A stretch of 64,000 bases of DNA from Lancefieldella parvula DSM 20469 (GTDB lineage Bacteria; Actinomycetota; Coriobacteriia; Coriobacteriales; Atopobiaceae). This document shows, in pieces, positions 1-64,000 of this stretch (positions within the stretch are counted from its first letter, which is position 1; the number at the start of each line of letters is the position of its first letter). Made by a program: the position numbers and the translations under genes. A model generated the notes under the pieces. The model was not told the origin of the DNA. It searched no databases and was given only the letters and a program-made list of their open reading frames with translations. The stretch covers positions 124,001-188,000 of the forward strand of contig NC_013203.1 in the NCBI RefSeq assembly GCF_000024225.1, in the 5' to 3' direction.

Positions 1-589
1 TAGCAACCTCACGTTGGCCCTCGTCATGTGTGGCTTCGTTCATCTCGATAAGCTTACCGCGATCACGACATTCACGAACAAGCGCTGGAATATCAAAATC
101 TAAACCACTACGGCCAAGGTGACCAAGAATCAAAACATGTGGATTATCCAGCGCATTTACATACATCTGAGTAATTTGTTTCTGTGAGGCACCAGCTGCC
201 CATTGCTTGCTGTGAATACTTGCAACAACGTAATCACAGGTTGCCAGGATGTGCTCGCCAAGAATATGAGGTTGGCGAAGTTTGTCACCATTAATACCCT
301 GATCAAACGTAATGTCGTAGGCAAACAGATTGCCCTCAAGGTCAACAATATCAGCCTCAGTACCATGAAGAAGTCTTACACCGTGCCATGTTTCTGGCCA
401 AATTGCAGTGTTCATAAAGAACTGGAAATTCTTGATGGTCTGCTGGTCGTACAACATGGACGAAAAGTGATCAGTGACTCCAAGCAGCTCAAAGCCACGC
501 TCAGCGGCCACGCGGACGTTCTCCTCAACGGTTGAATAGGCATGCCTCGAGTACAGGCTGTGAGTATGAACATCGCAAGTAATGCGCAT
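1..589 (-). CDS. PHP-domain phosphoesterase (YcdX-like), 3' end outside window
   Basis: This is a partial gene: about 196 codons are visible and the C-terminus runs off the left edge. The start at 589 is preceded on the minus strand by AAAGGAG. The protein opens with CDVHTHSLYSRHAY, the His-x-His metal motif of PHP (polymerase and histidinol phosphatase) domains. It continues with GVTDHFS near residue 38, an HGTEAD segment, a VVASIHS segment and LGHLGR, which are the other expected metal-ligand positions. PHP proteins are metal-dependent phosphoesterases of the cytoplasm. YcdX/PolX-like and histidinol-phosphatase-like members cannot be told apart here, so the substrate is unknown. It lies about 100 bases downstream of xth on the same strand. 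Confidence 0.8.
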   Translation of the reverse strand, partial: MRITCDVHTHSLYSRHAYSTVEENVRVAAERGFELLGVTDHFSSMLYDQQTIKNFQFFMNTAIWPETWHGVRLLHGTEADIVDLEGNLFAYDITFDQGINGDKLRQPHILGEHILATCDYVVASIHSKQWAAGASQKQITQMYVNALDNPHVLILGHLGRSGLDFDIPALVRECRDRGKLIEMNEATHDEGQREVA

Positions 590-654
590 GACGTGCTCCT
601 TTGAATCTCAAACGACAATTCTAGTTAATCACGGCCGCTGCTTAGAGGCAACCC

Positions 655-680
655 TGGCGAGAAGACCGATCTTCTCGCCA
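655..680. repeat. Perfect inverted repeat built from two copies of the TTCTCGCC motif
   Basis: The left arm TGGCGAGAAGA (655-665) and the right arm TCTTCTCGCCA (670-680) pair perfectly around the 4-base loop CCGA. It sits between xth and the PHP gene, both on the minus strand. No run of T follows on either strand, so it is not a classical intrinsic terminator, although it could still end or stabilise the xth transcript. Each arm is one copy of the octamer that is over-represented across this window. Confidence 0.85.
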
Positions 681-690
681 CCTGCGTGGA

Positions 691-1470
691 CTACAGCTCA
701 ATGCTTAGCTCAATAGGGCAGTGGTCGCTACCGTAGATCTCACTCAAAATGGATGCGCTCTTGACCTGCTCAGCGATGCGATCGGAGACTAAGAAGTAGT
801 CGATGCGCCAACCAGCATTGTTCTTGCGTGCGTTGAAGCGGTAACTCCACCAGCTGTAAGCGCCGGTTATATCAGGGTGACGATACCTAAACGTGTCGGT
901 AAAGCCCGCGTCCAAAAGCTTGGTAAAGCTCTCGCGCTCCTCGTCCGAGAAGCCCGCATTTTGCCTGTTAGACGATGGGTTTTTCAAGTCAATCTCGTTG
1001 TGAGCAACATTGAAATCACCACAAGTAATTACTGGTTTTTGCTTAGACAGTTCAGCCAAGAAATCACGGTAGTGCTGATCCCATTCAAGACGCTCGTCCA
1101 AGCGTGCAAGCTGGTCTTTTGAGTTTGGCGTGTACACGCACACAAACCAGAACTTCTCAAACTCCAGCGCACAGACGCGACCCTCATCGTCAGCAACAGG
1201 ACATCCAATCTGACGAATTACCTGCAGAGGGGTTTCTCGCGAGAAAACCGCTGTGCCTGAATAGCCTTTTCTATCTGCGTAATTCCAGGTTTGAACATAA
1301 CCAGGGAGGTCCAGTTCAACCTGTCCTTCCTGTAACTTAGTTTCTTGAAGGGCAAATACATCAGCATTTATGGTTTCAAAAATTTCTGTGAACGAAGGTT
1401 CCTTTTTAAGTACGGCGCGCAAGCCGTTAACGTTCCAAGAAATCAACTTGTATTCTTGAGTTTGACTCAT
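691..1470 (-). CDS. xth: Exodeoxyribonuclease III / AP endonuclease
   Basis: The protein (259 aa) belongs to the exonuclease-endonuclease-phosphatase family and cleaves DNA at abasic sites and from 3' ends in base excision repair. It begins KLISWNVNGLRAVLKK. QETKLQ follows with the metal-binding Glu, then YSGTAVFSR, CGDFNVAHNEIDL with the catalytic Asp and Asn, WRIDYFLVSDRI, and the terminal SDHCP with the catalytic Asp-His. The length matches the family. I chose the start at 1470 because GAAAGAGGAGCT precedes it and because the reading frame upstream (to 1608) is not conserved-looking. It is divergent from folP-folK. Confidence 0.96.
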   Translation of the reverse strand: MSQTQEYKLISWNVNGLRAVLKKEPSFTEIFETINADVFALQETKLQEGQVELDLPGYVQTWNYADRKGYSGTAVFSRETPLQVIRQIGCPVADDEGRVCALEFEKFWFVCVYTPNSKDQLARLDERLEWDQHYRDFLAELSKQKPVITCGDFNVAHNEIDLKNPSSNRQNAGFSDEERESFTKLLDAGFTDTFRYRHPDITGAYSWWSYRFNARKNNAGWRIDYFLVSDRIAEQVKSASILSEIYGSDHCPIELSIEL

Positions 1471-1673
1471 AGCTCCTCTTTCATGCTGTGACCTGGTAGT
1501 TTGGGCGCAGCGGTTACGTATCACGGTTGCCACAGATGAGATGCATACCACTATCCAGTTACGGCGCCGAGCGGTACGTTTGCGGCAATAAACTTTCAAT
1601 AAATCCATGGTATACGAGCAATGGCCGTCAATACCGCTACAATAGAAACATTCATAGCTGGCAAGGAGGATTT

Positions 1674-3146
1674 ATGCTTCGTCAAAGCTACAACACCTGG
1701 CAATGTGGAGCTCACACTATCTCGTTGGCTCGTCCTAGAATCATGGGCGTTCTCAATGTCACTCCAGATTCATTTTCTGATGGCGGAAAGAACTTTGATC
1801 CAGAGGCAGCAATTGCTCGCGGATTGCAGATGCTAGATGAGGGCGCTGACATTATTGATGTTGGTGGAGAGTCTACTCGTCCAGGTCACACGCCTGTTCT
1901 ACCTACAGAAGAGGCTGAACGCGTAGTACCTGTGGTGCGTGCGTTGGTAGCTGCTGGCGCAATTGTTTCCATTGACACGCGCCATGCTGAGGTGGCTAAG
2001 ATGTGCGTCCGTCTTGGAGTATCAATCATCAACGACGTCACGGGCTTCACTGATCCAGAGATGGTTGCTGTAGCTGCGGAATCTGATTGTGGCTGCATTG
2101 TGATGCACTGGAACAAAGAAGGCCTTGGTGCTCGTGTTGAGCGCAAGCAGGTTCAGTTGGACGATATGCGTCCTTCTCGCCCTACTGGCAGTGCAGCTGC
2201 TCGAGCTGCAGCTACAGGTACTGAAACACGCACATTAAGTTCGCAACGTCGTTTTACCTTGCCTGAAGAGGCACCTATCATGCGTCAGATTATGGGATTT
2301 TTGGGTGATCAGGCTCGCGGTTTGATGCGTGCTGGTGTATCCAAGGACCGCATCTGCATTGACCCAGGTCCAGGTTTTGACAAGTTTGCCGACGAAGATG
2401 TTGTTATTCAGCGCGCTACTCGTTCTATGGTTTCTATGGGATATCCGCTGCTCTGTGCGGTGTCTAGAAAGCGCTTTGTTGGCGCTGTTTCTGGTGTAAC
2501 TGAGACTACGCAGCGTGATGCAGCTACGCACGCAATTTGCATTGCTGCAATTACCAACGGTGCCCGTATCCTGCGTGTTCACGACGTTGCAGGAACCGCT
2601 CAAGCCATCAATGCCTATTGGGCTATGACTGAGCACGACCCTCGTCAGGGATTTGTAGCGCTTGGCTCTAACGTGGGTGACCGCGTAGGCTATCTGGCTC
2701 GAGCTACACAGCTCATCGATGAAATTCCACTGACCTGCGTTGTTTCGGTCAGCCACGCGTATGAGACCGAGCCTGCGTATGGTATTGCCACGCCTGTGGT
2801 AAATGCTGTTGCCGAGATTAGAACTGAGCTCCATCCGCTTGTGCTTATGGATAAGCTGCTTGAGGTAGAGAACGCTTTGAACCGCACACGCAAGAAGGGC
2901 GAAGAGGGCCACGGTCCTCGTACTATCGACTGCGATCTTCTGTGGGTTGAGGGCGAACAACACGCAGGTAAACACCTCACTCTGCCTCATCCACGCATGG
3001 GCGAACGTGATTACGTACTTGTTCCTATGGAGGATCTGATGCATGATCCTGTACGCTTCTTCTCACATGGTGACGTAGATATTGTCCCTCCTGATCAGCG
3101 CGTCGGTCACGTAACCGAGGACTTGGGAGCCATTACGTGGGAGTAG
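1674..3146 (+). CDS. folP-folK: Fused dihydropteroate synthase - HPPK
   Basis: One 490-residue polypeptide carries two consecutive folate-pathway enzymes. The N-terminal dihydropteroate synthase shows MGVLNVTPDSFSDGG (residues 24-38), GGESTRPG, NDVTGF, IDPGPGFDKF and VSRKRFVG. The C-terminal 6-hydroxymethyl-dihydropterin pyrophosphokinase starts near residue 325 with VALGSNVGDR and carries GPRTIDCDLLW and LPHPRMGERDYVL. Both domains look complete. An insertion rich in Arg, Ala and Thr of about 50 residues follows the MHW segment of the synthase domain (about residues 155-200). The start at 1674 has GGAGG nearby; the frame upstream of it is unlikely to be coding. The next gene overlaps its last 10 bases. 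Confidence 0.95.
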   Translation: MLRQSYNTWQCGAHTISLARPRIMGVLNVTPDSFSDGGKNFDPEAAIARGLQMLDEGADIIDVGGESTRPGHTPVLPTEEAERVVPVVRALVAAGAIVSIDTRHAEVAKMCVRLGVSIINDVTGFTDPEMVAVAAESDCGCIVMHWNKEGLGARVERKQVQLDDMRPSRPTGSAAARAAATGTETRTLSSQRRFTLPEEAPIMRQIMGFLGDQARGLMRAGVSKDRICIDPGPGFDKFADEDVVIQRATRSMVSMGYPLLCAVSRKRFVGAVSGVTETTQRDAATHAICIAAITNGARILRVHDVAGTAQAINAYWAMTEHDPRQGFVALGSNVGDRVGYLARATQLIDEIPLTCVVSVSHAYETEPAYGIATPVVNAVAEIRTELHPLVLMDKLLEVENALNRTRKKGEEGHGPRTIDCDLLWVEGEQHAGKHLTLPHPRMGERDYVLVPMEDLMHDPVRFFSHGDVDIVPPDQRVGHVTEDLGAITWE

Positions 3147-3847
3147 CACAGGAAGCTCTGGAGCTAGCACGTGGTGGTGCGCAAACGGGTGAGTTTGTGT
3201 TCCGTGCCTCTGACGTGCAGGAAGATTCTGTTCAGGGTCAAAAAGTATGCCTTGAGCTTGCATCCCCATCGACTGGCGAGAAACCCCTTGAGGTTGCAAC
3301 TGTTGTGCGTCTTGGAGTTTCGATGCCGTATGTGCCTGCAGTTCCATACGTCGTGGCGCTGGGAGTTTGTCAGTTTTTGCGTGCAGCAGATGATAACTTT
3401 GGTATCTACTGGCCTTACGATATCTGCTATAAAGATCAGGTAGTTGCCTCGATTAAGGCTACTGCTGGCTATCAGGAGGGCATGTTTACCGTGGTGAGTG
3501 TTGCCGCAAACGCTGAGGCACTGAACTCAGTGTTTGATGTTGCAGACAATAAAGAACTTCTCGCCAAAAAGGTATCTGAACTGATTGTTCAGAGCGTGGG
3601 TACATGGGAACAGCAGGTTAAGCATACGCAAAGCTTTGCAGGACCAATCGCGCTGATTCTGAGCGACTACTTTGATGTGGTTCCTTTGCTTGGACAGCAG
3701 GTCAACAAGGTATATCCCAGCGGTAACGTTGCGCTAACCGCTCGATTTGGCGGCATTGACGTGTGGGGTCATGCCATTCTTGTTGATGAAAATGGTAAAG
3801 AGATTCTTGTAAGTGAGGACGAAGCTTCCGTGGTACCAGCGGTTTAG
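3137..3847 (+). CDS. Biotin protein ligase-like protein, probably not catalytic
   Basis: This 236-aa protein (GTG start overlapping folP-folK) resembles the BirA/LplA ligase fold only weakly. The segment YWPYDICYKDQVVASI (residues 91-106) aligns with the KWPND...GRKLAGI region of BirA. The end (GIDVWGHAILVDENGKEI) resembles the C-terminal strand of the family. The GRGRxGR biotinyl-AMP loop is not visible, and Val occupies the position of the catalytic Lys of BirA. It is adjacent to and convergent with coaX; biotin ligase genes are often beside or fused to coaX in bacteria, which supports the family call. I infer a degenerate or repurposed ligase. Confidence is good that it is a gene and moderate for the family. 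Confidence 0.6.
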   Translation: MGVAQEALELARGGAQTGEFVFRASDVQEDSVQGQKVCLELASPSTGEKPLEVATVVRLGVSMPYVPAVPYVVALGVCQFLRAADDNFGIYWPYDICYKDQVVASIKATAGYQEGMFTVVSVAANAEALNSVFDVADNKELLAKKVSELIVQSVGTWEQQVKHTQSFAGPIALILSDYFDVVPLLGQQVNKVYPSGNVALTARFGGIDVWGHAILVDENGKEILVSEDEASVVPAV

Positions 3848-3882
3848 CGGCTGTTCTTGAAGATGTTGCAGATTGGCGCCAA

Positions 3883-4665
3883 CTATTTAGTGACTTCGAC
3901 AGACTGCTTCCAGATCAGATAAATACCACGCATGGTGAGCTGTGGATCAACTACGTCAAAAATGTCTGTTGCTTCGCTGACGGTGTTTGCCAGGCCGCCT
4001 GTTGCAATAACGGTTGCGCCCTCAATGCCAGGCTCTTTGAGCGTTCTAGTAACTAAACCCTCTGCTTGAGCAGCAGCTCCTACCACAATACCTGCCTGAA
4101 CAGCGCTTTCTGTAGTATTCCCCAAGACGGTCTCAGGAGCCTTGATAGGAATACTGGAGAGCTTGGCAGCGCGTGCAAACAGGGCGTTTGCAGAAATCAT
4201 AATGCCTGGTGAAATGGCACCTCCGCGGAATACACCGTCTTTATCAACAACATCTAAGTTGGTAGCGGTACCAAAATCAACCACTATGACTGGATAGCCA
4301 TAGCGCTCAGTTGCAGCAACAGAATTTGCTATGCGGTCAGCGCCCACAAGCTCGGGGTGGGGGATGTTGAAGCGGATTTTATCCGTAGAGAGTGCATTAA
4401 TAGAGGTCAGAGGCTTGTTAAGCAGTAATTCAAAACAACGCTTCCAAGCACGTGTGATAATAGGAACTACGCAGGAAAGTCCACCAGCTTCGATGTCATC
4501 AAGATTCAAACCATCTTTCTGGAAGAACGTAAAAAGGCGTCCGTGCAGAATATCAGAGGTATCGCTTTGATCGGTGGGCATTCTCCAACCACGCACCATA
4601 GTGCCCTCATTGTCAAATAAACCAATGGCAGTTTGCGTGTTACCTACATCAATCGATAAAAACAT
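3883..4665 (-). CDS. coaX: Type III pantothenate kinase
   Basis: The protein (260 aa, the usual length) phosphorylates pantothenate in the first step of coenzyme A synthesis. It belongs to the ASKHA fold: IDVGNTQTAIGLFD at the N-terminus is the phosphate-binding loop, GADRIANSVAA near residue 108 holds the catalytic Asp, and VVDFGTATNLDVV and ATGGLANTV form the remaining nucleotide site. Type III kinases are not inhibited by CoA. It is convergent with the biotin-ligase-like gene, with 35 bases between the two stops. Confidence 0.95.
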   Translation of the reverse strand: MFLSIDVGNTQTAIGLFDNEGTMVRGWRMPTDQSDTSDILHGRLFTFFQKDGLNLDDIEAGGLSCVVPIITRAWKRCFELLLNKPLTSINALSTDKIRFNIPHPELVGADRIANSVAATERYGYPVIVVDFGTATNLDVVDKDGVFRGGAISPGIMISANALFARAAKLSSIPIKAPETVLGNTTESAVQAGIVVGAAAQAEGLVTRTLKEPGIEGATVIATGGLANTVSEATDIFDVVDPQLTMRGIYLIWKQSVEVTK

Positions 4666-4814
4666 TATGTCTCCGAGGGGCTATAGATGAGCTTTTATGT
4701 CGTATTGAATTTTAGCTTATTGAGGGCTTCTCAAAAGTTGTCGCATACAAGAAATATCTGCACAAAATGTGAATTTCTCGACAACTGCTTCTAGTAACAG
4801 ATGTGTTGTTCTGC

Positions 4815-4820
4815 TATACT
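4815..4820 (+). promoter_or_regulatory. Likely promoter of rpmE (extended -10)
   Basis: TATACT at 4815-4820 is preceded by TG one base upstream, giving an extended -10 box. No good -35 is seen at the right spacing. It lies about 25 bases before two stable hairpins that precede the L31 gene. Confidence 0.5.
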
Positions 4821-4842
4821 TTTTCAGCTTATTGTCTTGATT

Positions 4843-4888
4843 GGGCGTCTGCCCAAAAGACGCCCCTGCTCTGGTCGGAAACCAGAGC
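4843..4888 (+). promoter_or_regulatory. Structured mRNA leader of ribosomal protein L31
   Basis: Two consecutive perfect hairpins lie between the promoter and rpmE. The first pairs GGGCGTC (4843-4849) with GACGCCC (4859-4865). The second pairs GCTCTGGT (4868-4875) with ACCAGAGC (4881-4888). The ribosome binding site TAAGGAG starts 6 bases later. Leaders of this sort let ribosomal proteins repress their own synthesis. L31 leader candidates have been described in several bacterial lineages, and from memory a Coriobacteria version exists among them, but I cannot verify the match. Confidence 0.65.
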
Positions 4889-4906
4889 CGATGTAAGGAG
4901 TCCTGC

Positions 4907-5326
4907 ATGAAGCAAGGTATTCATCCAGAGTACGTAGAGTGCACCGTTCGCTGCACCTGCGGAAACACCTGGACCACACGCGCAACTGTTCCAGAGATGC
5001 GTCTTGACCTCTGCGACAAGTGCCACCCATTCTATACGGGTCAGCAGAAGCTTGTCGACACTGGTGGACGTGTTCAGCGCTTTGCTGACAAGTTTGGTGG
5101 CGCAGCAAATGCTACTCTCGAGGCCGCTAAGGCTGCCAAGGAGGCAAAGGCTGCTAAGGCTGCTGAGCAGGAGGCTGCTCGTAAGGCCGCTGCCGAGGCA
5201 AAGGCTGCCGAGAAGGCAAAGCGTGCTGCTGAGTTTGCAAAGAACGCACCAGTCGCAGAGCCAGAGCCAGAAGCTGAGGCTGAAGCCGAGGCCGAGGCAC
5301 CTGCAACCGAAGAGGCTGCAGAGTAG
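4907..5326 (+). CDS. rpmE: 50S ribosomal protein L31 with long charged C-terminal tail
   Basis: The first 65 residues are L31: [19 protein letters not shown], then [14 protein letters not shown]. The CxC and CxxC pairs mark the zinc-binding form. L31 usually ends after about 65-80 residues, but this protein continues to 139. The extra 70-odd residues are almost only Ala, Glu and Lys, with a run of Pro-Glu/Ala-Glu pairs near the end, and probably form a helix followed by an acidic disordered tail. The start at 4907 follows TAAGGAG. A strong terminator follows the gene. Confidence 0.93.
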
Positions 5327-5367
5327 CAGGTATTTGCTCGCGCAAAGACCAGCACAAAGTGCAGAAT

Positions 5368-5395
5368 CGGGGTGGCTTCGGCTGCCCCGTTTTTG
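5368..5395 (+). terminator. Intrinsic terminator after rpmE
   Basis: CGGGG pairs with CCCCG, extended inward through TGGC/GCTG around a TTCG tetraloop, followed by TTTTTG. A motif copy (GGCGAGAA at 5399) starts directly after the T run. Confidence 0.88.
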
Positions 5396-5462
5396 TTTGG
5401 CGAGAAACCCATCCAACTCAGAGGGTATACTTAAAAGTGAAAAATCTGCCGTCGGAGGACGA

Positions 5463-7730
5463 ATGGAATCACTGTATACAAAGTATCGTCCGCAAACGTT
5501 TGAGCAGGTAGTTGGCCAGAAGCATGTGGTCGGCACCCTTAAGCGAGCGGTCTTGGAGCAAAAGCTCAGCCACGCATACCTGTTTTGCGGACCTCGCGGC
5601 ACGGGTAAGACCACCATGGCTCGCTTGCTGGCAAAGGCGATTCTTTGCCATGAGGCGCCTGGTCACTTGCCCGATGGTACTTGTGAGGATTGTCAGCTGA
5701 TTGCAGCTGGTCAACACCCAGATGTCTTTGAGATTGATGCTGCTTCTAACACTGGCGTTGATAACGTGCGAGAAGAGATTATTTCTCGCGCTAGCTACGC
5801 CCCGGTGTGTGGCAAGGGCAAGGTTTACATTATCGACGAGGTGCACATGCTTACCTCGGCCGCATTTAATGCTTTGCTTAAGACGTTGGAGGAGCCTCCT
5901 TCACACGTGACCTTTATCATGTGTACCACGGATCCTCAGAAAATTCTTGCAACTATTCTTTCCCGTGTGCAGCGTTTTGACTTCCGCTCCATTGCTGCTG
6001 ACGAGATGGCAGAGCATCTTATCAGTGTCTGTAAAAACGAGGGTTTTACCTACGAAGATGCAGCGATTGATCTTATTGTCCGTTACGCGCGCGGCGGCAT
6101 GCGTGACGCACTTTCTTCTCTTGAGCAGCTTTCCGTTTACGGCGGCGGCGTCATTTCCGAGCAGACGGTTCGTGACGTATTGGGTCAGTCTTCCGGGTCT
6201 CTTATCAATAGTGCCGCGTTGGCGCTGGCTCAGCGAGACATTTCTTCTCTCTTTACCACGGTAAATACACTGTTTGAAGGTGGCAAAGATTTGCTGCAGT
6301 TTACGCGCGAGCTTGCTGCTCATGTGAGAGACCTCTACGTTGCTACCGCTGTGGGTGTTGATTCTCCGGCATTAGCAAATTCTTCTGCATCAACCGAGCA
6401 GCTTACAAAAGAAGCTCAGGCATTTGGTTCGGTTGACCGACTCTCTAGGGTTTTAACCGTTCTGGGTGACGCTGCAAATCAGATGCGCACCGCCGTGAAC
6501 CAGCGACTGGTTTTGGAGGTTACGTTCACTAAGTTGGCGCGCCCTAATACGGAACTCTCATTAGAAGCGCTGGCAGATAGGGTGGCGGTCCTTGAGCAGC
6601 AGCTGGCAAATGGTGTTGTTTCAGCTCCAGTTGTCCAGAATTCCGCAGCTCCCGTACACGCGTCGACTCCAGCCGCCCCAGCGGCTCCACAGCCGACTTC
6701 AGCTCCGGCGGCCGCACCAGTTGTTGCGCACACGTCAACACCAGTGCCCACACCAGTTGCTGCACCTGCACCAGCTCCGACGCAGCAATCTGCACCAGAA
6801 TTGCCTTCTCAACCTGAGCCTAAACCAACTGCAGCGACTGTACCAGTTTCAGCGCCAGCACCAGTTGCAGCAGCAACGTCATCACAACCTGCGCCTGTGC
6901 CAAAAGAAGTTGATCAATCAGACGCACTTCTCGCCAGACAATGGAAAGAAGTCAGTAAGGTTTGTACCTCTAAGAATGCTGCTCATGCCGCACTATTGGT
7001 CAGCTCAACGCTTGAGTCCGACGACGGCTCTGAGCTGGTAATCACACTGCCTAAAGGCTCCTCGTTTGCTATGAGAATGCTCAGCACGCCAGCAGTTTCC
7101 GATTTTGTAAAAGAGTGTGTTGCTCAGGTCATAGGTCCACGCCGAATCAAATATGTTGAGTCGAGTCTTGCTGCAACAGCAATCTCGCGAGAAAAACGTG
7201 CAGCTCAGGCGGCCCCAGCGCCTACACCAGTCGCTCCTGTGGCTCTAGTTGCATCATCAGCTTTCGAGTCGGTTGCGCAGCCCGCTTCTGCAGCCGCTCC
7301 AGCTCAAGCACCTGCGTCAGCTCAAGCATCAGCTCCTGTCGTATCTATACCTGCAGCTCCAGCACCTGAGACTTCGTATTCAATGCCTTGGGATGAACCT
7401 GTGCCTGGTGGTGCTCCTGTTGAGGCTTCTAACTACAATCAGGTGCCTTATAGCGATGATGATGTAGCTGTGGTTTTGGACGACTCCGTCAAAGACACCG
7501 TTCCAACTCCACAACCCACAGCTGCGTCTGTGCCTGAAACCGAGCAAACTTCGACTCCTAAGTCCGATCCTATACCAGCTTCGCCAGAGGACGTTGCTAC
7601 TCGCTCGGCACTTCCACCTGAGCTTAACAGTGTGGCAGATATGCTTGAGAGAGTATTTGGACCAGCAGTTTCTCTGTCGGTAGAGAAGAAGCCAGACACA
7701 GAAATTCCTGCAGACCCCGCAAGTAAGTAG
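5463..7730 (+). CDS. dnaX: DNA polymerase III subunit gamma/tau
   Basis: The protein (755 aa) is the clamp-loader ATPase of the replicative polymerase. It begins SLYTKYRPQTFEQVVGQ. Walker A GPRGTGKTT lies near residue 43, a zinc-binding segment with CHE and CEDC follows, Walker B is IIDEVHML, and the sensor/arginine-finger segment reads ILSRVQRFDF (Val where many homologues have Cys). After the AAA+ core come two long Ala/Pro-rich linkers (about residues 375-480 and 575-740) flanking a folded region of about 85 residues, the presumed tau-specific domain. The start is set by GGAGG eight bases upstream. I saw no obvious slippery heptamer for a gamma product. Confidence 0.95.
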   Translation: MESLYTKYRPQTFEQVVGQKHVVGTLKRAVLEQKLSHAYLFCGPRGTGKTTMARLLAKAILCHEAPGHLPDGTCEDCQLIAAGQHPDVFEIDAASNTGVDNVREEIISRASYAPVCGKGKVYIIDEVHMLTSAAFNALLKTLEEPPSHVTFIMCTTDPQKILATILSRVQRFDFRSIAADEMAEHLISVCKNEGFTYEDAAIDLIVRYARGGMRDALSSLEQLSVYGGGVISEQTVRDVLGQSSGSLINSAALALAQRDISSLFTTVNTLFEGGKDLLQFTRELAAHVRDLYVATAVGVDSPALANSSASTEQLTKEAQAFGSVDRLSRVLTVLGDAANQMRTAVNQRLVLEVTFTKLARPNTELSLEALADRVAVLEQQLANGVVSAPVVQNSAAPVHASTPAAPAAPQPTSAPAAAPVVAHTSTPVPTPVAAPAPAPTQQSAPELPSQPEPKPTAATVPVSAPAPVAAATSSQPAPVPKEVDQSDALLARQWKEVSKVCTSKNAAHAALLVSSTLESDDGSELVITLPKGSSFAMRMLSTPAVSDFVKECVAQVIGPRRIKYVESSLAATAISREKRAAQAAPAPTPVAPVALVASSAFESVAQPASAAAPAQAPASAQASAPVVSIPAAPAPETSYSMPWDEPVPGGAPVEASNYNQVPYSDDDVAVVLDDSVKDTVPTPQPTAASVPETEQTSTPKSDPIPASPEDVATRSALPPELNSVADMLERVFGPAVSLSVEKKPDTEIPADPASK

Positions 7731-7825
7731 TATTTTTCACGATATGCTGCTTTGGTGCTTGGCATCTTATGTGCCAGCGCAAAGAGCGCAATTTGTCTAA
7801 AATAGATATGACGATAGGAGAACAT

Positions 7826-8164
7826 ATGGCACGTGGTGGATTTAACATGGGCGGCATGAACCGCAATCAGATGATGGCTCAGGCTCGTAAAATGCAGGAG
7901 CAGCTGCTGGAGGCTCAGCAGAAGGCTTCTCTTATGCAGGCTACAGCAAGTGCTGGTGGCGGAGCTGTTAAGGTAACTGCATCCGGTGACCTGCGTTTAA
8001 CCAACATTACCATTGATCCTGAGGCAATTGACCCTGAGGATATTGAGATGCTCCAGGACATGATTCTGGCAGCTGTAAACGACGCTCTTGAGTCCGCAGA
8101 GTCTCAGGCGTCTGCTCAGATGAGTGCAGTAACTGGCGGACTAAATATCCCAGGATTGTTCTAA
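7826..8164 (+). CDS. ybaB: YbaB/EbfC family nucleoid-associated protein
   Basis: The protein (112 aa) is a DNA-binding dimer of the YbaB family. It shows the helical RNQMMAQARKMQEQLLEAQQ segment and the conserved core GGGAVKVTASGDLRLTNITI with DPEDIEMLQDMILAAVNDAL. The N-terminus is Gly/Met-rich. GATAGGAG sets the start. It lies between dnaX and recR, the classical arrangement for this family, and recR begins 3 bases after its stop. Confidence 0.95.
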   Translation: MARGGFNMGGMNRNQMMAQARKMQEQLLEAQQKASLMQATASAGGGAVKVTASGDLRLTNITIDPEAIDPEDIEMLQDMILAAVNDALESAESQASAQMSAVTGGLNIPGLF

Positions 8165-8167
8165 TTT

Positions 8168-8779
8168 ATGGCGTTTGATACCACAAATGATGGTCGTGCG
8201 CTGCAGCGCTTACTTGATGAGTTAGGTCGCCTACCAGGCATTGGTCCAAAGTCAGCCCAGCGTATTGCGTATCATCTTTTAGAGGTTGATTCCGAGGAAG
8301 CTCGCCGTTTAGCTCAGGTCATCTTGGAGCTTAAGCAGCAAGTACATTTTTGTCCTATCTGCTTTAACTATGCAACGCGCAACGAATGCGATATCTGCCT
8401 GGATTCTTCTAGGGACCGCAGCAAAATATGTGTGGTCTCCGAGCCAAAGGATGTCTCAGCAATTGAGCGTACTGGTGCGTTCCACGGTCTCTACCACGTT
8501 CTGGGAGGCGTTATTTCTCCTATGGATAAGATTGGTCCCGAGCAGCTTCACGTGCGCGAACTGCTGTCTCGTTTGGCTGATGGCACCGTAACCGAGGTTG
8601 TCTTGGCAACCAATCCGGATGTTGAGGGAGAAACAACTGCAACGTACCTCTCCAGAACTATTAATCCGCTTGGCGTGAGGGTTACCCGATTAGCAAGTGG
8701 GCTTCCCGTAGGCGGAGATCTTGAGTATGCGGACGAGGTAACATTGGGACGCGCAATTGAGGCGCGTCGGGAGGTTTAA
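8168..8779 (+). CDS. recR: Recombination mediator RecR
   Basis: The protein (203 aa) works with RecF/RecO to load RecA on gapped DNA. The N-terminal helix-hairpin-helix reads [20 protein letters not shown]. The four-Cys zinc finger is [16 protein letters not shown]. The Toprim domain runs from [14 protein letters not shown] through [18 protein letters not shown]. Length and motif order are typical. It is co-transcribed with ybaB, and the downstream membrane protein gene begins 2 bases after its stop. Confidence 0.97.
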
Positions 8780-8781
8780 GC

Positions 8782-9453
8782 ATGGCAAACCACATGAGAA
8801 CAAGTTCATCTGGCGAGAATACCCCTGAGGCTTCATCGGTTGATATGAAGAATATTTCAACGCTTCGCGCAGGTCAGGGAGCACAAATTCCTCAGAGTCC
8901 ACGACAGGCGGACAACACACCTGAGCCTCCAAATAGAAAATCGGTCATCATTCTGGTAGTCGCAGCTATTGTTGCGCTTACCGCTTTGTTCTTTATTGTT
9001 CGCTGTGCCACCAGTACTAAAGATGAATCTACAAATCAGCAGCCAAAACAAACTCAATCCGCTTATGCTGACGAAAAGCAGCAGGATGAGCAGACAGTTG
9101 ATGGATCGGTTACCTTCCAAGGTATTAAATATTCCCTGGAGAAGCAGAGCGACGGCAAAACTGCTGTTGTTCGTACTAGCGATTCGGGAACTAAGAGCGT
9201 TTTGTTTGAAGTTGAAGGAACTCCTACAAGTTTGATTCTTTTTAACGGTACTATTTTGGTGCCAGAGAATCGCGATTCTGGCTGGGATGTTGTAGCTTGT
9301 GCTCTGGTAGATGGCTCGCTTCCAACACTTATTGCCGATAAGGACGGTAAGACAGTTGGAGGTAACGGAACTATCACCGCAGCTACCTTAGATGGAACCA
9401 CGCTTAAGGTAACTGATTCCACCGGAAATATCACCAGCGTTGCTCTTCAATAG
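8782..9453 (+). CDS. Single-pass membrane protein, unknown function
   Basis: I do not recognise this 223-aa protein. Residues 1-52 are polar and probably cytoplasmic. Residues 54-73 (SVIILVVAAIVALTALFFIV) form one membrane helix, followed by a polar Gln/Lys/Glu-rich linker to about residue 105. A region of about 115 residues follows with alternating short strands (VTFQGIKYSLEKQ, TSLILFNGTILVPE, GTITAATLDGTTLKVTD), suggesting a small extracytoplasmic beta domain. It follows recR by 2 bases and is probably in the same operon, but the context does not suggest a job. Confidence 0.75.
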   Translation: MANHMRTSSSGENTPEASSVDMKNISTLRAGQGAQIPQSPRQADNTPEPPNRKSVIILVVAAIVALTALFFIVRCATSTKDESTNQQPKQTQSAYADEKQQDEQTVDGSVTFQGIKYSLEKQSDGKTAVVRTSDSGTKSVLFEVEGTPTSLILFNGTILVPENRDSGWDVVACALVDGSLPTLIADKDGKTVGGNGTITAATLDGTTLKVTDSTGNITSVALQ

Positions 9454-9670
9454 GAGGGCACCAGTAGGAGCTTGATAGGAGTCTGGCAGAAACCTTACAG
9501 GAGCTTGAGAGAAATTTGACGGAAGTACGATTTGTGTTGCAATGAATTTCTCGGCAGAATTGTTGCAAGAAAGTTGTAGATTTCTAGTGAGCGTTCACGT
9601 TGTTGACCTGTAGGTATTCTTATTGAGTTGTTTTTTACGACAAAATTTTTAAATTCGTTGAAAATAACGC
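9454..9670. other. Non-coding stretch before tRNA-Asp
   Basis: No gene with a credible start site is seen. The decamer AGGAGCTTGA occurs twice (near 9465 and 9500), which might be chance. A variant of the window-wide motif (TTTCTCGGCA) lies near 9547. The tRNA promoter begins at the right end. Confidence 0.5.
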
Positions 9671-9699
9671 TAGACAAGAATAAAAGTTCCCTGTATTAT
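9671..9699 (+). promoter_or_regulatory. Promoter of tRNA-Asp
   Basis: TAGACA at 9671-9676 and TATTAT at 9694-9699 are spaced by 17 bases, ending 22 bases before the tRNA. Both boxes are close to the vegetative consensus. Confidence 0.65.
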
Positions 9700-9721
9700 T
9701 TCAATTCGCAACAAGGCGTCC

Positions 9722-9798
<77 letters not shown>

Positions 9799-9808
9799 TT
9801 GCATGTTC

Positions 9809-9833
9809 AAGCCCTTTTCGGAGGGCTTTTTCA
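9809..9833 (+). terminator. Terminator after tRNA-Asp
   Basis: AGCCCT (9810-9815) pairs with AGGGCT (9822-9827), followed by TTTTTCATT. Confidence 0.85.
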
Positions 9834-9989
9834 TTAAAAAATAGTCCAGCATAAAATGTTTAAATTACATCTTCAATTTATTGAAAGCAAGCCAGAAAAT
9901 AACACATTGTGTGATATCTTTACATCAGAATGTATCTAAGTGCTTCTGCTGAAGAAACATTTAAAAGCAGAGGTAAAGTGAGGTGGATT

Positions 9990-10757
9990 GTGCGGGATCA
10001 AAATACTTTGGACACGCTATCGCAACGCGATGGTGTGAATTCCATGCCCGCAGAATCTTCAATCACAGAATCCACTTCAGATTCAATCAAGAAAATTGCT
10101 GTTTTTGATTTTGACGGAACCGTCATTTCTGGACAGTCGGGATTCTTGTTCTCTGCGTATTTGCTTCGTCGCCATCTGTCTTCAGTTTCTCGTACGTTAA
10201 AGCTCATGTGGTGGGGAGCGCGCTATAAATTGCACCTTCCTCAGAGGCAGGAGGAGGCACGCGAGCTGGTTGTTGGCGCACTTACGCAGTACAGCATTGA
10301 GTTTGCAAATGCTGTCATGCACGATTTTCATCGTGAGGTGATTGAGGGTATGTATCGCCCTCAGGCACTGGAAGAGGTGCGTCGTCGGCAGGCAGAAGGT
10401 TGCTGCGTATTGTTGGTTTCAGCAACATTTGAGCCTATTGCGGAGTTGGCCGCAAAGAAGCTGGGAGTGGACGCGTTTCTCGCCACAAAGATGCAGGTGG
10501 GAGCAGATGGACACTATACCAGTAAGGTTGACGGTCCTGTGATTGAAGGCGCTCAGAAGTTGGTCTCGGCAACCGAGTGGTGCAACCAGCATTATGGCAA
10601 GGGTAATTGGGAGCTTGCATACGCGTATGGCGACCATTACTCGGATGCAACACTTTTGTCAGCAGCACAAACACCATGTGCTGTTTGCCCTGGTCCAACA
10701 CTTACCAGGCTTGCGAATAAGCGCGGTTGGACAATTTTGAACTGGGAGAACGATTAA
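9990..10757 (+). CDS. HAD-superfamily phosphatase, SerB/CicA-like (subfamily IB)
   Basis: The protein is about 255 aa. Motif I is AVFDFDGTVISGQSG, with the nucleophile Asp and the acid/base Asp. Motif II is LLVSATFEP, and motif IV is AYGDHYSDATLL. This order with an alpha-helical cap (LLRRHLSSVSRTLKLMWWG) fits the HAD-IB group, which includes phosphoserine-phosphatase-like and lipid-phosphate-related members; the substrate is unknown. I prefer the GTG at 9990 because GAGG lies six bases before it. An upstream ATG at 9930 and a downstream ATG at 10044 are alternatives. It stands alone between tRNA-Asp and the Rrf2 regulator. Confidence 0.85.
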   Translation: MRDQNTLDTLSQRDGVNSMPAESSITESTSDSIKKIAVFDFDGTVISGQSGFLFSAYLLRRHLSSVSRTLKLMWWGARYKLHLPQRQEEARELVVGALTQYSIEFANAVMHDFHREVIEGMYRPQALEEVRRRQAEGCCVLLVSATFEPIAELAAKKLGVDAFLATKMQVGADGHYTSKVDGPVIEGAQKLVSATEWCNQHYGKGNWELAYAYGDHYSDATLLSAAQTPCAVCPGPTLTRLANKRGWTILNWEND

Positions 10758-10832
10758 CCTGGTCACACGTCAGATAAGTGATTAAAACAGTCCCTCGAGC
10801 GGACGGACATAAGAGGGGTACTTGGAGAACCA

Positions 10833-11429
10833 ATGGAAATTTCACGCAAAACTGACTATGCAATTCGTATGCTTTCTTCGCTGGTGAGAAACCCTAAGAA
10901 GCTTCTTTCTGTTCGTGATGCCGCGGAAGAAAACGATATTCCGTACTCCTTTGCTCGCTCAATTCAGCATGACCTGGTTATCGCTGGTGTAATTGTAAGT
11001 ACGCGTGGTGCTCGCGGTGGTATGATGCTTGCCATAGATCCTACTCAGGTGAGCGTTCTTGACATTGTTGAGGCAGTTCAGGGACCTGTTTTTATTTCTA
11101 ACTGCGAGTGGGCAGGTCCTAATAATGAGCCATGTCCTCGCCACAATTCTTGTTACTTTGGCCCCCTTTGGTGCAGTGCTGAGAAAACCTTGCGTAATTT
11201 CTTTGCGTCTGTGACGCTGCATCAAGTTGTTGTAGAGGGTCTTATGCCAGAGATGGTGGGTGAATTCCAGCTGGTGAAGAACGAGAATGCTCAGCGTAAC
11301 GAGCAAATTATTCAAAACGCTGCCGATGCTATTGAGGCTGAGATAACCGCTGGTACGTTTGATAATCTGCTTGACGGCGAAGTTGTTTCTGCAGAGAAAA
11401 AGCCTTATGAGTTTAATAGAGCATGGTAA
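10833..11429 (+). CDS. Rrf2-family iron-sulfur transcription regulator
   Basis: The protein (198 aa) starts MEISRKTDYAIRMLSSLV, the Rrf2 winged-helix signature, with the wing at TRGARGGMMLA. Four Cys at residues 91, 101, 107 and 114 could hold an iron-sulfur cluster; IscR and NsrR use three Cys in this region. Unlike typical 140-160-residue members it has an extra 40 or so helical residues at the C-terminus. GTACTTGGAG precedes the start. No isc/suf or nitric-oxide gene is adjacent, so the target is unknown. It may regulate nearby redox genes such as rubrerythrin, which is inference only. Confidence 0.88.
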   Translation: MEISRKTDYAIRMLSSLVRNPKKLLSVRDAAEENDIPYSFARSIQHDLVIAGVIVSTRGARGGMMLAIDPTQVSVLDIVEAVQGPVFISNCEWAGPNNEPCPRHNSCYFGPLWCSAEKTLRNFFASVTLHQVVVEGLMPEMVGEFQLVKNENAQRNEQIIQNAADAIEAEITAGTFDNLLDGEVVSAEKKPYEFNRAW

Positions 11430-11492
11430 AAGCTTGTAGCGGTGCTTTAGAAAATTGTTTAAGAAAATAACATTTTGTAGTTGAAACTATGC

Positions 11493-11516
11493 CACATGCA
11501 TTTTGCATGTGCTTTT
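11493..11516 (+). terminator. Terminator after the Rrf2 gene
   Basis: CACATGCA (11493-11500) pairs perfectly with TGCATGTG (11504-11511) around TTT, followed by CTTTTAG. The T run is short. Confidence 0.6.
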
Positions 11517-11533
11517 AGATTATAGTTAGCTAC

Positions 11534-12535
11534 ATGAAGAAAAAAATTTCACATACAAAAACAAACGAAGACCTGGATACGGTGTCTGACATTTCAACAT
11601 CTTTATCCGATGAGCTTGCAGTTACATTTAAAAAGACAGAGCTTACGACAGAGCTACGTGCGTTTGTCGAGTCTGTGGCCAAAAAAGGCCGCGAGCTGTA
11701 TCGCGATTTGCCTTGGCGTCGCACGTACGATCCATATGCCATTTGGATTTCTGAGGTCATGCTTCAGCAGACGCAGGTTAGTCGCGTAGATGGTCGCTGG
11801 CAGAGATGGTTGGAACACTTTCCAACGGTTGATGCGCTGGCTGCTGCCGCGCCTTCAGATGTACTTGAAGAATGGCAGGGCCTGGGCTACAACCGTCGAG
11901 CTTTGTCTGTACATCGAGCTGCTCAAGCAATTTCTGAAGCAGGCGGAGTCTTTCCACAAGATCAAAAGGAGCTCGTAAAGCTTCCAGGCATTGGTCCCGC
12001 TACTGCAGCAGGTATTCGCGCGTTTGCGTTCAATCTGCATGGCGTTTATTTGGAGACTAACGTTCGTACGGTTTTCTTGCATGAGCTTTACCCGCAGGCA
12101 GAAGGAGTGCCAGACTCTGAGCTTATTCCTCTTGTTGAGCTGACGTGCCCTGCGAGTGTTTCTACCGCAGCGGGCACTGACACAGCAAACGCTGCTACAA
12201 CGGAACTCACGCCGCGTAGCTGGTACTACGCCCTTCTCGACTATGGCGCGTACCTGAAGAAAACTATTCCCAATCCTTCACGAAGGTCTAAAAGCCACGT
12301 CAAACAGTCTCGCTTTGAGGGCTCTCATCGGCAGAAGCGTGCTGAGCTTTTACGCGTTCTTCTTGCCCACAAAGATGAGGGTGGAGCAGAGTTTGAGACA
12401 CTTCATCAGGAACTCTGTCAGATTGAGGTCCATGCCGGGCGAGAAACCCTTGATGAGCAGGTTACCCTTGGCTTACTTGAAGAACTTGCGAAGGAGGGCT
12501 TCTGTCAGAAAAATGATGAATATTGGTTGCCATAA
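11534..12535 (+). CDS. mutY: MutY-type A/G-specific DNA glycosylase lacking the Fe-S cluster
   Basis: The protein (333 aa) is a helix-hairpin-helix GPD glycosylase. The adenine-pocket segment WISEVMLQQTQVSRV has the catalytic Glu (residue 74), and the hairpin is KLPGIGPATAAGIRAF (149-164). Two departures are clear. The C-terminal Cys cluster of classical MutY is absent: the segment after LLDYGAYLKKTIPNPS has no Cys at all. Also, the catalytic Asp position reads VYLETNVRTV, with Glu instead of Asp. Both features mark a Fe-S-less MutY-like subfamily that I recognise from anaerobes. Residues 205-228 are a low-complexity insertion. No clear ribosome binding site precedes the ATG. Confidence 0.88.
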   Translation: MKKKISHTKTNEDLDTVSDISTSLSDELAVTFKKTELTTELRAFVESVAKKGRELYRDLPWRRTYDPYAIWISEVMLQQTQVSRVDGRWQRWLEHFPTVDALAAAAPSDVLEEWQGLGYNRRALSVHRAAQAISEAGGVFPQDQKELVKLPGIGPATAAGIRAFAFNLHGVYLETNVRTVFLHELYPQAEGVPDSELIPLVELTCPASVSTAAGTDTANAATTELTPRSWYYALLDYGAYLKKTIPNPSRRSKSHVKQSRFEGSHRQKRAELLRVLLAHKDEGGAEFETLHQELCQIEVHAGRETLDEQVTLGLLEELAKEGFCQKNDEYWLP

Positions 12536-12584
12536 ATGGTTATAATGCTAAGTGCTGACGAAGGGGTCAGTATATGAGCATAAG

Positions 12585-12599
12585 TGCTAATGATTATCA
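12585..12599 (+). promoter_or_regulatory. Fur/PerR-type box upstream of rubrerythrin
   Basis: TGCTAATGATTATCA matches the 7-1-7 Fur consensus TGATAATNATTATCA at 13 of 14 defined positions. It lies 92 bases before the rubrerythrin start. Fur and PerR boxes are nearly identical, so the protein that binds cannot be told; PerR control of rubrerythrin is common in anaerobes. Confidence 0.75.
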
Positions 12600-12690
12600 T
12601 TTGCATTTGTTTGCCAAAGGTAAAACGGCGCTACCCAGGCGCTTTAACATGCGTTGACGTGTCACTCGTTAGCGCGGGAGAGGAGAAAAA

Positions 12691-13236
12691 ATGGCAGTAG
12701 AGTTTGAGAATTCTCAGACAAAGAAGAACCTCGAGGCAGCTTTTGCTGGTGAGTCTCAGGCATCCATCAAGTATGGTTTCTATGCAAAGCAGGCTTCCAA
12801 GGGTGGTTACGAGCAGATTGCTGACATCTTTAACGAGACCTCCGGTAACGAGAGTGTTCACGCAAAGCTTTGGTTCAAGTACCTCCATGGTGGCAAGATG
12901 CCAGAGACTGCAGAGTGCCTCAAGGACGCAGCTGCTGGCGAGAACTACGAGTGGACCACTATGTACGCTGACTTCGCTAAGGTAGCTGAGGAGGAGGGCT
13001 TCGCAGAGATCGCTGCTAAGTTCCGTCTTGTTGGCAACATTGAGAAGGCTCACGATGAGCGTTATACCAAGCTCCTTGAGCGCGTTGAGTCCGGCGAGGT
13101 CTTTGAGCGCGAGGGTGTCAAGGTCTGGAAGTGCCTCAAGTGCGGTCACCTGCACGTTGGCGCATCTGCACCAAAGGTCTGCCCAGTCTGCGGTCACCCA
13201 CAGGCATACTTTGAGGAGCAGGCTCTCAACTACTAA
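12691..13236 (+). CDS. rbr: Rubrerythrin
   Basis: The protein (181 aa) is a peroxide reductase of anaerobes. The N-terminal four-helix domain carries the di-iron ligands in [25 protein letters not shown] and [10 protein letters not shown]. The C-terminal rubredoxin-like domain has [10 protein letters not shown] and [11 protein letters not shown], the two CxxC pairs that bind one iron. GAGAGGAG precedes the start. A Fur-type box upstream and a strong terminator downstream suggest a single-gene transcript. It lies between two DNA glycosylase genes. Confidence 0.97.
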
Positions 13237-13328
13237 GTTGCAGAGTGTTCTGAGTTACAGAACCGCACGATTACGTGAAGCTGTAACTGTGTAGAACTGC
13301 AGCTCAACCTTCTAGTACTTTAAAATGT

Positions 13329-13367
13329 ACCCGCCGGCAAGCTAATGGTTTGCCGGCGGGTATTTTT
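13329..13367 (+). terminator. Strong terminator after rubrerythrin
   Basis: ACCCGCCGGCAA (13329-13340) pairs with TTGCCGGCGGGT (13350-13361), followed by ATTTTTG. It also lies downstream of the convergent nth gene and may serve both. Confidence 0.92.
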
Positions 13368-13432
13368 GTGCATAGGTGTTGCTGTGAGATTGGATTTCTC
13401 GTGATCCGGTGCTGGACTGTGTCTGAGCACGC

Positions 13433-14104
13433 CTATCCCTTGAACCAGCGGTTGGGCTGTTCATAGGAGGGACAGATGTCGCTCATGGGGCAGCCGACGC
13501 ACTTGGGGTTGCGGGCAGTGCAGGTTTCTCGCCCAAAATGAATCCACTCTTCATTGACGTCTTTCCAGAGCTCATGGGGGAGAAGCGCGAGCAGGTCCTT
13601 CTCGGCAGCTAACGGCGTGGAAGCCGAGCTCAAGCGCATGCGCTTGGAGATTCTGTACACGTGCGTGTCCACTGCAATACCATCTACCACGTTAAACATT
13701 TTGTTGAGGACAATGTTTGCAGTCTTTCGGCCAACGCCCGGGAGTGTGACAAGGTCTTCCATGGTTCCTGGAACTTCTCCACCGTATTCTGTTAGCAGAA
13801 TCTGTGCAGTCTCCACGCAGTGCTTAGCCTTTGCGCGCCAGAAGCCGATGGTCTGGATGACCTCTCCCACTTCGACAATATTGGCAGCTGCCATGGAAGG
13901 CGCGTCTGGCCAGCGGCGGAATAGCTCGGGTGTGACTTTATTTACTGCGGCATCAGTAGTCTGTGCCGAAAGCATAACACTTATGAGCAGGGTAAACGCA
14001 TCATGGTAATCTAGCGCACTTTGGACGCTTGGATAGAGCTTGTGCATGCGTCGACATAGCTCAACACCGCGTTCTACCTTGGTTTTCTTTGATTCTCTGG
14101 GCAT
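13433..14104 (-). CDS. nth: Endonuclease III
   Basis: The protein (223 aa) removes oxidised pyrimidines and nicks the abasic site. The hairpin LPGVGRKTANIVLNKMF contains the Schiff-base Lys, and GIAVDTHVYRISKRM has the catalytic Asp. The Fe-S loop near the C-terminus is CTARNPKCVGCPMSDIC, the exact C-x6-C-x2-C-x5-C pattern. The cluster is therefore kept here although the MutY-like protein 1 kb away lacks it. The gene is convergent with rubrerythrin and divergent from mfd. Confidence 0.96.
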   Translation of the reverse strand: MPRESKKTKVERGVELCRRMHKLYPSVQSALDYHDAFTLLISVMLSAQTTDAAVNKVTPELFRRWPDAPSMAAANIVEVGEVIQTIGFWRAKAKHCVETAQILLTEYGGEVPGTMEDLVTLPGVGRKTANIVLNKMFNVVDGIAVDTHVYRISKRMRLSSASTPLAAEKDLLALLPHELWKDVNEEWIHFGRETCTARNPKCVGCPMSDICPSYEQPNRWFKG

Positions 14105-14304
14105 GTCCTCTCCTCAATATCTCTCTATGTGTACCCAGTATGTAGTTACGTTATCACGTGGGGCGAGAATAGCAAAATAGCTGCATAACGGCTACAATAA
14201 CAGCCCAATTGAAAAGTGATCAAACCTGCGCGACTACGCAAAGCAAGGTTTGGTATAACCCGCATGCGTTTGTATGTGGGTTTAGCGGCATGGCGGGAGA
14301 CTGT

Positions 14305-17300
14305 GTGTTTATTAACAGAGTTGCAGCTCAATTACTGAGTGCACCCGAGTTAGAGAAGCTGAAGCGGGAGCTTTCATGTGGATCAGATGCCACACTGTCC
14401 CTCTCGCAAAGCGCTCGTCCGCTAATGTTGGCCGCGCTCTGGTCGCAGAACCCTCGTCCCTGCTTGTTGGTTGTTGCGGGAGAGGACGCCGCAGATCGTA
14501 CAGCACGTTCGCTTGCTGCGTGGCTGGGTAACGACGCTGTGTTACGTTATCCCAACCGTAAGGATTATCCCTGGTCAGATGCCACTCCAGATGACGCCAT
14601 CATTGGAGCTAGGTGTCGCGCTATCGCCAAGCTTTCCGCTGGCGAGAAGGTCATTGTAGTTGCAAGTGCCCATGCGCTGATGCGCAGAGTTCCCCCTGTT
14701 GGTTCAGGCTATTTTCTTCCTGCAACGTTTACTGTTGGCGACGACGTTCCTTTTGAGGACGTAGCCTCACTGCTTGTGGGCATGGGATACGCTGATACGG
14801 GCGAGGTAGATGCGCCAGGCACCTTCCACATTCACGGCGATACGGTTGATATCTTCCCAGCTCAAGCTACAAGTCCTGTACGCATTGAGTTCTTCGGAGA
14901 CGAGATTGATCGCATCAGGCGCATGGTGGCAGCTACCGGTCAGACCATTGGTGCCATTGATGAGGTCACCGTTGCCCCAGCTAGAGAGCTTGCATTTACT
15001 AAAGAGGCTATTCGTCGTGCAGAGGAAGCACTTTATACGCGTGCACAAGAAAACTCTGCAATTGCTGCTGACCTGGAACTTATTCAGCGCGGAGCTCAGG
15101 CTCCTGCGCTTGAGCGTTATTTGCCTGTGCTGTATGGAGGCACTGCCAGCCCGCTTGAGCATATTTCTTCAGAAACATTGGTAGTTCTTGCAGAGCCTCG
15201 TTCGTTGTTTGATGACTGCCAGCGTGCCTTTGACGAGATTTCTTCATCTGCAGCAGCATCAAAAGTGAAACTAGATGGCCTGTATACAGATCCAAAGGCT
15301 ATGGACTTTGGCTCGCAGCAACGCCTGTCTTTCTCGTCACTTTTACGCACGGGTGCTGCGGTAACGTCGGAGCTTTCTGTGGTACAGCCGTCTATTGCGG
15401 GATCAGACACAAAGCTTTTGGGTCGCGTGAGGCAGCTGGTGCAAGACCGCGACGCGGTGGTGTTTGCGGTTCCAGATCGCGCAGCTCGTGAGCATCTTAA
15501 GTTGCTTTTCTCGGACGAGTCCATTCCGTTTGAGGAGTCGTTAGGAACGTCGCTTGAAAATGAACCAGACCAAAACGGTGTCTATGTGCCACTTAAGCGA
15601 GGTCGTGTCACATTTACCGACGCACCCGTTCCTGCAGGAATCATCATTCCAACAGCCAATCTATCAGTGCTTTCTGTCTCAGATCTGACGGCAAGGAGCG
15701 CTCGCAATAAGAAGCGTTCCAAGCGCATTGACCCCACAACAGTGACGTTCCCGTTTAAGCCGGGCGATTACGTTGTTCATGCAACGCATGGTATTGCACA
15801 CTTTACGGCCATTGTGCGCCAAGAAGTCGCAGGTAGAGAACGTGATTATTTTCTTCTTGAATACGCCAATGACGATAAACTCTATGTGCCTCTGGAGCAA
15901 GTTGACCGCATTACGCGCTATGTGGGACCTGACGGTAACAATCCGCGCTTGACCAGGCTTAACACGGCAGATTGGTCGCGTGCTACTAACAAGGCAAGAA
16001 AGTCTGCCAAAAAGTTGGCATTTGACCTGGTAGACCTCTACACACGTCGCGCTTCGGTGCCGGGTTATGCGTTCTCACTGGATACTCCTGCTCAGGAAGA
16101 GATGGAGTCTAGTTTTCCGTATCAGTTAACGCCAGACCAAGAAAGTGCTGTTGCAGACATTAAGCTGGACATGGAAGCGCGTAAGCCTATGGATCGATTG
16201 CTTTGCGGTGACGTGGGCTTTGGAAAGACAGAGGTGGCGCTTCGAGCTGCGTTTAAGGCGTGTCAGGATGCTCGTCAGGTCATGATTTTGTGCCCAACAA
16301 CTATTTTGGCGCAGCAGCACTACGAGACGTTCTTCTCGCGATTTGCTCCGTTTGATTTGAAGGTAAGTGTACTTTCGCGTTTTGTTACACCTGCTCAGCA
16401 GCGAAAGGCGCTTGAGGGATTTGCAGACGGAACCATAGATGTGCTGGTAGGAACACACAGACTGCTCTCCGCAGACGTAAATCCTCACGACTTGGGTCTT
16501 GTTATTATCGACGAGGAGCAGCGCTTTGGTGTGCAGCACAAAGAGCAACTCAAGAACATGCGCGAGCAGGTAGACGTGCTGACGCTTTCGGCAACACCTA
16601 TTCCGCGTACTATGCAGATGGCCATGAGTGGTGTGCGCGACATGAGCCTGATTCTGACGCCGCCGCCTGGTAGAAAGCCTGTTCAGGTGACGGTTGGCGA
16701 GTACAACCCAGATCTTGTTTCCGCAGCAATTAGAAGTGAGCTGGAGCGAGAAGGTCAGGTGTACTACGTGTCCAATCGCGTGACTACTATTGATGAGGCG
16801 GTGGCTCGCGTAGAAGAGGCTGCACCAGAGGCTCGCGTGGGCGTGGCTCACGGCCAAATGAGCGCTCGCGAGGTAGAAAACGTCATGCTTGCCTTCCAGG
16901 AGCACGAGATTGATGTTTTGGTAGCCACAACCATCATCGAGTCCGGTATTGATAACTCGCATACCAACACGTTGATTATCGAGGACTCACAACGTCTGGG
17001 ATTGGCTCAGTTGTACCAGCTTAAAGGTCGTGTTGGCCGTGGTAGACAACAGGCGTACGCGTACTTCATGTTCCCGGCAGAGCTGCCGTTGACTGAAGAG
17101 GCAACCGAGCGTCTGACTGCAATCAACGAGTTCCAGGATTTGGGTAGCGGCATGCGTATTGCCATGCGCGATCTGGAGATTAGAGGTGCCGGCTCTCTTA
17201 TGGGCGCTGAGCAACACGGAAATCTTTCCAGTGTTGGCTTTGATCTCTTTACACAGATGCTGGGCGAGGCGGTTGCTGAGGCTCGTGGTGAGTCTGCAGA

Positions 17301-17748
17301 GTTAGAGCAGACTGAAGTAACTATCAATCTGCCTGCAGATTTCTTCCTTGATGAGGACTATCTGCCAGAAGTTGACCGACGTGTTTTGGTGTATCGTCGT
17401 CTTGCCGCAGCTACAGAGCTTTCCGATATAGACGCTCTTCAGCAAGATACCGAGAATAGCTTTGGAGCCCTGCCTCTTGCGGGTAAGAACTTGTTTGATC
17501 GTGCTCGTGTGCGCATTCGTGCGCAGCGTTTGGGCGCAACGTCAGTAAGCCTAACAAATGGACGACTGGTATATTTGGGTGTAGAAATTCCTCGCGAACA
17601 AGCCCTTAAGTTGAAGGGTCGCGGTGCTATTGTGTATCCAAAGTCGCATAAGCTGGCATATCCGTTCCACCGAAATGAAGAGCAGCTGATGCCCGCCGCC
17701 CTAGGAGTTCTTGAAGAACTTGGCGGCGACGACGAGGTTGAGGAGTAA
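14305..17748 (+). CDS. mfd: Transcription-repair coupling factor
   Basis: The protein (about 1147 aa) displaces stalled RNA polymerase and recruits UvrA. The UvrB-like N-terminal region is followed by the RNA-polymerase interaction domain ([20 protein letters not shown]) and the translocase core. In the core, Walker A is [13 protein letters not shown], the DExQ box is [13 protein letters not shown], and [13 protein letters not shown] and [17 protein letters not shown] follow. A TRCF C-terminal domain ends the protein. I chose GTG 14305 because GGGAG lies five bases upstream and [10 protein letters not shown] then begins the protein as in other Mfd. An ATG at 14290 and a TTG at 14209 are alternatives. 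Confidence 0.94.
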
Positions 17749-17750
17749 AC

Positions 17751-18833
17751 ATGAGCCAAACAGCGGGTCAGATGTCACAGAGTGCCACGAGCTCCGCACA
17801 TAACACTGCGAGCACTATGCAGAGCGCCATGAGCGACGGTGACGCAATCTTTACCGCACCACACCTCAAGTGGGGTGTTATTGGCTGCGGAGTCATTGCA
17901 AACCAGATGGCAGAGGCGCTGGCTTCGGTTGGTAGAACCATCGACGGCGTAGCTAACAGGACGCAGGAAAAGGCCGTTGCGTTTGCTCAAAAACACCACG
18001 TCAAGCGTGTGTATGACAGTATCGACGATCTTCTCGCCAGCGACGAAATTGACGCAGTGTACCTGACCACACCTCATAACACGCACATCATCTACCTGCG
18101 CAAAGCACTTCAGGCGGGTAAGCACGTTCTGTGCGAGAAGTCTATTACGCTCAACTCCGCTGAGTTGCTTGAGGCAGAAGAACTTGCACGTCAAAATGGC
18201 GTTCAGTTGATGGATGCCTGTACCATTTTGCACATGCCTCTCTACAAAGAGCTGGTTGGTCGCGTGGAGGCGGGCGAGTTTGGCCCAGTCAATCTGATTC
18301 AAGAAAATTTTGGTAGCTACAAAGAGTTTGACATGGAGAACCGATTCTTCAATCCTAAGCTTGCTGGTGGCGCCCTTTTGGATATTGGCGTGTATTCGCT
18401 GACACTGGCTCGTCTTTTCTTGAAGAGTCAGCCTCATGACGTGCTCTCCATGATGAATCCAGCTCCTACTGGCGTTGATCAGACGGACGGCATTTTGCTG
18501 AGAAATGCCGAGGGTCAGATGGTTGTTCTGGCGCTGACACTTCATTCTAAGCAGCCAAAGCGCGCCATGATTTCCGCTGATAAGGCCTTCATTGAGATTA
18601 TGGAGTACCCACGCGCGGACGTTGCTACCATTACCTGGACTGACGATGGCAAGCAGGAGAAAGTTCATGTTGGGCGCACGGCCGATGCTCTGGCATACGT
18701 GCTGGCTGACCTGGAAGCTGCTGTTGCGGGAGATGCTTCTGCCCAGGCGCAACTTGAGGTCTCAAAGGACGTTATGGAGCTCATGACTAGCCTGCGCAAT
18801 GACTGGAATTTCCTGTACCCCGAGGAGCAATAA
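17751..18833 (+). CDS. Gfo/Idh/MocA-family NAD(P)-dependent oxidoreductase
   Basis: The protein (360 aa) carries the Rossmann motif WGVIGCGVIANQMAEAL and the family signature CEKSITLNSAELLEAEELA, where Lys of the EK pair lies in the active site. GGALLDIGVYSLTLARLF is the family's central conserved segment. An N-terminal extension of about 38 Ser/Thr/Met-rich residues precedes the fold. GGTTGAGGAG upstream supports the first ATG, although an internal Met may be the true start. It starts 2 bases after mfd and is followed closely by mazG. The substrate, probably a sugar or cyclitol derivative, cannot be read from the sequence. Confidence 0.9.
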   Translation: MSQTAGQMSQSATSSAHNTASTMQSAMSDGDAIFTAPHLKWGVIGCGVIANQMAEALASVGRTIDGVANRTQEKAVAFAQKHHVKRVYDSIDDLLASDEIDAVYLTTPHNTHIIYLRKALQAGKHVLCEKSITLNSAELLEAEELARQNGVQLMDACTILHMPLYKELVGRVEAGEFGPVNLIQENFGSYKEFDMENRFFNPKLAGGALLDIGVYSLTLARLFLKSQPHDVLSMMNPAPTGVDQTDGILLRNAEGQMVVLALTLHSKQPKRAMISADKAFIEIMEYPRADVATITWTDDGKQEKVHVGRTADALAYVLADLEAAVAGDASAQAQLEVSKDVMELMTSLRNDWNFLYPEEQ

Positions 18834-18838
18834 GTTAT

Positions 18839-19741
18839 ATGACATCTAATGAGAAGATCGCCCAGTTAGCGACTGTAGTTGATGAAGAAACAAAGGCCCG
18901 TCCAGGCGCGCCTCAGACGCATCCTGAGTTTGATCGCTTGGTTCGAACCATTTGGCGTCTTCGTCAGGAGGACGGCTGCCCTTGGGATAAGGAGCAGACG
19001 CATCAGTCTATCTCAAAGAATATGATTGAGGAGGCCTATGAAGCGGTCGAGGCTATTGCTGAGGGCTCTCCAGAGCATCTTGAGGAAGAGCTTGGTGATG
19101 TGCTTGAGCAGGTAGTTCTTCACTCGCAGATTGAGGCGGACGGTGGCGTGGATAGCGCGGGCGAGGGCGACCGCGCGGCAGGCTTTAACATCGACGACGT
19201 GTGTCGAGCACTCAACCAGAAGTTGGTACGCAGGCATCCGCATGTATTTGGGCCAGAAGCTGGCTCAACGTCGTCTGCTGCGGCCGTCTTGGACGTATGG
19301 GAGAGCGTCAAGGCTGAGGAGCGTGCCAGCGCGGAAGATACCGTGCACACCGAGGGTCTTCTCGACTCGGTACCGCAGTCTTTACCTGCACTGATGCAAG
19401 CACAAAAGATCTCAAAGCGCGCCGCAAAGATGGGCTTTGAGTGGGAGTCTGTTGCTGACGTCTGGGATAAGGTTGCTGAGGAGCGTGCGGAGTTTGAAGC
19501 TGAAGCCCCAGGTACACAGCAGAAAATGGACGAGTTTGGTGACATTTTGTTTGCGTTGATAAACGTTGCTCGTTGGGAGGGTATTGACGCAGAAGAAGCG
19601 CTGATGAGTGCCTGTAGAAAGTTCCGCGCTCGTTGGTCATACATGGAGAAAGTTGCTGCTGAAAAAGGTTTTTCTCTTGACGAGAAACCCGAGCTACAAG
19701 AAGATTTGTGGCAAGAAGCTAAACGTTATCTTAATGTGTAA
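18839..19741 (+). CDS. mazG: Nucleoside triphosphate pyrophosphohydrolase MazG
   Basis: The protein (300 aa) has the two-domain architecture of house-cleaning MazG. Domain 1 shows RLRQEDGCPWDKEQTHQS and the metal-binding EELGDVLEQVVLHSQIE. Domain 2 shows KVAEERAEFEAE and DEFGDILFALINVARW. A short acidic Gly/Asp-rich insertion (around residues 100-115) interrupts domain 1, and an Ala/Ser-rich linker separates the domains. It removes non-canonical NTPs and so fits beside the repair genes. The start ATG follows the preceding stop by 5 bases, with GAGGAG upstream. Confidence 0.93.
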   Translation: MTSNEKIAQLATVVDEETKARPGAPQTHPEFDRLVRTIWRLRQEDGCPWDKEQTHQSISKNMIEEAYEAVEAIAEGSPEHLEEELGDVLEQVVLHSQIEADGGVDSAGEGDRAAGFNIDDVCRALNQKLVRRHPHVFGPEAGSTSSAAAVLDVWESVKAEERASAEDTVHTEGLLDSVPQSLPALMQAQKISKRAAKMGFEWESVADVWDKVAEERAEFEAEAPGTQQKMDEFGDILFALINVARWEGIDAEEALMSACRKFRARWSYMEKVAAEKGFSLDEKPELQEDLWQEAKRYLNV

Positions 19742-19827
19742 ACGAGCTATATCAGTCACGTCACAAGATGCACAATTTGCCGCGGAGGCAATAGCTTCTA
19801 TTCGGTGAAACGATGAAATTCTAAACT

Positions 19828-19852
19828 GAGGCAGGGCTAGCGGCGCTGCCTC
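19828..19852 (+). other. Hairpin between mazG and the DivIC-like gene
   Basis: GAGGCAG (19828-19834) pairs with CTGCCTC (19846-19852) around 11 bases. There is no T run. A possible -10 box, CATAAT, lies directly after it at 19856-19861 and may serve the next gene. Confidence 0.4.
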
Positions 19853-19918
19853 TGCCATAATACAGATGTTGCAATTTGTTGCGACGCATCACCAAACAAA
19901 CCAGAAATGAGATCCGTG

Positions 19919-20797
19919 ATGAGTCAAGACACCACTAAAAAGAGTGGTACAAAAAGAAAAACAACGCCCACCAAGCGTTCCGTTGAACCTCTTAAAGAGA
20001 CTACCGCGGAGCGTCCTTCTGGTGCTGTTAAAATATCTCCAACTAAAAAAGCCGAGAAACCCCAGGTAGATAAGAAGTCTCAATCTGGCCAGAAGTCTGT
20101 TGAGTCCAAAAAGACTAAGACAACTTTAAAAGCTGCTTCGTCCCAGGAAAATCATAAGGATGTCAAGCCCACAAGAAGCGCTCGAGCTCAGAAATCTGAG
20201 CGTGGTCAGAGGTCTGAAGGAATCCAAAAACCGCATTTTAGCGTAGCTTCTTTGGTTGAGATTAAAGACAAGGCATTGGATTTTGCACGTAATCATACCA
20301 AGCTTGTTACTTTTCTCGGCATTGTAATTTTTTTGATTGTAGGCTTGTATTCACCTGTTCGCGGTTATTACCATGCTGTCCGCGAGCATGATGAGCTGCT
20401 GTTTAATCAGCAGAAACTTGAGGAAGAGACTAAGCGCCTTCTGCAAGATGTTCAAAGGCTGCAGACAAAAGAAGGCATTATAGATGAGGCTCATAAGCAG
20501 GGCATGGTCTCTAAGGATGAGGAATCTGCGCGCGTAGAAGGTCTTGAGAAAAAGAAGGACGAGAATACCGTTCAGCATCCTGATTATCCTTGGTATATCA
20601 AGGTGGGAGATTTTATTTTTGGTTTCTCGCCAGAAAATTCTGGTAATACCGAGGCTCCTAAGAGCGCAAACTCTGATGACCCTACATCTGCACCTGCTCC
20701 AGGAGAGTCTCATGAGCAGAAAAACTCCGGAGAGAGTGGTTCTTCTGAGGGATCTGGTGGCGACAGTTCAAAGCCCGAAAATGGAAACTCACACTAA
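19919..20797 (+). CDS. FtsB/DivIC-like septum formation initiator
   Basis: The protein (about 292 aa) has the architecture of a DivIC/FtsB cell-division protein. A long Lys/Thr/Ser-rich cytoplasmic tail (to about residue 125) is followed by one membrane helix (LVTFLGIVIFLIVGLYSPV). A short coiled coil comes next (HDELLFNQQKLEEETKRLLQDVQRLQTKEGI, residues about 157-187), then an ARVEGL-like segment and a Pro/Ser/Gly-rich extracytoplasmic tail. Both tails are longer than usual. In-frame ATGs at 19907 and 19919 are possible starts, neither with a strong binding site. Its stop overlaps the ppx start, so the two are translationally linked. Confidence 0.8.
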   Translation: MSQDTTKKSGTKRKTTPTKRSVEPLKETTAERPSGAVKISPTKKAEKPQVDKKSQSGQKSVESKKTKTTLKAASSQENHKDVKPTRSARAQKSERGQRSEGIQKPHFSVASLVEIKDKALDFARNHTKLVTFLGIVIFLIVGLYSPVRGYYHAVREHDELLFNQQKLEEETKRLLQDVQRLQTKEGIIDEAHKQGMVSKDEESARVEGLEKKKDENTVQHPDYPWYIKVGDFIFGFSPENSGNTEAPKSANSDDPTSAPAPGESHEQKNSGESGSSEGSGGDSSKPENGNSH

Positions 20798-21840
20798 TGC
20801 TTCTAGCTGCAATTGATATTGGTACTGTGACTGCTCGACTTGCACTTGCGCAGGTTGAGGACGGTCGCGTTATCCGCATGGCTAAATATACACAGATTGT
20901 TAACTTGGGCGAGGGTGTTGACAAGGCAAAGCGTCTGCTACCAGAGGCAATTCATCGTTGTGTTGGTTGCGTTTCTTCTTACGTCGACCACGCTAAAAAA
21001 GAGGGCGCCGAGGCTGTTGTATGTACGCTCACAAGCGCTGCTCGCGATGCAGAAAATGCTCCTGACTTGGGAATGGGTCTAGCCTCGCTGGGGCTTGAGC
21101 CCATGATTATTCCGGGCGAGATTGAGGGAGCTCTCACATTTTTGGGTGTCTCTCACGATTTTGAGAATCATCGCATTCTTGTTGCTGATAGTGGCGGCGG
21201 CTCAACTGAACTGGTTGTTGGTACGCTTGTAGGGCAGTCTGTGGCTCAGGGTACAAATCAGCAGCTTGAGGACCAGCAGCTTGACGGCCAGCAGCTTGAC
21301 ATCAATTTTGTTGAGTCTGTTGACCTTGGCTGCAGACGTCTGACCGAGCGTTTTAACTTGTCGTCAGATCATCTTTCGGCTGAAGACATTGACGGAGCCC
21401 ACCAAATGGCAGATCAGATGATGTCTGAAGCTATCAGCCGAGCTCAAAAGCAGTGTGCAGTACCTGAACTTTTGGTTGGCGTAGGTGGAACCGCAACAAG
21501 CCTCATTGCTATTAGGGACCATCTTGATCCGTACGATCCATCAAAGGTGCACCTTAATCACATTTCGCTCGATGAGGTATCACAGATAGAAGGGCTTCTC
21601 GCCAGCAAAACACTTAAGGAGCGAGAAGATATAACGGGATTGCAAGCAAAACGTGCGCCCGTTATGCTTGCGGGTACTATTTTGCTTGCAGAATTGATGA
21701 AAAGTTCTGGATTTAAGCACTTGGTGGTAAGCGAGAGTGACCTACTTTTTGGTCTCGTGGTAACCGCATCTGCCGTTTACCAGGGAAAGCAGTCGCCTGT
21801 GATTTGGAAGCCAATTTTGCGCCCACTGAATGAAAAGTAG
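20797..21840 (+). CDS. ppx: Ppx/GppA family phosphatase
   Basis: The protein (347 aa) is an exopolyphosphatase or pppGpp phosphatase of the ASKHA fold. It shows LAAIDIGTVTARLALA, TSAARDAENA, VADSGGGSTELVVG (phosphate-binding loop) and GVGGTATSLIAI. It is the short form, without the C-terminal HD-type domain. Around residues 155-168 a Gln-Leu-Asp repeat is inserted, encoded by a 15-base tandem repeat. The start codon shares bases with the preceding stop. Confidence 0.93.
   Translation: MLLAAIDIGTVTARLALAQVEDGRVIRMAKYTQIVNLGEGVDKAKRLLPEAIHRCVGCVSSYVDHAKKEGAEAVVCTLTSAARDAENAPDLGMGLASLGLEPMIIPGEIEGALTFLGVSHDFENHRILVADSGGGSTELVVGTLVGQSVAQGTNQQLEDQQLDGQQLDINFVESVDLGCRRLTERFNLSSDHLSAEDIDGAHQMADQMMSEAISRAQKQCAVPELLVGVGGTATSLIAIRDHLDPYDPSKVHLNHISLDEVSQIEGLLASKTLKEREDITGLQAKRAPVMLAGTILLAELMKSSGFKHLVVSESDLLFGLVVTASAVYQGKQSPVIWKPILRPLNEK
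21259..21300 (+). repeat. 15-base tandem repeat inside ppx
   Basis: The unit CAGCAGCTTGAsGrC is present 2.8 times (21259-21273, 21274-21288, 21289-21300). It encodes repeated Gln-Gln-Leu-(Glu/Asp) in a loop after the phosphate-binding motif. The period is a multiple of three, so copy-number change keeps the frame. Confidence 0.9.
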
Positions 21841-21863
21841 TGGCATAATAACTAAACATATCC

Positions 21864-21948
21864 GGGGGCGTGGCGGAATTGGCAGACGCAGGGGACTTAA
21901 AATCCCTCGACTTCGGTCTTGCGGGTTCGAGTCCCGCCGCCCCTACCA
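21864..21948 (+). tRNA. tRNA-Leu (TAA)
   Basis: Acceptor GGGGGCG pairs with CGCCCCT. The anticodon loop CTTAAAA gives anticodon TAA. A long variable arm (CCTCGACTTCGGTCTTGC region) confirms a class II tRNA, and the T arm is GCGGG-TTCGAGT-CCCGC. CCA is encoded. Confidence 0.97.
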
Positions 21949-22037
21949 TTTTTACTGCTGAATAAACAGCATAGTTCCTTCGCATAGAAATTTAATTTAG
22001 ACGTGTAGCTCCTATTCTGTTCTTGTACAGAAACTTG

Positions 22038-22043
22038 TATACT
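22038..22043 (+). promoter_or_regulatory. Possible promoter and repeated CTTGT elements before the GntR-transketolase gene
   Basis: TATACT at 22038-22043 is a good -10, with no clear -35. The pentamer CTTGT recurs at about 22022, 22034 and 22045, at 11-12-base spacing (one helical turn), overlapping the -10. This could be an operator for the regulator encoded just downstream, which is inference. Confidence 0.4.
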
Positions 22044-22098
22044 ACTTGTCCTGTATCTAACGTATGCACGACTAATTTTCATTCATTTCGGAGGACCT

Positions 22099-23838
22099 AT
22101 GTCATTTGAGACAGGAGTTTTTCCGGTTTTAGTTTCTGAGGATGAAGCTGTAGAGTCACTGCCTCCACAGGTTAGGGGAGGGCTCAATGCGTCATCTGCT
22201 ACGCCTCTTCATGTTCAGCTGTCAGATTTAATGCGCGTTAAAATACTGTCAGAAGACTGGAAGGCAGGAACGTATATTCCTTCTGAGGCCGAATTTATGG
22301 CGCAGTATGGTGTTAGTCGAGGCACTATCAGAAAAGCCATTCAATCTCTGGTTAAAGAAGGTTTGCTGCTTACTCAAAAGGGTCGAGCAACACAAGTTAT
22401 TTCTAACACCGTTCGACATGCAGCAGGAAATACCGTGCTTTCATTTGCCGCAGCGCTTAGAGATGGTGGATTTGAATATCGAACCGAAGTCTTGTTTAAG
22501 CAGGTGGTTCCTGCAGATCAAGCTGTTGCCGAGCATCTAGAGATTCCCATCGGCTCTGACGTGCTCTTTTTGCGTCGTGTCAGGAGCGTTTCGGATAGAC
22601 CTGTGGTATGCCAGGAATCATGGTCTAACCTGCTTGTTTGTCCACAGCTCGAAGAGGCGGACTTTGAGAATGAGTCGCTCTTTGATGCAGTTGAAAGAAT
22701 ATCCAAAAAAGAAATTGCACGTTCTCGCATGCGCTATCAGTCGCAAATTGCGGATAAAGACCACGCAGATTACCTGCAGTGTTCTCCAAATGAGGCTTTG
22801 CTTGTACTTGAGCAGGTAATTGAGCTGTCCGACGGCAACTGCATTGAGTGGAGCCAGACTTGGCTTGCTCCACACCAGAGTGTTGTTGGTGTATCAGAGC
22901 AGGTAGATGGCTCTATTGGACCTCTGGACATTTCTTCGGTCCGCCAGTCAGAGCACTCTACCTCCAATATTGTTGCTTTAAAAAATGATATCAAACAGCG
23001 CACGCAGCTTGAACTTGATTTGCGTCACGAAGCACTGTCAGTACGTCGAGGCATCGTTGAGCTGGCGCATCGCTACAGTTCAACGCCATTTCACATTGGC
23101 GGTGCATGTTCTGTAGCAGACATAGTCTCCGTACTCTTGAGTAAGGTTATGCAGGTAGGAAATAGGGATTGCGAGTGGGAACTCAGAGACCGCCTGATTC
23201 TGTCCAAGGCTCATACGTCGCTGGCGCTATTCCCAGCACTTCTACGTGCAGGAATGATCTCCCAAGAGGATATTGATCGCGGAGTTTTTGGACCTGATGC
23301 CGTCCTTTTTAAACATCCTCTGCGAGATTCTCAACGTGGTTTTGAAATCTCTGGTGGCAGTCTTGGCATGGGCCTGGGCTACGCCGCTGGGCTAGGGTTA
23401 AGTTTTCGCAGGAAAGATCTTCCTTCTCGCGTTTTTTGTATTTTGGGCGACGGTGAGTGCGATGAGGGTTCCATTTGGGAGAGTGCAGCGTTTATCGGTC
23501 ACAACCAGCTCTCCAACGTGACGGTGATTGTTGATCAGAATCGTATGCAGCTGGATGGCCCTTGCGCGTCCATTTTGGATACCGGATCAATTGCAAGAAA
23601 GTTTGATGCGTTTGGCTTTGAATCCATTGAGGTAGATGGTCATGATGTGCTTGCATTGTACGACGCGCTGAAAGAGAAAGCTTCCAAGCCTCGCGTGATT
23701 ATTGCACACACCATTAAAGGTAAAGGGTTCTCGTTTGCCGAGAATAACGTCTCGTTCCATGATGCATGTGTGACGGATGACCTCTATGAACAGGCATTGT
23801 CTGATCTGAAAGTTGCAGAGGAGGCGTGTTCATGCTAG
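22099..23838 (+). CDS. GntR-UTRA transcription regulator fused to transketolase N-terminal subunit
   Basis: A single 579-aa polypeptide joins two normally separate proteins. Residues 35-100 are a GntR winged helix (PSEAEFMAQYGVSRGTIRKA). Residues 110-262 are a UTRA (HutC-type) effector domain ending near WSQTWLAPH. A linker follows, and residues 300-575 form the thiamine-diphosphate-binding half of a split transketolase. That half shows ILSKAHTSLALFPAL, SGGSLGMGLGYAAGLGLS, the cofactor motif GDGECDEGSIWESA and VDQNRMQLDG. There is no stop or frameshift, and GGAGG precedes the ATG. The partner half overlaps its 3' end. It probably senses a sugar phosphate and carries the enzyme on the regulator. 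I know no described example. Confidence 0.9.
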   Translation: MSFETGVFPVLVSEDEAVESLPPQVRGGLNASSATPLHVQLSDLMRVKILSEDWKAGTYIPSEAEFMAQYGVSRGTIRKAIQSLVKEGLLLTQKGRATQVISNTVRHAAGNTVLSFAAALRDGGFEYRTEVLFKQVVPADQAVAEHLEIPIGSDVLFLRRVRSVSDRPVVCQESWSNLLVCPQLEEADFENESLFDAVERISKKEIARSRMRYQSQIADKDHADYLQCSPNEALLVLEQVIELSDGNCIEWSQTWLAPHQSVVGVSEQVDGSIGPLDISSVRQSEHSTSNIVALKNDIKQRTQLELDLRHEALSVRRGIVELAHRYSSTPFHIGGACSVADIVSVLLSKVMQVGNRDCEWELRDRLILSKAHTSLALFPALLRAGMISQEDIDRGVFGPDAVLFKHPLRDSQRGFEISGGSLGMGLGYAAGLGLSFRRKDLPSRVFCILGDGECDEGSIWESAAFIGHNQLSNVTVIVDQNRMQLDGPCASILDTGSIARKFDAFGFESIEVDGHDVLALYDALKEKASKPRVIIAHTIKGKGFSFAENNVSFHDACVTDDLYEQALSDLKVAEEACSC

Positions 23839-24887
23839 ATACATCTTCGAAGCCAGCATGCATTTCAGCTGAAGAGTCACAGATGCTTGCAGATATGAAT
23901 ACAAAAGAAGTCTTTGGCTGGGTTATGGGTAAACTTGCTGAAGATGATGAGCTGCTAACTGTTGCTGTGGCTGACTATGGTCGTCGTTTGAATTTGGACC
24001 GTTTCCGAGAGCTTCGGCCAGAGGGATACATTCAGTGTGGCATTGCGGAACAAAATCTTATTGAAGTGGCCTCTGCCTGCGCAAATGAGGGTTTTCACGT
24101 CTTTGCGCCGTGTTATGCCACGTTTGTAACTTCACGAACGCTTGATCAGATTCGCATTAACCTTGGTATGATGAAGTCGCCTGTGATGCTTGTGGGCGTT
24201 GCTGCTGGCTGCGAATCAGCAACTACAGGACCTTCTCACATGGCTTTGGAGGATATTGCGGTTACCAGGACTATTCCGGGACTGTCTGTATTTAATCCGT
24301 GTGATAATGCGCAGCTTGCTGCAACACTTATGGAGCTTGCAAAGAATCCGCGACCAGCTTACGTACGCATGACCTCGTGCGATGGTGTTAATCTGCATCC
24401 AAACGGTTACGTTTTTGATGCATCTGGTGTCGAGAAACTCTTTGAGTCGCCACGCGTGGAGGGTGCAAGTGGTGTGGCGGGAGCGTCTGAGTTAGAGGAC
24501 GCTGTCCAGCTGAGGCGCGTGAGCGTTCTTGCGACAGGCGCGATAACCAGCCGAGTTGTTGAGGCTGCTCAAAGGGTTGCAGATCAGATTACTACAGCAC
24601 GAACAAACATTAAGGTTTACGGTGTGTCAAGCATCAAGCCTCTTGACACTTCGTTGACACAAATTTGTCAGTATTCTGACGTGGTTATTACCGTTGAAGA
24701 GCACAGTATTTTGGGTGGATTTGGTAGCGCGGTTGTCGAGCAAATTAGCGCTTCAGGTACATGTCCACAGGTAATACGTGTGGGTATGCCCGATAAGTAC
24801 CTTGAAGCAGACGTTCACCACAATATTCTTGCACGCGCTGGACTATCGGTTGAGAGTCTACAAGAGGTTTTTATCGCCAATTGTTAA
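23832..24887 (+). CDS. Transketolase C-terminal subunit
   Basis: The protein (351 aa) is the pyrimidine-binding and C-terminal half of a split transketolase. The catalytic-Glu segment is YIQCGIAEQNLIEVASACA, and TTGPSHMALEDIAVTRTIPG follows. The C-terminal transketolase domain reads SVLATGAITSRVV and VVITVEEHSILGGFGSAV. It pairs with the preceding fusion protein to give one complete transketolase, transferring two-carbon units between sugar phosphates. I prefer the ATG at 23832, correctly spaced from GGAGG; a GTG at 23826 is possible. The reading frame overlaps the upstream gene. Confidence 0.93.
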   Translation: MLDTSSKPACISAEESQMLADMNTKEVFGWVMGKLAEDDELLTVAVADYGRRLNLDRFRELRPEGYIQCGIAEQNLIEVASACANEGFHVFAPCYATFVTSRTLDQIRINLGMMKSPVMLVGVAAGCESATTGPSHMALEDIAVTRTIPGLSVFNPCDNAQLAATLMELAKNPRPAYVRMTSCDGVNLHPNGYVFDASGVEKLFESPRVEGASGVAGASELEDAVQLRRVSVLATGAITSRVVEAAQRVADQITTARTNIKVYGVSSIKPLDTSLTQICQYSDVVITVEEHSILGGFGSAVVEQISASGTCPQVIRVGMPDKYLEADVHHNILARAGLSVESLQEVFIANC

Positions 24888-24890
24888 ATA

Positions 24891-24926
24891 AAAACCCAAG
24901 GAAGCATTTGCTGCCCTGGGTTTTGT
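24891..24926. terminator. Bidirectional terminator between transketolase and tRNA-Glu
   Basis: AAAACCCA and GG on the left pair with CC and TGGGTTTT on the right. A/T runs flank both sides, so it can end transcription from either strand. Confidence 0.75.
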
Positions 24927-24932
24927 GCTCTA

Positions 24933-25007
24933 TGGTGCCCCCAACGGGAATCGAACCCGTATTGCCGCCTTGAAAGGGCGATGTCCTAACCGTTAGACGA
25001 TGGGGAC
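24933..25007 (-). tRNA. tRNA-Glu (TTC)
   Basis: On the minus strand acceptor GTCCCCA pairs with TGGGGGC. The anticodon loop CTTTCAA gives anticodon TTC, and the T arm is ACGGG-TTCGATT-CCCGT. CCA is encoded. Confidence 0.97.
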
Positions 25008-25075
25008 GCGAAGAAAAAGTATAGCAAAGATGATGCAGATTTCTAGGGCTAAACGAAGTGTTTTTGAGCATTCAT

Positions 25076-26104
25076 TTATTCTTCGTTTTCCCACCAGTCT
25101 AGTCCGGCTTTAAACGCGTAGTCGCGAGCACTTTGAATTACGCCGGGAACTGACTCTGCCCACGAAATAAATTCTGGTACGTCAGCGATAATTGCTTCAG
25201 CTTCGTGAACAGCTATAACGTTCTCGGCAAAAGTATCAGGCGTAAAGTTGACTCGACATGGAATGTAGAGATCAACAAAAGAAGGTCTGAGCAGCGCATA
25301 TGCTGCGCCCTCGCCAAGGTTAATAAAGCCTTTAAGCGCACGTTTTGCTGCGGACATGCGATTTAACTTGAAGAATAGCAGCGTAAATGCTAAGCGGATC
25401 CAGGCGTTTGATTGATATCCGCAGCTTTCATCAAGTTTGCGGAGCCCCTCTTCGTCCTCTAAGCGAGCAAGAACATATGCCAAGGTAAAACGTGCACCGA
25501 GTAAATCTGTTGGCGAGAAAAACAAAAGGTCTTCACAGGCCTTTTTGGAGAGTTTGAAGCAAGCGCAGTCAGTTGCTACTTGAGCAATTTGTGCGTACAG
25601 TCGCAAGAGTGGACGGGCTTCAGCAAAACTCCAAGCATCTCCTTGTTCTTGCTTTGCTTGTTCCAGTTTTGGTCTAAAAATAGGGTCAAATTCTTTTTGC
25701 AGTTCAAGCAAGTCGTTGAGGATTGCCGCAGGATGATTGTTGGATATTTGAGCGAGAATTCGCTGGGATTCCAGATTGATACTTGTGCTAGAAAGAGCTG
25801 GATTTTCAATAATATTCGTTATTTGATTATGCAAGAAGTTAAGCAGATCCATGCGGCTTGAAAAGAAGTCGGCATCGGAATCAATCTCTTTAGTAATTTC
25901 AGTCTGATACTTGCCAATTGCATTGGCATATTGAGCAAAAGCTTTTTCTTCTTCGTCAGCAATAAAGTCTTCAGGAGAAGCCTCTACTGCAAGTTTCAGC
26001 TCATAGCGTGCAGCTTCAGAGAAAATATTTTTTTCTTGTGCACATTTGGCTACCAGGCGGTCTACCTGTTCACTGAACATATCGTTAGCGGAATGCTTAA
26101 TCAC
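25076..26104 (-). CDS. TPR-like helical repeat protein, paralogue of its upstream neighbour
   Basis: I recognise no specific function. The protein (342 aa) is almost entirely helical and acidic, with no signal peptide or membrane segment. The segment DLLFFSPTDLLGARFTLAYVLARLEDEEGLRKL (about residues 190-222) is a TPR-like helix pair. It aligns with LLELDPADAADARFTLALAYAKLEDEDALKKL in the upstream gene, so the two are paralogues arising by duplication. Its GTG start overlaps the upstream stop (GTGA), implying translational coupling. It was probably a protein-interaction scaffold; the resemblance to ST7-type proteins is weak. Confidence 0.7.
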   Translation of the reverse strand: MIKHSANDMFSEQVDRLVAKCAQEKNIFSEAARYELKLAVEASPEDFIADEEEKAFAQYANAIGKYQTEITKEIDSDADFFSSRMDLLNFLHNQITNIIENPALSSTSINLESQRILAQISNNHPAAILNDLLELQKEFDPIFRPKLEQAKQEQGDAWSFAEARPLLRLYAQIAQVATDCACFKLSKKACEDLLFFSPTDLLGARFTLAYVLARLEDEEGLRKLDESCGYQSNAWIRLAFTLLFFKLNRMSAAKRALKGFINLGEGAAYALLRPSFVDLYIPCRVNFTPDTFAENVIAVHEAEAIIADVPEFISWAESVPGVIQSARDYAFKAGLDWWENEE

Positions 26105-27282
26105 TCGGTATCACCGCCTGAGTGAGGATTATTTGGTCCGTCAATATGTGGTCCGCTTGGACGTGGGCTACCAGGGAAGCTAGGGTCGCTGGGAGCGGCG
26201 CCTCCAGCAAGTGGGCCGTCAGGGAACGAATCGGTAGAAGCAAGCAAGGCATTTGCCTGCATCTGCAGCTCTTTTTCTGCAAGCTCAACGGTCTTAGGGT
26301 CTCTTGCGCGAACCTGATCTGCAATCCAACGTCCAAGAACACCGCGTCCTATTAGGTCATTTCCTTCTTGCAGTAATACAGTTGCTTCTGCAATGGCAAT
26401 GATGAGCTCGTCTTCGGAGTAGGGGAGCACGTTAAGGCGGGAGAACTCTCCTTCGGGCAAGTCTTTCTGAACAAAACAACAAAGTGTTGCCTCTGGATAG
26501 CGTTCTATCAACAGGTCAAGATAGTGTTCTGCTTTAACCAGCTCATGCTTCTTGAAGTGTATGGACAGGTGAGCTAATAAAGTCCACGGATCATCTGCCC
26601 TGCGAGGAGGATCAAGCTTGCGATACTTATCTATGAGTTTTTTGAGCGCGTCTTCGTCCTCGAGTTTTGCGTACGCGAGCGCAAGCGTAAAACGAGCATC
26701 GGCTGCGTCTGCAGGGTCAAGTTCTAGGAGTTTCTCGCCATATGTGATGGCATCTTTGTTGCGACCACAGATAAGTGCACGAGAAGAAAGTGCTGCCAGC
26801 CAACGTTTATAAGGGTTGATAGCCAAACGCTGGGCAAGTCCTGCTTGCTCGACGGGGAGCCCCTGTGATGATTCCTGCGCTTTTTGGTAGCATGCGGCTT
26901 CAACCTCGGGGAGTTTCTCTACAAGGAACTGGTAGTAGGCGTCAAAAAGCTTGCTATTTGAGGCATAAAGCATACGCTGGGCATCAAAACAGTTTGAATC
27001 CAGTTGTATTGCCTGGTTGAGGAGGTGTTTTCCCTGTTCGATAAGGGTCTGTGCCTGAGATTCTTCGACAAAAGGCAGGCGATAATCAACAATCTCAGCT
27101 GCTTGCGCAACCAGATTGAACGCGCGGTCTTCGTCAGTTTGGGGGAGAGAATTGCGATCGTTAGAGAATCGCCAGTTGAAGTCCTTCATTAGCATGGCAA
27201 TGCTACCTTCGTCGCTGACTTGCGTGCGAGCGAAGCGGAGGATAAGCCGCTGATAGTCTTCTTTTACTGGATCAAACGCCAC
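26101..27282 (-). CDS. TPR-like helical repeat protein with Pro/Gly-rich tail
   Basis: The protein (393 aa, GTG start, AAGGAA upstream) is the first gene of a two-gene operon with its shorter paralogue. It has several helix-turn-helix repeats, the clearest being LLELDPADAADARFTLALAYAKLEDEDALKKL and the next pair WTLLAHLSIHFKKHELVKAEHYLDLLIERYPEA (near residues 205-275). The last 35 residues are Pro, Gly, Ser and Asp-rich and look disordered. It differs from the second copy mainly by this tail and by a longer N-terminus (the ca. 100 residues starting VKEDYQRLILRF). It is cytoplasmic; the function is unknown. Confidence 0.7.
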   Translation of the reverse strand: MAFDPVKEDYQRLILRFARTQVSDEGSIAMLMKDFNWRFSNDRNSLPQTDEDRAFNLVAQAAEIVDYRLPFVEESQAQTLIEQGKHLLNQAIQLDSNCFDAQRMLYASNSKLFDAYYQFLVEKLPEVEAACYQKAQESSQGLPVEQAGLAQRLAINPYKRWLAALSSRALICGRNKDAITYGEKLLELDPADAADARFTLALAYAKLEDEDALKKLIDKYRKLDPPRRADDPWTLLAHLSIHFKKHELVKAEHYLDLLIERYPEATLCCFVQKDLPEGEFSRLNVLPYSEDELIIAIAEATVLLQEGNDLIGRGVLGRWIADQVRARDPKTVELAEKELQMQANALLASTDSFPDGPLAGGAAPSDPSFPGSPRPSGPHIDGPNNPHSGGDTE

Positions 27283-27459
27283 AAAATTCCTTTCTCTTTT
27301 ACGTAATGATATAGCAGGTTATTGAGGTGTGCGGTTCAACTCCGTGAGCGTCGTAAGAAGATTGTGAACGGCAGTTGGAAACGTTTGGAGTGAACGGGTT
27401 TCTCGCTAGAAGAGTGTATAAATTTTGAATGATATTGCATAAAATGGCACATTTATTTT

Positions 27460-27548
27460 TGTACAGGTATCCAGAAATGAGATAGAATAGAAATGTTGAG
27501 AAGAAATAATTGCGAAGAATGGCTTCGCTAGCCACTTAGGGAAGTGGC
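27460..27548 (+). promoter_or_regulatory. Promoter and leader hairpin of the iron alcohol dehydrogenase gene
   Basis: TGTACA (27460-27465) and TAGAAT (27483-27488) with 17-base spacing form a plausible promoter. In the leader, GCCACTT (27531-27537) pairs with AAGTGGC (27542-27548) around AGGG. That places a perfect hairpin about 10 bases before the AAGGAGAGG ribosome binding site, where it could stabilise the mRNA or regulate it. Confidence 0.5.
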
Positions 27549-27569
27549 ACATAGTTAAGGAGAGGTTTT

Positions 27570-28784
27570 ATGGGACGTTTTACTAATCCGCGCGATCTGT
27601 ATTTTGGCGAGGGCGCTCGTCACGAGGTTAAGAACCTCAAGGGCAAGAGAGCAGTTATCGTTTCTGGCGGCAGCTCTATGCGTCGCGGCGGCTTCCTTGA
27701 TGATGTTGAGAATGATCTCAAGTCCGCAGGTTTTGAGGTTGCTCACATTGAGGGTGTCGAGTCCGATCCTTCTGTCGAGACCGTTATGAACGGTGCTGCT
27801 AAGATGTCTGAGTTCCAGCCAGACTGGATCATTGCTATTGGCGGCGGCTCTCCAATCGACGCAGCTAAGGCTATGTGGATTAAGTACGAGTATCCAGAGA
27901 CCACGTTTGAGGACATGTGCAAGGTCTTCGGTCTTCCTGAGCTCCGTACCAAGGCTCACTTCTGCGCAATTTCTTCTACTTCCGGTACCGCAACTGAGGT
28001 AACCGCATTCTCCATCATTACTGATTACCAGAAGGGCGTTAAGTACCCAATTGCTGACTTCCAGATTACCCCTGACGTTGCAATTGTTGACCCTGAGCTC
28101 ACTTACGGCATGCCTGTTAAGCTTGTTGCTCATACTGGTATGGACGCACTGACTCATGCTATTGAGGCATATGTTTCTACCGCTGCTTCTATGTACACTG
28201 ACGGCGATGCTCTCCACGCAATTCGTGAGATTGTCGAGTGGCTGCCAAAGTCTTATGCAGGTGAGAAAGAGGGACGTCAGCACATGCACGACGCACAGTG
28301 CCTTGCTGGCATTGCATTCTCCTCTGGTCTTCTGGGTATCGTTCACTCCATGGCTCACAAGACCGGCGCTGCATTCTCCGGCGGTCACATCATCCACGGT
28401 TGTGCAAACGCTATGTACTTGGGCAAAGTCATTCAGTTCAACGCTCGTGATGAGCGCGCAAAGGCTCGCTATGCATTTATTGCTAAGGAGATCCTGCACC
28501 TTGAGGGCAACACTGAAGATGAGCTTGTAGAGGCACTTGTCCAGAAGATCCGCGACATCAACGATGCTCTTAACATCCCACAGGGTATTAAGAATTATGG
28601 CGAGGGTGGAACCAAGTCCGAGACCTCCATCATTGACGAGAAAGAGTTCTTCGAGAAGGCTCCAGAGGTTGCTCGCCTTGCTATTGAGGATGCTTGCACC
28701 CTTTCCAACCCACGCAAGCCTACCCAGGAGGAGATGGAGCAGCTGCTTAAGTGCGTCTACTTCGATCTTCCTGTCGAGTTCTAA
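27570..28784 (+). CDS. Iron-containing alcohol dehydrogenase
   Basis: The protein (404 aa) is a group III alcohol dehydrogenase, NAD(P)H-dependent. The nucleotide loop is IIAIGGGSPIDAAKAMW. Metal-ligand segments are HTGMDALTHAIEAYVS, GIVHSMAHKTGAAF and GHIIHGCANAMYL, which provide the Asp and His ligands for Fe. It is close to butanol dehydrogenase and lactaldehyde reductase types. Its codon use is strongly biased (CTC/CTT, GTT, AAG), suggesting high expression. The gene stands just before deoC, whose product releases acetaldehyde, so reduction of acetaldehyde to ethanol is a reasonable inferred role. Confidence 0.93.
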   Translation: MGRFTNPRDLYFGEGARHEVKNLKGKRAVIVSGGSSMRRGGFLDDVENDLKSAGFEVAHIEGVESDPSVETVMNGAAKMSEFQPDWIIAIGGGSPIDAAKAMWIKYEYPETTFEDMCKVFGLPELRTKAHFCAISSTSGTATEVTAFSIITDYQKGVKYPIADFQITPDVAIVDPELTYGMPVKLVAHTGMDALTHAIEAYVSTAASMYTDGDALHAIREIVEWLPKSYAGEKEGRQHMHDAQCLAGIAFSSGLLGIVHSMAHKTGAAFSGGHIIHGCANAMYLGKVIQFNARDERAKARYAFIAKEILHLEGNTEDELVEALVQKIRDINDALNIPQGIKNYGEGGTKSETSIIDEKEFFEKAPEVARLAIEDACTLSNPRKPTQEEMEQLLKCVYFDLPVEF

Positions 28785-28812
28785 GATTTATCTTAGATAT
28801 TTAGCTTCACTA

Positions 28813-28845
28813 AAAGCCTGGTAGCAATGAGTTGCCAGGCTTTTT
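28813..28845 (+). terminator. Terminator after the alcohol dehydrogenase gene
   Basis: AAAGCCTGG (28813-28821) pairs with CCAGGCTTT (28835-28843), followed by TT. The hairpin is strong and A/T runs flank it. Confidence 0.88.
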
Positions 28846-28947
28846 ATGTGCAGGTGTGGATGCGAGCGCAAGTAAGCATTATGGGAACAATTGTTTAAAC
28901 TTGGATAAGAGCTCACTTAAAACCAGATAGTAAAGCTAAATGGTTAA

Positions 28948-28989
28948 AACTAGATAGTTACATCTTTTACATTTTACTTGCCGTACAAT
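28948..28989 (+). promoter_or_regulatory. deoC promoter region with palindrome
   Basis: TACAAT at 28984-28989 is a plausible -10. Upstream, AACTA-GA-TAGTT (28948-28959) is a small palindrome. A related string AACCAGATAGT lies 27 bases earlier (28921), so the region holds a two-part direct repeat that may bind a regulator. Confidence 0.4.
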
Positions 28990-29036
28990 AGAAGGGTAAG
29001 AAAGTTAATAATCGCGTGGCACAGAAGGAGAAAATC

Positions 29037-29678
29037 GTGGAAATCAACGGCCTTATCGACCATACAAATTTGAAGCAAAACGCAACTGCTGAGGACATTA
29101 AGAAACTTTGTGCCGAAGCAAAACAGTATAAGTTTGCAACTGTCGCTATCAATTCTTGCTGGGTTTCTTTAGCTCACGCCGAGCTCGAGGGCTCTGGAGT
29201 TGGTATTACTTCCTGTGTCGGTTTCCCTCTGGGCGCAGCTTCAACTGCGGCTAAGGTCGCTGAGGCTAAGCAGAGTGTTGCCGACGGTACCACCGAGATT
29301 GATATGGTCATCAATGGTGGTCATCTGGTCGCGGGTGATGACGACTATGTTATCTCTGATATCAAAGCTGTTGTAGAGGCTGCAGGCTCTGTTCCCGTTA
29401 AGGTAATCCTTGAGTGCTGCTTGCTTGATGACGAGCAGATTGTTCGTGCCTGCAAGGATTGTATGGCTGCTGGAGCTGCTTTTGTTAAGACGAGCACTGG
29501 CTTTAGCACAGGTGGAGCAACTGTTCACGATGTTGCTCTAATGAAGCAAACTGTTGGTGATACCTGCAAGGTCAAAGCTGCCGGTGGTATTCACAATAAA
29601 GCTGATGCTGAGGCAATGGTTGCGGCTGGCGCTGATCGTTTGGGATGCTCCAGCGGAATTGCTATTGTCACCGAGTAG
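29037..29678 (+). CDS. deoC: Deoxyribose-phosphate aldolase
   Basis: The protein (213 aa) cleaves 2-deoxyribose-5-phosphate into glyceraldehyde-3-phosphate and acetaldehyde. It begins INGLIDHTNLKQNAT. VCVGFP-like SCVGFPLGA, EIDMVINGG, KVILECCLL and FVKTSTGFSTGGAT (Schiff-base Lys) are all present, as is KAAGGIHNKADA. I chose GTG 29037 over GTG 29016 because AGAAGGAG lies 7 bases upstream of it and the product then aligns with other DeoC. It is the first step of the deoxynucleoside region here. Confidence 0.95.
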   Translation: MEINGLIDHTNLKQNATAEDIKKLCAEAKQYKFATVAINSCWVSLAHAELEGSGVGITSCVGFPLGAASTAAKVAEAKQSVADGTTEIDMVINGGHLVAGDDDYVISDIKAVVEAAGSVPVKVILECCLLDDEQIVRACKDCMAAGAAFVKTSTGFSTGGATVHDVALMKQTVGDTCKVKAAGGIHNKADAEAMVAAGADRLGCSSGIAIVTE

Positions 29679-29708
29679 TTTGCTGGACCGGAGCTTATCA
29701 AACTAGCG

Positions 29709-30593
29709 TTAACTGACGACAACTTCACCAAAGCCGAGGCTGCGGGCTTGTGATTCGATTTCTCGCATACGCTCGTCGCTTGGAGAAGGAGAGTTCTCCA
29801 TCGGACCGCGAACGCCAAAGTGCCTGAATTTCATGAGACGAATGCGCGTCTGACCAACCTTCTCGCCAAGCGTTAAGGCAATTCCATCAACTGCGGCTTC
29901 GGCGTCGTTCCAACCTTCGGTCACAATGACGCGAACCTCTTCGAGCTTGTTTTGCTCGGCCAAAAAAGCAAGATTTTTGCGGACTATGACGCCATTCTCG
30001 CCAGTTAGATGTTCATACCACTGATCATCCCAAGCTTTAACATCAAGCATAACGCCGTCCGAAAGGGCTAGTAAGTCGCGGTATTCAGTGAAGTCGATGG
30101 TGCCATTGGAGTCGATGAGGCAGCTTAGGCCTGCTGCATTGCAGTAGGTGAAGAGCTCGTAGAGGAAATCGGGACGGAGCATGCATTCACCGCCTGACGT
30201 GGTGATTCCGCGGATGAATGGCATGTTGGAAATGCAGCGATCAGCAACTTCTCGTGCGCTGAGTAGTTCAATTTTTGGTGTGGATTTATGCTGACAAACC
30301 TTGATGCAGTTGTCACAGTTGATACAGATAGAGTTGTCCCACACAACTTTTCCATTGGCCATAGACAAAGCGTGAGCTGGGCATGGTTTGACGCATGCCT
30401 GGCAAGAAATGCATTCCACCTGAGTCTCAGGGTTATGGCAGTAAGCGCAGCGAATGTTGCAGCCTTGAAGGAAGACGGCAGTTCGGCTTCCTGGGCCATC
30501 TACCAGTGAGAAGGGAATAATCTTGTTGACAGGAGCAACACACCCGGTTGGATGTGTTGCTCCTAAAGCGGTTTCTGTTGCAGTGAAGGTCAC
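29709..30593 (-). CDS. yjjW: YjjW-type glycyl radical enzyme activating protein
   Basis: The protein (294 aa) is a radical SAM enzyme. The cluster motif CNIRCAYC is the C-x3-C-x2-C form. It is followed by two ferredoxin-like Cys clusters, CISCQACVKPC and CINCDNCIKVC, as in activases with extra 4Fe-4S clusters. GITTSGGECMLRPDFL and VMLDVKAWD are further SAM-binding segments. It installs the glycyl radical on its partner. It lies 19 bases downstream of yjjI, on the same strand, and convergent with deoC. The GTG start is weakly supported. Confidence 0.92.
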   Translation of the reverse strand: MTFTATETALGATHPTGCVAPVNKIIPFSLVDGPGSRTAVFLQGCNIRCAYCHNPETQVECISCQACVKPCPAHALSMANGKVVWDNSICINCDNCIKVCQHKSTPKIELLSAREVADRCISNMPFIRGITTSGGECMLRPDFLYELFTYCNAAGLSCLIDSNGTIDFTEYRDLLALSDGVMLDVKAWDDQWYEHLTGENGVIVRKNLAFLAEQNKLEEVRVIVTEGWNDAEAAVDGIALTLGEKVGQTRIRLMKFRHFGVRGPMENSPSPSDERMREIESQARSLGFGEVVVS

Positions 30594-30612
30594 GATTGCG
30601 CAGCTCTTCTCG

Positions 30613-32115
30613 CTAGTTGCTCATGCGAACCTTGCGGTCGGCAAGGTGGTTGGCGGTGAAGTTGCCTAGGCCGTCGTGAGCGGTGTCCTGAAGAACAACG
30701 TTGCCGGACTGGAACTTCTTCATCTCTGAGCGCTTTGCCAAGAAGCCGGTAATACGGACCAGGTCACCCTCGGAGCTATAGAACGAGAGGTACTTGTCGT
30801 CGATGGAGAATGCAGCTTTGACCACGTCAATGACGGCGTCTGGGTTGCGCTCAGCGGTTGGCTCAGCTGGGAAGATGTCGGAGACACCACTGTTGAAAAA
30901 GCGATGCATACGTGCACTATGGCGAATGTGGTCGTAGAGGTTTGCAGGCTCGTCGCCAACCTTAATGCGGACACCCGGGGTAACGCCCTTCTGGTCGGAG
31001 AAACCAGCCTGTGCGTGCAGGGTGAAGCGGCCGCCAAAGACCTCGGAGTAGACGGCATCAAAGCTGTTGACCTGGTCAGCAATCTTGACCATGATCTGGT
31101 CTGCCAGCTCGTTGGCCTCGTCATCCTTGCCGTAGGTTCGGCTGCTATCAAGGTGCAGCAGCTCGGCGACACACTCGCTCATGCCAGCAACGCCAAACAT
31201 GCCGCAGAAGCGATCACGAGAAATGAGACCTTCCTTAGCCAGGAAGCTTGTCTCAAAGAAGTTAGAATCCTCGACGATAAAGCGGACACGCTCGTTCATG
31301 AAGTTCAGTACCTCGCTGGTTGCGGTTGGTAGCAGGTTGTTCATGAAGTCGTCAACGTTGGTTGCAAGTTTTGCGAGACCGGGGAGAAGAACGCGGCTTA
31401 GGGTGTAAGCGCCGCCGCCCATTGGGAGGACGTTGTAGCAGCTGACAACTGTGTACTCACCAGGATAGGTCTCTTTATGGATGCGGTGATTAGCAAAAGC
31501 AGGGTTGGAGCAGACCATGGTGGTCTTTACTGCCAGGCGCATGAACTCGTCTGATGTGATCTCTGGGTCGTATTTAAGAGTGAAGTTTGGAACTGCGTTC
31601 ATGAGCTCGCGTTCAACTTCAAGCAGCAGTCGACCTGCGCGAGTGTCCTCTGGACCAATGTTTGCGTGGCAGTAACCACTTGCAACGGTGCGGTCGATAT
31701 GGTTTAAGAAGCGGCGAAGACGAGGCTTAATCTCATCGTCAGTCATGCCTTCCAAAAAAGGATCAATAATCTTGTCCAGCTGGCCAACGTACACAGGGCG
31801 GCTGGTGACGGAAGGGACGTTATCGTAGAGAGTGGCAAGGCCCCAGAGCAGGTCATCTAGGTTCTCTGGCTTGTCAAAGCGCAAAAACTCGGAGCCGTTC
31901 TGAGCAAACACCTGGTAGTCAGGGCAGATGTAGCGAGGACGGTAAGGAGCGTTGCCTTCACACATGTCATCAATAGCGTGAGCTTTAAAAAGACGGTCAA
32001 ACTCAGCGGTTGTCTTGATGGGGTGCTCGGAGTTCTCGGCGGCCTGAGCCAGGTGCAGAACCTTCTGCTTGTACGAGAGGTTGTCGGAAGTGATGATGTC
32101 CATGAACTCGCTCAT
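30613..32115 (-). CDS. yjjI: YjjI-family glycyl radical enzyme
   Basis: The protein (500 aa) belongs to the YjjI family of glycyl radical enzymes, shorter than PFL-type members of about 750 residues. A conserved central Cys-rich segment is DRFCGMFGVAGMSECVAELL, and the C-terminal radical loop is probably HDGLGNFTANHL (about residues 478-489). TAAGGAG precedes the ATG. The reaction is unknown to me. In E. coli, yjjW-yjjI lie directly beside deoCABD, and here they again sit beside deoC within a deo region, in a distant phylum. That conserved link suggests a substrate from deoxyribose or nucleoside breakdown. Confidence 0.88.
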   Translation of the reverse strand: MSEFMDIITSDNLSYKQKVLHLAQAAENSEHPIKTTAEFDRLFKAHAIDDMCEGNAPYRPRYICPDYQVFAQNGSEFLRFDKPENLDDLLWGLATLYDNVPSVTSRPVYVGQLDKIIDPFLEGMTDDEIKPRLRRFLNHIDRTVASGYCHANIGPEDTRAGRLLLEVERELMNAVPNFTLKYDPEITSDEFMRLAVKTTMVCSNPAFANHRIHKETYPGEYTVVSCYNVLPMGGGAYTLSRVLLPGLAKLATNVDDFMNNLLPTATSEVLNFMNERVRFIVEDSNFFETSFLAKEGLISRDRFCGMFGVAGMSECVAELLHLDSSRTYGKDDEANELADQIMVKIADQVNSFDAVYSEVFGGRFTLHAQAGFSDQKGVTPGVRIKVGDEPANLYDHIRHSARMHRFFNSGVSDIFPAEPTAERNPDAVIDVVKAAFSIDDKYLSFYSSEGDLVRITGFLAKRSEMKKFQSGNVVLQDTAHDGLGNFTANHLADRKVRMSN

Positions 32116-32245
32116 TAGTGCTCCTTACGTTTATTCTGAAAAACAGGTTTGTGATTGTGACGGATACGTTGGTCTTTCTAAGTTGAGGCACGGCGTGCAA
32201 GGCAAGAAGAACGGTCTTGTCTAAGTGCTGTGCCACATGCAGAGG

Positions 32246-32977
32246 TTAGTCCAGAATGTGGGTTTCTCCCTCGTGTTTCATTGCGTCATCGAGGCGTTGG
32301 AACTGTCTTTCAGTAATAACAATCTTGCCGTGCTGAACAGAAACCATGCCTCTTGCTTTAAGCTCGTCAATACCGCGGGCAACAGTCTTTGTACTGGTAC
32401 CAATCTTGTCCGCCAACTCTTGTCTAGTTAGTCGTACGGTAAACGGCCACTCAACAACACCGCGGTGAATTTGATCGCGCGTTAGCTCACTGAGCATGTA
32501 CATCAGGCGTTTGGTGCCGCTCCAGGTAAGTAGACTGCGCTCATAGCCGGACTGACGCGTCAGGTTCTTGATAATCCAGCGCGAGCGGGCGAGAAGAGCT
32601 TCGGGGTCCGAACGAATCCACTGCAGGTAGTCCTCGCGTGGAACCGAAATAAACTCGCAGCCAGAAGTAGCGGTGAGCGATCCCAGGTAAAACGAACTCT
32701 CACTGATAACTTCCATCTCGCCAAAGGCAACGGGAGCGTGATACTCATCAATAACGTAGGTGCTACCTGCGGAGTTATGCGATGTAGTGCGCACAGTACC
32801 GCGACACAGAATGTAGACGTTGTCAACGCGATCTAGCATGTGGACAAGGGTCTGCCCGGAGTTAAGACGAATCTGTCTACAGTGAGAAAGACGATTAGCA
32901 GGGACGCGAGAAGCCCATTTAATAATCTTCTTGCGAACATCGGAATCAAGACTATCAAGGTAGGTTAAAACGTTCAC
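32246..32977 (-). CDS. Crp/Fnr-family transcription regulator
   Basis: The protein (about 243 aa) has a cyclic-nucleotide-binding-type beta barrel (VYILCRGTVRTTSHN, HAPVAFGEMEVISESSFYLGSLTA). A helix-turn-helix follows: RLTRQELADKIGTSTKTVARGIDELKARGMV. The four-Cys pattern of oxygen-sensing FNR is absent, so it is not an Fe-S oxygen sensor. It lies between psuG and yjjI on their strand, and its 3' end is 130 bases upstream of the yjjI start. I prefer GTG 32977, with GAGGG upstream, over ATG 33013. It is a candidate regulator of the glycyl radical or salvage genes. Confidence 0.88.
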   Translation of the reverse strand: MNVLTYLDSLDSDVRKKIIKWASRVPANRLSHCRQIRLNSGQTLVHMLDRVDNVYILCRGTVRTTSHNSAGSTYVIDEYHAPVAFGEMEVISESSFYLGSLTATSGCEFISVPREDYLQWIRSDPEALLARSRWIIKNLTRQSGYERSLLTWSGTKRLMYMLSELTRDQIHRGVVEWPFTVRLTRQELADKIGTSTKTVARGIDELKARGMVSVQHGKIVITERQFQRLDDAMKHEGETHILD

Positions 32978-33071
32978 ACGAACCCTCACTGTTCTTGCTT
33001 CGTAAGTCCTCATTGCAGGACGGTTTTGGCTTATGTTTGAGTAATTGTACCTGCTACCCAAAATAAAAATA

Positions 33072-33085
33072 AGGACTTTTGTCCT
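33072..33085. promoter_or_regulatory. Palindrome with Crp/Fnr geometry upstream of the Crp/Fnr gene
   Basis: AGGAC (33072-33076) and GTCCT (33081-33085) are separated by TTTT. This is the 5-4-5 geometry of Crp/Fnr sites. It lies about 95 bases before the chosen start of the Crp-family gene and is therefore a candidate autoregulatory operator. Confidence 0.4.
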
Positions 33086-33145
33086 CTTTTTGAGACAATT
33101 TTCTTGAACGCAGCTAGGTTATGGTCAGGCGGTAACAAGACAGAA

Positions 33146-33171
33146 AACCCCGCATCATGTGATGCGGGGTT
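33146..33171 (-). terminator. Terminator after psuG
   Basis: AACCCCGCATCA pairs perfectly with TGATGCGGGGTT around TG. On the minus strand the hairpin is followed by TTTTCTG. It separates psuG from the Crp/Fnr gene. Confidence 0.75.
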
Positions 33172-33250
33172 AAAAAGAAATTTTCGTGCTTGCTTGCATG
33201 CGTAAAACGCTTGAACTAAGCGCTTATGTGTACGCCTGATTTACCAGTGT

Positions 33251-34177
33251 TTACTTGCGGCGGCAGACCTCGGAAGCAACCTTTGCGCCAAGAGCAACGT
33301 TGTTAAAGACCAGCTGGATGTTGGATTCAAGAGAGTCGTTGCCGGTAATCTCTGCGACCTTTGCTAGCAAAAATGGTGTGGACTCCTTGCCGTGGATACC
33401 GTTTGCCTTTGCCTCTGCAAGGGCCTTCTCGATAGCCGCGTCAATAGTGTCCTTATCCATTGCATACTGCTCAGGAATTGGATTGGTGACTAAAAGACCG
33501 CTGTTCATACCAATCTGCTGCTGGGTAGTAAAGATCTCTGCCAGCTCAGCAGGTGTGTCAACGCGGTAGTCAACGCTAAAGCCGCTCTTACGGGTGTAAA
33601 ACGCAGGAAGCTCCTCAGTTTGGTAGCCAAGTACTGGAACACCCTTGGTCTCCAGGTATTCAAGGGTAAGACCGAGGTCAAGAATAGACTTTGCACCAGC
33701 GCAAATGACCATAACAGGAGTCTGTGCAAGCTCCTCGAGGTCAGCGGAGATGTCCATGGTGGTCTCAGCGCCACGGTGAACGCCACCGATGCCGCCGGTT
33801 GCAAAGACGTCGATGCCTGCCATGTGAGCAATCATCATGGTAGTAGTGACGGTAGTTGCACCATCTTTCTTCTCAGCAATGATGACTGGGAGGTCGCGAC
33901 GGCTGACCTTAGCAACCTCGCGGCCCTTTTTGCCTAGGTAATCAATCTCGTCAGCGGAAAGACCGGCACGCATCTGGCCGTTAATAATTGCGATGGTTGC
34001 AGGAATTGCACCGTTGTCGCGGATAATCTGCTCAACCTTCAGAGCGGTCTCGACGTTTTGTGGGTAAGGCATACCGTGAGAAATGATGGTGGACTCTAGA
34101 GCTACAACAGGCTTGTTCTGCTCAAGAGCTTCTTTAACCTCGTCAGATACAACAAGAAAATCCTTCAGGTTAGACAT
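33251..34177 (-). CDS. psuG: Pseudouridine-5'-phosphate glycosidase
   Basis: The protein (308 aa) cleaves pseudouridine-5'-phosphate to uracil and ribose-5-phosphate. It shows VVALESTIISHGMPYPQN near residue 25, PATIAIINGQMRAGL, TTTMMIAHMAGIDVFATGGIGGVHRGAE and VLGYQTEELPAFYTRKSG. Family order and length are correct. I chose the ATG at 34177 because TTGGAG lies six bases upstream. It follows the psuK-type gene in one probable operon and feeds ribose-5-phosphate into the same pool as DeoB. Confidence 0.96.
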   Translation of the reverse strand: MSNLKDFLVVSDEVKEALEQNKPVVALESTIISHGMPYPQNVETALKVEQIIRDNGAIPATIAIINGQMRAGLSADEIDYLGKKGREVAKVSRRDLPVIIAEKKDGATTVTTTMMIAHMAGIDVFATGGIGGVHRGAETTMDISADLEELAQTPVMVICAGAKSILDLGLTLEYLETKGVPVLGYQTEELPAFYTRKSGFSVDYRVDTPAELAEIFTTQQQIGMNSGLLVTNPIPEQYAMDKDTIDAAIEKALAEAKANGIHGKESTPFLLAKVAEITGNDSLESNIQLVFNNVALGAKVASEVCRRK

Positions 34178-34251
34178 ATGTACTCCAATCACAAAAGGCT
34201 AATAGAACCGAAAGTAGTGCCGCGCAAACGTTCTGCACGTATATCTTCGCG

Positions 34252-35334
34252 CTAAATACCTGCGCGCTTGATAACCTCTTCAACGTTGAGCTGACTGTTG
34301 ATGGTTTCCTCTCCTTCAATGGCTATGCTGGAGGCAGCCATACCTACCAGTCCAGTTTGCTCAAGCGTCATACCCTGGGTATACGCCCAGGTAATTCCTG
34401 CCATCATGGCATCTCCCGCGCCTGTCATGTTGATTAGCTTTGCTGGGAGCAGTGGTAAGCGGATGGTCTTCTCGTGATCAGCACAAAGAAGCCCCTTCTC
34501 GCCAAGAGAGATAAATACACGCTTAAGACCTGTTGCAAGTAGCTCATGAGCTGCTGCTTCAAGGGAAGCGTCGTCAGTAATCTTGATGCCCGAGAGCATT
34601 TCAGCCTCAAGGCGATTTGGTTTGAGCGTGTAAAGTTTGCCTAGGACTTTCTTAAGTTTTTGCGCTTTAATAGAAGAAACGGGATCGCAGAAAATAGGGC
34701 AGGTCACGTTCTTGGCAATAAACTCAATGGTCTGTTGAGGCAGGTTAGTGTCAATCACGCAAGCTGCGGCATGCTGGATAACATCTAGGCGCTCTTCGAT
34801 ACGTTCAGGGGTAACATACTCGTAGATCTGCATATCATTGATGGCTTCCTGCATCTCACCGTGCTCGTTCATAATGAAGAGATAGGTAGAAGTGGAAGCG
34901 CCTGGAACAGTAATGGATGCATCGATGTCAATACCGCAGTCTAGGCAGCCCTCTTTAAGCTCACGGGCACGATAGTCCTCGCCAAAGGCGGTAAGCAGAC
35001 GTACGTCGCTGTCGAGAAGGGCCAGGTTGTGTGCGATATTTCTGCCAACGCCACCAAAGGATATGGTGACTTTGCCAGGATTTGAATCTCCTGCCACAAG
35101 AGAAGTCTCTGGTCGACCAGCAATATCCATGTTGGCAGCGCCAATCACAATAAAATAGGGACGTTCGCTCAAAATGTAACGACGACCCAAAATAGCGCCC
35201 TTTGCGGTGAGGTTAGAGATGTGAACCGAAACAGAAGAACGTGAAATACCTGCGCGTTCTGCAATCTCCTTCTGAGTAATGGAAGGCTGCTCTTTAATCC
35301 AGTTGAAAATCATCTGTTCTCGATTGGTAAGCAT
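34252..35334 (-). CDS. psuK: Pseudouridine kinase (PfkB family) with N-terminal winged helix
   Basis: The protein (360 aa) joins a helix-turn-helix (NREQMIFNWIKEQPSITQKE, then AERAGISRSSVSVHI, residues 4-40) to a PfkB-type sugar kinase. The kinase shows VIGAANMDIAGRP, SFGGVGRNIAHNLALL and the catalytic MTGAGDAMMAGITWAY. Regulator-kinase fusions of this type are known for pseudouridine and nucleoside kinases. It probably phosphorylates pseudouridine for PsuG and senses substrate to control its own operon. AGGAGG gives the start at 35334. Directly repeated elements in the upstream spacer are candidate operators. Confidence 0.9.
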   Translation of the reverse strand: MLTNREQMIFNWIKEQPSITQKEIAERAGISRSSVSVHISNLTAKGAILGRRYILSERPYFIVIGAANMDIAGRPETSLVAGDSNPGKVTISFGGVGRNIAHNLALLDSDVRLLTAFGEDYRARELKEGCLDCGIDIDASITVPGASTSTYLFIMNEHGEMQEAINDMQIYEYVTPERIEERLDVIQHAAACVIDTNLPQQTIEFIAKNVTCPIFCDPVSSIKAQKLKKVLGKLYTLKPNRLEAEMLSGIKITDDASLEAAAHELLATGLKRVFISLGEKGLLCADHEKTIRLPLLPAKLINMTGAGDAMMAGITWAYTQGMTLEQTGLVGMAASSIAIEGEETINSQLNVEEVIKRAGI

Positions 35335-35751
35335 TGGGCCTCCTAGCAGCAAAAATAGAATTCGACTAAACAGGTGCTTATATAAAAATTTCTAAACAGG
35401 TGCTTATCTTGTTTAAGCTAGTGCTTAAATTTGCTTGGGATAACCATAAGACAGCAGCTAGAGCCTGTAAAGAATAAATTCATTAAATTTTTCCAAGGTG
35501 AGTTTAAAGTTTTTCTCGGCATACTTATTTTACCTGCTTGATTTTTCTAAGCATTTGCTGTGTACCGTTTACAGAATTTTAGTATCTGCAAACGGTTGTA
35601 TCGAGAAAATCTCCCTAAATTGGGCATCGGCGTAATGCAACTGTAATAATATATTTAATGAATACTAATAAATAGTAATGAGTCGTCCACATAAGTTGGT
35701 TTACGCGTGTATCGTGCGCAAATGCTTGTTCTGGACGTTTTAGGAGGTAGT
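35335..35751. promoter_or_regulatory. 417-base divergent control region between psuK and deoB
   Basis: No gene is seen; the stretch is AT-rich. It holds two exact copies of CTAAACAGGTGCTTAT (35366-35381 and 35392-35407) spaced 26 bases start to start. Next comes the palindrome TTTAAGC-TAGT-GCTTAAA (35412-35429), whose right arm repeats the GTGCTTA core. A possible deoB promoter is TTGGGC (35620-35625) with TAATAA (35644-35649) at 18 bases. These are strong candidates for the operators of the regulator-kinase PsuK or another local regulator. Confidence 0.7.
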
Positions 35752-36942
35752 ATGCCTAAACGTGTTTTTGTGGTTGTTCTTGATAGTTTTGGCATTGGTG
35801 AAGAACCAGATGCAGCAGCATATGGAGATGAGGGCAGCAATACCCTCTGCGCATGCGCAACTAGCGGAGTTCTTAATATTCCAAATATGACAAAGCTGGG
35901 TCTTCTTAATATTGATGGCGCGCTTGATACTGTCTATGACGTTGATTTGAAGCCAATTGAGTCTCCTATGGGCGCATATGCTCGTATGCAGGAGAAATCT
36001 GCTGGTAAAGATACCACCGTTGGTCACTGGGAGATGGCAGGCGTCATTTCTCCAAAGAAGTTCCCAACCTATCCTGATGGCTTCCCGCAGGAGGTCATTG
36101 AGGAGTTTGAGCAGAAGACCGGTCGCAAGGTTCTGTGCAATAAACCTTACTCTGGAACTGATGTAATTAGAGATTTTGGTAAAGAGCACGTAGAGACTGG
36201 TGCTTTGATTGTTTACACTTCAGCAGATTCTGTTTTCCAGATTGCTGCACATGAGGATGTGGTAAGCCCCGAGAAACTCTATGAGTATTGCCGCATTGCA
36301 CGTGAGATTCTGCAGGGTGAGCATGGTGTTGCTCGCGTTATTGCTCGTCCTTTTGAGGGAGAGTGGCCATATCAGCGCACTTCTCGCCGTCATGACTTCT
36401 CGCTTGAGCCAACTGGCACAACTATGCTTGACCGTCTCAAGGAGAACGGCTTTGACGTTCTTTCCATTGGCAAAATTTATGACATCTTTGCTCATCGTGG
36501 TATGACTGAGTTTGAGTTTACTACCTGCAATGCAGATGGAATTCAGAAGACTATTGAGGCTACCAGTAAAGACTTTAACGGTCTATGCTTCACTAACCTT
36601 GTTGATACTGACATGATTTACGGTCACCGCAACGATCCTGTGGGATATTCCAATGCTCTTTCTTACTTTGATGAGCATATCCCTCAGATTATTAAGGGTC
36701 TTCGTGAAGATGATCTGTTTATCATTACCGCAGATCATGGCTGTGATCCTGTGACGCCATCTACTGACCACTCTCGTGAGTATGTACCACTGCTTATCAC
36801 AGGTCCAAAAGTCAAGCCAAATACTAACCTTGGTACAACCACCACATTTGCCGACATGGCCGAGACAATTCTTGATTATTTTGGCGTTGAGCAACTTGGT
36901 GTTGGAACTTCTCATCTATCAGAGATTCTTAAGGAGAATTAA
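35752..36942 (+). CDS. deoB: Phosphopentomutase
   Basis: The protein (396 aa) interconverts (deoxy)ribose-1- and 5-phosphates with two metal ions. It shows [25 protein letters not shown], the phosphate-acceptor Thr segment [26 protein letters not shown] and [25 protein letters not shown] precedes the ATG at 35752; the frame extends further upstream without support. Its stop overlaps the deoD start, so the two are translationally coupled. It links phosphorylase products to DeoC. Confidence 0.96.
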
Positions 36943-37652
36943 TGGCTACTACCCCAACTCCCCATAACGCTGCTGTTGAGGGACAGATTGCTAAGACTGT
37001 CCTCATGCCAGGTGATCCTCTGCGCGCAAAACTTCTTGCAGACACCTATCTGGAGAATGTTGAGCAGTTCAACACCGTTCGCAACATGTTTGGTTACACC
37101 GGTACCTATAAAGGACAGCCAGTCTCCGTTATGGGTTCTGGTATGGGTATGCCTTCTATTGGTATTTATTCTTACGAGCTTTTTAATTTCTACGGAGTTG
37201 ACAATATTCTCCGCATTGGCAGCGCTGGTGGCCTTGCTCCTGAGGTAAAGCTTAGAGATATTGTTATTGGTATGTCTTCCAGCACTGATTCTAATTATCC
37301 ATCACAGTACGGAATGCCTGGAACTATTGCGCCTACTGCAGACTTTGGTCTGTTGAGTAAGGCTGTTGCTGGTGCAGAGAAGCTGGGCTATCCCGTTCGC
37401 GTTGGTAATATCCTGGCAAGTGACGTGTTCTACACCGCAGACAACTCACATTCAAAATGGGCAAGCATGGATGTTCTTGCCGTTGAGATGGAGTCGGCAG
37501 CTCTGTATCTCAACGCCATGTACGCTCATAAGCATGCGCTTACGCTGCTAACTATCTCTGACCTTCCTCTTACAGGAGAAGCACTTACTGCTGAAGAGCG
37601 TCAGACTAGTTTCACACAGATGATGGAAGTTGCTCTTTCTGTTGTTGCTTAA
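36942..37652 (+). CDS. deoD: Purine-nucleoside phosphorylase, DeoD type
   Basis: The protein (236 aa) cleaves purine (deoxy)nucleosides to base and sugar-1-phosphate. [27 protein letters not shown] is the family N-terminus, [17 protein letters not shown] binds phosphate, and [15 protein letters not shown] holds the nucleoside-binding Met-Glu. [14 protein letters not shown] carries the catalytic Asp. It is coupled to deoB by an overlapping start and stop. Confidence 0.96.
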
Positions 37653-37819
37653 AGTGCGCTCTGTTGCGCAAAGCGTCGTAGATGGGCTGCTTTTTATTGC
37701 TGTTTTGTTTTGGAACCATGCGGATTTTCCGCTTAAGCTAGGGGAGTTTGGTCAACTTCTCATAAAGATCCAGCGCTAAAGCTGGACGTTCCCGCCACAT
37801 GAGGTAAGGAGAGCATGGA

Positions 37820-38893
37820 ATGAACAAGAACGTTTCTCGTCGTAGTTTTGTGACTGGCGCAACCGGCGCTGGCGCACTTGCAGCACTTGCAGGTCTTGCA
37901 GGCTGCAACCAGAAGAAGGACGACGGCGGCCAGAAGTCATCAGGTGAGAAGAAAAAGAAGCTCACCATGGTTACTGATACTGGTGGTGTAAACGACCAGT
38001 CCTTTAACCAGTCCGCTTGGGAGGGCATGACTGAGCTCAAGGACAAGAACGGCTGGGATGTCAGCTACCTTGAGTCCAAGCAGGATTCCGATTACGCAAC
38101 CAACCTTGATAAGGCTGTTGACGCTGAGTCTGACCTTGTTTGGGGTATTGGTTTTGCTATGGCAGATGCAGTTGTTAAGGCTGCTAAGGATAACTCCAAC
38201 ACCCAGTTTGCCATTATCGACAACGCTAATGATTCTGAGGTTGCTAACTTGACCGGCGTAATGTTCCGCGCTCAAGAGCCTTCCTTTGTTGTTGGTTATA
38301 TTGCTGCTCGTACTACAAAGACTGGCAAGGTTGGCTTTGTTGGCGGCATTTCTTCCGCACTTATCGACCAGTTTGAGTATGGTTACCGCGGCGGCGTTGC
38401 TTATGCAAACAACGAGAACAACACTAACGTTGAGATTTCTGCACAGTATGCAGAGTCCTTCTCCGATGCTGCAAAGGGCAAGGCTATTGCAAACTCTATG
38501 TATTCCGATGGTTGCGACGTTGTCTTCCACGCTGCAGGCGGCGTAGGAACTGGCGTTATTGAGGCAGCTAAGGACGCAAACAAGCTTGCCATTGGTGTTG
38601 ACCGCGACCAGGCATATCTTGCTCCAGAGAATGTTTTGACCTCCGCTCTTAAGCGCGTCAATGTTGCTATCGTTGAGATTTCCGAGAAGATTTTGAAGAA
38701 CGGCCAGAAGGGTGGTAGCACCATTTCTCTGGGCGCTTCCGAGGACGCTGTCGGAATTGCTGAGGATCACCACCTCATGGCAGACGATACCTACAAGGCA
38801 GCTACTGCCCTTTTAGACAAGATCAAAGCTGGCTCTGTTGTTCCTCCTGCAAGCAAGGACGATTTGGACAAGTACGTTAAGTCTTTGAGCTAG
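37820..38893 (+). CDS. BMP-family nucleoside-binding lipoprotein
   Basis: The protein (357 aa) is a basic-membrane-protein family substrate-binding lipoprotein (PnrA/NupN type). The signal region reads SRRSFVTGATGAGALAALAG with lipobox LAGC, so Cys 30 or so is lipidated. A twin Arg is present, so Tat export is possible. The mature part shows VTDTGGVNDQSFNQSAWEGM and GYIAARTTKTGKVGFVGGI, both diagnostic for the family. Codon bias suggests high expression. It heads the ABC transporter genes and is separated from the ATPase gene by a hairpin. Confidence 0.94.
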   Translation: MNKNVSRRSFVTGATGAGALAALAGLAGCNQKKDDGGQKSSGEKKKKLTMVTDTGGVNDQSFNQSAWEGMTELKDKNGWDVSYLESKQDSDYATNLDKAVDAESDLVWGIGFAMADAVVKAAKDNSNTQFAIIDNANDSEVANLTGVMFRAQEPSFVVGYIAARTTKTGKVGFVGGISSALIDQFEYGYRGGVAYANNENNTNVEISAQYAESFSDAAKGKAIANSMYSDGCDVVFHAAGGVGTGVIEAAKDANKLAIGVDRDQAYLAPENVLTSALKRVNVAIVEISEKILKNGQKGGSTISLGASEDAVGIAEDHHLMADDTYKAATALLDKIKAGSVVPPASKDDLDKYVKSLS

Positions 38894-38986
38894 GTTCTGT
38901 CTTAGTTTTGTTACGCCTTTGGAGCTTCTTACCAGATGGTTTACGCTCTCTAGCAAGGCTCCAAGGCTAATGAGTTTGGATTTGCT

Positions 38987-39016
38987 GGTGAGGGGTGCTT
39001 CTTAGCACTCCTCACC
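38987..39016 (+). other. Intercistronic hairpin between the binding-protein and ATPase genes
   Basis: GGTGAGGGGTGC pairs with GCACTCCTCACC around TTCTTA, with one G-T wobble. No T run follows. Such a hairpin can protect the upstream mRNA and let the lipoprotein be made in excess over the transporter. Confidence 0.6.
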
Positions 39017-39044
39017 TCTAGCAAGTGTGTAAAGGAGGTGGCTC

Positions 39045-40574
39045 GTGGAAGTCAGTTCGGATTACGCTGTTCAGATGCATGGCATTACCAAAGTTTTTGG
39101 ATCGTTTAAAGCTCTTGACGCCGTAGACCTTAACGTGCGCAAGCAAACTGTCCACGCCATTTTAGGAGAGAACGGCGCAGGTAAAAGTACGCTCATGAAC
39201 GTACTGTATGGCCTGTATTCTGCTGATGAGGGCGAGGTTTACCTCAACGGAGAGCGTGTATCCATATCTGATCCAAACGATGCTATCGCTCACGGTATTG
39301 GTATGGTTCACCAGCACTTTATGTTGGTCGAGAATTTTACTGTTACAGAAAATATTGTTTTGGGTAATGAGGTCACCAAAACCGGTGGCATTCTTGATCC
39401 AAAACGAGCTCGCGAGAAGGTCCTTGAAATTGTTGAGGAATACGGCTTTGACGTAGATCCTGACGCTAAGATTGAAGACATTTCTGTTGGTATGCAGCAG
39501 CGTGTTGAGATCTTAAAGGCCCTATATCGCGGTGCTGATACGCTGATTCTTGATGAGCCTACGGCAGTGCTTACGCCACAGGAGATTGAGAAGCTTATCC
39601 AGATCATGCATGACCTGGTAAGCAAAGGTAAAACCATCATTGTTATTACTCACAAGCTTAAAGAGATTATGTCATCTGCAGATGAATGCACTATTATTCG
39701 CCGCGGTAAGTACATGAGCACTGTTGATGTCTCCAAGACATCAGAGACTGAGCTTGCAACACTTATGGTGGGTAGAAACGTTAACCTGCATGTTGAAAAG
39801 AAGCCAGCAACTCCTGGTGAGGTTGTGCTTTCTATTAAGGATCTCCACGTCAAGGATGAGCGTGGTATTGAGCAGGTAAACGGCTTTAATTTGGATATTC
39901 GTGCCGGCGAGATTGTTGGTCTTGCGGGTATCGACGGCAACGGTCAGAAAGAACTCGCCGATGCCATAAACGCAATGGTCAAGCCCGAGTCGGGCACCAT
40001 CACCGTCAAAAATGAAGAGATTCAAGGTACAACTCCTAAGACGGTCATTGATCATGCGGTTGCAACCATTCCTTCAGACCGTCATCGTTGGGGCTTGGTC
40101 CTGCCATTTACGGTTGCCGAGAACATGATTCTTGAGCGCCACAATGAGGAGATTTTTGGCAAGGGCATTGCGCTTGATTTGGCAAAGATGAAGGAATTCT
40201 CTCAGAAGTTGATTGACGAGTTTGATATTCGCCCTGCAGAGTGCTCCGATCATCAAGCAGCAGGACTTTCTGGTGGTAACCAGCAGAAGGTTATTATCGC
40301 CCGAGAGGTCTCTTCCAACCCAGACGTTCTTATTGCCATCCAGCCAACTCGCGGCCTTGACGTTGGTGCAATTGAGTTTGTTCACAAAGCGCTGATTCGC
40401 GAGAGGGACCGTGGAGCAGCAATTTTGCTGATTTCCTTTGAGCTGGATGAGATTATGGACGTTGCCGATAAGATGGCAATTATTTACGCCGGCAAGAATG
40501 TTGGCGAGTTTGACCAAGGTACTATCACTGAAGAGCAGGCTGGCCTGCTGATGGCAGGAGGTGACGCCGAGTGA
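39045..40574 (+). CDS. Nucleoside ABC transporter, double ATPase subunit
   Basis: The protein (509 aa) contains two fused ABC ATPase domains, as in NupO/RbsA-type importers. Domain 1 has Walker A GENGAGKSTLM, signature SVGMQQRVEI and Walker B LILDEPTAVL. Domain 2 (from about residue 260) has the degenerate loop GIDGNGQKELADAI, signature LSGGNQQKVIIARE and LIAIQPTRGLDVGA, where Gln replaces the catalytic Asp/Glu pair, as is usual in this family. GTG start with AAAGGAGGTG upstream. It energises uptake of nucleosides bound by the preceding lipoprotein. Confidence 0.94.
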   Translation: MEVSSDYAVQMHGITKVFGSFKALDAVDLNVRKQTVHAILGENGAGKSTLMNVLYGLYSADEGEVYLNGERVSISDPNDAIAHGIGMVHQHFMLVENFTVTENIVLGNEVTKTGGILDPKRAREKVLEIVEEYGFDVDPDAKIEDISVGMQQRVEILKALYRGADTLILDEPTAVLTPQEIEKLIQIMHDLVSKGKTIIVITHKLKEIMSSADECTIIRRGKYMSTVDVSKTSETELATLMVGRNVNLHVEKKPATPGEVVLSIKDLHVKDERGIEQVNGFNLDIRAGEIVGLAGIDGNGQKELADAINAMVKPESGTITVKNEEIQGTTPKTVIDHAVATIPSDRHRWGLVLPFTVAENMILERHNEEIFGKGIALDLAKMKEFSQKLIDEFDIRPAECSDHQAAGLSGGNQQKVIIAREVSSNPDVLIAIQPTRGLDVGAIEFVHKALIRERDRGAAILLISFELDEIMDVADKMAIIYAGKNVGEFDQGTITEEQAGLLMAGGDAE

Positions 40575-41773
40575 GTACGCTTACAAAGATAATGAGAAAA
40601 CCAATTACGTCAGCAATTGTTGCTATTTTTGTTGGTCTGTTGGTTGCTTCTATTATTTTGGTTGTTGCAGGATATGACCCTATCAGTTCGTTTGAGGCTC
40701 TTATTAGCGGCATGGTAGGTAAGCCAAAATACATTTCTAACGTCATTATTAAAGCAACGCCTTTGCTTTTTACTGGTATTGCAGTTGCTTTTGCTTTCCG
40801 CGTTGGCCTCTTTAACATTGGCGCTGAGGGTCAGTACATTGTAGGTACCATCCTTGCAGTTATTGTCGGCTACAGCCTTGATCTTCCTCCTGTGTTGCAG
40901 ATTCCTGTAGTTGTTTTGGTTGGAACCGCAGGCGGAGCAGGTATTGGCGCAATTATCGGATGGCTCAAAGCTCAGTTTGGAATCAACGAGGTTATTACCA
41001 GCATTATGTTCAACTGGATTAGTCTCTTCCTTTGCAACTTTGTGGTTTCTCTTCCACAGTTCCATCAGCCAAACTCAACTTCTTCGTATCCTATTAATGA
41101 GTCCGGCTACACCACTTTGTTCTATGGCATGAAGAATTCCGAGGACGGTGCTGAGGCAATTCGTAATATTCCTGTTATTGGCGATGCTATTATGCGTACC
41201 GACGCAAATATTGGTATTGTCGTTGCTATTATTGCAGCTTTCTTTATTGGCTGGCTGCTTATGCGTACCAAAGTTGGTTATGAGATGCGCGCCGTTGGTT
41301 TTAACCGTGATGCCGCTCAGTTTACTGGCATTAATGTTAAGAAAAACCTCACGCTTTGTATGGCTATTTCTGGTGCGCTCTGCGGACTTGCAGGTGCTTT
41401 GACTATCACTGGTATTGCTCCTCACAGTATTGCAACGCTAGCAGCATTTGAGAACAACGGTTTTAACGGCCTATCTGTTGCGTTTATCGCCAATTGCAAT
41501 CCTGTGGCATGTATTCCTGCATCATTCCTGTTTGCTGGTCTTCTTTATGGTGGTCAGACAGTTCAGCAGGTTGTTGGTGCACCTTCCGAGATTATCAACA
41601 TTGTTATTGGTACTATCGTATTCTTTATGGCTTTGGGTGGCGTTATTCCAATGCTTGCCGATCATCTTGATCACAAGCGTGCCCAGAAGGCTAAGGAAGA
41701 AGAGGCAAAGCTTGCTGCTCAAGTGAGTGATGCGTCCGACCCATCTCAGGAGGAGGCAAACAATGCTCACTAA
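40571..41773 (+). CDS. Nucleoside ABC transporter permease 1
   Basis: The protein (400 aa) is a BPD_transp_2-type permease with about 8-10 membrane helices. The conserved coupling segment is GYEMRAVGFNRDAAQFTGIN, and PLLFTGIAVAFAFRVGLFNIGAEGQ is a family signature. A hydrophilic Lys/Glu/Ala-rich C-terminal tail follows the last helix. The GTG start overlaps the ATPase stop (GTGA), so translation is coupled. It pairs with the next permease to form the membrane channel. Confidence 0.94.
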   Translation: MSTLTKIMRKPITSAIVAIFVGLLVASIILVVAGYDPISSFEALISGMVGKPKYISNVIIKATPLLFTGIAVAFAFRVGLFNIGAEGQYIVGTILAVIVGYSLDLPPVLQIPVVVLVGTAGGAGIGAIIGWLKAQFGINEVITSIMFNWISLFLCNFVVSLPQFHQPNSTSSYPINESGYTTLFYGMKNSEDGAEAIRNIPVIGDAIMRTDANIGIVVAIIAAFFIGWLLMRTKVGYEMRAVGFNRDAAQFTGINVKKNLTLCMAISGALCGLAGALTITGIAPHSIATLAAFENNGFNGLSVAFIANCNPVACIPASFLFAGLLYGGQTVQQVVGAPSEIINIVIGTIVFFMALGGVIPMLADHLDHKRAQKAKEEEAKLAAQVSDASDPSQEEANNAH

Positions 41774-42686
41774 CCTGATTCTTCTTGTTTCCGTTACCCT
41801 CATGTACTCGACACCTCTTATTTTTGGTGCTCTAGGCGGCGTTGTCTCCGAGCGTTCCGGAGTTGTCAACATTGGTATTGAGGGCATGATGGGTGTTGGT
41901 GCATTTGCAGGTGTTGCAGGCAGCTACCTCACCGGAAACCCTTGGATTGGCTTCCTTTGCGCAGGTATTGCAGGCGGTCTTATTGCACTTCTACATGCCA
42001 TTGCGTCCATTACGTTTAATGCTGACCAGACGGTTTCTGGTGTTGCTATTAACTTGCTGGCACCTGGTATTGCGTTGTTTGCTTGCCGTCTTTTGTTTGA
42101 TGGTGCTGCAATGTCGCCAGCTGTCGACAAGCTTCCAAAGCTTTTTGGCGAGGGTGCCTTTAACAACACACCTTATTCCAGCTTGAACGTAGATATCACC
42201 GTTGTACTTGCACTTTTGACTGCACTTCTCGTCTGGTTTGTACTCTATCGCACCAAGTGGGGCCTGCGTATTCGTTCTGTTGGCGAGCATCCACACGCAT
42301 CCGAGACGCTAGGAATTAGTGTTCGTAAGACTCGCTACCTCTGCGTTATTGTTTCTGGTGTTCTTGCAGGATTTGGTGGTGCTTCCGTAACGCTGGCAAT
42401 TATTTCTCAGTTTACTCAGACGGCTATTTCTGGTCAGGGTTTTATTGCACTGGCTGCAGTCATCTTTGGTAAGTGGAAACCTCTGAACACCTATGCGGCT
42501 TGCCTGCTCTTTGGTTTTACTCAGGCATTGGCAATTCTCCTTGGTGGTGGAGCAACTCCAATTCCAAGCCAGATTATTGCAATGCTTCCTTATTTCATCA
42601 CCATTATTACGCTGGTTCTCTTTGTTGGTAAATCTGTTGCTCCTAAGGCAGACGGTGTGCCATTCATCAAGGGAAGCCGTGCATAA
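41763..42686 (+). CDS. Nucleoside ABC transporter permease 2
   Basis: The protein (307 aa) is the second permease of the importer. It shows TPLIFGALGGVVSERSGVVNIGIEGMM and the coupling segment GLRIRSVGEHPHASETLGIS, with about 8 helices. The start at 41763, set by GGAGGAGG, lies inside the end of permease 1, and its stop overlaps the start of cdd. The whole set from ATPase to cdd is therefore translationally chained. Confidence 0.94.
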   Translation: MLTNLILLVSVTLMYSTPLIFGALGGVVSERSGVVNIGIEGMMGVGAFAGVAGSYLTGNPWIGFLCAGIAGGLIALLHAIASITFNADQTVSGVAINLLAPGIALFACRLLFDGAAMSPAVDKLPKLFGEGAFNNTPYSSLNVDITVVLALLTALLVWFVLYRTKWGLRIRSVGEHPHASETLGISVRKTRYLCVIVSGVLAGFGGASVTLAIISQFTQTAISGQGFIALAAVIFGKWKPLNTYAACLLFGFTQALAILLGGGATPIPSQIIAMLPYFITIITLVLFVGKSVAPKADGVPFIKGSRA

Positions 42687-43231
42687 TGGCTGAGGTAAAG
42701 GGTTCTTGCCACGTCTCTAACGAGGCTCTTGTTCAGCTTGCTATTGAGGCTCGTAATCACGCTTATGTACCGTACTCTCATTATGCTGTTGGAGCTGCGC
42801 TTTTATGCTCTGACGGTACGGTGTACGGTGGCGCCAATCTAGAAAATGCTGCGTATACGCCTTCTAACTGTGCTGAGCGCACGGCGTTTTTCCGCGCAGT
42901 GTTTGAGGGTCACAGAGATTTTGTGGCTATTGCAGTTGTCGGCGGTCCTGAGGGAGAAGCTCCAACAGCTTGGTGTACTCCTTGTGGCGTATGCAGACAG
43001 GTTATTCGTGAATGGTGCGATCCTGCTACCTTCCGCATTGTGTTGGGTAAGGCAGATGTGGCTCCTCGTGAGTATCTGCTCCAGGATATCTTGCCCATGG
43101 GATTTGGTCCAGAGGATTTGGGTGAGTCCAGTCCTGCCGGTGCATCAAGTGACGACGCTGTGAAGGGCACTACAGGTCACGAGCACGGTTGTACTTGCGG
43201 GTGTGACAAGCACAGTAAGAGTAACCAGTAA
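42686..43231 (+). CDS. cdd: Cytidine deaminase with Cys/His-rich C-terminal tail
   Basis: The protein (181 aa) deaminates (deoxy)cytidine. The catalytic domain is complete by about residue 135: YVPYSHYAVGAALL, the zinc ligand and general-base segment NCAERTAFFRAVFEG, and the zinc pair PCGVCRQ. It continues for about 40 more residues with GHEHGCTCGCDKH near the end, a string of His and Cys able to bind a metal, followed by Lys/Ser residues. Tetrameric Cdd is normally about 130-140 residues. The start codon overlaps the permease stop. Confidence 0.93.
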   Translation: MAEVKGSCHVSNEALVQLAIEARNHAYVPYSHYAVGAALLCSDGTVYGGANLENAAYTPSNCAERTAFFRAVFEGHRDFVAIAVVGGPEGEAPTAWCTPCGVCRQVIREWCDPATFRIVLGKADVAPREYLLQDILPMGFGPEDLGESSPAGASSDDAVKGTTGHEHGCTCGCDKHSKSNQ

Positions 43232-43268
43232 GCAACAGCACCAAGCAGTCTGTGCTTTTGGGTGTAAA

Positions 43269-43327
43269 TAACCTAGTAGGTTACATGAAATTGCGAGCCG
43301 GTAGAGTTTCTCGCTACCGGCTCTTTT
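43269..43327 (+). terminator. Palindrome and terminator between cdd and the pyrimidine phosphorylase gene
   Basis: TAACCT-AGT-AGGTTA (43269-43283) is a perfect small palindrome. The terminator itself is GAGCCGGTAG (43295-43304) paired with CTACCGGCTC (43314-43323), followed by TTTT. The loop contains AGTTTCTCG, a near-copy of the window-wide motif. Confidence 0.85.
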
Positions 43328-43366
43328 ACTAGAGAGTTAACGCAAACAGCGAAAAGAGGTTCAACT

Positions 43367-44692
43367 ATGCGCATGTACGATGTAATTGAGAAGAAGCGCG
43401 ATGGAGGCGAGCTTACCGACGCAGAGATTGATTACTTTGTCTCGGGTTATGTAGCTGGTGATATTCCCGATTACCAGGCTTCCGCACTTGCTATGGCCAT
43501 CTTTTATAAGGGCATGACCGCGCACGAGACGGCTCATCTGACTATGGCGATGGCTGAGTCTGGCGATATGATGGACCTCTCGGCAATTCCTGGTATCAAG
43601 GTTGATAAGCACTCTACCGGCGGCGTTGGCGATAAAACCACGCTGGTAGTAGCTCCACTTGTTGCATCTCTGGGTGTGAAAGTTGCTAAGATGAGCGGTC
43701 GCGGACTGGGTCACACAGGCGGTACGCTTGACAAGCTTGAGGCAATTCCAGGACTTTCTATTGAGATTTCCGAGCCCGACTTTTTCAAGCAGGTTTCCGA
43801 GATTGGTGTTGCTGTTGCAGGTCAGACGGGCAATCTTGTCCCTGCCGATAAGAAACTCTATGCGCTGCGCGACGTTACTGCAACCGTTGACTCGGTGCCT
43901 CTGATTGCGTCAAGTATCATGAGTAAGAAGATTGCTTCTGGCTCTGATTGCATTTTGCTGGACGTTAAGTGTGGATCTGGTGCCTTTATGAAGGATGTTG
44001 ATTCTGCAATTGAGCTGGCAGACGCCATGGTTTCTATTGGTGAACACGTTAACCGTACTACTGCTGCGTTAATTACCGGTATGGATCGTCCTCTGGGCAA
44101 AAACGTTGGTAACTCCCTTGAGGTCATTGAGGCAGTGGCAACGCTCAAGGGCGAGGGCCCTAAGGATCTGACCGACGTCTGCATTGAGCTTGCTGCAAAC
44201 ATGCTTAACCTTGCAGGTAAGGGAAGTGTTGATGACTGCCGTAAGCTGGCTCGCCAGCAGATTGCCAACGGCGAGGGTCTGGCCAAGCTAGCTCAGATGG
44301 TCAAAGCTCAGGGTGGTACCGACGAGGTTATTTTTGATACCACCAAGTTTGAGGCTGCTCCATTCCGTCGTGATATTGTGTCCGAGACCAGTGGATATAT
44401 CACTTCCATGAATGCTGAGCTGGTTGGTATTTCCTCCGTTGCTCTGGGAGCCGGTCGCGAGAAAAAGGGTGATCCAATTGACCCATCCGCCGGTATTATC
44501 CTCGAGCGCAAGACGGGCGATTATGTCGAGAAGGGCGATGTCATCGCAACGCTTCTGACTGGTGACGAAAGCCGTCTTGATGAGGGCGAGCGCATCTTCC
44601 GTGAGGCTCTAGCCTTTGGTGAGAGTGCACCTGAGTTGGAGCCATTGTTCTTTGCACGCGTCTCCAAGGACGGTGTTGAGCGTTTCGCGTAA
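43367..44692 (+). CDS. pdp: Pyrimidine-nucleoside phosphorylase
   Basis: The protein (441 aa) cleaves thymidine, deoxyuridine and probably uridine. It shows VDKHSTGGVGDKTTLVVAPL, KMSGRGLGHTGGTLDKLE, the long phosphate- and base-binding stretch ending SGSDCILLDVKCGSGAFMK, and the C-terminal alpha/beta domain with ALGAGREKKGDPIDPSAGI. Pdp and DeoA (thymidine phosphorylase) are homologous. Lys at the KKIASG position and the length fit Pdp, but the distinction is uncertain. AAAGAGG precedes the start. It ends the salvage region. Confidence 0.92.
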   Translation: MRMYDVIEKKRDGGELTDAEIDYFVSGYVAGDIPDYQASALAMAIFYKGMTAHETAHLTMAMAESGDMMDLSAIPGIKVDKHSTGGVGDKTTLVVAPLVASLGVKVAKMSGRGLGHTGGTLDKLEAIPGLSIEISEPDFFKQVSEIGVAVAGQTGNLVPADKKLYALRDVTATVDSVPLIASSIMSKKIASGSDCILLDVKCGSGAFMKDVDSAIELADAMVSIGEHVNRTTAALITGMDRPLGKNVGNSLEVIEAVATLKGEGPKDLTDVCIELAANMLNLAGKGSVDDCRKLARQQIANGEGLAKLAQMVKAQGGTDEVIFDTTKFEAAPFRRDIVSETSGYITSMNAELVGISSVALGAGREKKGDPIDPSAGIILERKTGDYVEKGDVIATLLTGDESRLDEGERIFREALAFGESAPELEPLFFARVSKDGVERFA

Positions 44693-44802
44693 GCGCAGGT
44701 ACGGGCGCGGTCGCGTCGGACGCAGCGAGTGCGAGCGCGAGTGCGGGGATCTGCGAGCCGCGAGCGCACGGGGTTCCGAGCTCCACATAACATGCAGATC
44801 AG

Positions 44803-44835
44803 ACCGGTGTTCACGCAGGTGGACACCGGTTTTTT
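44803..44835 (+). terminator. Terminator downstream of pdp
   Basis: ACCGGTGT (44803-44810) pairs with ACACCGGT (44823-44830), followed by TTTTT. It lies 110 bases after the pdp stop, beyond a very GC-rich spacer. Confidence 0.88.
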
Positions 44836-45135
44836 GTGCGGCAACAGCGTCGTGTGCAGATAGACTTGCAGGTCAAGAGCGCGAAGCGCCGCTGCGAGTG
44901 CACGGGGTTTCTCGCCAGACGTGCGACTGTAGGCGGTTTACGCTTATCGAGTCTGAAAAGCGAGCCTAAAAAGTGCAAAGAATCTGTATTTGAGCCACCG
45001 ATTTTTTACAAAATCAGGCAAATCCACAGACTCTTTGTTGTTTTTAGGCAAAATCCACCAAATCTTTGAAGAAATTAGGCGCGCACCAAGATCGTTGGAC
45101 GCCTGGCGAGAAAATCGGTCTTCTCGCGGTTGCAG
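44836..45135. other. Non-coding stretch with imperfect repeats and two motif copies
   Basis: No credible gene is seen. GGCAAATCCAC (45018-45028) recurs as GGCAAAATCCAC (45047-45058), each followed by a related CTTTG string. CAAAGAATCTG (44976-44986) and CAGACTCTTTG (45027-45037) form a near-perfect inverted pair. Motif copies lie at 44909 and 45105. The latter pairs as GCGAGAA with TTCTCGC (45121-45127) to make a hairpin. Together with the GC-rich 44693-44790 and 45186-45240, this is the largest gene-free stretch (582 bases) of the window. Confidence 0.6.
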
Positions 45136-45177
45136 TTATTGCACATGGTGTGTAATAATACTCAGTATGTGCAATAA
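45136..45177 (+). promoter_or_regulatory. Long inverted repeat, candidate TetR operator
   Basis: TTATTGCACAT (45136-45146) and ATGTGCAATAA (45167-45177) are perfect inverted 11-mers separated by 20 bases. The spacer contains TAATAATACT, a plausible -10. It lies about 100 bases before the TetR-family gene, so it is the natural candidate for autoregulation. Confidence 0.65.
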
Positions 45178-45274
45178 GTACGGTGTTGTTGTGCTGCCCG
45201 AGCCCGTCGTGCCGCGCTGCGCCGCTCGCACGCACCCAATACGTAGATGTAACCAGGAGAGGCTTTAGAAACGT

Positions 45275-45982
45275 ATGACACAAACAATGTCTGTACCTGC
45301 TGTTTTGTCAGTTTGTAAGCTTGATCGACGCACTGCTAGAACGCGTGCGGCACTCAGAAAGGCCCTGGCAGAAGAGATAGACGCTACCGGCGATCTTACC
45401 TCTGTGACTGTTACGGGCGTAACGGAGCGCGCCGGCCTTACGCGTCGAACCTTTTATTCCCACTACAAAGACATCCCTGATTTGGTGCTTCACATTGAAA
45501 AGGAAGCATTAGCAGAGCTTCGGCCTGCTGTTGAGCAGCTTGCTCGCGTCAACCTTGCCGAACTCAGGGAGGCAATCGACTCCTACAAACCATGCCCTGG
45601 CGCAACTGAGATGCTCCGTAGCATTCGTAAGCACGGCTTCTACCTGCGTCCTTTGTTGGGCAACGGTGGAGACCCTGCGTTCCAGGAAAAGCTTAAGCAC
45701 CTGGTGCACGAGGTTATCGCTCAGCGTGCCTTACACGACCTTGACCCACGCGCACTTGGTTCTTTCTTTGACTACTATCTGACCTTTGCAATTTCTGCTG
45801 AGGTTGGCGTCCTTATCCGCTGGTTAATCGGCGGCATGCGCGAGAGCGACGAGCAGATGGCGGGTCTTATGACCGGTCTCATGTTTGTTGCACCTGGCGA
45901 TTTGTACGGCAAGCCAATTAAGCTGGACGTTCCACGATTTGCGCTTGCAACTCTTGTTCTTGGAGAGGAAAACAATGATTAG
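45275..45982 (+). CDS. TetR-family transcription regulator
   Basis: The protein (235 aa) has the TetR helix-turn-helix at residues 15-65: RRTARTRAALRKALAEEI, then VTVTGVTERAGLTRRTFYSHY. The remaining residues are the helical ligand-binding domain, unrelated to a named subfamily I can identify. It overlaps the giant activase gene by 8 bases, so the two are co-translated. A TetR gene just before this type of gene is a recurrent arrangement. CAGGAGAGG lies about 18 bases upstream. Confidence 0.92.
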   Translation: MTQTMSVPAVLSVCKLDRRTARTRAALRKALAEEIDATGDLTSVTVTGVTERAGLTRRTFYSHYKDIPDLVLHIEKEALAELRPAVEQLARVNLAELREAIDSYKPCPGATEMLRSIRKHGFYLRPLLGNGGDPAFQEKLKHLVHEVIAQRALHDLDPRALGSFFDYYLTFAISAEVGVLIRWLIGGMRESDEQMAGLMTGLMFVAPGDLYGKPIKLDVPRFALATLVLGEENND

Positions 45983-48900
45983 TCCAAAGTTTGAGCTGGT
46001 AGAAAATGGTGCAGAGCTTGTACCAAACGTTCCACTTGACCTGTCTCAGGCCCACCTTATGCTAGGTATTGATGTTGGCTCCACAACCGTAAAGCTGTCC
46101 GTCATCGATGAGGATGGCACGCTGGTTTACGCAAATTACGAGCGTCACCATACTGATGTTCGCGCAACTGCGCGTTCCTTGTTTGTTAAAGCTCAGAAGT
46201 ACATTGGTGATACACCTATGTATGCCGCAATCACCGGTTCCGGCGGTATGCTGCTGGCACAATGGCTTGACTTGGAGTTTGTCCAGGAGGTTATCGCTTC
46301 TAAGCGTGCTGTTGAGACGTTGATTCCTCAGACCGACGTTGCCATTGAGCTGGGCGGCGAGGACGCAAAGATTATTTACTTTGACAACGGCATTGAGCAG
46401 CGCATGAATGGTACATGTGCTGGTGGTACTGGCGCATTCATCGACCAGATGGCATCTCTTCTTAAGACTGATGCAACCGGTCTTAACGAGCTGGCAAAAG
46501 ACGTTAAGCAGATTTACCCAATTGCTTCTCGCTGCGGTGTTTTTGCTAAGTCAGACGTTCAGCCTCTGCTTAATGAGGGAGCTGCTCCCGCTGACATTGC
46601 CGCTTCTATCTTCCAGGCTGTTGCAAACCAGACCGTCTCTGGTTTGGCTTGTGGTCACCCTATCCGCGGTTACGTTGCGTTTCTTGGCGGTCCTTTACAG
46701 TATCTTTCTGAGCTGCGCCGCCGCTTCTACATTACGCTTAACCTGGATGACGAGCATATCGTTCTGCCAAAGAACGCACACCTCTTTGTTGCAACGGGTG
46801 CTGCTCTGGCAGGCGAGTCCGACCGACCAATCACGTTTACCCAGGTCATGGAGGCGCTGGATAATCTCAAGGACCTCCAGGGTTCCGAGGTTGCTCGTTT
46901 GGATCCACTCTTTGCTACTCAGCAGGACTATGATGACTTTAAGACTCGTCACGACCAGGAGGTAGTGCCCAAGGGTCAGCTTGCCAACTATCACGGTCGT
47001 GTTTTCATCGGTATTGACGCAGGTTCTACCACCATGAAGGCTGCTGTTGTTGGCGAGAAGGGCGAGCTGCTTTACACCTGGTATGACAATAACAACGGCG
47101 ATATTTTGGGCACTGCCCGCAAGATCATGGACTCTATCTATGATGAGATGCCTTCTGACTGCATTATTGGTCACGTTACTACCACTGGTTATGGTGAAGG
47201 TATTCTGATTGAGGCTCTGCGTGCAGACTCCGGAGAGATTGAGACTGTCGCTCATCTGCGTGGTGCAAAAGCGTTTGTCCCAGACGTTGATTTCATTCTT
47301 GATATTGGCGGCCAGGACATGAAGTGTCTGCAGGTCAAAGATGGCGTCATTGAGCACATCATGCTCAACGAGGCATGCTCTGCAGGCTGCGGTTCCTTTA
47401 TTGCATCCTTCGCTGACTCTATGAAGATGGATGTCCGTGAGTTTGCAACTGCTGCGACTAAGGCAAAACTGCCTGTAGACCTGGGCTCTCGTTGTACCGT
47501 CTTTATGAACTCCCGCGTCAAGCAGGCGCAGAAGGAGGGTGCAACCATCGGTGACGTTGCTGCTGGTCTTTCGTACTCCGTCATCAAGAACGCCCTGTTC
47601 AAGGTCATTAAGCTTCGCGACTTCAGCGAGATTGGTGAGCACTGCATCGTTCAGGGCGGTACCTTTATGTCAGACGCAACGCTTCGCGCCTTTGAGCTGC
47701 TTACCGGCAGAGATGTTATCCGACCTGACATTGCAGGCGTTATGGGTGCCTACGGCGCCGCTCTTCTCGCCCGAGACCGCGCAGGTATTGATGGAGTGTC
47801 CACCTTGCTTGATCGAGAGTCCATCGACAATCTGCAGGTCAAGCTTACCAATACACACTGCCGCATTTGTCCTAACAGCTGCATGCTTACTATCAACGAC
47901 TTTGGCGGCGGTCACAGATTTATCACCGGCAACCGTTGCGAGAAAGGCGCTGGTAAGAAGCGTGGTGCAAAGAAGAATCAGGCACCAAACCTCTTTGCGT
48001 ATAAGAACAAGCTGCTGTTTGATCGCGAGTCGCTTCCTGTAGATGAGGCTTCACGTGGCACTGTCGGCATTCCTCGTGCGTTGAACATGTACGAGAACTA
48101 TCCGTTCTGGCACACGTTTTTCACTAAGCTGGGCTTCTCGGTCATTTTGTCCGACCAGACCACCGCAAAGACATACGACGCGGGTATTGAATCCATGCCT
48201 TCCGAGTCTGCTTGCTATCCTGCAAAGCTTTCCCATGGCCATATCATGAACTTGCTGGCTAAGGACCCAGATTTCATTTGGATGCCATGTATTCGTTGGG
48301 AGCGCAAGGAGGACGATTCCGCAACTAACCACTATAACTGCCCAATTGTCATGAGCTACCCTCAGGCGCTGGGCCTCAACGTGGACGAGCTCTCCGATCC
48401 GTCCATTCAGTACCTGGCTCCGTTTATTCCATACGACAAGAAAAATGAGCTTAAGCGTCGTTTGTACGAGCTCATCAGCGAACAGCGCGAGAAGGACGCC
48501 CAGGCAGGTAAGGGTCGTTTCCGCGGCGAGCACATTACGCGTGCTGAAATTGATGCCGCTGTTGAGGCTGCTTGGCAGGAAGACAGTAACTTTAAGGATC
48601 AGATGCACCGTGCGGGTGATGAGGCTCTTGCTTGGATTGAGGAGCATGACGCTCACGGCATTGTTCTTGCAGGTCGCCCTTATCACAACGATCCAGAAAT
48701 TAATCACGCTATTCCTGAGCTGGTCTCTTCGTTTGGTTTTGCTGTTCTTACCGAGGATTCCATTGCGCATAAGATGCTGCCCGAGCGTCCAATTCGCATT
48801 GTTGACCAGTGGATGTATCACTCACGTCTGTATCGTGCGGCTCGCTTTGTTGCATCTCGAAACGATCTTGACCTTATTCAGCTCTTCTCGTTTGGTTGCG

Positions 48901-50729
48901 GCCTTGATGCACTTACCACCGATCAGGTTCAAGAGATTCTTGAGGCTTCGGGCAAGATTTACACCATGCTTAAGGTTGATCAGGTTTCCAACTTAGGTGC
49001 TGCACGAATTCGTATCCGCTCTCTAATGGCAGCCCTGAATGAGCAGCAAGCAGAGCTAGAGCGACTTGCAGCTGCCGGCTTGGTTACCGAGGCCGTTCCA
49101 CAGGGCGTTCGCATGGCCGATGGTTCTTTGGAAAAGGCTAGGAGTGCAAGTTCTTCTCGCCGTGCGCCAGTGTATCGTGAGGCAGAATCTGCAGCTTACG
49201 AGAAGGTCCGCTACACCAAGGAGATGCAGGAAGCGGGTTACACCATTCTGGCTCCACAGATGGCACCGATTCACTTTGAGCTGGTAGAGGAGTTGCTGAA
49301 GGGTGCGGGCTATAACGTTGTGCTGTTGCCTTCAGTTGACCAGGGTGCCGTTGACATGGGTCTTCGTTACGTTAACAACGATATTTGCTACCCATCTATT
49401 CTGGTTACAGGTCAGATTATGGAGGCGGTGCTTTCGGGCAAGTATGATCTGACTAAGACTGCAGTCCTGATTTCGCAGACTGGTGGTGGCTGCCGTGCAA
49501 CCAACTACATTGCGCTGATTCGTAAGGCGCTTAAAGATGCAGGCCATCCAGAGATTCCAGTTATTTCTATCTCCGCTGCTTCTGGTCTTGACGAGGACAA
49601 CCCGGGATTCAAGCTCTTCAAGCCTGATTTGCTGATCAAGGCAGTCTATGCGTTGCTTTACGGCGATCTAATCATGCAGCTACTGTATCGCGTACGTCCA
49701 TACGAAGCTGTCAAGGGCTCTGCAAACGAGTTATATGACCAGCTCATGGCCGATATGCGTTCCAAGATCAATAGAATTTCTCGCAAGGAATTCTACAAGC
49801 AGTGCCAGCGTACCATTGAGTTGTTTGACAGTCTGCCAGTGGTGAACGATCGACAGAAGCCACGTGTTGGCGTTGTCGGTGAGATTCTGGTTAAGTTCCA
49901 CCCAACAGCCAACAATGAGCTGATCAAGGTCATTGAGTCCGAGGGTTGCGAAGCAAACGTTCCTGGTCTGGTGGACTTCTTCCTGTTTGGTCTCTCTAAT
50001 GCAATCAATACGCATAAGGAGCTAGGCACCACGTTCAAGAGCCGCATGACGCATATCGCAGGAATTAAGATGGTTCAGGGTCTGCGCGCGCCAATCAATA
50101 AGATGCTGGAGAAGTCAGAGCGCTTTGAGCCGTACCCCAACATTGATGAATTGGCCGAGAAGGCTGGTCAGATTCTTTCGCTCTGTAACACGATGGGCGA
50201 GGGTTGGCTGCTTACCGCAGAGATGTGCGACCTTATTGAAACGGGTACACCAAACATTGTCTGTGCTCAGCCGTTTGCCTGTCTGCCAAACCACGTTGTT
50301 GGTAAGGCGGTTATTAAGCGCTTGCGTCAGATGCATCCTGAGTCCAACATTGTTGCCGTTGACTACGATCCGGGTGCGTCTGAGGTTAACCAGCTTAATC
50401 GTATTAAGTTGATGATTTCGGTTGCTAAGGAGAATTACAAAAACGGTGTGAATGGCGAGTTTAAGCTAGAAAACGCTGATGACCCTGTTACTAATGACGC
50501 AACTATGCCGTATACCGGCCGAGATAAGTATGGCCTAGATTCCGTTGTTCGCGAAGGCGGACATTCTTGCTCGTCGCATCATGTATCTGCATTGGAAGCA
50601 ACTGGCGCTAATTTGGGTGATCATGGTCGCACGGCATCTGACCACGGAAAAGATTACGGTTCTATTAGGCTTTCTGAGGAGCAGATAGCTGCAATTGAGC
50701 GTGCCAAGAAGAAGGCAGGCGTCAAATAG
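45975..50729 (+). CDS. One-piece 2-hydroxyacyl-CoA dehydratase-activase protein (BadF/BcrA-type plus DUF2229)
   Basis: This 1584-aa protein contains two ASKHA ATPase (activase) domains. The first starts LGIDVGSTTVKLSV (about residue 30), with GTCAGGTGAFIDQM near 150. The second starts FIGIDAGSTTMKAAVV (about 344), with NEACSAGCGSFI near 468; its Cys would hold the bridging 4Fe-4S cluster. After residue 629 follow a Cys-rich segment CRICPNSCML and a DUF2229 region with SESACYPAKLSHGHI. The C-terminal HgdB-like region has YVNNDICYPSILVTGQIMEA. ATP-driven electron transfer is the known role of such activases. The substrate of this full-length form is unknown to me. Confidence 0.9.
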   Translation: MISPKFELVENGAELVPNVPLDLSQAHLMLGIDVGSTTVKLSVIDEDGTLVYANYERHHTDVRATARSLFVKAQKYIGDTPMYAAITGSGGMLLAQWLDLEFVQEVIASKRAVETLIPQTDVAIELGGEDAKIIYFDNGIEQRMNGTCAGGTGAFIDQMASLLKTDATGLNELAKDVKQIYPIASRCGVFAKSDVQPLLNEGAAPADIAASIFQAVANQTVSGLACGHPIRGYVAFLGGPLQYLSELRRRFYITLNLDDEHIVLPKNAHLFVATGAALAGESDRPITFTQVMEALDNLKDLQGSEVARLDPLFATQQDYDDFKTRHDQEVVPKGQLANYHGRVFIGIDAGSTTMKAAVVGEKGELLYTWYDNNNGDILGTARKIMDSIYDEMPSDCIIGHVTTTGYGEGILIEALRADSGEIETVAHLRGAKAFVPDVDFILDIGGQDMKCLQVKDGVIEHIMLNEACSAGCGSFIASFADSMKMDVREFATAATKAKLPVDLGSRCTVFMNSRVKQAQKEGATIGDVAAGLSYSVIKNALFKVIKLRDFSEIGEHCIVQGGTFMSDATLRAFELLTGRDVIRPDIAGVMGAYGAALLARDRAGIDGVSTLLDRESIDNLQVKLTNTHCRICPNSCMLTINDFGGGHRFITGNRCEKGAGKKRGAKKNQAPNLFAYKNKLLFDRESLPVDEASRGTVGIPRALNMYENYPFWHTFFTKLGFSVILSDQTTAKTYDAGIESMPSESACYPAKLSHGHIMNLLAKDPDFIWMPCIRWERKEDDSATNHYNCPIVMSYPQALGLNVDELSDPSIQYLAPFIPYDKKNELKRRLYELISEQREKDAQAGKGRFRGEHITRAEIDAAVEAAWQEDSNFKDQMHRAGDEALAWIEEHDAHGIVLAGRPYHNDPEINHAIPELVSSFGFAVLTEDSIAHKMLPERPIRIVDQWMYHSRLYRAARFVASRNDLDLIQLFSFGCGLDALTTDQVQEILEASGKIYTMLKVDQVSNLGAARIRIRSLMAALNEQQAELERLAAAGLVTEAVPQGVRMADGSLEKARSASSSRRAPVYREAESAAYEKVRYTKEMQEAGYTILAPQMAPIHFELVEELLKGAGYNVVLLPSVDQGAVDMGLRYVNNDICYPSILVTGQIMEAVLSGKYDLTKTAVLISQTGGGCRATNYIALIRKALKDAGHPEIPVISISAASGLDEDNPGFKLFKPDLLIKAVYALLYGDLIMQLLYRVRPYEAVKGSANELYDQLMADMRSKINRISRKEFYKQCQRTIELFDSLPVVNDRQKPRVGVVGEILVKFHPTANNELIKVIESEGCEANVPGLVDFFLFGLSNAINTHKELGTTFKSRMTHIAGIKMVQGLRAPINKMLEKSERFEPYPNIDELAEKAGQILSLCNTMGEGWLLTAEMCDLIETGTPNIVCAQPFACLPNHVVGKAVIKRLRQMHPESNIVAVDYDPGASEVNQLNRIKLMISVAKENYKNGVNGEFKLENADDPVTNDATMPYTGRDKYGLDSVVREGGHSCSSHHVSALEATGANLGDHGRTASDHGKDYGSIRLSEEQIAAIERAKKKAGVK

Positions 50730-50757
50730 GTGTGCATCACGTAAGGCGACTTGCGTG

Positions 50758-51768
50758 TTATAGCTGCTTGACGCTCTTGCGTGAAACCACGGTGGTGTGG
50801 AGCTGCGAAATACAAGGTGCGTAATGTGCGTCAGTTGTCTGGTCAATGAGGCGTTTAACTGCAATTTCTCCCATTTCATGCTTGGGAACGTGCACAGAGG
50901 TTAGAGAAGGCTGAATCAACTTACAGATGCGGTCGTCGTCAAAACCTACAACCGAGACATCGCTTGGAACTTCAATGTCCAACTCATGCAGAGCACGGAC
51001 AACGGTAGCTGCCAAGCTATCACTTTCGCAGAAAAATGCGGTGGGTAGCGAGTTACGCTTTTGCTCCAGCCAATCGACCAGTTGGTGATAGGCCTCTTCG
51101 GGAGCCGAGTCAACAAGCACGCGATTTTCCTCGGCAAACGGGAATCGCATGTCGTCGAGAACGCGGCGCATACCGTGCTCACGCAGGGGATAATTCTTGC
51201 AGCGCTCCACGTGTCCAACGTATCCGATGACTTCATGGCCGTGCTCAACCAATAACGTGCACGCACGATATGCTGCGGTTTCGTTGGCGGTAACCACACA
51301 GTCAAACGGCAGTTTGTCACTCCAGCTATCTACGATTACTAGCGGTAGGCTAAATTCTTCCAGTAAGGAGAACTGATCGTCTGAGACAATCTCGGTGGCG
51401 AGAAGAACAATGCCAGCCCCCTCGTTTTGTTCCAGTTCCGCGATGTTTTTTCTACTGGTAACAGGGTCGGGGAGGTCTAACGTAACCATCGCCGACGGCA
51501 AACCAAGTCTACGAGCAGCTCGTTCAATGCCGGTATAAACTGCCGATTGGAAGGTGCTTTCGTCAACAATGTGGCCGTTGACACGTGCAATCGCAAAAAT
51601 AATGCGGGAAATTTGAGTCGAGCGACTATAGCCAAGGCGGGTGATTGCCTCAAGGATGATATTAGTTGCCTTAGCTCCGACATTACCTTTTTCGTTGAGG
51701 ACATTAGAGACAGTTGCAGGAGAATAGCCTGTTTCAGCAGCTATATCTCTAATGCTTACTCTCGTCAT
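50758..51768 (-). CDS. LacI-family transcription regulator
   Basis: The protein (336 aa) has the LacI N-terminal DNA-binding domain VSIRDIAAETGYSPATVSNVLNEKG and a periplasmic-binding-protein-like sensor domain. The sensor ends with VSVVGFDDDRICKLIQPSLTSVHVP, diagnostic of the family. It is divergent from the PTS operon and most likely controls it. GAGAGGG precedes the ATG at 51768. The inducer would be a sugar or sugar phosphate handled by the PTS. Confidence 0.94.
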   Translation of the reverse strand: MTRVSIRDIAAETGYSPATVSNVLNEKGNVGAKATNIILEAITRLGYSRSTQISRIIFAIARVNGHIVDESTFQSAVYTGIERAARRLGLPSAMVTLDLPDPVTSRKNIAELEQNEGAGIVLLATEIVSDDQFSLLEEFSLPLVIVDSWSDKLPFDCVVTANETAAYRACTLLVEHGHEVIGYVGHVERCKNYPLREHGMRRVLDDMRFPFAEENRVLVDSAPEEAYHQLVDWLEQKRNSLPTAFFCESDSLAATVVRALHELDIEVPSDVSVVGFDDDRICKLIQPSLTSVHVPKHEMGEIAVKRLIDQTTDAHYAPCISQLHTTVVSRKSVKQL

Positions 51769-51819
51769 GGCGTCCCTCTCAAATATCAAAATAAACAGTT
51801 CAACTATTACGTTAAAAAT

Positions 51820-51846
51820 GTTTTACCTGTAAGTTCAATGTAAAAC
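51820..51846. promoter_or_regulatory. Inverted repeat in the lacI-PTS divergent spacer
   Basis: GTTTTAC (51820-51826) and GTAAAAC (51840-51846) are inverted with 13 bases between. AGTTCAA also occurs twice nearby (51797 and 51832). It lies 52 bases from the lacI start and is a candidate LacI-family operator. Confidence 0.45.
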
Positions 51847-51887
51847 TTATACATTCACTATATAAAAATTGTACATATAAAACAACA

Positions 51888-51916
51888 TGGACAATCTTGT
51901 TTAATTTGTTTACAAT
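51888..51916 (+). promoter_or_regulatory. Promoter of the PTS operon
   Basis: TGGACA (51888-51893) and TACAAT (51911-51916) at exactly 17-base spacing fit the vegetative consensus well. The leader to the first gene is about 100 bases. It contains a motif copy (51984) whose arms CGAGA-AAA-TCTCG form a small hairpin. Confidence 0.75.
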
Positions 51917-52019
51917 ACCTACATTAAGTGTTTAGACACCGAGAAACCTGGGCAATAAACAGGTAATATCAACCACATATCAGGGCGAGAAAATCTCGTT
52001 CTGTCTCAAAGGAGAAGAT

Positions 52020-52301
52020 ATGAAAAAGGTAGTCGTAGCTTGTGGTTCCGGTATCGCAACCTCTACTGCTGTTGAGGCAAAGGTCAAGGATCTTCTTGAT
52101 TCAAACGGTCTTGCTGGAGCTTACACCATTGTTAAGTGCTCCATTGGCGAGGCAGTTAGCCAGTGTGCAGATGCAGATATTCTCATTGCAACTACTGAGG
52201 CGCCTGCAAGCATTACGTGCCCATATGTTAGCGGCGTTCCTTTTCTTACCACTATTGGTAAGGCAGCTGCTGAGCAGCAGATTCTTGATATCCTCAAGTA
52301 A
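52020..52301 (+). CDS. PTS IIB component, galactitol family
   Basis: The protein (93 aa) is the phosphotransfer domain IIB. The phosphorylated Cys lies in VVVACGSGIATST (Cys 8), the P-loop typical of galactitol/SgcB-type IIB. AAAGGAG precedes the start. The sugar cannot be deduced; the family includes galactitol and pentitol systems. It is the first gene of the operon, separated from IIC by a hairpin. Confidence 0.94.
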   Translation: MKKVVVACGSGIATSTAVEAKVKDLLDSNGLAGAYTIVKCSIGEAVSQCADADILIATTEAPASITCPYVSGVPFLTTIGKAAAEQQILDILK

Positions 52302-52316
52302 GTAGTTCGGTAATGT

Positions 52317-52351
52317 ACACCCGCTTGCCAACGGCAGCGGGTGTTTGTGTT
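52317..52351 (+). terminator. Hairpin, possible partial terminator between IIB and IIC
   Basis: ACACCCGCT (52317-52325) pairs with AGCGGGTGT (52336-52344), followed by TTGTGTTTTG. It could attenuate read-through so that IIB exceeds the membrane protein. Confidence 0.65.
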
Positions 52352-52371
52352 TTGTTCGAAAGAAGGTAAGT

Positions 52372-53796
52372 GTGGAAGTAGTAATTTCATTCTTCTCGTT
52401 CCTTCAGGGCCTCGGTGTTGCAGTCATGATGCCAATCATCCTGACCATCATCGGTTGTGCTCTGGGAGCAGGCTTTGGTAAGAGCCTTAAGGCTGGCCTT
52501 ATGGTAGGTGTTGGCTTTATCGGCCTTAACCTTGTCATCAACCAGCTGTTTGGTACCGCAATTGGACCTGCAGTTCAGGAAATGATTCACCGCTTTGGTC
52601 TGACTCTTAACGTCATCGACGTTGGTTGGCCAGCAGGTGCAGCAATTGCACTTGGCACCACCATTGGTCTGGTTATCATTCCTTTGGCACTCATCGTTAA
52701 CCTGCTTCTTGTTTTGGTTAACTTCACTCAGACTGTCAACGTTGATATCTGGAATTACTGGCACTACGCATTCGTCGGTTCTCTTGTTGCAAATGTTACC
52801 AACAACATCATGCTTGGCTTTGCTGCAGCAATCATCGATGAGGTCATCCTGCTTGTTCTTGCTGACGCAACTGCAAAGGATGTCCAGAAGGCGCTCAACA
52901 TGCCAGGCGTTTCTATCTCTCAGGGCTTCTCGCTTGCTTATGCTCCAGTTGCTATGGGTCTGAACTGGCTGATCGATAAGATCCCTGGTGTTCGTGACAT
53001 TGACATCGACGTCGAGTCCATGCAGAAGCGCTTTGGCGTCTTCGGCGAGCCACTGTTCATCGGCACCGTCATCGGCCTCATCATCGGCTGCGTTGCATAC
53101 TTCGACGCTGCTGATATCGCAGGCTCCATCACCAAGATCCTGACCATCGGCGTCACCCTTGGTTCCGTTCTGATTCTTATTCCTCGTATGGCAGCTCTTC
53201 TTATGGAAGGCCTCCTGCCAATCTCCGAGGCAGCTTCAAACTTCATCCAGCAGCGCGTTAAGAACCGCGGCAACATCTGGATTGGCCTCGACTCTGCAGT
53301 TGCAGTTGGCCACCCAGTAACTCTGTCTCTGGCTCTTATCTGCATTCCTCTGATGGTTCTGTTTGCACTTCTGCTTCAGCCAGTTGGCAATCAGACTCTG
53401 CCATTTGTTGACCTTGCCGCTGGCACCTACATGCTCGCAGTCGCAGTACCTGTCTGCAAGGGTAACGGCTTCCGCGGCCTGATCATCGGCATTGTTTCCG
53501 TCATCATCGGCCTGCTGATCTCCACCGCTCTTGCTCCACTCATCACACAGTCTGCAACTCAGGCTGGCTTCGACATCGCAGCTGCAGTTGGTAGCACCGG
53601 CGTTGCTGGTTCTTCCCTGATCACCGTCCTTTCCGACGGCGGCAGCCCACTGTCCGGCCTGTTTGTTCTGTTCTCCAGCATCAACCCAATCGTTGGCGTT
53701 GTAGTAACTGGCGCAATCGCAGTTGCACTTGCAGTGTGGAATCGCAGCCGCATCCTCAAGGAGGCTGCTGCAATGCACGAGGCTCAGGAGGCTTAG
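52372..53796 (+). CDS. PTS IIC component, galactitol family
   Basis: The protein (474 aa) is the membrane channel IIC with about 10-12 helices, starting FLQGLGVAVMMPIILTIIGCALG. The family segment GVRDIDIDVESMQKRFGVFGEPLFIG lies near residue 210. It passes the sugar while IIB phosphorylates it. I chose GTG 52372, preceded by AAGAAGG. Codon use is strongly biased toward ATC, GGC and CTG in the middle part, consistent with high expression. Confidence 0.94.
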   Translation: MEVVISFFSFLQGLGVAVMMPIILTIIGCALGAGFGKSLKAGLMVGVGFIGLNLVINQLFGTAIGPAVQEMIHRFGLTLNVIDVGWPAGAAIALGTTIGLVIIPLALIVNLLLVLVNFTQTVNVDIWNYWHYAFVGSLVANVTNNIMLGFAAAIIDEVILLVLADATAKDVQKALNMPGVSISQGFSLAYAPVAMGLNWLIDKIPGVRDIDIDVESMQKRFGVFGEPLFIGTVIGLIIGCVAYFDAADIAGSITKILTIGVTLGSVLILIPRMAALLMEGLLPISEAASNFIQQRVKNRGNIWIGLDSAVAVGHPVTLSLALICIPLMVLFALLLQPVGNQTLPFVDLAAGTYMLAVAVPVCKGNGFRGLIIGIVSVIIGLLISTALAPLITQSATQAGFDIAAAVGSTGVAGSSLITVLSDGGSPLSGLFVLFSSINPIVGVVVTGAIAVALAVWNRSRILKEAAAMHEAQEA

Positions 53797-53899
53797 TCCC
53801 GAGCAGGCCTCGTTGCCTACAAAAAGTCGCAAGGAGGCTCGTCCAGGTTTTGCTTGGCGAGCCTCTCTGTTTACCGCTTAACCCAAAAGGCGAGAAACC

Positions 53900-54472
53900 A
53901 TGTCTACTCCAGAGTCCTCTTCAACCAGCAAGCGCTCGTCGGCCGACGCCGCTGCAATCGCCGTTGCGACCGCGACCAAACCGGTCACGTACACATACAA
54001 CCGACGTCGTTACGTCATTGACGTGCTACTGCCCAACTACGTCTCGATAGTCGTACTTATTGCAGCAATTATTTTGTTTGCGCTCGGATTTATCCGCTGG
54101 TTGATGCTCTTTTTGGCTGTGGTTTGCCTGTATTCGATTCTCAACGCGTTTCTCGCACATGCCTATCCTGAACAGGTTATTCTCGCCCCAGATTCAATCA
54201 CATTTGTAACGGGTAAACATAAATCAACTTACAAGTTGTCTCAAATTACGCAGATTCGCGTGCGAGAGGCCTCGCAAGGACTGCGCTCGTACGTACGCAT
54301 TAACAAGGCCACTCCGCTGCAAGGTCGCTTCTATTTGACCTGTGCAGATATGACCGATGCGGAGGGTAATGATGCACGAGAGGTCTATAAGTTGCTACTG
54401 GACCTCGAGGCAAAACTAGATCCTAACGGATTGCGCGTGCGAGCGCGCAACCAGCAACAGAAAGGGGAGTAG
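53900..54472 (+). CDS. Two-helix membrane protein with PH-like C-terminal domain
   Basis: I recognise no named family with certainty. The protein (190 aa) has a Ser/Ala-rich N-terminus, two adjacent membrane helices (about residues 47-65 and 66-86), and a cytoplasmic C-terminal domain of about 100 residues. That domain has the strand pattern of bacterial PH/YcxB-like domains (LAPDSITFVTGKHKSTYKL, SQITQIRVREA). It ends in a basic tail. It is inserted between the IIC and IIA genes of the PTS operon, 2 bases before IIA. The start has no good AGGAGG; a motif copy, GGCGAGAA, occupies that position. Confidence 0.72.
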   Translation: MSTPESSSTSKRSSADAAAIAVATATKPVTYTYNRRRYVIDVLLPNYVSIVVLIAAIILFALGFIRWLMLFLAVVCLYSILNAFLAHAYPEQVILAPDSITFVTGKHKSTYKLSQITQIRVREASQGLRSYVRINKATPLQGRFYLTCADMTDAEGNDAREVYKLLLDLEAKLDPNGLRVRARNQQQKGE

Positions 54473-54474
54473 CA

Positions 54475-54948
54475 ATGGCTACAACCGACGCTGAGCTCCT
54501 AAAGCCCGAGCTCGTTTTCTTTGACATTGAGGCCAAGGACGCCTTTGAGCTGTTTAATCAGCTGGAGACTCGCTTGAGCAATCTGGGCTATATCAAAGAT
54601 ACCTGGAAAGAGGCAATTTCAACTCGCGAGAAGAACTATCCAACTGGACTTGCTTTTCCTGCAGGTGAGATTGCAATTCCACATACCGATCCTGTCAACC
54701 TTGAGAAGCCTTACATCGCAATCGTAAAGCCATCCAGCCCAATTAACTTTGAGCCAATGGGTGGTGACGGTGACACTGTTCCAGCCAAACTTGTCATTAA
54801 CCTGGGTATTATGCGTGATGGCGGTCAGGTAGAGATGCTTCAGAGCTTGATGGGTATCTTCATGGATGAGGCAAAGTCTGCCGATGTTTTTGGTCAGACC
54901 ACCGCAGAAGGCATGGTCGCCGCGTTTTCCAAGTATCTCTCCGAGTAG
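54475..54948 (+). CDS. PTS IIA component, galactitol/fructose family
   Basis: The protein (157 aa) is the IIA phosphocarrier. The active-site His lies in GLAFPAGEIAIPHTDPVN (His 69 or so), the PTS_IIA_2 signature. LGIMRDGGQVEMLQSLMGIF follows. It accepts phosphate from HPr and passes it to IIB. AAAGGGGAG precedes the ATG. It completes the transporter, although a membrane protein gene separates it from IIC. Confidence 0.93.
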   Translation: MATTDAELLKPELVFFDIEAKDAFELFNQLETRLSNLGYIKDTWKEAISTREKNYPTGLAFPAGEIAIPHTDPVNLEKPYIAIVKPSSPINFEPMGGDGDTVPAKLVINLGIMRDGGQVEMLQSLMGIFMDEAKSADVFGQTTAEGMVAAFSKYLSE

Positions 54949-55004
54949 TTTAATTGACCCGAAGTCGTGTACCTGCTGTGATGCTTGATTTAGAGAGGAT
55001 AACA

Positions 55005-56267
55005 ATGCCTGAAACTATGTCTAACCAGCTCCCTGATGTTGCCGAGCGCTTCATGCGCTACGTGCAGGTTGATTCCCAGTCTAATCCTGAGAACGATACC
55101 GTTACGCCTTCCACGCCTGCTCAGCACGAGATGGCTCGCTACTTGGGCGAAGAGCTCAAGGCGTTGGGCTGCACTGATGTCACTGTCGACGAGCATGCTT
55201 ACGTTACCGGCACTTTCGCCGCATCTAAGGGCGCTGAATCGGCTCCTGCGCTGATGCTTTGCTCGCACCTGGATTCCGTTATTGATGCGCCTGCTTCGGG
55301 CATTAAGCCGCACGTCGTCTATTACGAGGGTGGTGACTTGGTTGCTGGCGTTGTTAACGGTAAGACCATCGCTACTACACAGGAACAGGTTCCTGACCTC
55401 AAGGATTTTGTGGGCATGGACATCATCTGCTCCGACGGCTCCACGCTGCTTTCCGCTGACGATAAGGCCGGTGTGGCAGAGATTTGCGCCTTGCTCAAAC
55501 GCCTGGGCGACAACCCTGAGCTTGCGCATCCAACACTTAAGATTGCATTTGTCCCTGACGAGGAAATCGGTCATGGCGCAAGTCTGCTTGACCTAGAAAA
55601 ACTCGGCGCAGCTTACGGCTACACTGTTGATGGTGAGGCGCTGGGAGAATTTAACTACGAGTGCTTCAATGCAGCTCATGCCGATGTCTATTTCAAGGGT
55701 GTTATGGTTCACCCTGGCAGCGCCAAGGATGTCATGGTCAACGCGATCACCGTTGCGTCTGAGTTCCAGCAAATGGTTCCCGCCTTCGAGCGTCCCGAGC
55801 ACACCGAGGGTTACGAGGGCTTCTACCATCCAATTGCCATCGAGGGTTCCGCATCTGAGGTTAAGCTCAGCTACATTGTCCGCGATCACGATTCCCAGAT
55901 TTTTGCCAATCGTCAGCAGGTTCTGCAGGATATTGCTGCGTTTCTGAACAAGCGCTATGGCGAGAATACCGTCCGCGTTGAGATTCATCAGGAGTATCGC
56001 AACATGGCCGAGAAGTTTGATGGCTATGAGTTTCTGATTGATTATGCTCTTGAGGCAAACCGTGAGGTTGGTATTGAGCCTAAGCCTGTTGCTGCTCGCG
56101 GTGGTACCGATGGTGCTCAGCTTACGTTCCGTGGTCTGCCATGCCCCAACATTGCTACCGGTGGATACAATGCTCACTCTGTGCGCGAGTTTATCCCCGT
56201 GCCAAGCCTCAAGGTCACCGTTGACCTTTTGGAGAAGCTTGTCGCTAAGTTTGCTACCCGCGGCTAA
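55005..56267 (+). CDS. pepT: Peptidase T (tripeptide aminopeptidase)
   Basis: The protein (420 aa) is an M20-family di-zinc aminopeptidase. Metal ligands and the active site are seen in LCSHLDSVIDAPASG (His-x-Asp), STLLSADDKAGVAEICALL, FVPDEEIGHGASLLDL (catalytic Glu-Glu) and VHPGSAKDVMVNAI. RGGTDGAQLTFRGLPCPNIATGG near the C-terminus is the PepT signature. GAGAGGATAACA precedes the ATG at 55005. It follows the PTS IIA gene by 57 bases and may be in the same transcript; no functional link is evident. Confidence 0.95.
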   Translation: MPETMSNQLPDVAERFMRYVQVDSQSNPENDTVTPSTPAQHEMARYLGEELKALGCTDVTVDEHAYVTGTFAASKGAESAPALMLCSHLDSVIDAPASGIKPHVVYYEGGDLVAGVVNGKTIATTQEQVPDLKDFVGMDIICSDGSTLLSADDKAGVAEICALLKRLGDNPELAHPTLKIAFVPDEEIGHGASLLDLEKLGAAYGYTVDGEALGEFNYECFNAAHADVYFKGVMVHPGSAKDVMVNAITVASEFQQMVPAFERPEHTEGYEGFYHPIAIEGSASEVKLSYIVRDHDSQIFANRQQVLQDIAAFLNKRYGENTVRVEIHQEYRNMAEKFDGYEFLIDYALEANREVGIEPKPVAARGGTDGAQLTFRGLPCPNIATGGYNAHSVREFIPVPSLKVTVDLLEKLVAKFATRG

Positions 56268-56486
56268 AAGCTCTGCGTGACCGTACCGCGCTTGCGCTGC
56301 ACGCGCGTGCGTTGCCTGCGTCCGCGCAATGTACTCGCGTTCATATAGCCGTTTGACGTGCTGCTTTGCCACTCATTGCTTGATTACTACCGTCTACGCT
56401 CTCGTTCACCCTTGTCAACAAATGGTGAGTGGGAGCGTAGCATAATTATGAGAGGTCATTGTTCTTTTTTGTGGAGGGAGGCCGCA
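56268..56486. other. GC-rich spacer after pepT
   Basis: No gene is assigned. The first 70 bases are unusually rich in CG-containing words, like the spacers after pdp (44693-44790) and after the next gene (57050-57120). The rest precedes the membrane protein gene. Confidence 0.4.
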
Positions 56487-57029
56487 ATGCTCTCAGTATT
56501 TTTTGGAATTATTGCCGTTGCGGCGCCCATCACGGCTGCAATTTTGGAGCACTCGGGTAACGTTGGAATTTCCGAGCGACGTCATAGTCACCACGATACA
56601 TATGTGACTCCCGCTGCACTTACGCGTTCACTCATCATTGATATGGCGTTTGTCAGTGCAATTGCGGTTATTCTGGGATGGCTCTGCTACGTTAACGTAT
56701 TTACACCAAACCCAGATATTGTTATGGCGTTCTTTGCATCTTTTTCAACTGTTATGTTTATGGCGTGGTACATCTTGAGTCGTTATAAGGTTTCGCTGTT
56801 TGATGATGAGATGGTCATAGTTCCTTTTGTGGGTTCAGAGATTAATATCAATTACCAGGACATTAAGCGTATGGAGTGGGCTGGCGATCGCCGCGGTTCT
56901 GGATTTAGAGATCTTTTAATTTGGACTTCAGATACGTCAAAGGTACGTCTCTCGGGTATGATTGGACTAGACCAAGTGCTGCTTAAGATTGATCGCTTTG
57001 ATGTCTTGGCGCATAGCTCAACTAGGTAA
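56487..57029 (+). CDS. Membrane protein with PH-like C-terminal domain, unknown function
   Basis: The protein (180 aa) has an N-terminal helix (residues 2-20), a His-rich loop (ERRHSHHDTYV), two further helices (about 50-68 and 78-98) and a cytoplasmic beta-rich domain. The domain begins YKVSLFDDEMVIVPFVGSEI and continues NINYQDIKRMEWAGDRRGSG. The pattern of a strand with Asp, a second strand and a basic-aromatic turn resembles the C-terminal domain of the 53900-54472 protein. Both may be PH/YcxB-type. GGAGGGAGG supports the start at 56487; the frame extends further upstream. Confidence 0.65.
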   Translation: MLSVFFGIIAVAAPITAAILEHSGNVGISERRHSHHDTYVTPAALTRSLIIDMAFVSAIAVILGWLCYVNVFTPNPDIVMAFFASFSTVMFMAWYILSRYKVSLFDDEMVIVPFVGSEININYQDIKRMEWAGDRRGSGFRDLLIWTSDTSKVRLSGMIGLDQVLLKIDRFDVLAHSSTR

Positions 57030-57154
57030 AAGTGCAACGCCGTAGTTTGGAGTCGTGCCGGCTCGAGTTGCTTCGGTGTAGAGCTGCGTTCGCTTGGGGT
57101 GCGACGCGCGTCGCGTTTGCCCAGCTACACAGCATGCAGTAACGGGGGACGTTT

Positions 57155-58012
57155 GTGATTAAGCTTGTTTTATCTGATATGGACAACACGCTAGTGCCTT
57201 TTGGAAATAGGCGTGTGTCGGACTTCACGCGCAAGGCTATTCACACGCTCCTTGAAGAAACGGACATTGCATTTGGCCCGTGTACCGGCCGAGATTACGT
57301 TGAGTTGATGCGTCTTTTCAGCCTTGATGAGGCATGCATGCAAACGGGAGTCATGTCAACGGGTAAACGCGTGCTGTACAGAGGTAAGACCATCTCGCTT
57401 TCTATCTTTGATCACAAAACGTTGCAGGGTGTCGCAGACGCTCTTGCTGACGAGAAGAACATGTTCTTGGTTTGTTATCCCGAGAAGACCAACCTCTTCA
57501 ATCCGGCATATGTTGTAGGTCCGCTGGACAAAGACATTCTTGCCGATTACGAGCGCAAATTGGTGTTTGTCTCGGGTATTGTTGATCAGGTTCCGGATGA
57601 CGTCGATTTTGTCGCCGCAACAATTGCCTGTCCAGGCACGGAGAAGGACATGGAGCGCTGCCAAAAGAAAGTTGCCGCAGCTTGTCCTGACGTGTATACC
57701 ATGTCGGTAGTTCCACAGTGGTTTGATGTGCTGCCCAAGGGCATATCTAAGCTGACTGGGTTTGAAACACTCCTAGAAAGAACAGGCATTTCTCCTGAAG
57801 AAGTACTCGTTTTTGGAGACGGCGAGAATGACGTTGAGATTTTAAGTAAAGTTCCGCACTCAGTGGCGGTGGCAAATGCAATTCCGGAGGTTAAGCAGGT
57901 AGCAAAGCATCACGTAGGTGCATCTGCAGACGATGGTGTTGCACATGCTCTGCTTGAGCTGGTGCGCGCGACAAAAGCAGGGGAGACTCCCCGTTTTATG
58001 ATGGAGAACTAG
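57155..58012 (+). CDS. Cof-type HAD-IIB phosphatase
   Basis: The protein (285 aa) shows motif I LVLSDMDNTLVPFGNRR, with Asn replacing the usual Gly of DxDGT. The cap carries a C2B-type fold, and motif IV is VFGDGENDVEIL. PKGISKLTGFETLL carries the motif III Lys. HAD-IIB enzymes dephosphorylate sugar phosphates or flavin intermediates; the substrate is unknown. GTG start with CGGGGGAC upstream. It is the first of two adjacent, related genes. Confidence 0.9.
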   Translation: MIKLVLSDMDNTLVPFGNRRVSDFTRKAIHTLLEETDIAFGPCTGRDYVELMRLFSLDEACMQTGVMSTGKRVLYRGKTISLSIFDHKTLQGVADALADEKNMFLVCYPEKTNLFNPAYVVGPLDKDILADYERKLVFVSGIVDQVPDDVDFVAATIACPGTEKDMERCQKKVAAACPDVYTMSVVPQWFDVLPKGISKLTGFETLLERTGISPEEVLVFGDGENDVEILSKVPHSVAVANAIPEVKQVAKHHVGASADDGVAHALLELVRATKAGETPRFMMEN

Positions 58013-58013
58013 C

Positions 58014-58811
58014 ATGATTAAACTCATTGCATCGGACATGGACGGTACACTTTTGGACCAGAATTCCGAGGTTCCGCCAGAGACATTTGAACTCATTGAA
58101 GAGCTGCACAAACGTGGTGTTCACTTTGTAGCAAGCTCTGGTCGTCGTTACGACACACTGCGTTGGCTGTTTCAGCCGGTTGCAGACAAGATTGACTACG
58201 TGGCTTCTCTTGGTACGCAGGTCTATGTAGAGAACGAGGTCATCGACCGCGAGGTTTTCTCGTCAGCCTCTATTCGAGCACTGTTTGAGTTGTCGTCTGA
58301 GTTTGACTGCATTCATTTGGTTGTTTATGACCGCACTCATACGTATCTACTGGACGATCAGAGTTCGTTTGTACGTGAGTTGGACAAAGACTTGCCTAAC
58401 GCCGAGCGTGTATTTGATCCGCCTTCACCTGACGTTAGTATCATCAAGGCTGCTGTTTGTTGCGATTCTAGGGCTCGCTCTATGGATATGGCCATGATTC
58501 TTGAGCGTGAGATGGGCGACAGATTGTCGTTCATGCCTTCTGGAGAGACGTGGATTGACGTGGTACCTCGTGGTGTGAACAAGGCTACAGGACTTGAGCA
58601 GATTCGCAGGTATTACGGCATTTCTCGTAATGAGATTGCTGTTTTTGGCGATTCTATGAACGATTACGCTATGCTGCGTTATGCGGGCACTGCTTACGTT
58701 ATGGACAACGCTCGCTACGCACTTAAAACAATTGCTACAAAGGTTATTGCTCCTAATACTGAGCAGGGTGTGCAGAAAGAAATGCGTCGTATTTTGGAAG
58801 AGTTGGCGTAG
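58014..58811 (+). CDS. Cof-type HAD-IIB phosphatase
   Basis: The protein (265 aa) shows motif I IASDMDGTLLDQNSEVP, motif II FVASSGRRYDTLRWLF, motif III Lys in PRGVNKATGLEQIRRYY and motif IV VFGDSMNDYAMLRYAG. It is a paralogue of the preceding gene and begins 1 base after its stop, so both are in one operon. The substrate is unknown, possibly a sugar phosphate. Confidence 0.93.
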   Translation: MIKLIASDMDGTLLDQNSEVPPETFELIEELHKRGVHFVASSGRRYDTLRWLFQPVADKIDYVASLGTQVYVENEVIDREVFSSASIRALFELSSEFDCIHLVVYDRTHTYLLDDQSSFVRELDKDLPNAERVFDPPSPDVSIIKAAVCCDSRARSMDMAMILEREMGDRLSFMPSGETWIDVVPRGVNKATGLEQIRRYYGISRNEIAVFGDSMNDYAMLRYAGTAYVMDNARYALKTIATKVIAPNTEQGVQKEMRRILEELA

Positions 58812-58979
58812 TAAGAGCTGTTGCATAATATGAATTGTCATAACAAGGAAGAATCAGTTGCTGCAGTAAGCGCATGACTTGAAGTAACTTTTGTGAGCAG
58901 TTGTTTGCTCAATTGTTCGACGTGACCATTTGGCGATAATTTCATACCGTTGATCCCATTCTTTTCTGAATCTGATGTA

Positions 58980-59002
58980 CTTATTTCGAGAGTCGAAATA
59001 AG
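58980..59002. promoter_or_regulatory. Perfect inverted repeat, candidate operator of the ROK-like regulator
   Basis: CTTATTTCGA (58980-58989) and TCGAAATAAG (58993-59002) form a 10-3-10 palindrome 36 bases before the regulator start, between its likely promoter and ribosome binding site. No T run follows, so it is a better operator than terminator. Confidence 0.65.
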
Positions 59003-59037
59003 GTAGTACAGACAGAAATAGAGAGGAGGGGATGCGC

Positions 59038-60099
59038 ATGTCAATCGTCAGTACTAAAGACATTGCATATTCTAATAAACGCGCAGTTATTCAGGCATTA
59101 TGCGAGAAAAATGCTCTGTCTCGTGTTGAACTAGCGCGTGAATTATCTCTTTCTCCTAGTACCGTTACTACTATTGTTCACGATTTGCTTCAGTCAAAAC
59201 TGGTTGAGGAAAGTTCAGAACGTGTAGTTACCGCTGGTAGATCAAAGACGCTTCTGCAACTTGCTCCAGAGTTTGGTCTCTTGGGGCTTATTAGGGTTTC
59301 TCGCCAAAAACAGGAACTTGTGCTTGTTGACATGGCTCTCAATGAATGGGCTCGTACCACGTTATCAGAGGAATTTCCTTCCGGAGAAACTCTACTTGAA
59401 GGTACTAAGGTTGCTCTTACAAACCTTATTGTTGATGGAGCAATTCTTAAAGGAATTGGAGTTTTGCTTGAAGGAGACGTGCAGGAATCAGAACTTTCCG
59501 TTATGTATTCGACGGGACATGATTCGGCAACAATTTCTCTGGTACAAGCGTTGGAGAGTACTTTTAGGGTAGTAGTGAAGCAGTTTGAACAGAGTGATTT
59601 TGCACTGTCTCAAGTAGAGAGTGCAGACAACATTGATGATATTGCTTCGTATTTTCATCTTTCATTTGGAACTCGAATAGTAGCTCAGGTTGTTTGCAAT
59701 AATGTCCTCCTTCCTATGAAAGAAGGGTTAAACGCAGATGTTACTCAGCAGCTTGTGACTGCAGATGGTCTGCAGCTTGATAAATTAATGAACCTTGTCC
59801 GTACAGTTCAGAGTCTATTTTCCTTTGATGCTGTGGTTGTGTCTGTGCCTGAAGAAGATAGTTCTACTTCTTCGTTTAAGGCAGATGCGCTGAGTAAGGC
59901 GTTGTCAACTCCTGCGATTTTGGCACAAAAGTTTGCTCAGTTTGAAAATTTTCCAAAACTGATAGTAACAAGAATGACTTCAAGAAACTTACTAAAGGAC
60001 GCTGTTTCTGCCCTTAGATTAGTTTGTCTTTGTCCAGAAACTGTTCAGCTTTGGAAACGAGTGCTTGTTTCTGGTTGGCATCCAGTAAGTTCTGCGTAG
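59038..60099 (+). CDS. Degenerate ROK-type transcription regulator
   Basis: The protein (353 aa) has the NagC/XylR-style N-terminal helix-turn-helix NKRAVIQALCEKNALSRVEL, then ARELSLSPSTVTTIVHDLL and the wing GRSKTLLQLAP. The remaining 280 residues follow the ROK outline (a strand pair at LLGLIRVSRQKQELVLVDM), but the DxGGT-type phosphate loop and the GHxx...CGCxGC zinc motif are not visible. It is therefore a sensor without kinase activity. I chose the ATG at 59038 because AGGAGG lies eight bases before it. It probably controls the permease and hydantoinase genes downstream. Confidence 0.78.
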   Translation: MSIVSTKDIAYSNKRAVIQALCEKNALSRVELARELSLSPSTVTTIVHDLLQSKLVEESSERVVTAGRSKTLLQLAPEFGLLGLIRVSRQKQELVLVDMALNEWARTTLSEEFPSGETLLEGTKVALTNLIVDGAILKGIGVLLEGDVQESELSVMYSTGHDSATISLVQALESTFRVVVKQFEQSDFALSQVESADNIDDIASYFHLSFGTRIVAQVVCNNVLLPMKEGLNADVTQQLVTADGLQLDKLMNLVRTVQSLFSFDAVVVSVPEEDSSTSSFKADALSKALSTPAILAQKFAQFENFPKLIVTRMTSRNLLKDAVSALRLVCLCPETVQLWKRVLVSGWHPVSSA

Positions 60100-60164
60100 C
60101 AAATCAGCAAGGTATCTGTAGGGAAGTAGTGCGTTATATGCTGCACTGGAACAAAGGTGTTTCT

Positions 60165-60261
60165 CGACTTTGTCTGCTCATCAAAGTCGTCAACATGGTG
60201 CTCATGCATCTATAGAAGTGCGTGTAGGTTATTTTAAGGAGAGATAGCTGCATCTGCTATC
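60165..60261 (+). promoter_or_regulatory. Two hairpins in the leader of the permease gene
   Basis: CGACTTTG (60165-60172) pairs with CAAAGTCG (60182-60189). GATAGC (60243-60248) pairs with GCTATC (60256-60261). Both are perfect and lie between the ROK-like gene and the permease start. Neither is followed by a T run. Confidence 0.5.
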
Positions 60262-60287
60262 AAACAATGTGTTCCTAAGGAGGAAAC

Positions 60288-61589
60288 ATGGTTCAGGGTA
60301 TTTTGATCCTCTTGGTTTTTGTAGCTGTCGCTGCATTAATGATGACCAAGAAGATCCCAACTCTGCTAGCCCTGCCACTGATGGCTATTTTGATTTGTGT
60401 CATCGCGGGCGTTCCAATGTTTGGAAAAGATGGCGACGGAAAAGAAATTGGTTGGCTAACATCAGTGTTTGAGGCTGGAACCGTTCGCATGGGCGCCGCA
60501 ATCATGGCTGTTATTTTTGGCGCATGGTTGGGTCAGCTTATGAACAAGACTGGCGTTACTGAGACAATTATTAAGAAGAGTGCAGAGCTTGGTGGCGATA
60601 AGCCCCTGGTAATCACTTTAATTATGTCTGTTGCGGTCGCTGTCCTCTTTACTACACTTTCTGGCTTGGGATCAATCATTATGGTTGGCTCAATTGTTTT
60701 GCCAATTTTGATTTCTGTTGGTGTTCCCGCAGCTAGTGCAGCATGTATCTTCTTGATGTCATTCACCACTGGTCTGGCGCTTAATATTGCTAACTGGACA
60801 ACTTTTGCTAAGCTCTTCAATCTTGATATTGCTCAGGTTCAGGGTTTTGAGGTATATCTGGCTGTTGCAACTGGTATTGCAACTTTAATCATGATTATTG
60901 TTGAGTTTAAGCGTAATGGTATTAAGTTTGCCTTCAGTGCTCCAGTTACTGAGCAGAGCAACTCTAAGCAGCTTACTGGTGTTGCAGGCGGTCTTGCAAT
61001 GCTGACTCCATTGATTCCTATTGTGCTTGTTGCTTTCTTGAAGGTCCCTGTTACCCCAGCATTTACCGTTGGTATTCTGTGGTGCTTGCTGTTTACTTCT
61101 AAGAGCTTTAGTAAGGCAATGAATCTTTTGGCAAAGACCTGCTATGACGGTGTTACCGACGCTGGTCCTGCAATTATTTTGATGGTTGGTATTGGTATTC
61201 TCTATCTTGCAGTTACCAATCCAACGGTTAAGGCAGTTCTTAATCCATTCCTGCTTGGCATCATGCCACAGAATCTCATTGCATACATTATCTTCTTTGC
61301 GGTTCTCTCGCCATTAGCCTTGTATCGTGGACCTATGAACATGTTTGGTCTTGGTTCTGGTATTGCAGCTCTTATCATTGGTCTGAACACCTTGAATCCT
61401 CTTGCTGTTATGGGTGCATTCCTGGCTGCAGAGCGTATCCAGGCAGGTGGCGACCCAACCAATACTCAGAACGTTTGGACTGCAAACTTCTGTGAGGTTG
61501 ACGTCAACACTGTTACTCGTAAGATGCTCCCTTATCTCTGGGTAGTTTCCATCTTTGGTGTAATTCTGTCTGGTGTTCTGTACTTCTAA
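60288..61589 (+). CDS. Ion-transporter-superfamily permease (GntP/CitM-like)
   Basis: The protein (433 aa) has about 11-12 membrane helices. Repeated half-site segments are RMGAAIMAVIFGAWLGQLMNKTG with TTLSGLGSIIMVGSIVLPIL, and LSPLALYRGPMNMFGLGSGI with VDVNTVTRKMLPYLWVVSIF. This two-fold pattern is that of proton- or sodium-coupled carboxylate carriers of the ion transporter superfamily. AAGGAGG precedes the ATG. It is followed by a hydantoinase/oxoprolinase gene, so the cargo may be a cyclic amide or carboxylate such as 5-oxoproline. That is inference. Confidence 0.82.
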   Translation: MVQGILILLVFVAVAALMMTKKIPTLLALPLMAILICVIAGVPMFGKDGDGKEIGWLTSVFEAGTVRMGAAIMAVIFGAWLGQLMNKTGVTETIIKKSAELGGDKPLVITLIMSVAVAVLFTTLSGLGSIIMVGSIVLPILISVGVPAASAACIFLMSFTTGLALNIANWTTFAKLFNLDIAQVQGFEVYLAVATGIATLIMIIVEFKRNGIKFAFSAPVTEQSNSKQLTGVAGGLAMLTPLIPIVLVAFLKVPVTPAFTVGILWCLLFTSKSFSKAMNLLAKTCYDGVTDAGPAIILMVGIGILYLAVTNPTVKAVLNPFLLGIMPQNLIAYIIFFAVLSPLALYRGPMNMFGLGSGIAALIIGLNTLNPLAVMGAFLAAERIQAGGDPTNTQNVWTANFCEVDVNTVTRKMLPYLWVVSIFGVILSGVLYF

Positions 61590-61602
61590 GCTCTGACCTT
61601 GG

Positions 61603-61636
61603 GACGAGAAGATCCTTTGCGGTCTTCTCGTCTCGT
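61603..61636 (+). terminator. Terminator after the permease gene
   Basis: GACGAGAAGA (61603-61612) pairs perfectly with TCTTCTCGTC (61623-61632), followed by TCGTTTT. The arms are one-base variants of the window-wide motif. It may attenuate transcription into the hydantoinase gene. Confidence 0.65.
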
Positions 61637-61680
61637 TTTATCTTTGCGGCTGATATGTTGCTGCATATCGAGGAGGAAAC

Positions 61681-63828
61681 GTGAAAGTTCGTATTGGAAT
61701 TGACGTTGGCGGAACATTTACCGATGCTGTTGCCATCGACAATGATACGTACGAAATTATCGGCACGGTTAAAACGCCTACCACGCATACCGCTGAAGCA
61801 GGTGTTGCTGCAGGTATTGTGCAGGTGCTTCATGATGTGATGGAGCAGCATAGCATTAAACCCGAAGATGTTGTCTTCATTGCTCACGGCACCACTCAGG
61901 CCACAAATGCTTTACTTGAGGGTGATGTAGCTCAGGTTGGTATTGTGACGCTTGGTAGTGGCCTTCAGGGCGCTAAAAGTAAGAGCGATACTAATGTTGG
62001 AGATATTGAACTTGCTGCCGGTAAATTCCTGCGTACCAAAAATGCGTTTGTAGATACGTCTTCTGACGTTGAAGCCGGCATTAAGAGCGCAATTGAACAG
62101 CTTTTCTCGGATGGTTCAACTTCTTATGTTGCAGCTGAAGCATTTAGCGTAGACGATCCAACTAACGAGAATGCCGTTATTGCAGAATGCTCTGATAGAG
62201 AACTTCCTGCTACAGCCACAAATGACATCTCTAAGCTTTATGGTCTGGCTATTCGTACCCGTACAGCAGTTGTTAATGCATCCATCATGCCAAAGATGCT
62301 TGAAGCTGCAAACATGACTGACAAGAGTATTCGTGAGGCTGGTATTGAGTCGCCACTTATGGTTATGCGTTGTGATGGTGGTGTAATGACCGTTGATGAG
62401 GTTCGTCATCGTCCAATCCTTACTATTCTCTCTGGTCCCGCAGCTGGTGTAGCTGGTGCTTTGATGTACGAGAAGCTTACCGACGGACTGTTCTTTGAGG
62501 TTGGTGGCACTTCCACCGATATTTCTTGCGTTAAAGATGGCAAGGTTATGGTTAAGTATGCGGAAGTTGGTGGCCATAAGACGTATCTCTCGTCATTGGA
62601 TGTTAGAACCGTTGGTATTGGAGGCGGTTCTATGGTGCAAATTTCTGATGGTAAGGCTGTTGATGTGGGACCTCGTTCTGCCCACATTGCCAACCTGGAT
62701 TACGAGGTTTACACCAACGCAGAAAAGATTGTGAACCCACGTCTGGTTGCTGTTCGCCCTATGGATGGAGATCCTGAATACGCAGCTATTGAGTGTGATG
62801 ACGGTCTTCGTGTTTGCTTGACTATGGCCGGCGCAGCAAATCTTGCGGGCTTTGTTCCTGAGGGCGATTATGCTTGCGGTTCTGTTGAAGCTGCTCGTGC
62901 GGCATGGGCTCCTCTTGCAGAGAATATGGGTGTGAGTGTTGAAGAGGCAGCAGCTCAGGTTCTTGCATTTGCCGCAAAGAAGAACGGTGCTGTAGCTGAA
63001 CAACTTATGAAAGACTATGGCATGGACCCTCGTACAACCGTTTACGTTGGCGGTGGCGGTGGCGCTTCCACTGTTGTGTCACACTTGGCAAAGAGCATGG
63101 GCCATACCTTCCGTATTGCTAAGAACGCTCCTGTTATCTCAACTATTGGCGTTGCTCTTGCAATGGTCCGTGACATGGTTGAGCGTAGCGTTACCAACCC
63201 ATCTGACGATGATATCGTTAGCGTCAGGCGTGAGGCAGAAGCTCGCGCTATCAAGATGGGCGCTGCTCCTGGAACCGTTGAGGTTACTGTTGAGGTGGAT
63301 ACACAGCGTCACGTTGTCCGTGCAATTGCTGTTGGTGCTACTGAACTGCGTAGTAAAGATGTTAATGCCACACGTCTGAGTGCAGATGAGCTTAAGAAAC
63401 TTGTGATAGAGAATCTTGGCGAGGGTGCAGAAAACGTTTCTGAGGTTGCTCATTCTTCCGAGCTCTTTGCCTATACCGCAACCACTACAGAAAAGAAGCT
63501 CTTTGGTCTTCTCACCAAGAAACGCACTGCTCTTCGTCTTATTGATTCCGAGGGCGTTATTAGACTTCAGCGTCCTAATGCTGAGGTGCTTCAAGAAACT
63601 ATTAGTTCATGGCGTAAGGGCGTAACAGCGCTGGTAGAGGACTTAACTGTATACAACGATGGCGGCGCTAATCTGCCAAACGTCTATGTTGTGGTGGGTA
63701 AGCGTATCATCGACCTTTCTGGAATGACTTCGCTTGAGCAGATCTTGAGCCTTGCAGCGGTAGAGCTGGGCGGTTATTCATCTGACGAGCCTGTTATTAT
63801 TGCTGCCACACTTCGTTTGGGCGATTAG
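61681..63828 (+). CDS. Hydantoinase/5-oxoprolinase A-type protein
   Basis: The protein (715 aa) matches the HyuA/OplahA family, ATP-dependent hydrolases of cyclic amides. The N-terminal phosphate loop is RIGIDVGGTFTDAVAID, followed by FIAHGTTQATNALLEGD. The second half has LTILSGPAAGVAGALM, FEVGGTSTDISCV and TVGIGGGSMVQI. After about residue 530 a separate C-terminal region (from SDDDIVSVRREAEARAIK) replaces the usual end. No HyuB partner is seen in the window. GTG start with AGGAGG upstream. Confidence 0.9.
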   Translation: MKVRIGIDVGGTFTDAVAIDNDTYEIIGTVKTPTTHTAEAGVAAGIVQVLHDVMEQHSIKPEDVVFIAHGTTQATNALLEGDVAQVGIVTLGSGLQGAKSKSDTNVGDIELAAGKFLRTKNAFVDTSSDVEAGIKSAIEQLFSDGSTSYVAAEAFSVDDPTNENAVIAECSDRELPATATNDISKLYGLAIRTRTAVVNASIMPKMLEAANMTDKSIREAGIESPLMVMRCDGGVMTVDEVRHRPILTILSGPAAGVAGALMYEKLTDGLFFEVGGTSTDISCVKDGKVMVKYAEVGGHKTYLSSLDVRTVGIGGGSMVQISDGKAVDVGPRSAHIANLDYEVYTNAEKIVNPRLVAVRPMDGDPEYAAIECDDGLRVCLTMAGAANLAGFVPEGDYACGSVEAARAAWAPLAENMGVSVEEAAAQVLAFAAKKNGAVAEQLMKDYGMDPRTTVYVGGGGGASTVVSHLAKSMGHTFRIAKNAPVISTIGVALAMVRDMVERSVTNPSDDDIVSVRREAEARAIKMGAAPGTVEVTVEVDTQRHVVRAIAVGATELRSKDVNATRLSADELKKLVIENLGEGAENVSEVAHSSELFAYTATTTEKKLFGLLTKKRTALRLIDSEGVIRLQRPNAEVLQETISSWRKGVTALVEDLTVYNDGGANLPNVYVVVGKRIIDLSGMTSLEQILSLAAVELGGYSSDEPVIIAATLRLGD

Positions 63829-63834
63829 ACTGAC

Positions 63835-64000
63835 ATGCAGAACGCAAAACACACTCTGGCGAGAAAATCGGCAAACCTTGAAGCGGAGTCTATTTCTGAT
63901 TCTGCTTCACGGTTTCCTTTTCCAACTCGTGAGCTTGCTCTTAAAGAGCTCTCGTGGGATCGCTATGTTATGCGGATTCCTGAGGAGGATAAAAAACGCA
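63835..64000 (+). CDS. Start of an unidentified gene, cut by the window edge
   Basis: An open frame of at least 55 codons begins at ATG 63835, 6 bases after the hydantoinase stop, and runs off the window. The visible part is polar and carries SRFPFPTRELALKELSWDRY. The segment TLARKSANLEA is encoded by a motif copy (GGCGAGAA at 63858). The binding site is poor. I cannot assign a family. Confidence 0.55.
   Translation, partial: MQNAKHTLARKSANLEAESISDSASRFPFPTRELALKELSWDRYVMRIPEEDKKR

Follow-up and report, generated by a model that had tools for sequence, protein, structure and literature searches.

A probable DNA-uptake-sequence-like word in Lancefieldella parvula and related Atopobiaceae-type genera, with head-to-head pairs at gene ends

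Our analysis suggests that GCGAGAA is the core of a word resembling a DNA uptake sequence (DUS), TGGCGAGAA[A/G]NNC, which is carried by Lancefieldella and by related Atopobiaceae-type genera, and we regard this reading as probable. According to a 2025 paper, such systems occur only in the Neisseriaceae and the Pasteurellaceae, and the origin and benefit of uptake tags have therefore been argued from the cases of these two families (PMC12616744). As the word in L. parvula resembles uptake tags in all respects, it may represent a third, independently evolved case. On balance, we lean towards the fuller proposal that this is the third DNA-uptake-sequence system of independent origin, the first outside the two Gram-negative families and the first in the Actinomycetota, written in two or more dialects across mouth and gut genera of the Atopobiaceae type, and read by a Tad/Flp-pilus-based machine instead of a type IVa pilus. 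If true, such a third case in a different phylum, with its dialects by clade and another type of pilus, would provide an independent replicate of the known cases, would make the question of selection versus drive testable in a monoderm, and would supply a ready tag for the genetics of commensals of the mouth and gut in which transformation is difficult. Our search of the literature, which was incomplete and may have missed an earlier description, returned no report of an uptake sequence for Atopobium, Coriobacteria, Actinobacteria, Actinomycetota or the word itself, and no transformation, uptake or biased-uptake experiment in this group.

The window, that is, the whole stretch of 64,000 nucleotides analyzed here, corresponds to positions 124001-188000 of the single 1,543,805-bp contig of L. 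parvula; the genome size published for the type strain of Atopobium (now Lancefieldella) parvulum is 1,543,805 bp (PMC3035223). The features of the window that concern the word are the following.

1..64000, unstranded: core GCGAGAA, 66 copies (32 on the plus strand, 34 on the minus strand) across the whole window, where it is the top 7-mer
2..589, minus strand: putative PHP-family gene, its start 66 nt past the hairpin, running beyond the window edge; the family name is that of the original prediction
655..680, unstranded: hairpin of two head-to-head TGGCGAGAAGAYC copies, T run absent on both sides
657..667, plus strand: motif copy GCGAGAAGACC
668..678, minus strand: motif copy GCGAGAAGATC
691..1467, minus strand: xth (exodeoxyribonuclease III), stop at 691, the hairpin beginning 11 nt beyond; named from the original prediction and the sequence
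1233..1246, unstranded: TTTCTCGCGAGAAA within xth, two opposed cores overlapping tail-to-tail
5768..5789, unstranded: head-to-head pair GCGAGAA N8 TTCTCGC, called intergenic, with a 7-bp stem and no T run
45106..45127, unstranded: head-to-head pair GCGAGAA N8 TTCTCGC, a 7-bp perfect stem without a T run; a gene at 45275 lies 148 nt on
61603..61632, plus strand: head-to-head pair of the ACGAGAA variant, a perfect 10-bp stem followed by TCGTTTT, with a stop at 61589 13 nt earlier; terminator-like

The segment at 655-680 reads TGGCGAGAAGA CCGA TCTTCTCGCCA, a perfect 11-bp stem around a 4-nt loop, and is thus exactly the 11-4-11 hairpin of two opposed motif copies that had been described from the sequence; it also lies, as proposed, between xth and the PHP gene, with the stop at 691 and the start at 589 both on the minus strand. 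Folded as RNA it reaches -21 kcal/mol (z -2.8 and -3.9). The xth gene was detected by protein search in all five genus members. An orthologous hairpin was found among the four other members only in the nearest sister, G059, which keeps a perfect stem with an altered loop base; the other three differ in the downstream region. No match was obtained when the first 6 kb were searched against phages. The same design had been reported at 45104-45127 (GCGAGAA/TTCTCGC) and, with a one-base variant, at 61603-61632, and both pairs are real, the former mapping to 45106-45127. Their RNA folds score z -0.7 on the plus strand and -2.2 on the minus strand at 45106-45127, and -23 kcal/mol (z -4.8) at 61603-61632, and the pair at 5768-5789 is a fourth that was missing from the original list. 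The remark that the first two sites lack a T run also proved correct, since none is present on either strand at 655-680 or 45106-45127. As it lacks a U-tract, the gene-end pair at 655-680 is better read as an uptake-word pair that may protect the 3' end or act as a pause there than as a strong terminator. Elsewhere in the window, positions 45885-50729 hold a 1614-aa open reading frame whose product resembles a fused protein of the 2-hydroxyacyl-CoA dehydratase activase type.

Our statistics combine genome-wide pattern searches with sampled stretches that cover about one third of the chromosome. The word TGGCGAGAA[A/G]NNC is the most over-represented in the genome; this consensus comes from 395 aligned copies, with C at +10 in 77% of them, and the Lancefieldella word is also written as TGGCGAGAARNNC and TGGCGAGAAGACC. 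Genome-wide, GCGAGAA occurs 582 times on the plus strand and 587 times on the minus strand (1169 in total, or about one core per 1.3 kb), against 372 (182 and 190) for the reversed control. For TGGCGAGAA, 142 copies were observed where an order-3 Markov model expects 9.0 (15.7x), and the excess falls to 2.58x for one-mismatch neighbours and 1.08x for two-mismatch neighbours, with shuffled words at 0.69-1.12; within the word, TGG is tolerant of mismatches and CGAGAA is strict. A mismatch gradient of this kind has served as the footprint of an uptake word in Haemophilus and Neisseria (PMC1939737). Two further strings are over-represented in the G000 sample, TGTCGAGAA (39 copies, 5.5 expected) and GAGAAACCC (52 copies, 3.8 expected); they may be variants that are tolerated, or may reflect a stronger form of full length, GCGAGAAACCC.

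Copies are scattered in a Poisson-like manner along the chromosome (mean 4.18 and variance 3.84 per 5-kb bin). Their density in the sample is 1.45 per kb in intergenic and 0.73 per kb in coding DNA, fractions that are approximate because the simple codon-score caller used for gene calls missed xth, which is absent from this count. Coding copies are split between sense (151) and antisense (145), and the reversed control word is depleted between genes, opposite to the motif. In the aligned copies, information is near background beyond -2 and about +14; a mobile repeat of the REP/MITE type was rejected, as the motif alignment holds no conserved sequence well beyond the core.

The word is not confined to the species of the window. 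It is equally dense in the four other genus members, where head-to-head pairs number 37-47 and tail-to-tail pairs 12-17, and sister genera carry the same word or the one-base dialect TGCCGAGAA; genera without the word exist too. In 80-kb samples the leading words are GGCGAGAA in g16, GGGCGAGAA in g30, GCGAGAAGG in g4 and TGCCGAGAA in g23, while intergenic DNA alone yields GCGAGAANNNC in g1, g4, g16, g29 and g30, and CCGAGAANNNC in g23 (30 copies, with 0 of the G form); the intergenic DNA of g7 and g15 holds no word above control. Compared genus by genus rather than on a species tree, the dialects GCGAGAANNNC and CCGAGAANNNC go with clades and surround an invariant core. Strong enrichment of the 9-mer TGSCGAGAA is largely a feature of this family, and weaker signals elsewhere in the class may be of coding origin. 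In g23 (G047 and G023), where TGCCGAGAA replaces TGGCGAGAA, this 9-mer reaches 765-778 copies. GCGAGAA is abundant in Thermophilibacter provencensis (L135), in Olsenella (L139 and L141) and in two MAGs, but not in Atopobium fossor (L137). The copies are also preserved as sites: in 86 kb aligned with the sister species G059 at 88% identity, 51 of 58 motif cores are intact against 26 expected, compared with 8 of 16 against 8.7 expected for the reversed control in the same alignment.

The genomic footprint of the word (density, orientation balance, mismatch spectrum, dialects, gene-end inverted pairs and conservation) matches that of the published DUS and of the uptake signal sequence (USS). The DUS of Neisseriaceae is likewise a short asymmetric word present in hundreds to thousands of copies, prefers intergenic DNA, forms inverted pairs at terminators and varies in clade dialects with an invariant inner core (PMC3630211, PMC12616744). 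It differs in its phylum and in its CTG core, which is unrelated to GCGAGAA, and the Neisseriaceae use a type IVa pilus and the ComP receptor, whereas L. parvula shows only Tad-type T2SSF proteins and no known ComP; moreover, not all Atopobiaceae-type dialect genomes have an excess of inverted pairs. The USS of Pasteurellaceae is similar in density, in the enrichment of its one-mismatch neighbours and in the occurrence of some copies as inverted pairs (PMC1939737), but it is a different 9-mer, AAGTGCGGT or ACAAGCGGT. Around the L. parvula word the AT profile is flat at about 0.5 beyond +11, with no AT-rich tracts downstream of the core, and the periodic AT tracts of the H. influenzae style were not seen. 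In this it differs from the USS of Haemophilus, which is flanked by AT-rich tracts.

Short, non-palindromic words that are very frequent, conserved and clade-variable are also what Chi sites look like, and the word could be a recombination hotspot of the Chi type, or a different replication-repair signal, with an intracellular reader, its hairpin pairs having been co-opted. We consider this unlikely. Chi and KOPS-type signals are usually polar, Chi being biased to one strand along the replichore, whereas the copies summed over the sampled stretches show no bias (189 leading and 216 lagging) and no such polarity; the excess of head-to-head pairs at gene ends also speaks against it. A recognition site for a DNA-binding or DNA-modifying factor, such as a nucleoid protein or a methyltransferase, kept by selection in the manner of cyanobacterial HIP1, would suit the asymmetric bipartite look of GCGAGAANNNC and its conservation under divergence. 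This reading is also unlikely, however, as HIP1 is palindromic and the L. parvula word is not, no partner is known, and the head-to-head pairing at gene ends would be left unexplained. Restriction targets, furthermore, are usually avoided rather than amplified, and here the word is amplified.

With gaps of 0-26, 30 head-to-head GCGAGAA pairs occur genome-wide where about 6 are expected (about 5-fold, P about 2e-12; the expectation of about 6 per arrangement follows from 582 x 587 sites in 1.54 Mb), and neither tail-to-tail pairs (9 against about 6 expected) nor direct pairs are in excess. The original prediction had staked itself on opposed pairs exceeding chance across the genome, and in view of this head-to-head excess it holds on that point. 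In a 479-kb sample, gaps of 4-13 separate 19 head-to-head pairs (0.86 expected), 1 tail-to-tail pair and 1 direct pair. With xth added by hand for the pair and gap-type counts, 16 pair members in the sample lie between convergent genes, 17 between tandem genes and 0 between divergent genes. Single copies are distributed about evenly among these types of gap, and a regulatory site near gene starts was rejected for this reason. A T-rich flank accompanies 13 of 23 intergenic hairpins with the CGAGAA core, several of those in convergent gaps being T-rich on both sides, which is the anatomy of a terminator, the pairs at 655-680 and 45106-45127 being exceptions.

The earlier suggestion that inverted uptake-signal pairs double as terminators thus survives in part: the likeness to uptake signals is borne out by analogy with the DUS and USS footprint, and a terminator role fits roughly one in two intergenic pairs; it does not fit those at 655-680 and 45106-45127, which have no U-tract. 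Among relatives, g23 has no head-to-head excess (10 and 8 pairs against 22 and 23 tail-to-tail, the reverse of the genus of the window), so the word is kept there without hairpin use, and in g29 and g4 inverted pairs are hardly in excess. Given both the missing U-tracts at the two window sites and the abundance of the g23 motif without an excess of inverted pairs, the best reading is that termination is a secondary, lineage-specific use that does not define the motif. The strongest excess of terminator pairs in the family sample was seen in G016 (g16), where CGAGAA pairs number 77 in the head-to-head and 21 in the tail-to-tail arrangement.

The converse account, in which the word is simply a favoured terminator-stem sequence and single copies are decayed or half terminators, draws on the same head-to-head excess, the absence of pairs from divergent gaps and the T-rich flanks. 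It is nonetheless already disfavoured and very improbable, as 296 of 405 sampled copies lie inside coding regions, only about 48 of the 405 (24 pairs) face another copy head-to-head across a gap no larger than 26, divergent gaps hold single copies at nearly the density of convergent ones, and g23 maintains a high density without a pair excess. An origin by chance from codon usage and base composition, suggested by the fit of CCGAGAA to Ala-Glu-Lys codons in some high-GC relatives and by the weak class-wide enrichment, is refuted for g1 and g23 and has almost no standing, being ruled out by the two-fold intergenic over genic density, the equality of sense and antisense copies and the depletion of the reversed control between genes, and opposed as well by the 16-fold excess over the order-3 Markov model, the intergenic-only dialects and the conservation of sites.

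Under the uptake-sequence reading, the gene content of L. parvula offers a plausible apparatus. ComEA and ComEC are encoded side by side in its genome, which also has DprA and a tad locus comprising TadA, TadB, TadC, TadE, a Flp-like pilin and a CpaB-like protein. The T2SSF family is represented by just two genes, whose products are tad-locus proteins (Tad type), so that there is no sign of a pilus of the type IVa or ComG kind. ComEC and T2SSF are each found in 119 of 121 family members, including genera without the word; being nearly universal, their presence does not track the motif and a link between the two across the family was uninformative. Transformation of the actinobacterium Micrococcus luteus depends on ComEA/EC and Tad pili, a gene set like that of L. 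parvula (PMC4322843). M. luteus needs two tad loci, whereas L. parvula shows one, and the relevant passages of that paper mention no uptake word for M. luteus (PMC4322843).

What we observe directly is the word with its distribution, dialects, conservation and pairing, together with the gene set; competence of the cells, biased uptake and the identity of the reader protein we infer. In the proposed mechanism, fragments bearing the word would be bound and preferentially taken up by a DNA receptor on the cell surface that belongs to the competence machinery (ComEA-ComEC with the Tad/Flp pilus), and repeated uptake and recombination of DNA from kin would enrich and maintain the word by molecular drive; divergence of the receptor would produce the clade dialects. 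Two copies meeting head-to-head would form a hairpin, and in Lancefieldella and a few relatives gene ends would have retained such pairs, which in many cases carry a T run and would serve as intrinsic terminators for one strand or for both. Known or predicted receptors of this kind are minor pilins, namely ComP in Neisseriaceae and, by prediction, ComN/PpdA in Pasteurellaceae. The predicted candidates for a receptor of the word are the Tad minor pilins or ComEA. Separately, a head-to-head pair of 10 bp, its loop 20 nt long, is found at G000:C1:780480-780519, about 210 bases before a DprA domain match (780732-781328), and may fall within or just before dprA.

An integrase-linked island at 222-244.5 kb, which carries type I restriction-like genes, holds 3 cores in 22.5 kb where about 19 are expected (P 7e-6). 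This scarcity agrees with the uptake reading, but any word that a genome gains slowly would be sparse in islands as well. Outside the window, G000:C1:231364-239700 (L219, L220) contains a putative type I restriction locus, its genes named by eye from their translations.

231364-232509: second HsdS-like gene
232534-233718: integrase, adjoining the second HsdS-like gene
233616-237002: HsdR-like
237003-238163: HsdS-like
238156-239700: HsdM-like

Judged from its sequence, this locus looks like a phase-variable, invertible specificity locus.

Follow-up and report, generated by a model that had tools for sequence, protein, structure and literature searches.

Does a pseudouridine kinase that carries a DNA-binding domain control its own operon, and are the repeats upstream of its gene the sites at which it acts? 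This question is raised by a locus in the 64,000-nt window analyzed here, i.e., positions 124001-188000 of the Lancefieldella parvula genome (1,543,805 bp, single contig). The psuK gene (34252..35334, minus strand) encodes a 360-aa protein in which a winged helix-turn-helix (HTH) domain (residues 1 to about 50) is fused to a PfkB-type pseudouridine kinase. Its start was assigned to the ATG at 35334, which lies behind GGAGG and fits the relatives; the list of open reading frames had a TTG at 35352. The partner gene psuG, encoding pseudouridine-5'-phosphate glycosidase (33251..34192, minus strand; Pfam Indigoidine_A, E 1.5e-138), is present directly 3' of psuK. Across the spacer, the divergent phosphopentomutase gene deoB (35753..36942, plus strand; NCBIfam phosphopentomutase above cut-off) starts with the ATG at 35753, behind AGGAGG, and is the first gene of a deoB-deoD-BMP-ABC-cdd-pdp series. 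The divergent psuK/deoB gene order is conserved. Among the named relatives, Atopobium sp. BS2 (kinase 95% identical), Lancefieldella rimae and the Atopobium strain sp. oral taxon 199 are the closest. A gene of the Crp/Fnr family (32246-33061) adjoins psuG, and its relatives also occur near psuK in three other stretches (L117, L118, L122).

A sequence-only reading of this DNA had ascribed a winged helix to the kinase itself, and the Pfam search agrees, placing HTH_24 (E 4e-9) at the N-terminus together with PfkB (E 1.2e-48); no ROK domain was matched by Pfam in PsuK. In the AlphaFold2 model (mean pLDDT 91.7), three helices make up the N-terminal domain, which a linker of low confidence joins to the PsuK fold; the best match of the model among solved structures in Foldseek is E. 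coli pseudouridine kinase (E 1.4e-38). The best NCBIfam match is the YeiI family (PRK09954), with 251 bits, which is under the curated cut-off of 561 bits. We scored 19 residues, namely the E. coli PsuK positions tied to substrate, metal or catalysis in PMC9247573 plus the remaining positions of the GAGD loop; on this list, to which all residue counts below refer, Lancefieldella PsuK keeps 19 of 19. The kinase residues are intact and the HTH sits on the PsuK fold, and therefore enzyme and regulator probably coexist in one chain.

The spacer contains the exact 16-mer CTAAACAGGTGCTTAT at 35366 and 35392 and the palindrome TTTAAGC-TAGT-GCTTAAA at 35412-35429, as the same reading had reported. Both 16-mers and the palindrome are copies of one 14-bp site, TAARC-N4-GYTTA. 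Three copies are exact: O1 (TAAGCTAGTGCTTA, 35414..35427), O2 (TAAACAGGTGCTTA, 35393..35406, 21 bp from O1) and O3 (TAAACAGGTGCTTA, 35367..35380, 26 bp from O2). A further copy that had been overlooked, O4 (TAAGCATTTGCTGT, 35548..35561), is degraded in the window, matching at 8 of 10 positions. The genome holds 13 exact sites (7 in the reversed control). Three of them fall within 61 bp, whereas the density of the remaining ten predicts 0.0004 for such an interval. The spacer reaches a tandem score of 20, and nowhere else in the window is the score 17 or higher. Conservation in close relatives, proposed as a check on the repeats, was found for O4 as a single site in all five genus genomes and not for the triple O1-O3 array, which is confined to the window and BS2. 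O4 lies within the best-conserved block of the spacer and is perfect (TAAGCAATTGCTTA) in L. rimae and imperfect in the other genus genomes; L. rimae and two other members of the genus have a single site and no tandem. Beside O4 lies an inverted element, ACCGTTTACAGA-N9-TCTGCAAACGGT (35564..35596), of which the TCTGYAAACGGTA half is conserved in the genus. Within the genus, the block AATTCTGYAAACGGTA beside O4 is as well conserved as the operator (relatives L050-L054, L057, L061-L064), and AGCGG variants accompany sites in other genera; it may represent a site for a second regulator, part of a promoter, or a half-site displaced by one turn.

For psuK, consensus scoring only predicts a promoter with a -35 box TTTACA (35466..35471, minus strand) and, after 17 bp, a -10 box TATGGT (35443..35448, minus strand), with 15 bp between its end and O1. 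Of 28 spacers examined, 14 have, among their three best predicted promoters, one whose -10 box ends somewhere from 1 bp within the first site to 16 bp ahead of it; this count is uncontrolled. The location of sites at or just after the predicted -10 box in half of the spacers suggests autorepression, and the locus has what is expected of an autoregulated HTH repressor, a conserved operator at its own promoter. Promoter prediction gave no convincing deoB promoter near O4; the conserved O4 and the gene order make deoB a possible second target.

The kinase is present in 35 of the 140 genomes of the family, and the match includes the N-terminal HTH in 17 of these; among 396 genomes of the class, none of the kinase matches outside the family starts before the HTH has ended. 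Loci were scored with the window consensus for tandem sites at 18-22 bp spacing against dinucleotide shuffles (p<=0.05). The tandem site beats shuffles in 13/16 HTH family loci versus 1/15 HTH-less loci, figures that carry several qualifications: the layout and spacing were chosen after the loci were inspected, kinship within the sets is uncorrected, the 16 loci include three near-duplicate pairs and two loci that shaped the consensus, and the HTH-less loci are richer in G+C, for which shuffles correct only in part. The motif search across related genomes that had also been proposed found the tandem site above shuffles in all nine non-redundant HTH family loci outside the genus. Among 13 HTH loci of other phyla, six are significant (Acetoanaerobium, Listeria, a spirochaete, Paroceanicella, Neorhizobium and Terrarubrum; combined p 1e-7), and the tandem test was not significant in the other seven (Aeromonas, Deinococcus, Rhizobium, two beta-proteobacteria, Neobittarella and Ilyobacter). 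Ilyobacter has a strong single palindrome. The Neobittarella HTH-kinase gene sits directly behind another kinase gene; in this tandem pair of PfkB kinase genes (L010:5064-7071), the second has the HTH and GVGQ replacing GAGD. In a consensus-free check, each of the 1024 possible five-base half-sites was given a score in the tandem 5-4-5 layout. TAAAC took first place both in the other phyla and in the family loci from outside the genus, and ranked 71st among the HTH-less loci. For 10 of 12 relative loci, the spacer score is unmatched by any other 250-bp window. The idea that the spacer repeats form a matching set holds in the form of one conserved operator, whose link to the kinase HTH across phyla is well supported by these comparisons.

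The set had also been extended to a single regulon including TTAAGCTAG at 37733, upstream of the nucleoside importer, and TAAGCGCTTA at 33217, past psuG. Both sequences are present; however, the former is not beyond chance, occurring also at 50461 and reading TTAAGTTAG in BS2, and the latter is not conserved, being absent behind psuG in BS2. Since both sites are missing in this closest relative, the wider regulon fails. A wider regulon in the genus was likewise rejected: in the five genus genomes searched, the 12 exact sites of relatives that were taken up as loci (L100-L111) all lie inside long open frames, and none is at another nucleoside promoter. Five of the ten further exact sites in the L. 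parvula genome were read; one is inside deoD and the others show no nucleoside link.

The partner gene psuG was not found in 5/17 HTH family genomes (G116, its sister G117, G051, G043 and G031). The kinases scored in these genomes keep 14/19 (G117), 16/19 (G051), 3/19 (G043) and 5/19 (G031) residues, and the psuG-bearing family kinases scored keep 17-19 of 19. HTH_24 still matches well in the three psuG-less kinases scanned (G043, G031 and G051), operator-like sites persist in the psuG-less genomes, and the decayed kinase gene of G031 still faces deoB. That the HTH and the sites outlast the kinase pocket would be difficult to account for if DNA binding were not the retained function, and the drift of the pocket suggests a change of ligand in these genomes. 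The HTH-PfkB genes at L126:3244-4353 and L125:8754-9857 encode proteins with a nearly lost pocket (5/19 and 3/19, respectively), in genomes that keep the HTH and the sites and have no psuG match.

E. coli PsuK shares the PfkB fold of Lancefieldella PsuK and the complete set of 19 substrate and catalytic residues, but it has no HTH and is an enzyme only. The E. coli psuK promoter has TGAGCACATGTTTA and TGAACACATGTTTA at a distance of 18 bp, immediately after TACTAT, and the score of this tandem was reached by 0/100 shuffles of the 20-kb region and 3/2000 shuffles of the spacer. A 78%-identical plasmid copy preserves the two sites with their 18-bp spacing; in another copy, 72% identical, the pair is weaker. 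An HTH-PfkB protein, YeiI ('putative sugar kinase'; PRK09954, NF007416), is encoded 5 kb from E. coli psuK, in a genome that thereby has the tandem operator at the psuK promoter and an HTH-PfkB gene nearby. YeiI has the same HTH_24-PfkB domain order as Lancefieldella PsuK; unlike the latter, it has three altered residues (M114, N187 at the metal site, and G255 in the GAGD loop; 16/19 kept), it coexists with an HTH-less PsuK, and its gene lies behind nfo with no operator site upstream, where the sequence is the coding end of nfo. In the literature consulted, YeiI is classed as a hypothetical transcription factor (PMC6055005) and described as an uncharacterised sugar kinase, with the pseudouridine kinase step assigned to PsuK (PMC12506659); on this assignment, YeiI was rejected as the kinase for that step. 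Because the tandem site stands at the E. coli psuK promoter although PsuK lacks an HTH, YeiI is predicted to be the psuKGT repressor, a sensor whose kinase activity is weak or absent. A psuK-psuG-psuT-yeiL cluster with the tandem site is located on a conjugative IncHI1 E. coli plasmid (L112:5022-9002), and the part of the surrounding stretch that was read has no yeiI.

With good confidence, we propose that Lancefieldella PsuK is both enzyme and transcription factor, which would repress psuK-psuG through tandem operators, be released by pseudouridine, and probably affect deoB. The PfkB dimer would bring the winged helices together to bind tandem 14-bp TAARC-N4-GYTTA sites spaced by roughly two turns of the helix, close to where the psuK transcript starts, and bound PsuK would block transcription of psuK-psuG. 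An influence on the divergent deoB nucleoside operon, exerted through O4 at 35548, is also probable. PsuK would leave the DNA once pseudouridine or its phosphate occupies the kinase pocket, and therefore the operon would open when the substrate is present. The computations show that the two domains are fused, that the pocket is intact, that the operator exists and is conserved together with the HTH across phyla, and that in half of the spacers it lies at the predicted -10 box or past it. From this pattern we infer that PsuK itself binds the sites, that it represses and does not activate, which inducer it senses, and that it controls deoB; autorepression of psuK-psuG appears likely and pseudouridine is a plausible inducer.

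The neighbouring Crp/Fnr-type gene offers another candidate binder. Crp/Fnr-type proteins bind 5-4-5 palindromes, the same layout as the operator, and the gene beside psuG, with its relatives around psuK in other stretches, recalls YeiL, which adjoins psuT in E. coli and accompanies psuKGT on the IncHI1 plasmid. However, the sites follow the HTH on the kinase, and tblastn, which a diverged gene could escape, detected no relative of the protein encoded beside psuG or of YeiL in L119, L120, L123 and L124 or in the 13 other-phyla stretches, where sites occur; we regard a Crp/Fnr-type owner of the sites as improbable. Slightly less improbable, though still unlikely, is that PsuK binds the sites but activates, or senses a ligand other than pseudouridine. 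Sequence cannot reveal the sign of regulation or the ligand, and the drifted pocket in the five psuG-less genomes means that the ligand may differ there; against this, the start of sites at or after the -10 box in 14/28 spacers is a position typical of repressors, and every psuG-bearing family genome scored keeps 17-19 of the 19 pocket residues. Finally, the repeats would fall in the leader of the predicted transcript and might act in RNA, as leader hairpins or a riboswitch, or be chance repeats without function. This we consider very improbable, as no Rfam family exceeds the threshold (the only hit, DsrA with E 0.81, is below cut-off) and the short arms, the tandem spacing near two turns and the HTH association point to DNA.

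The proposed autorepressor has a parallel in the ROK-family repressors (NagC, Mlc), which carry an HTH on a sugar-kinase fold and take the substrate or its phosphate as their signal. PsuK likewise has an HTH on a sugar-kinase fold, but it belongs to a different kinase family (PfkB) and keeps its kinase residues intact, so that enzyme and regulator coexist. In the literature searched, which covered few subscription papers, we found no described HTH-PsuK or YeiI regulon and no described regulator of pseudouridine breakdown; the present finding supplies this pathway with a candidate regulator, its operator and a likely signal. More broadly, we lean towards the view that HTH-PfkB proteins are a widespread group of repressors that sense their substrate, control pseudouridine catabolism and use a single operator code (tandem TAAAC-N4-GTTTA type); YeiI would be the split form of this group. 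If so, the code would be shared by Actinomycetota, Bacillota, Fusobacteriota, Spirochaetes and Proteobacteria, and YeiI, altered at the metal ligand and the GAGD loop, would have become a pure pseudouridine sensor, with PsuK keeping the kinase job. A metabolic enzyme would then be seen at several stages on the way to a dedicated regulator, namely as an active fusion, as a fusion whose pocket is lost, and in split form. The E. coli orphan YeiI gains a target that is testable in a common laboratory strain. The 121-bp E. coli psuK promoter is present in 4176 of 5426 E. coli genomes, about a quarter being without it, and the psu locus may often be lost in this species.
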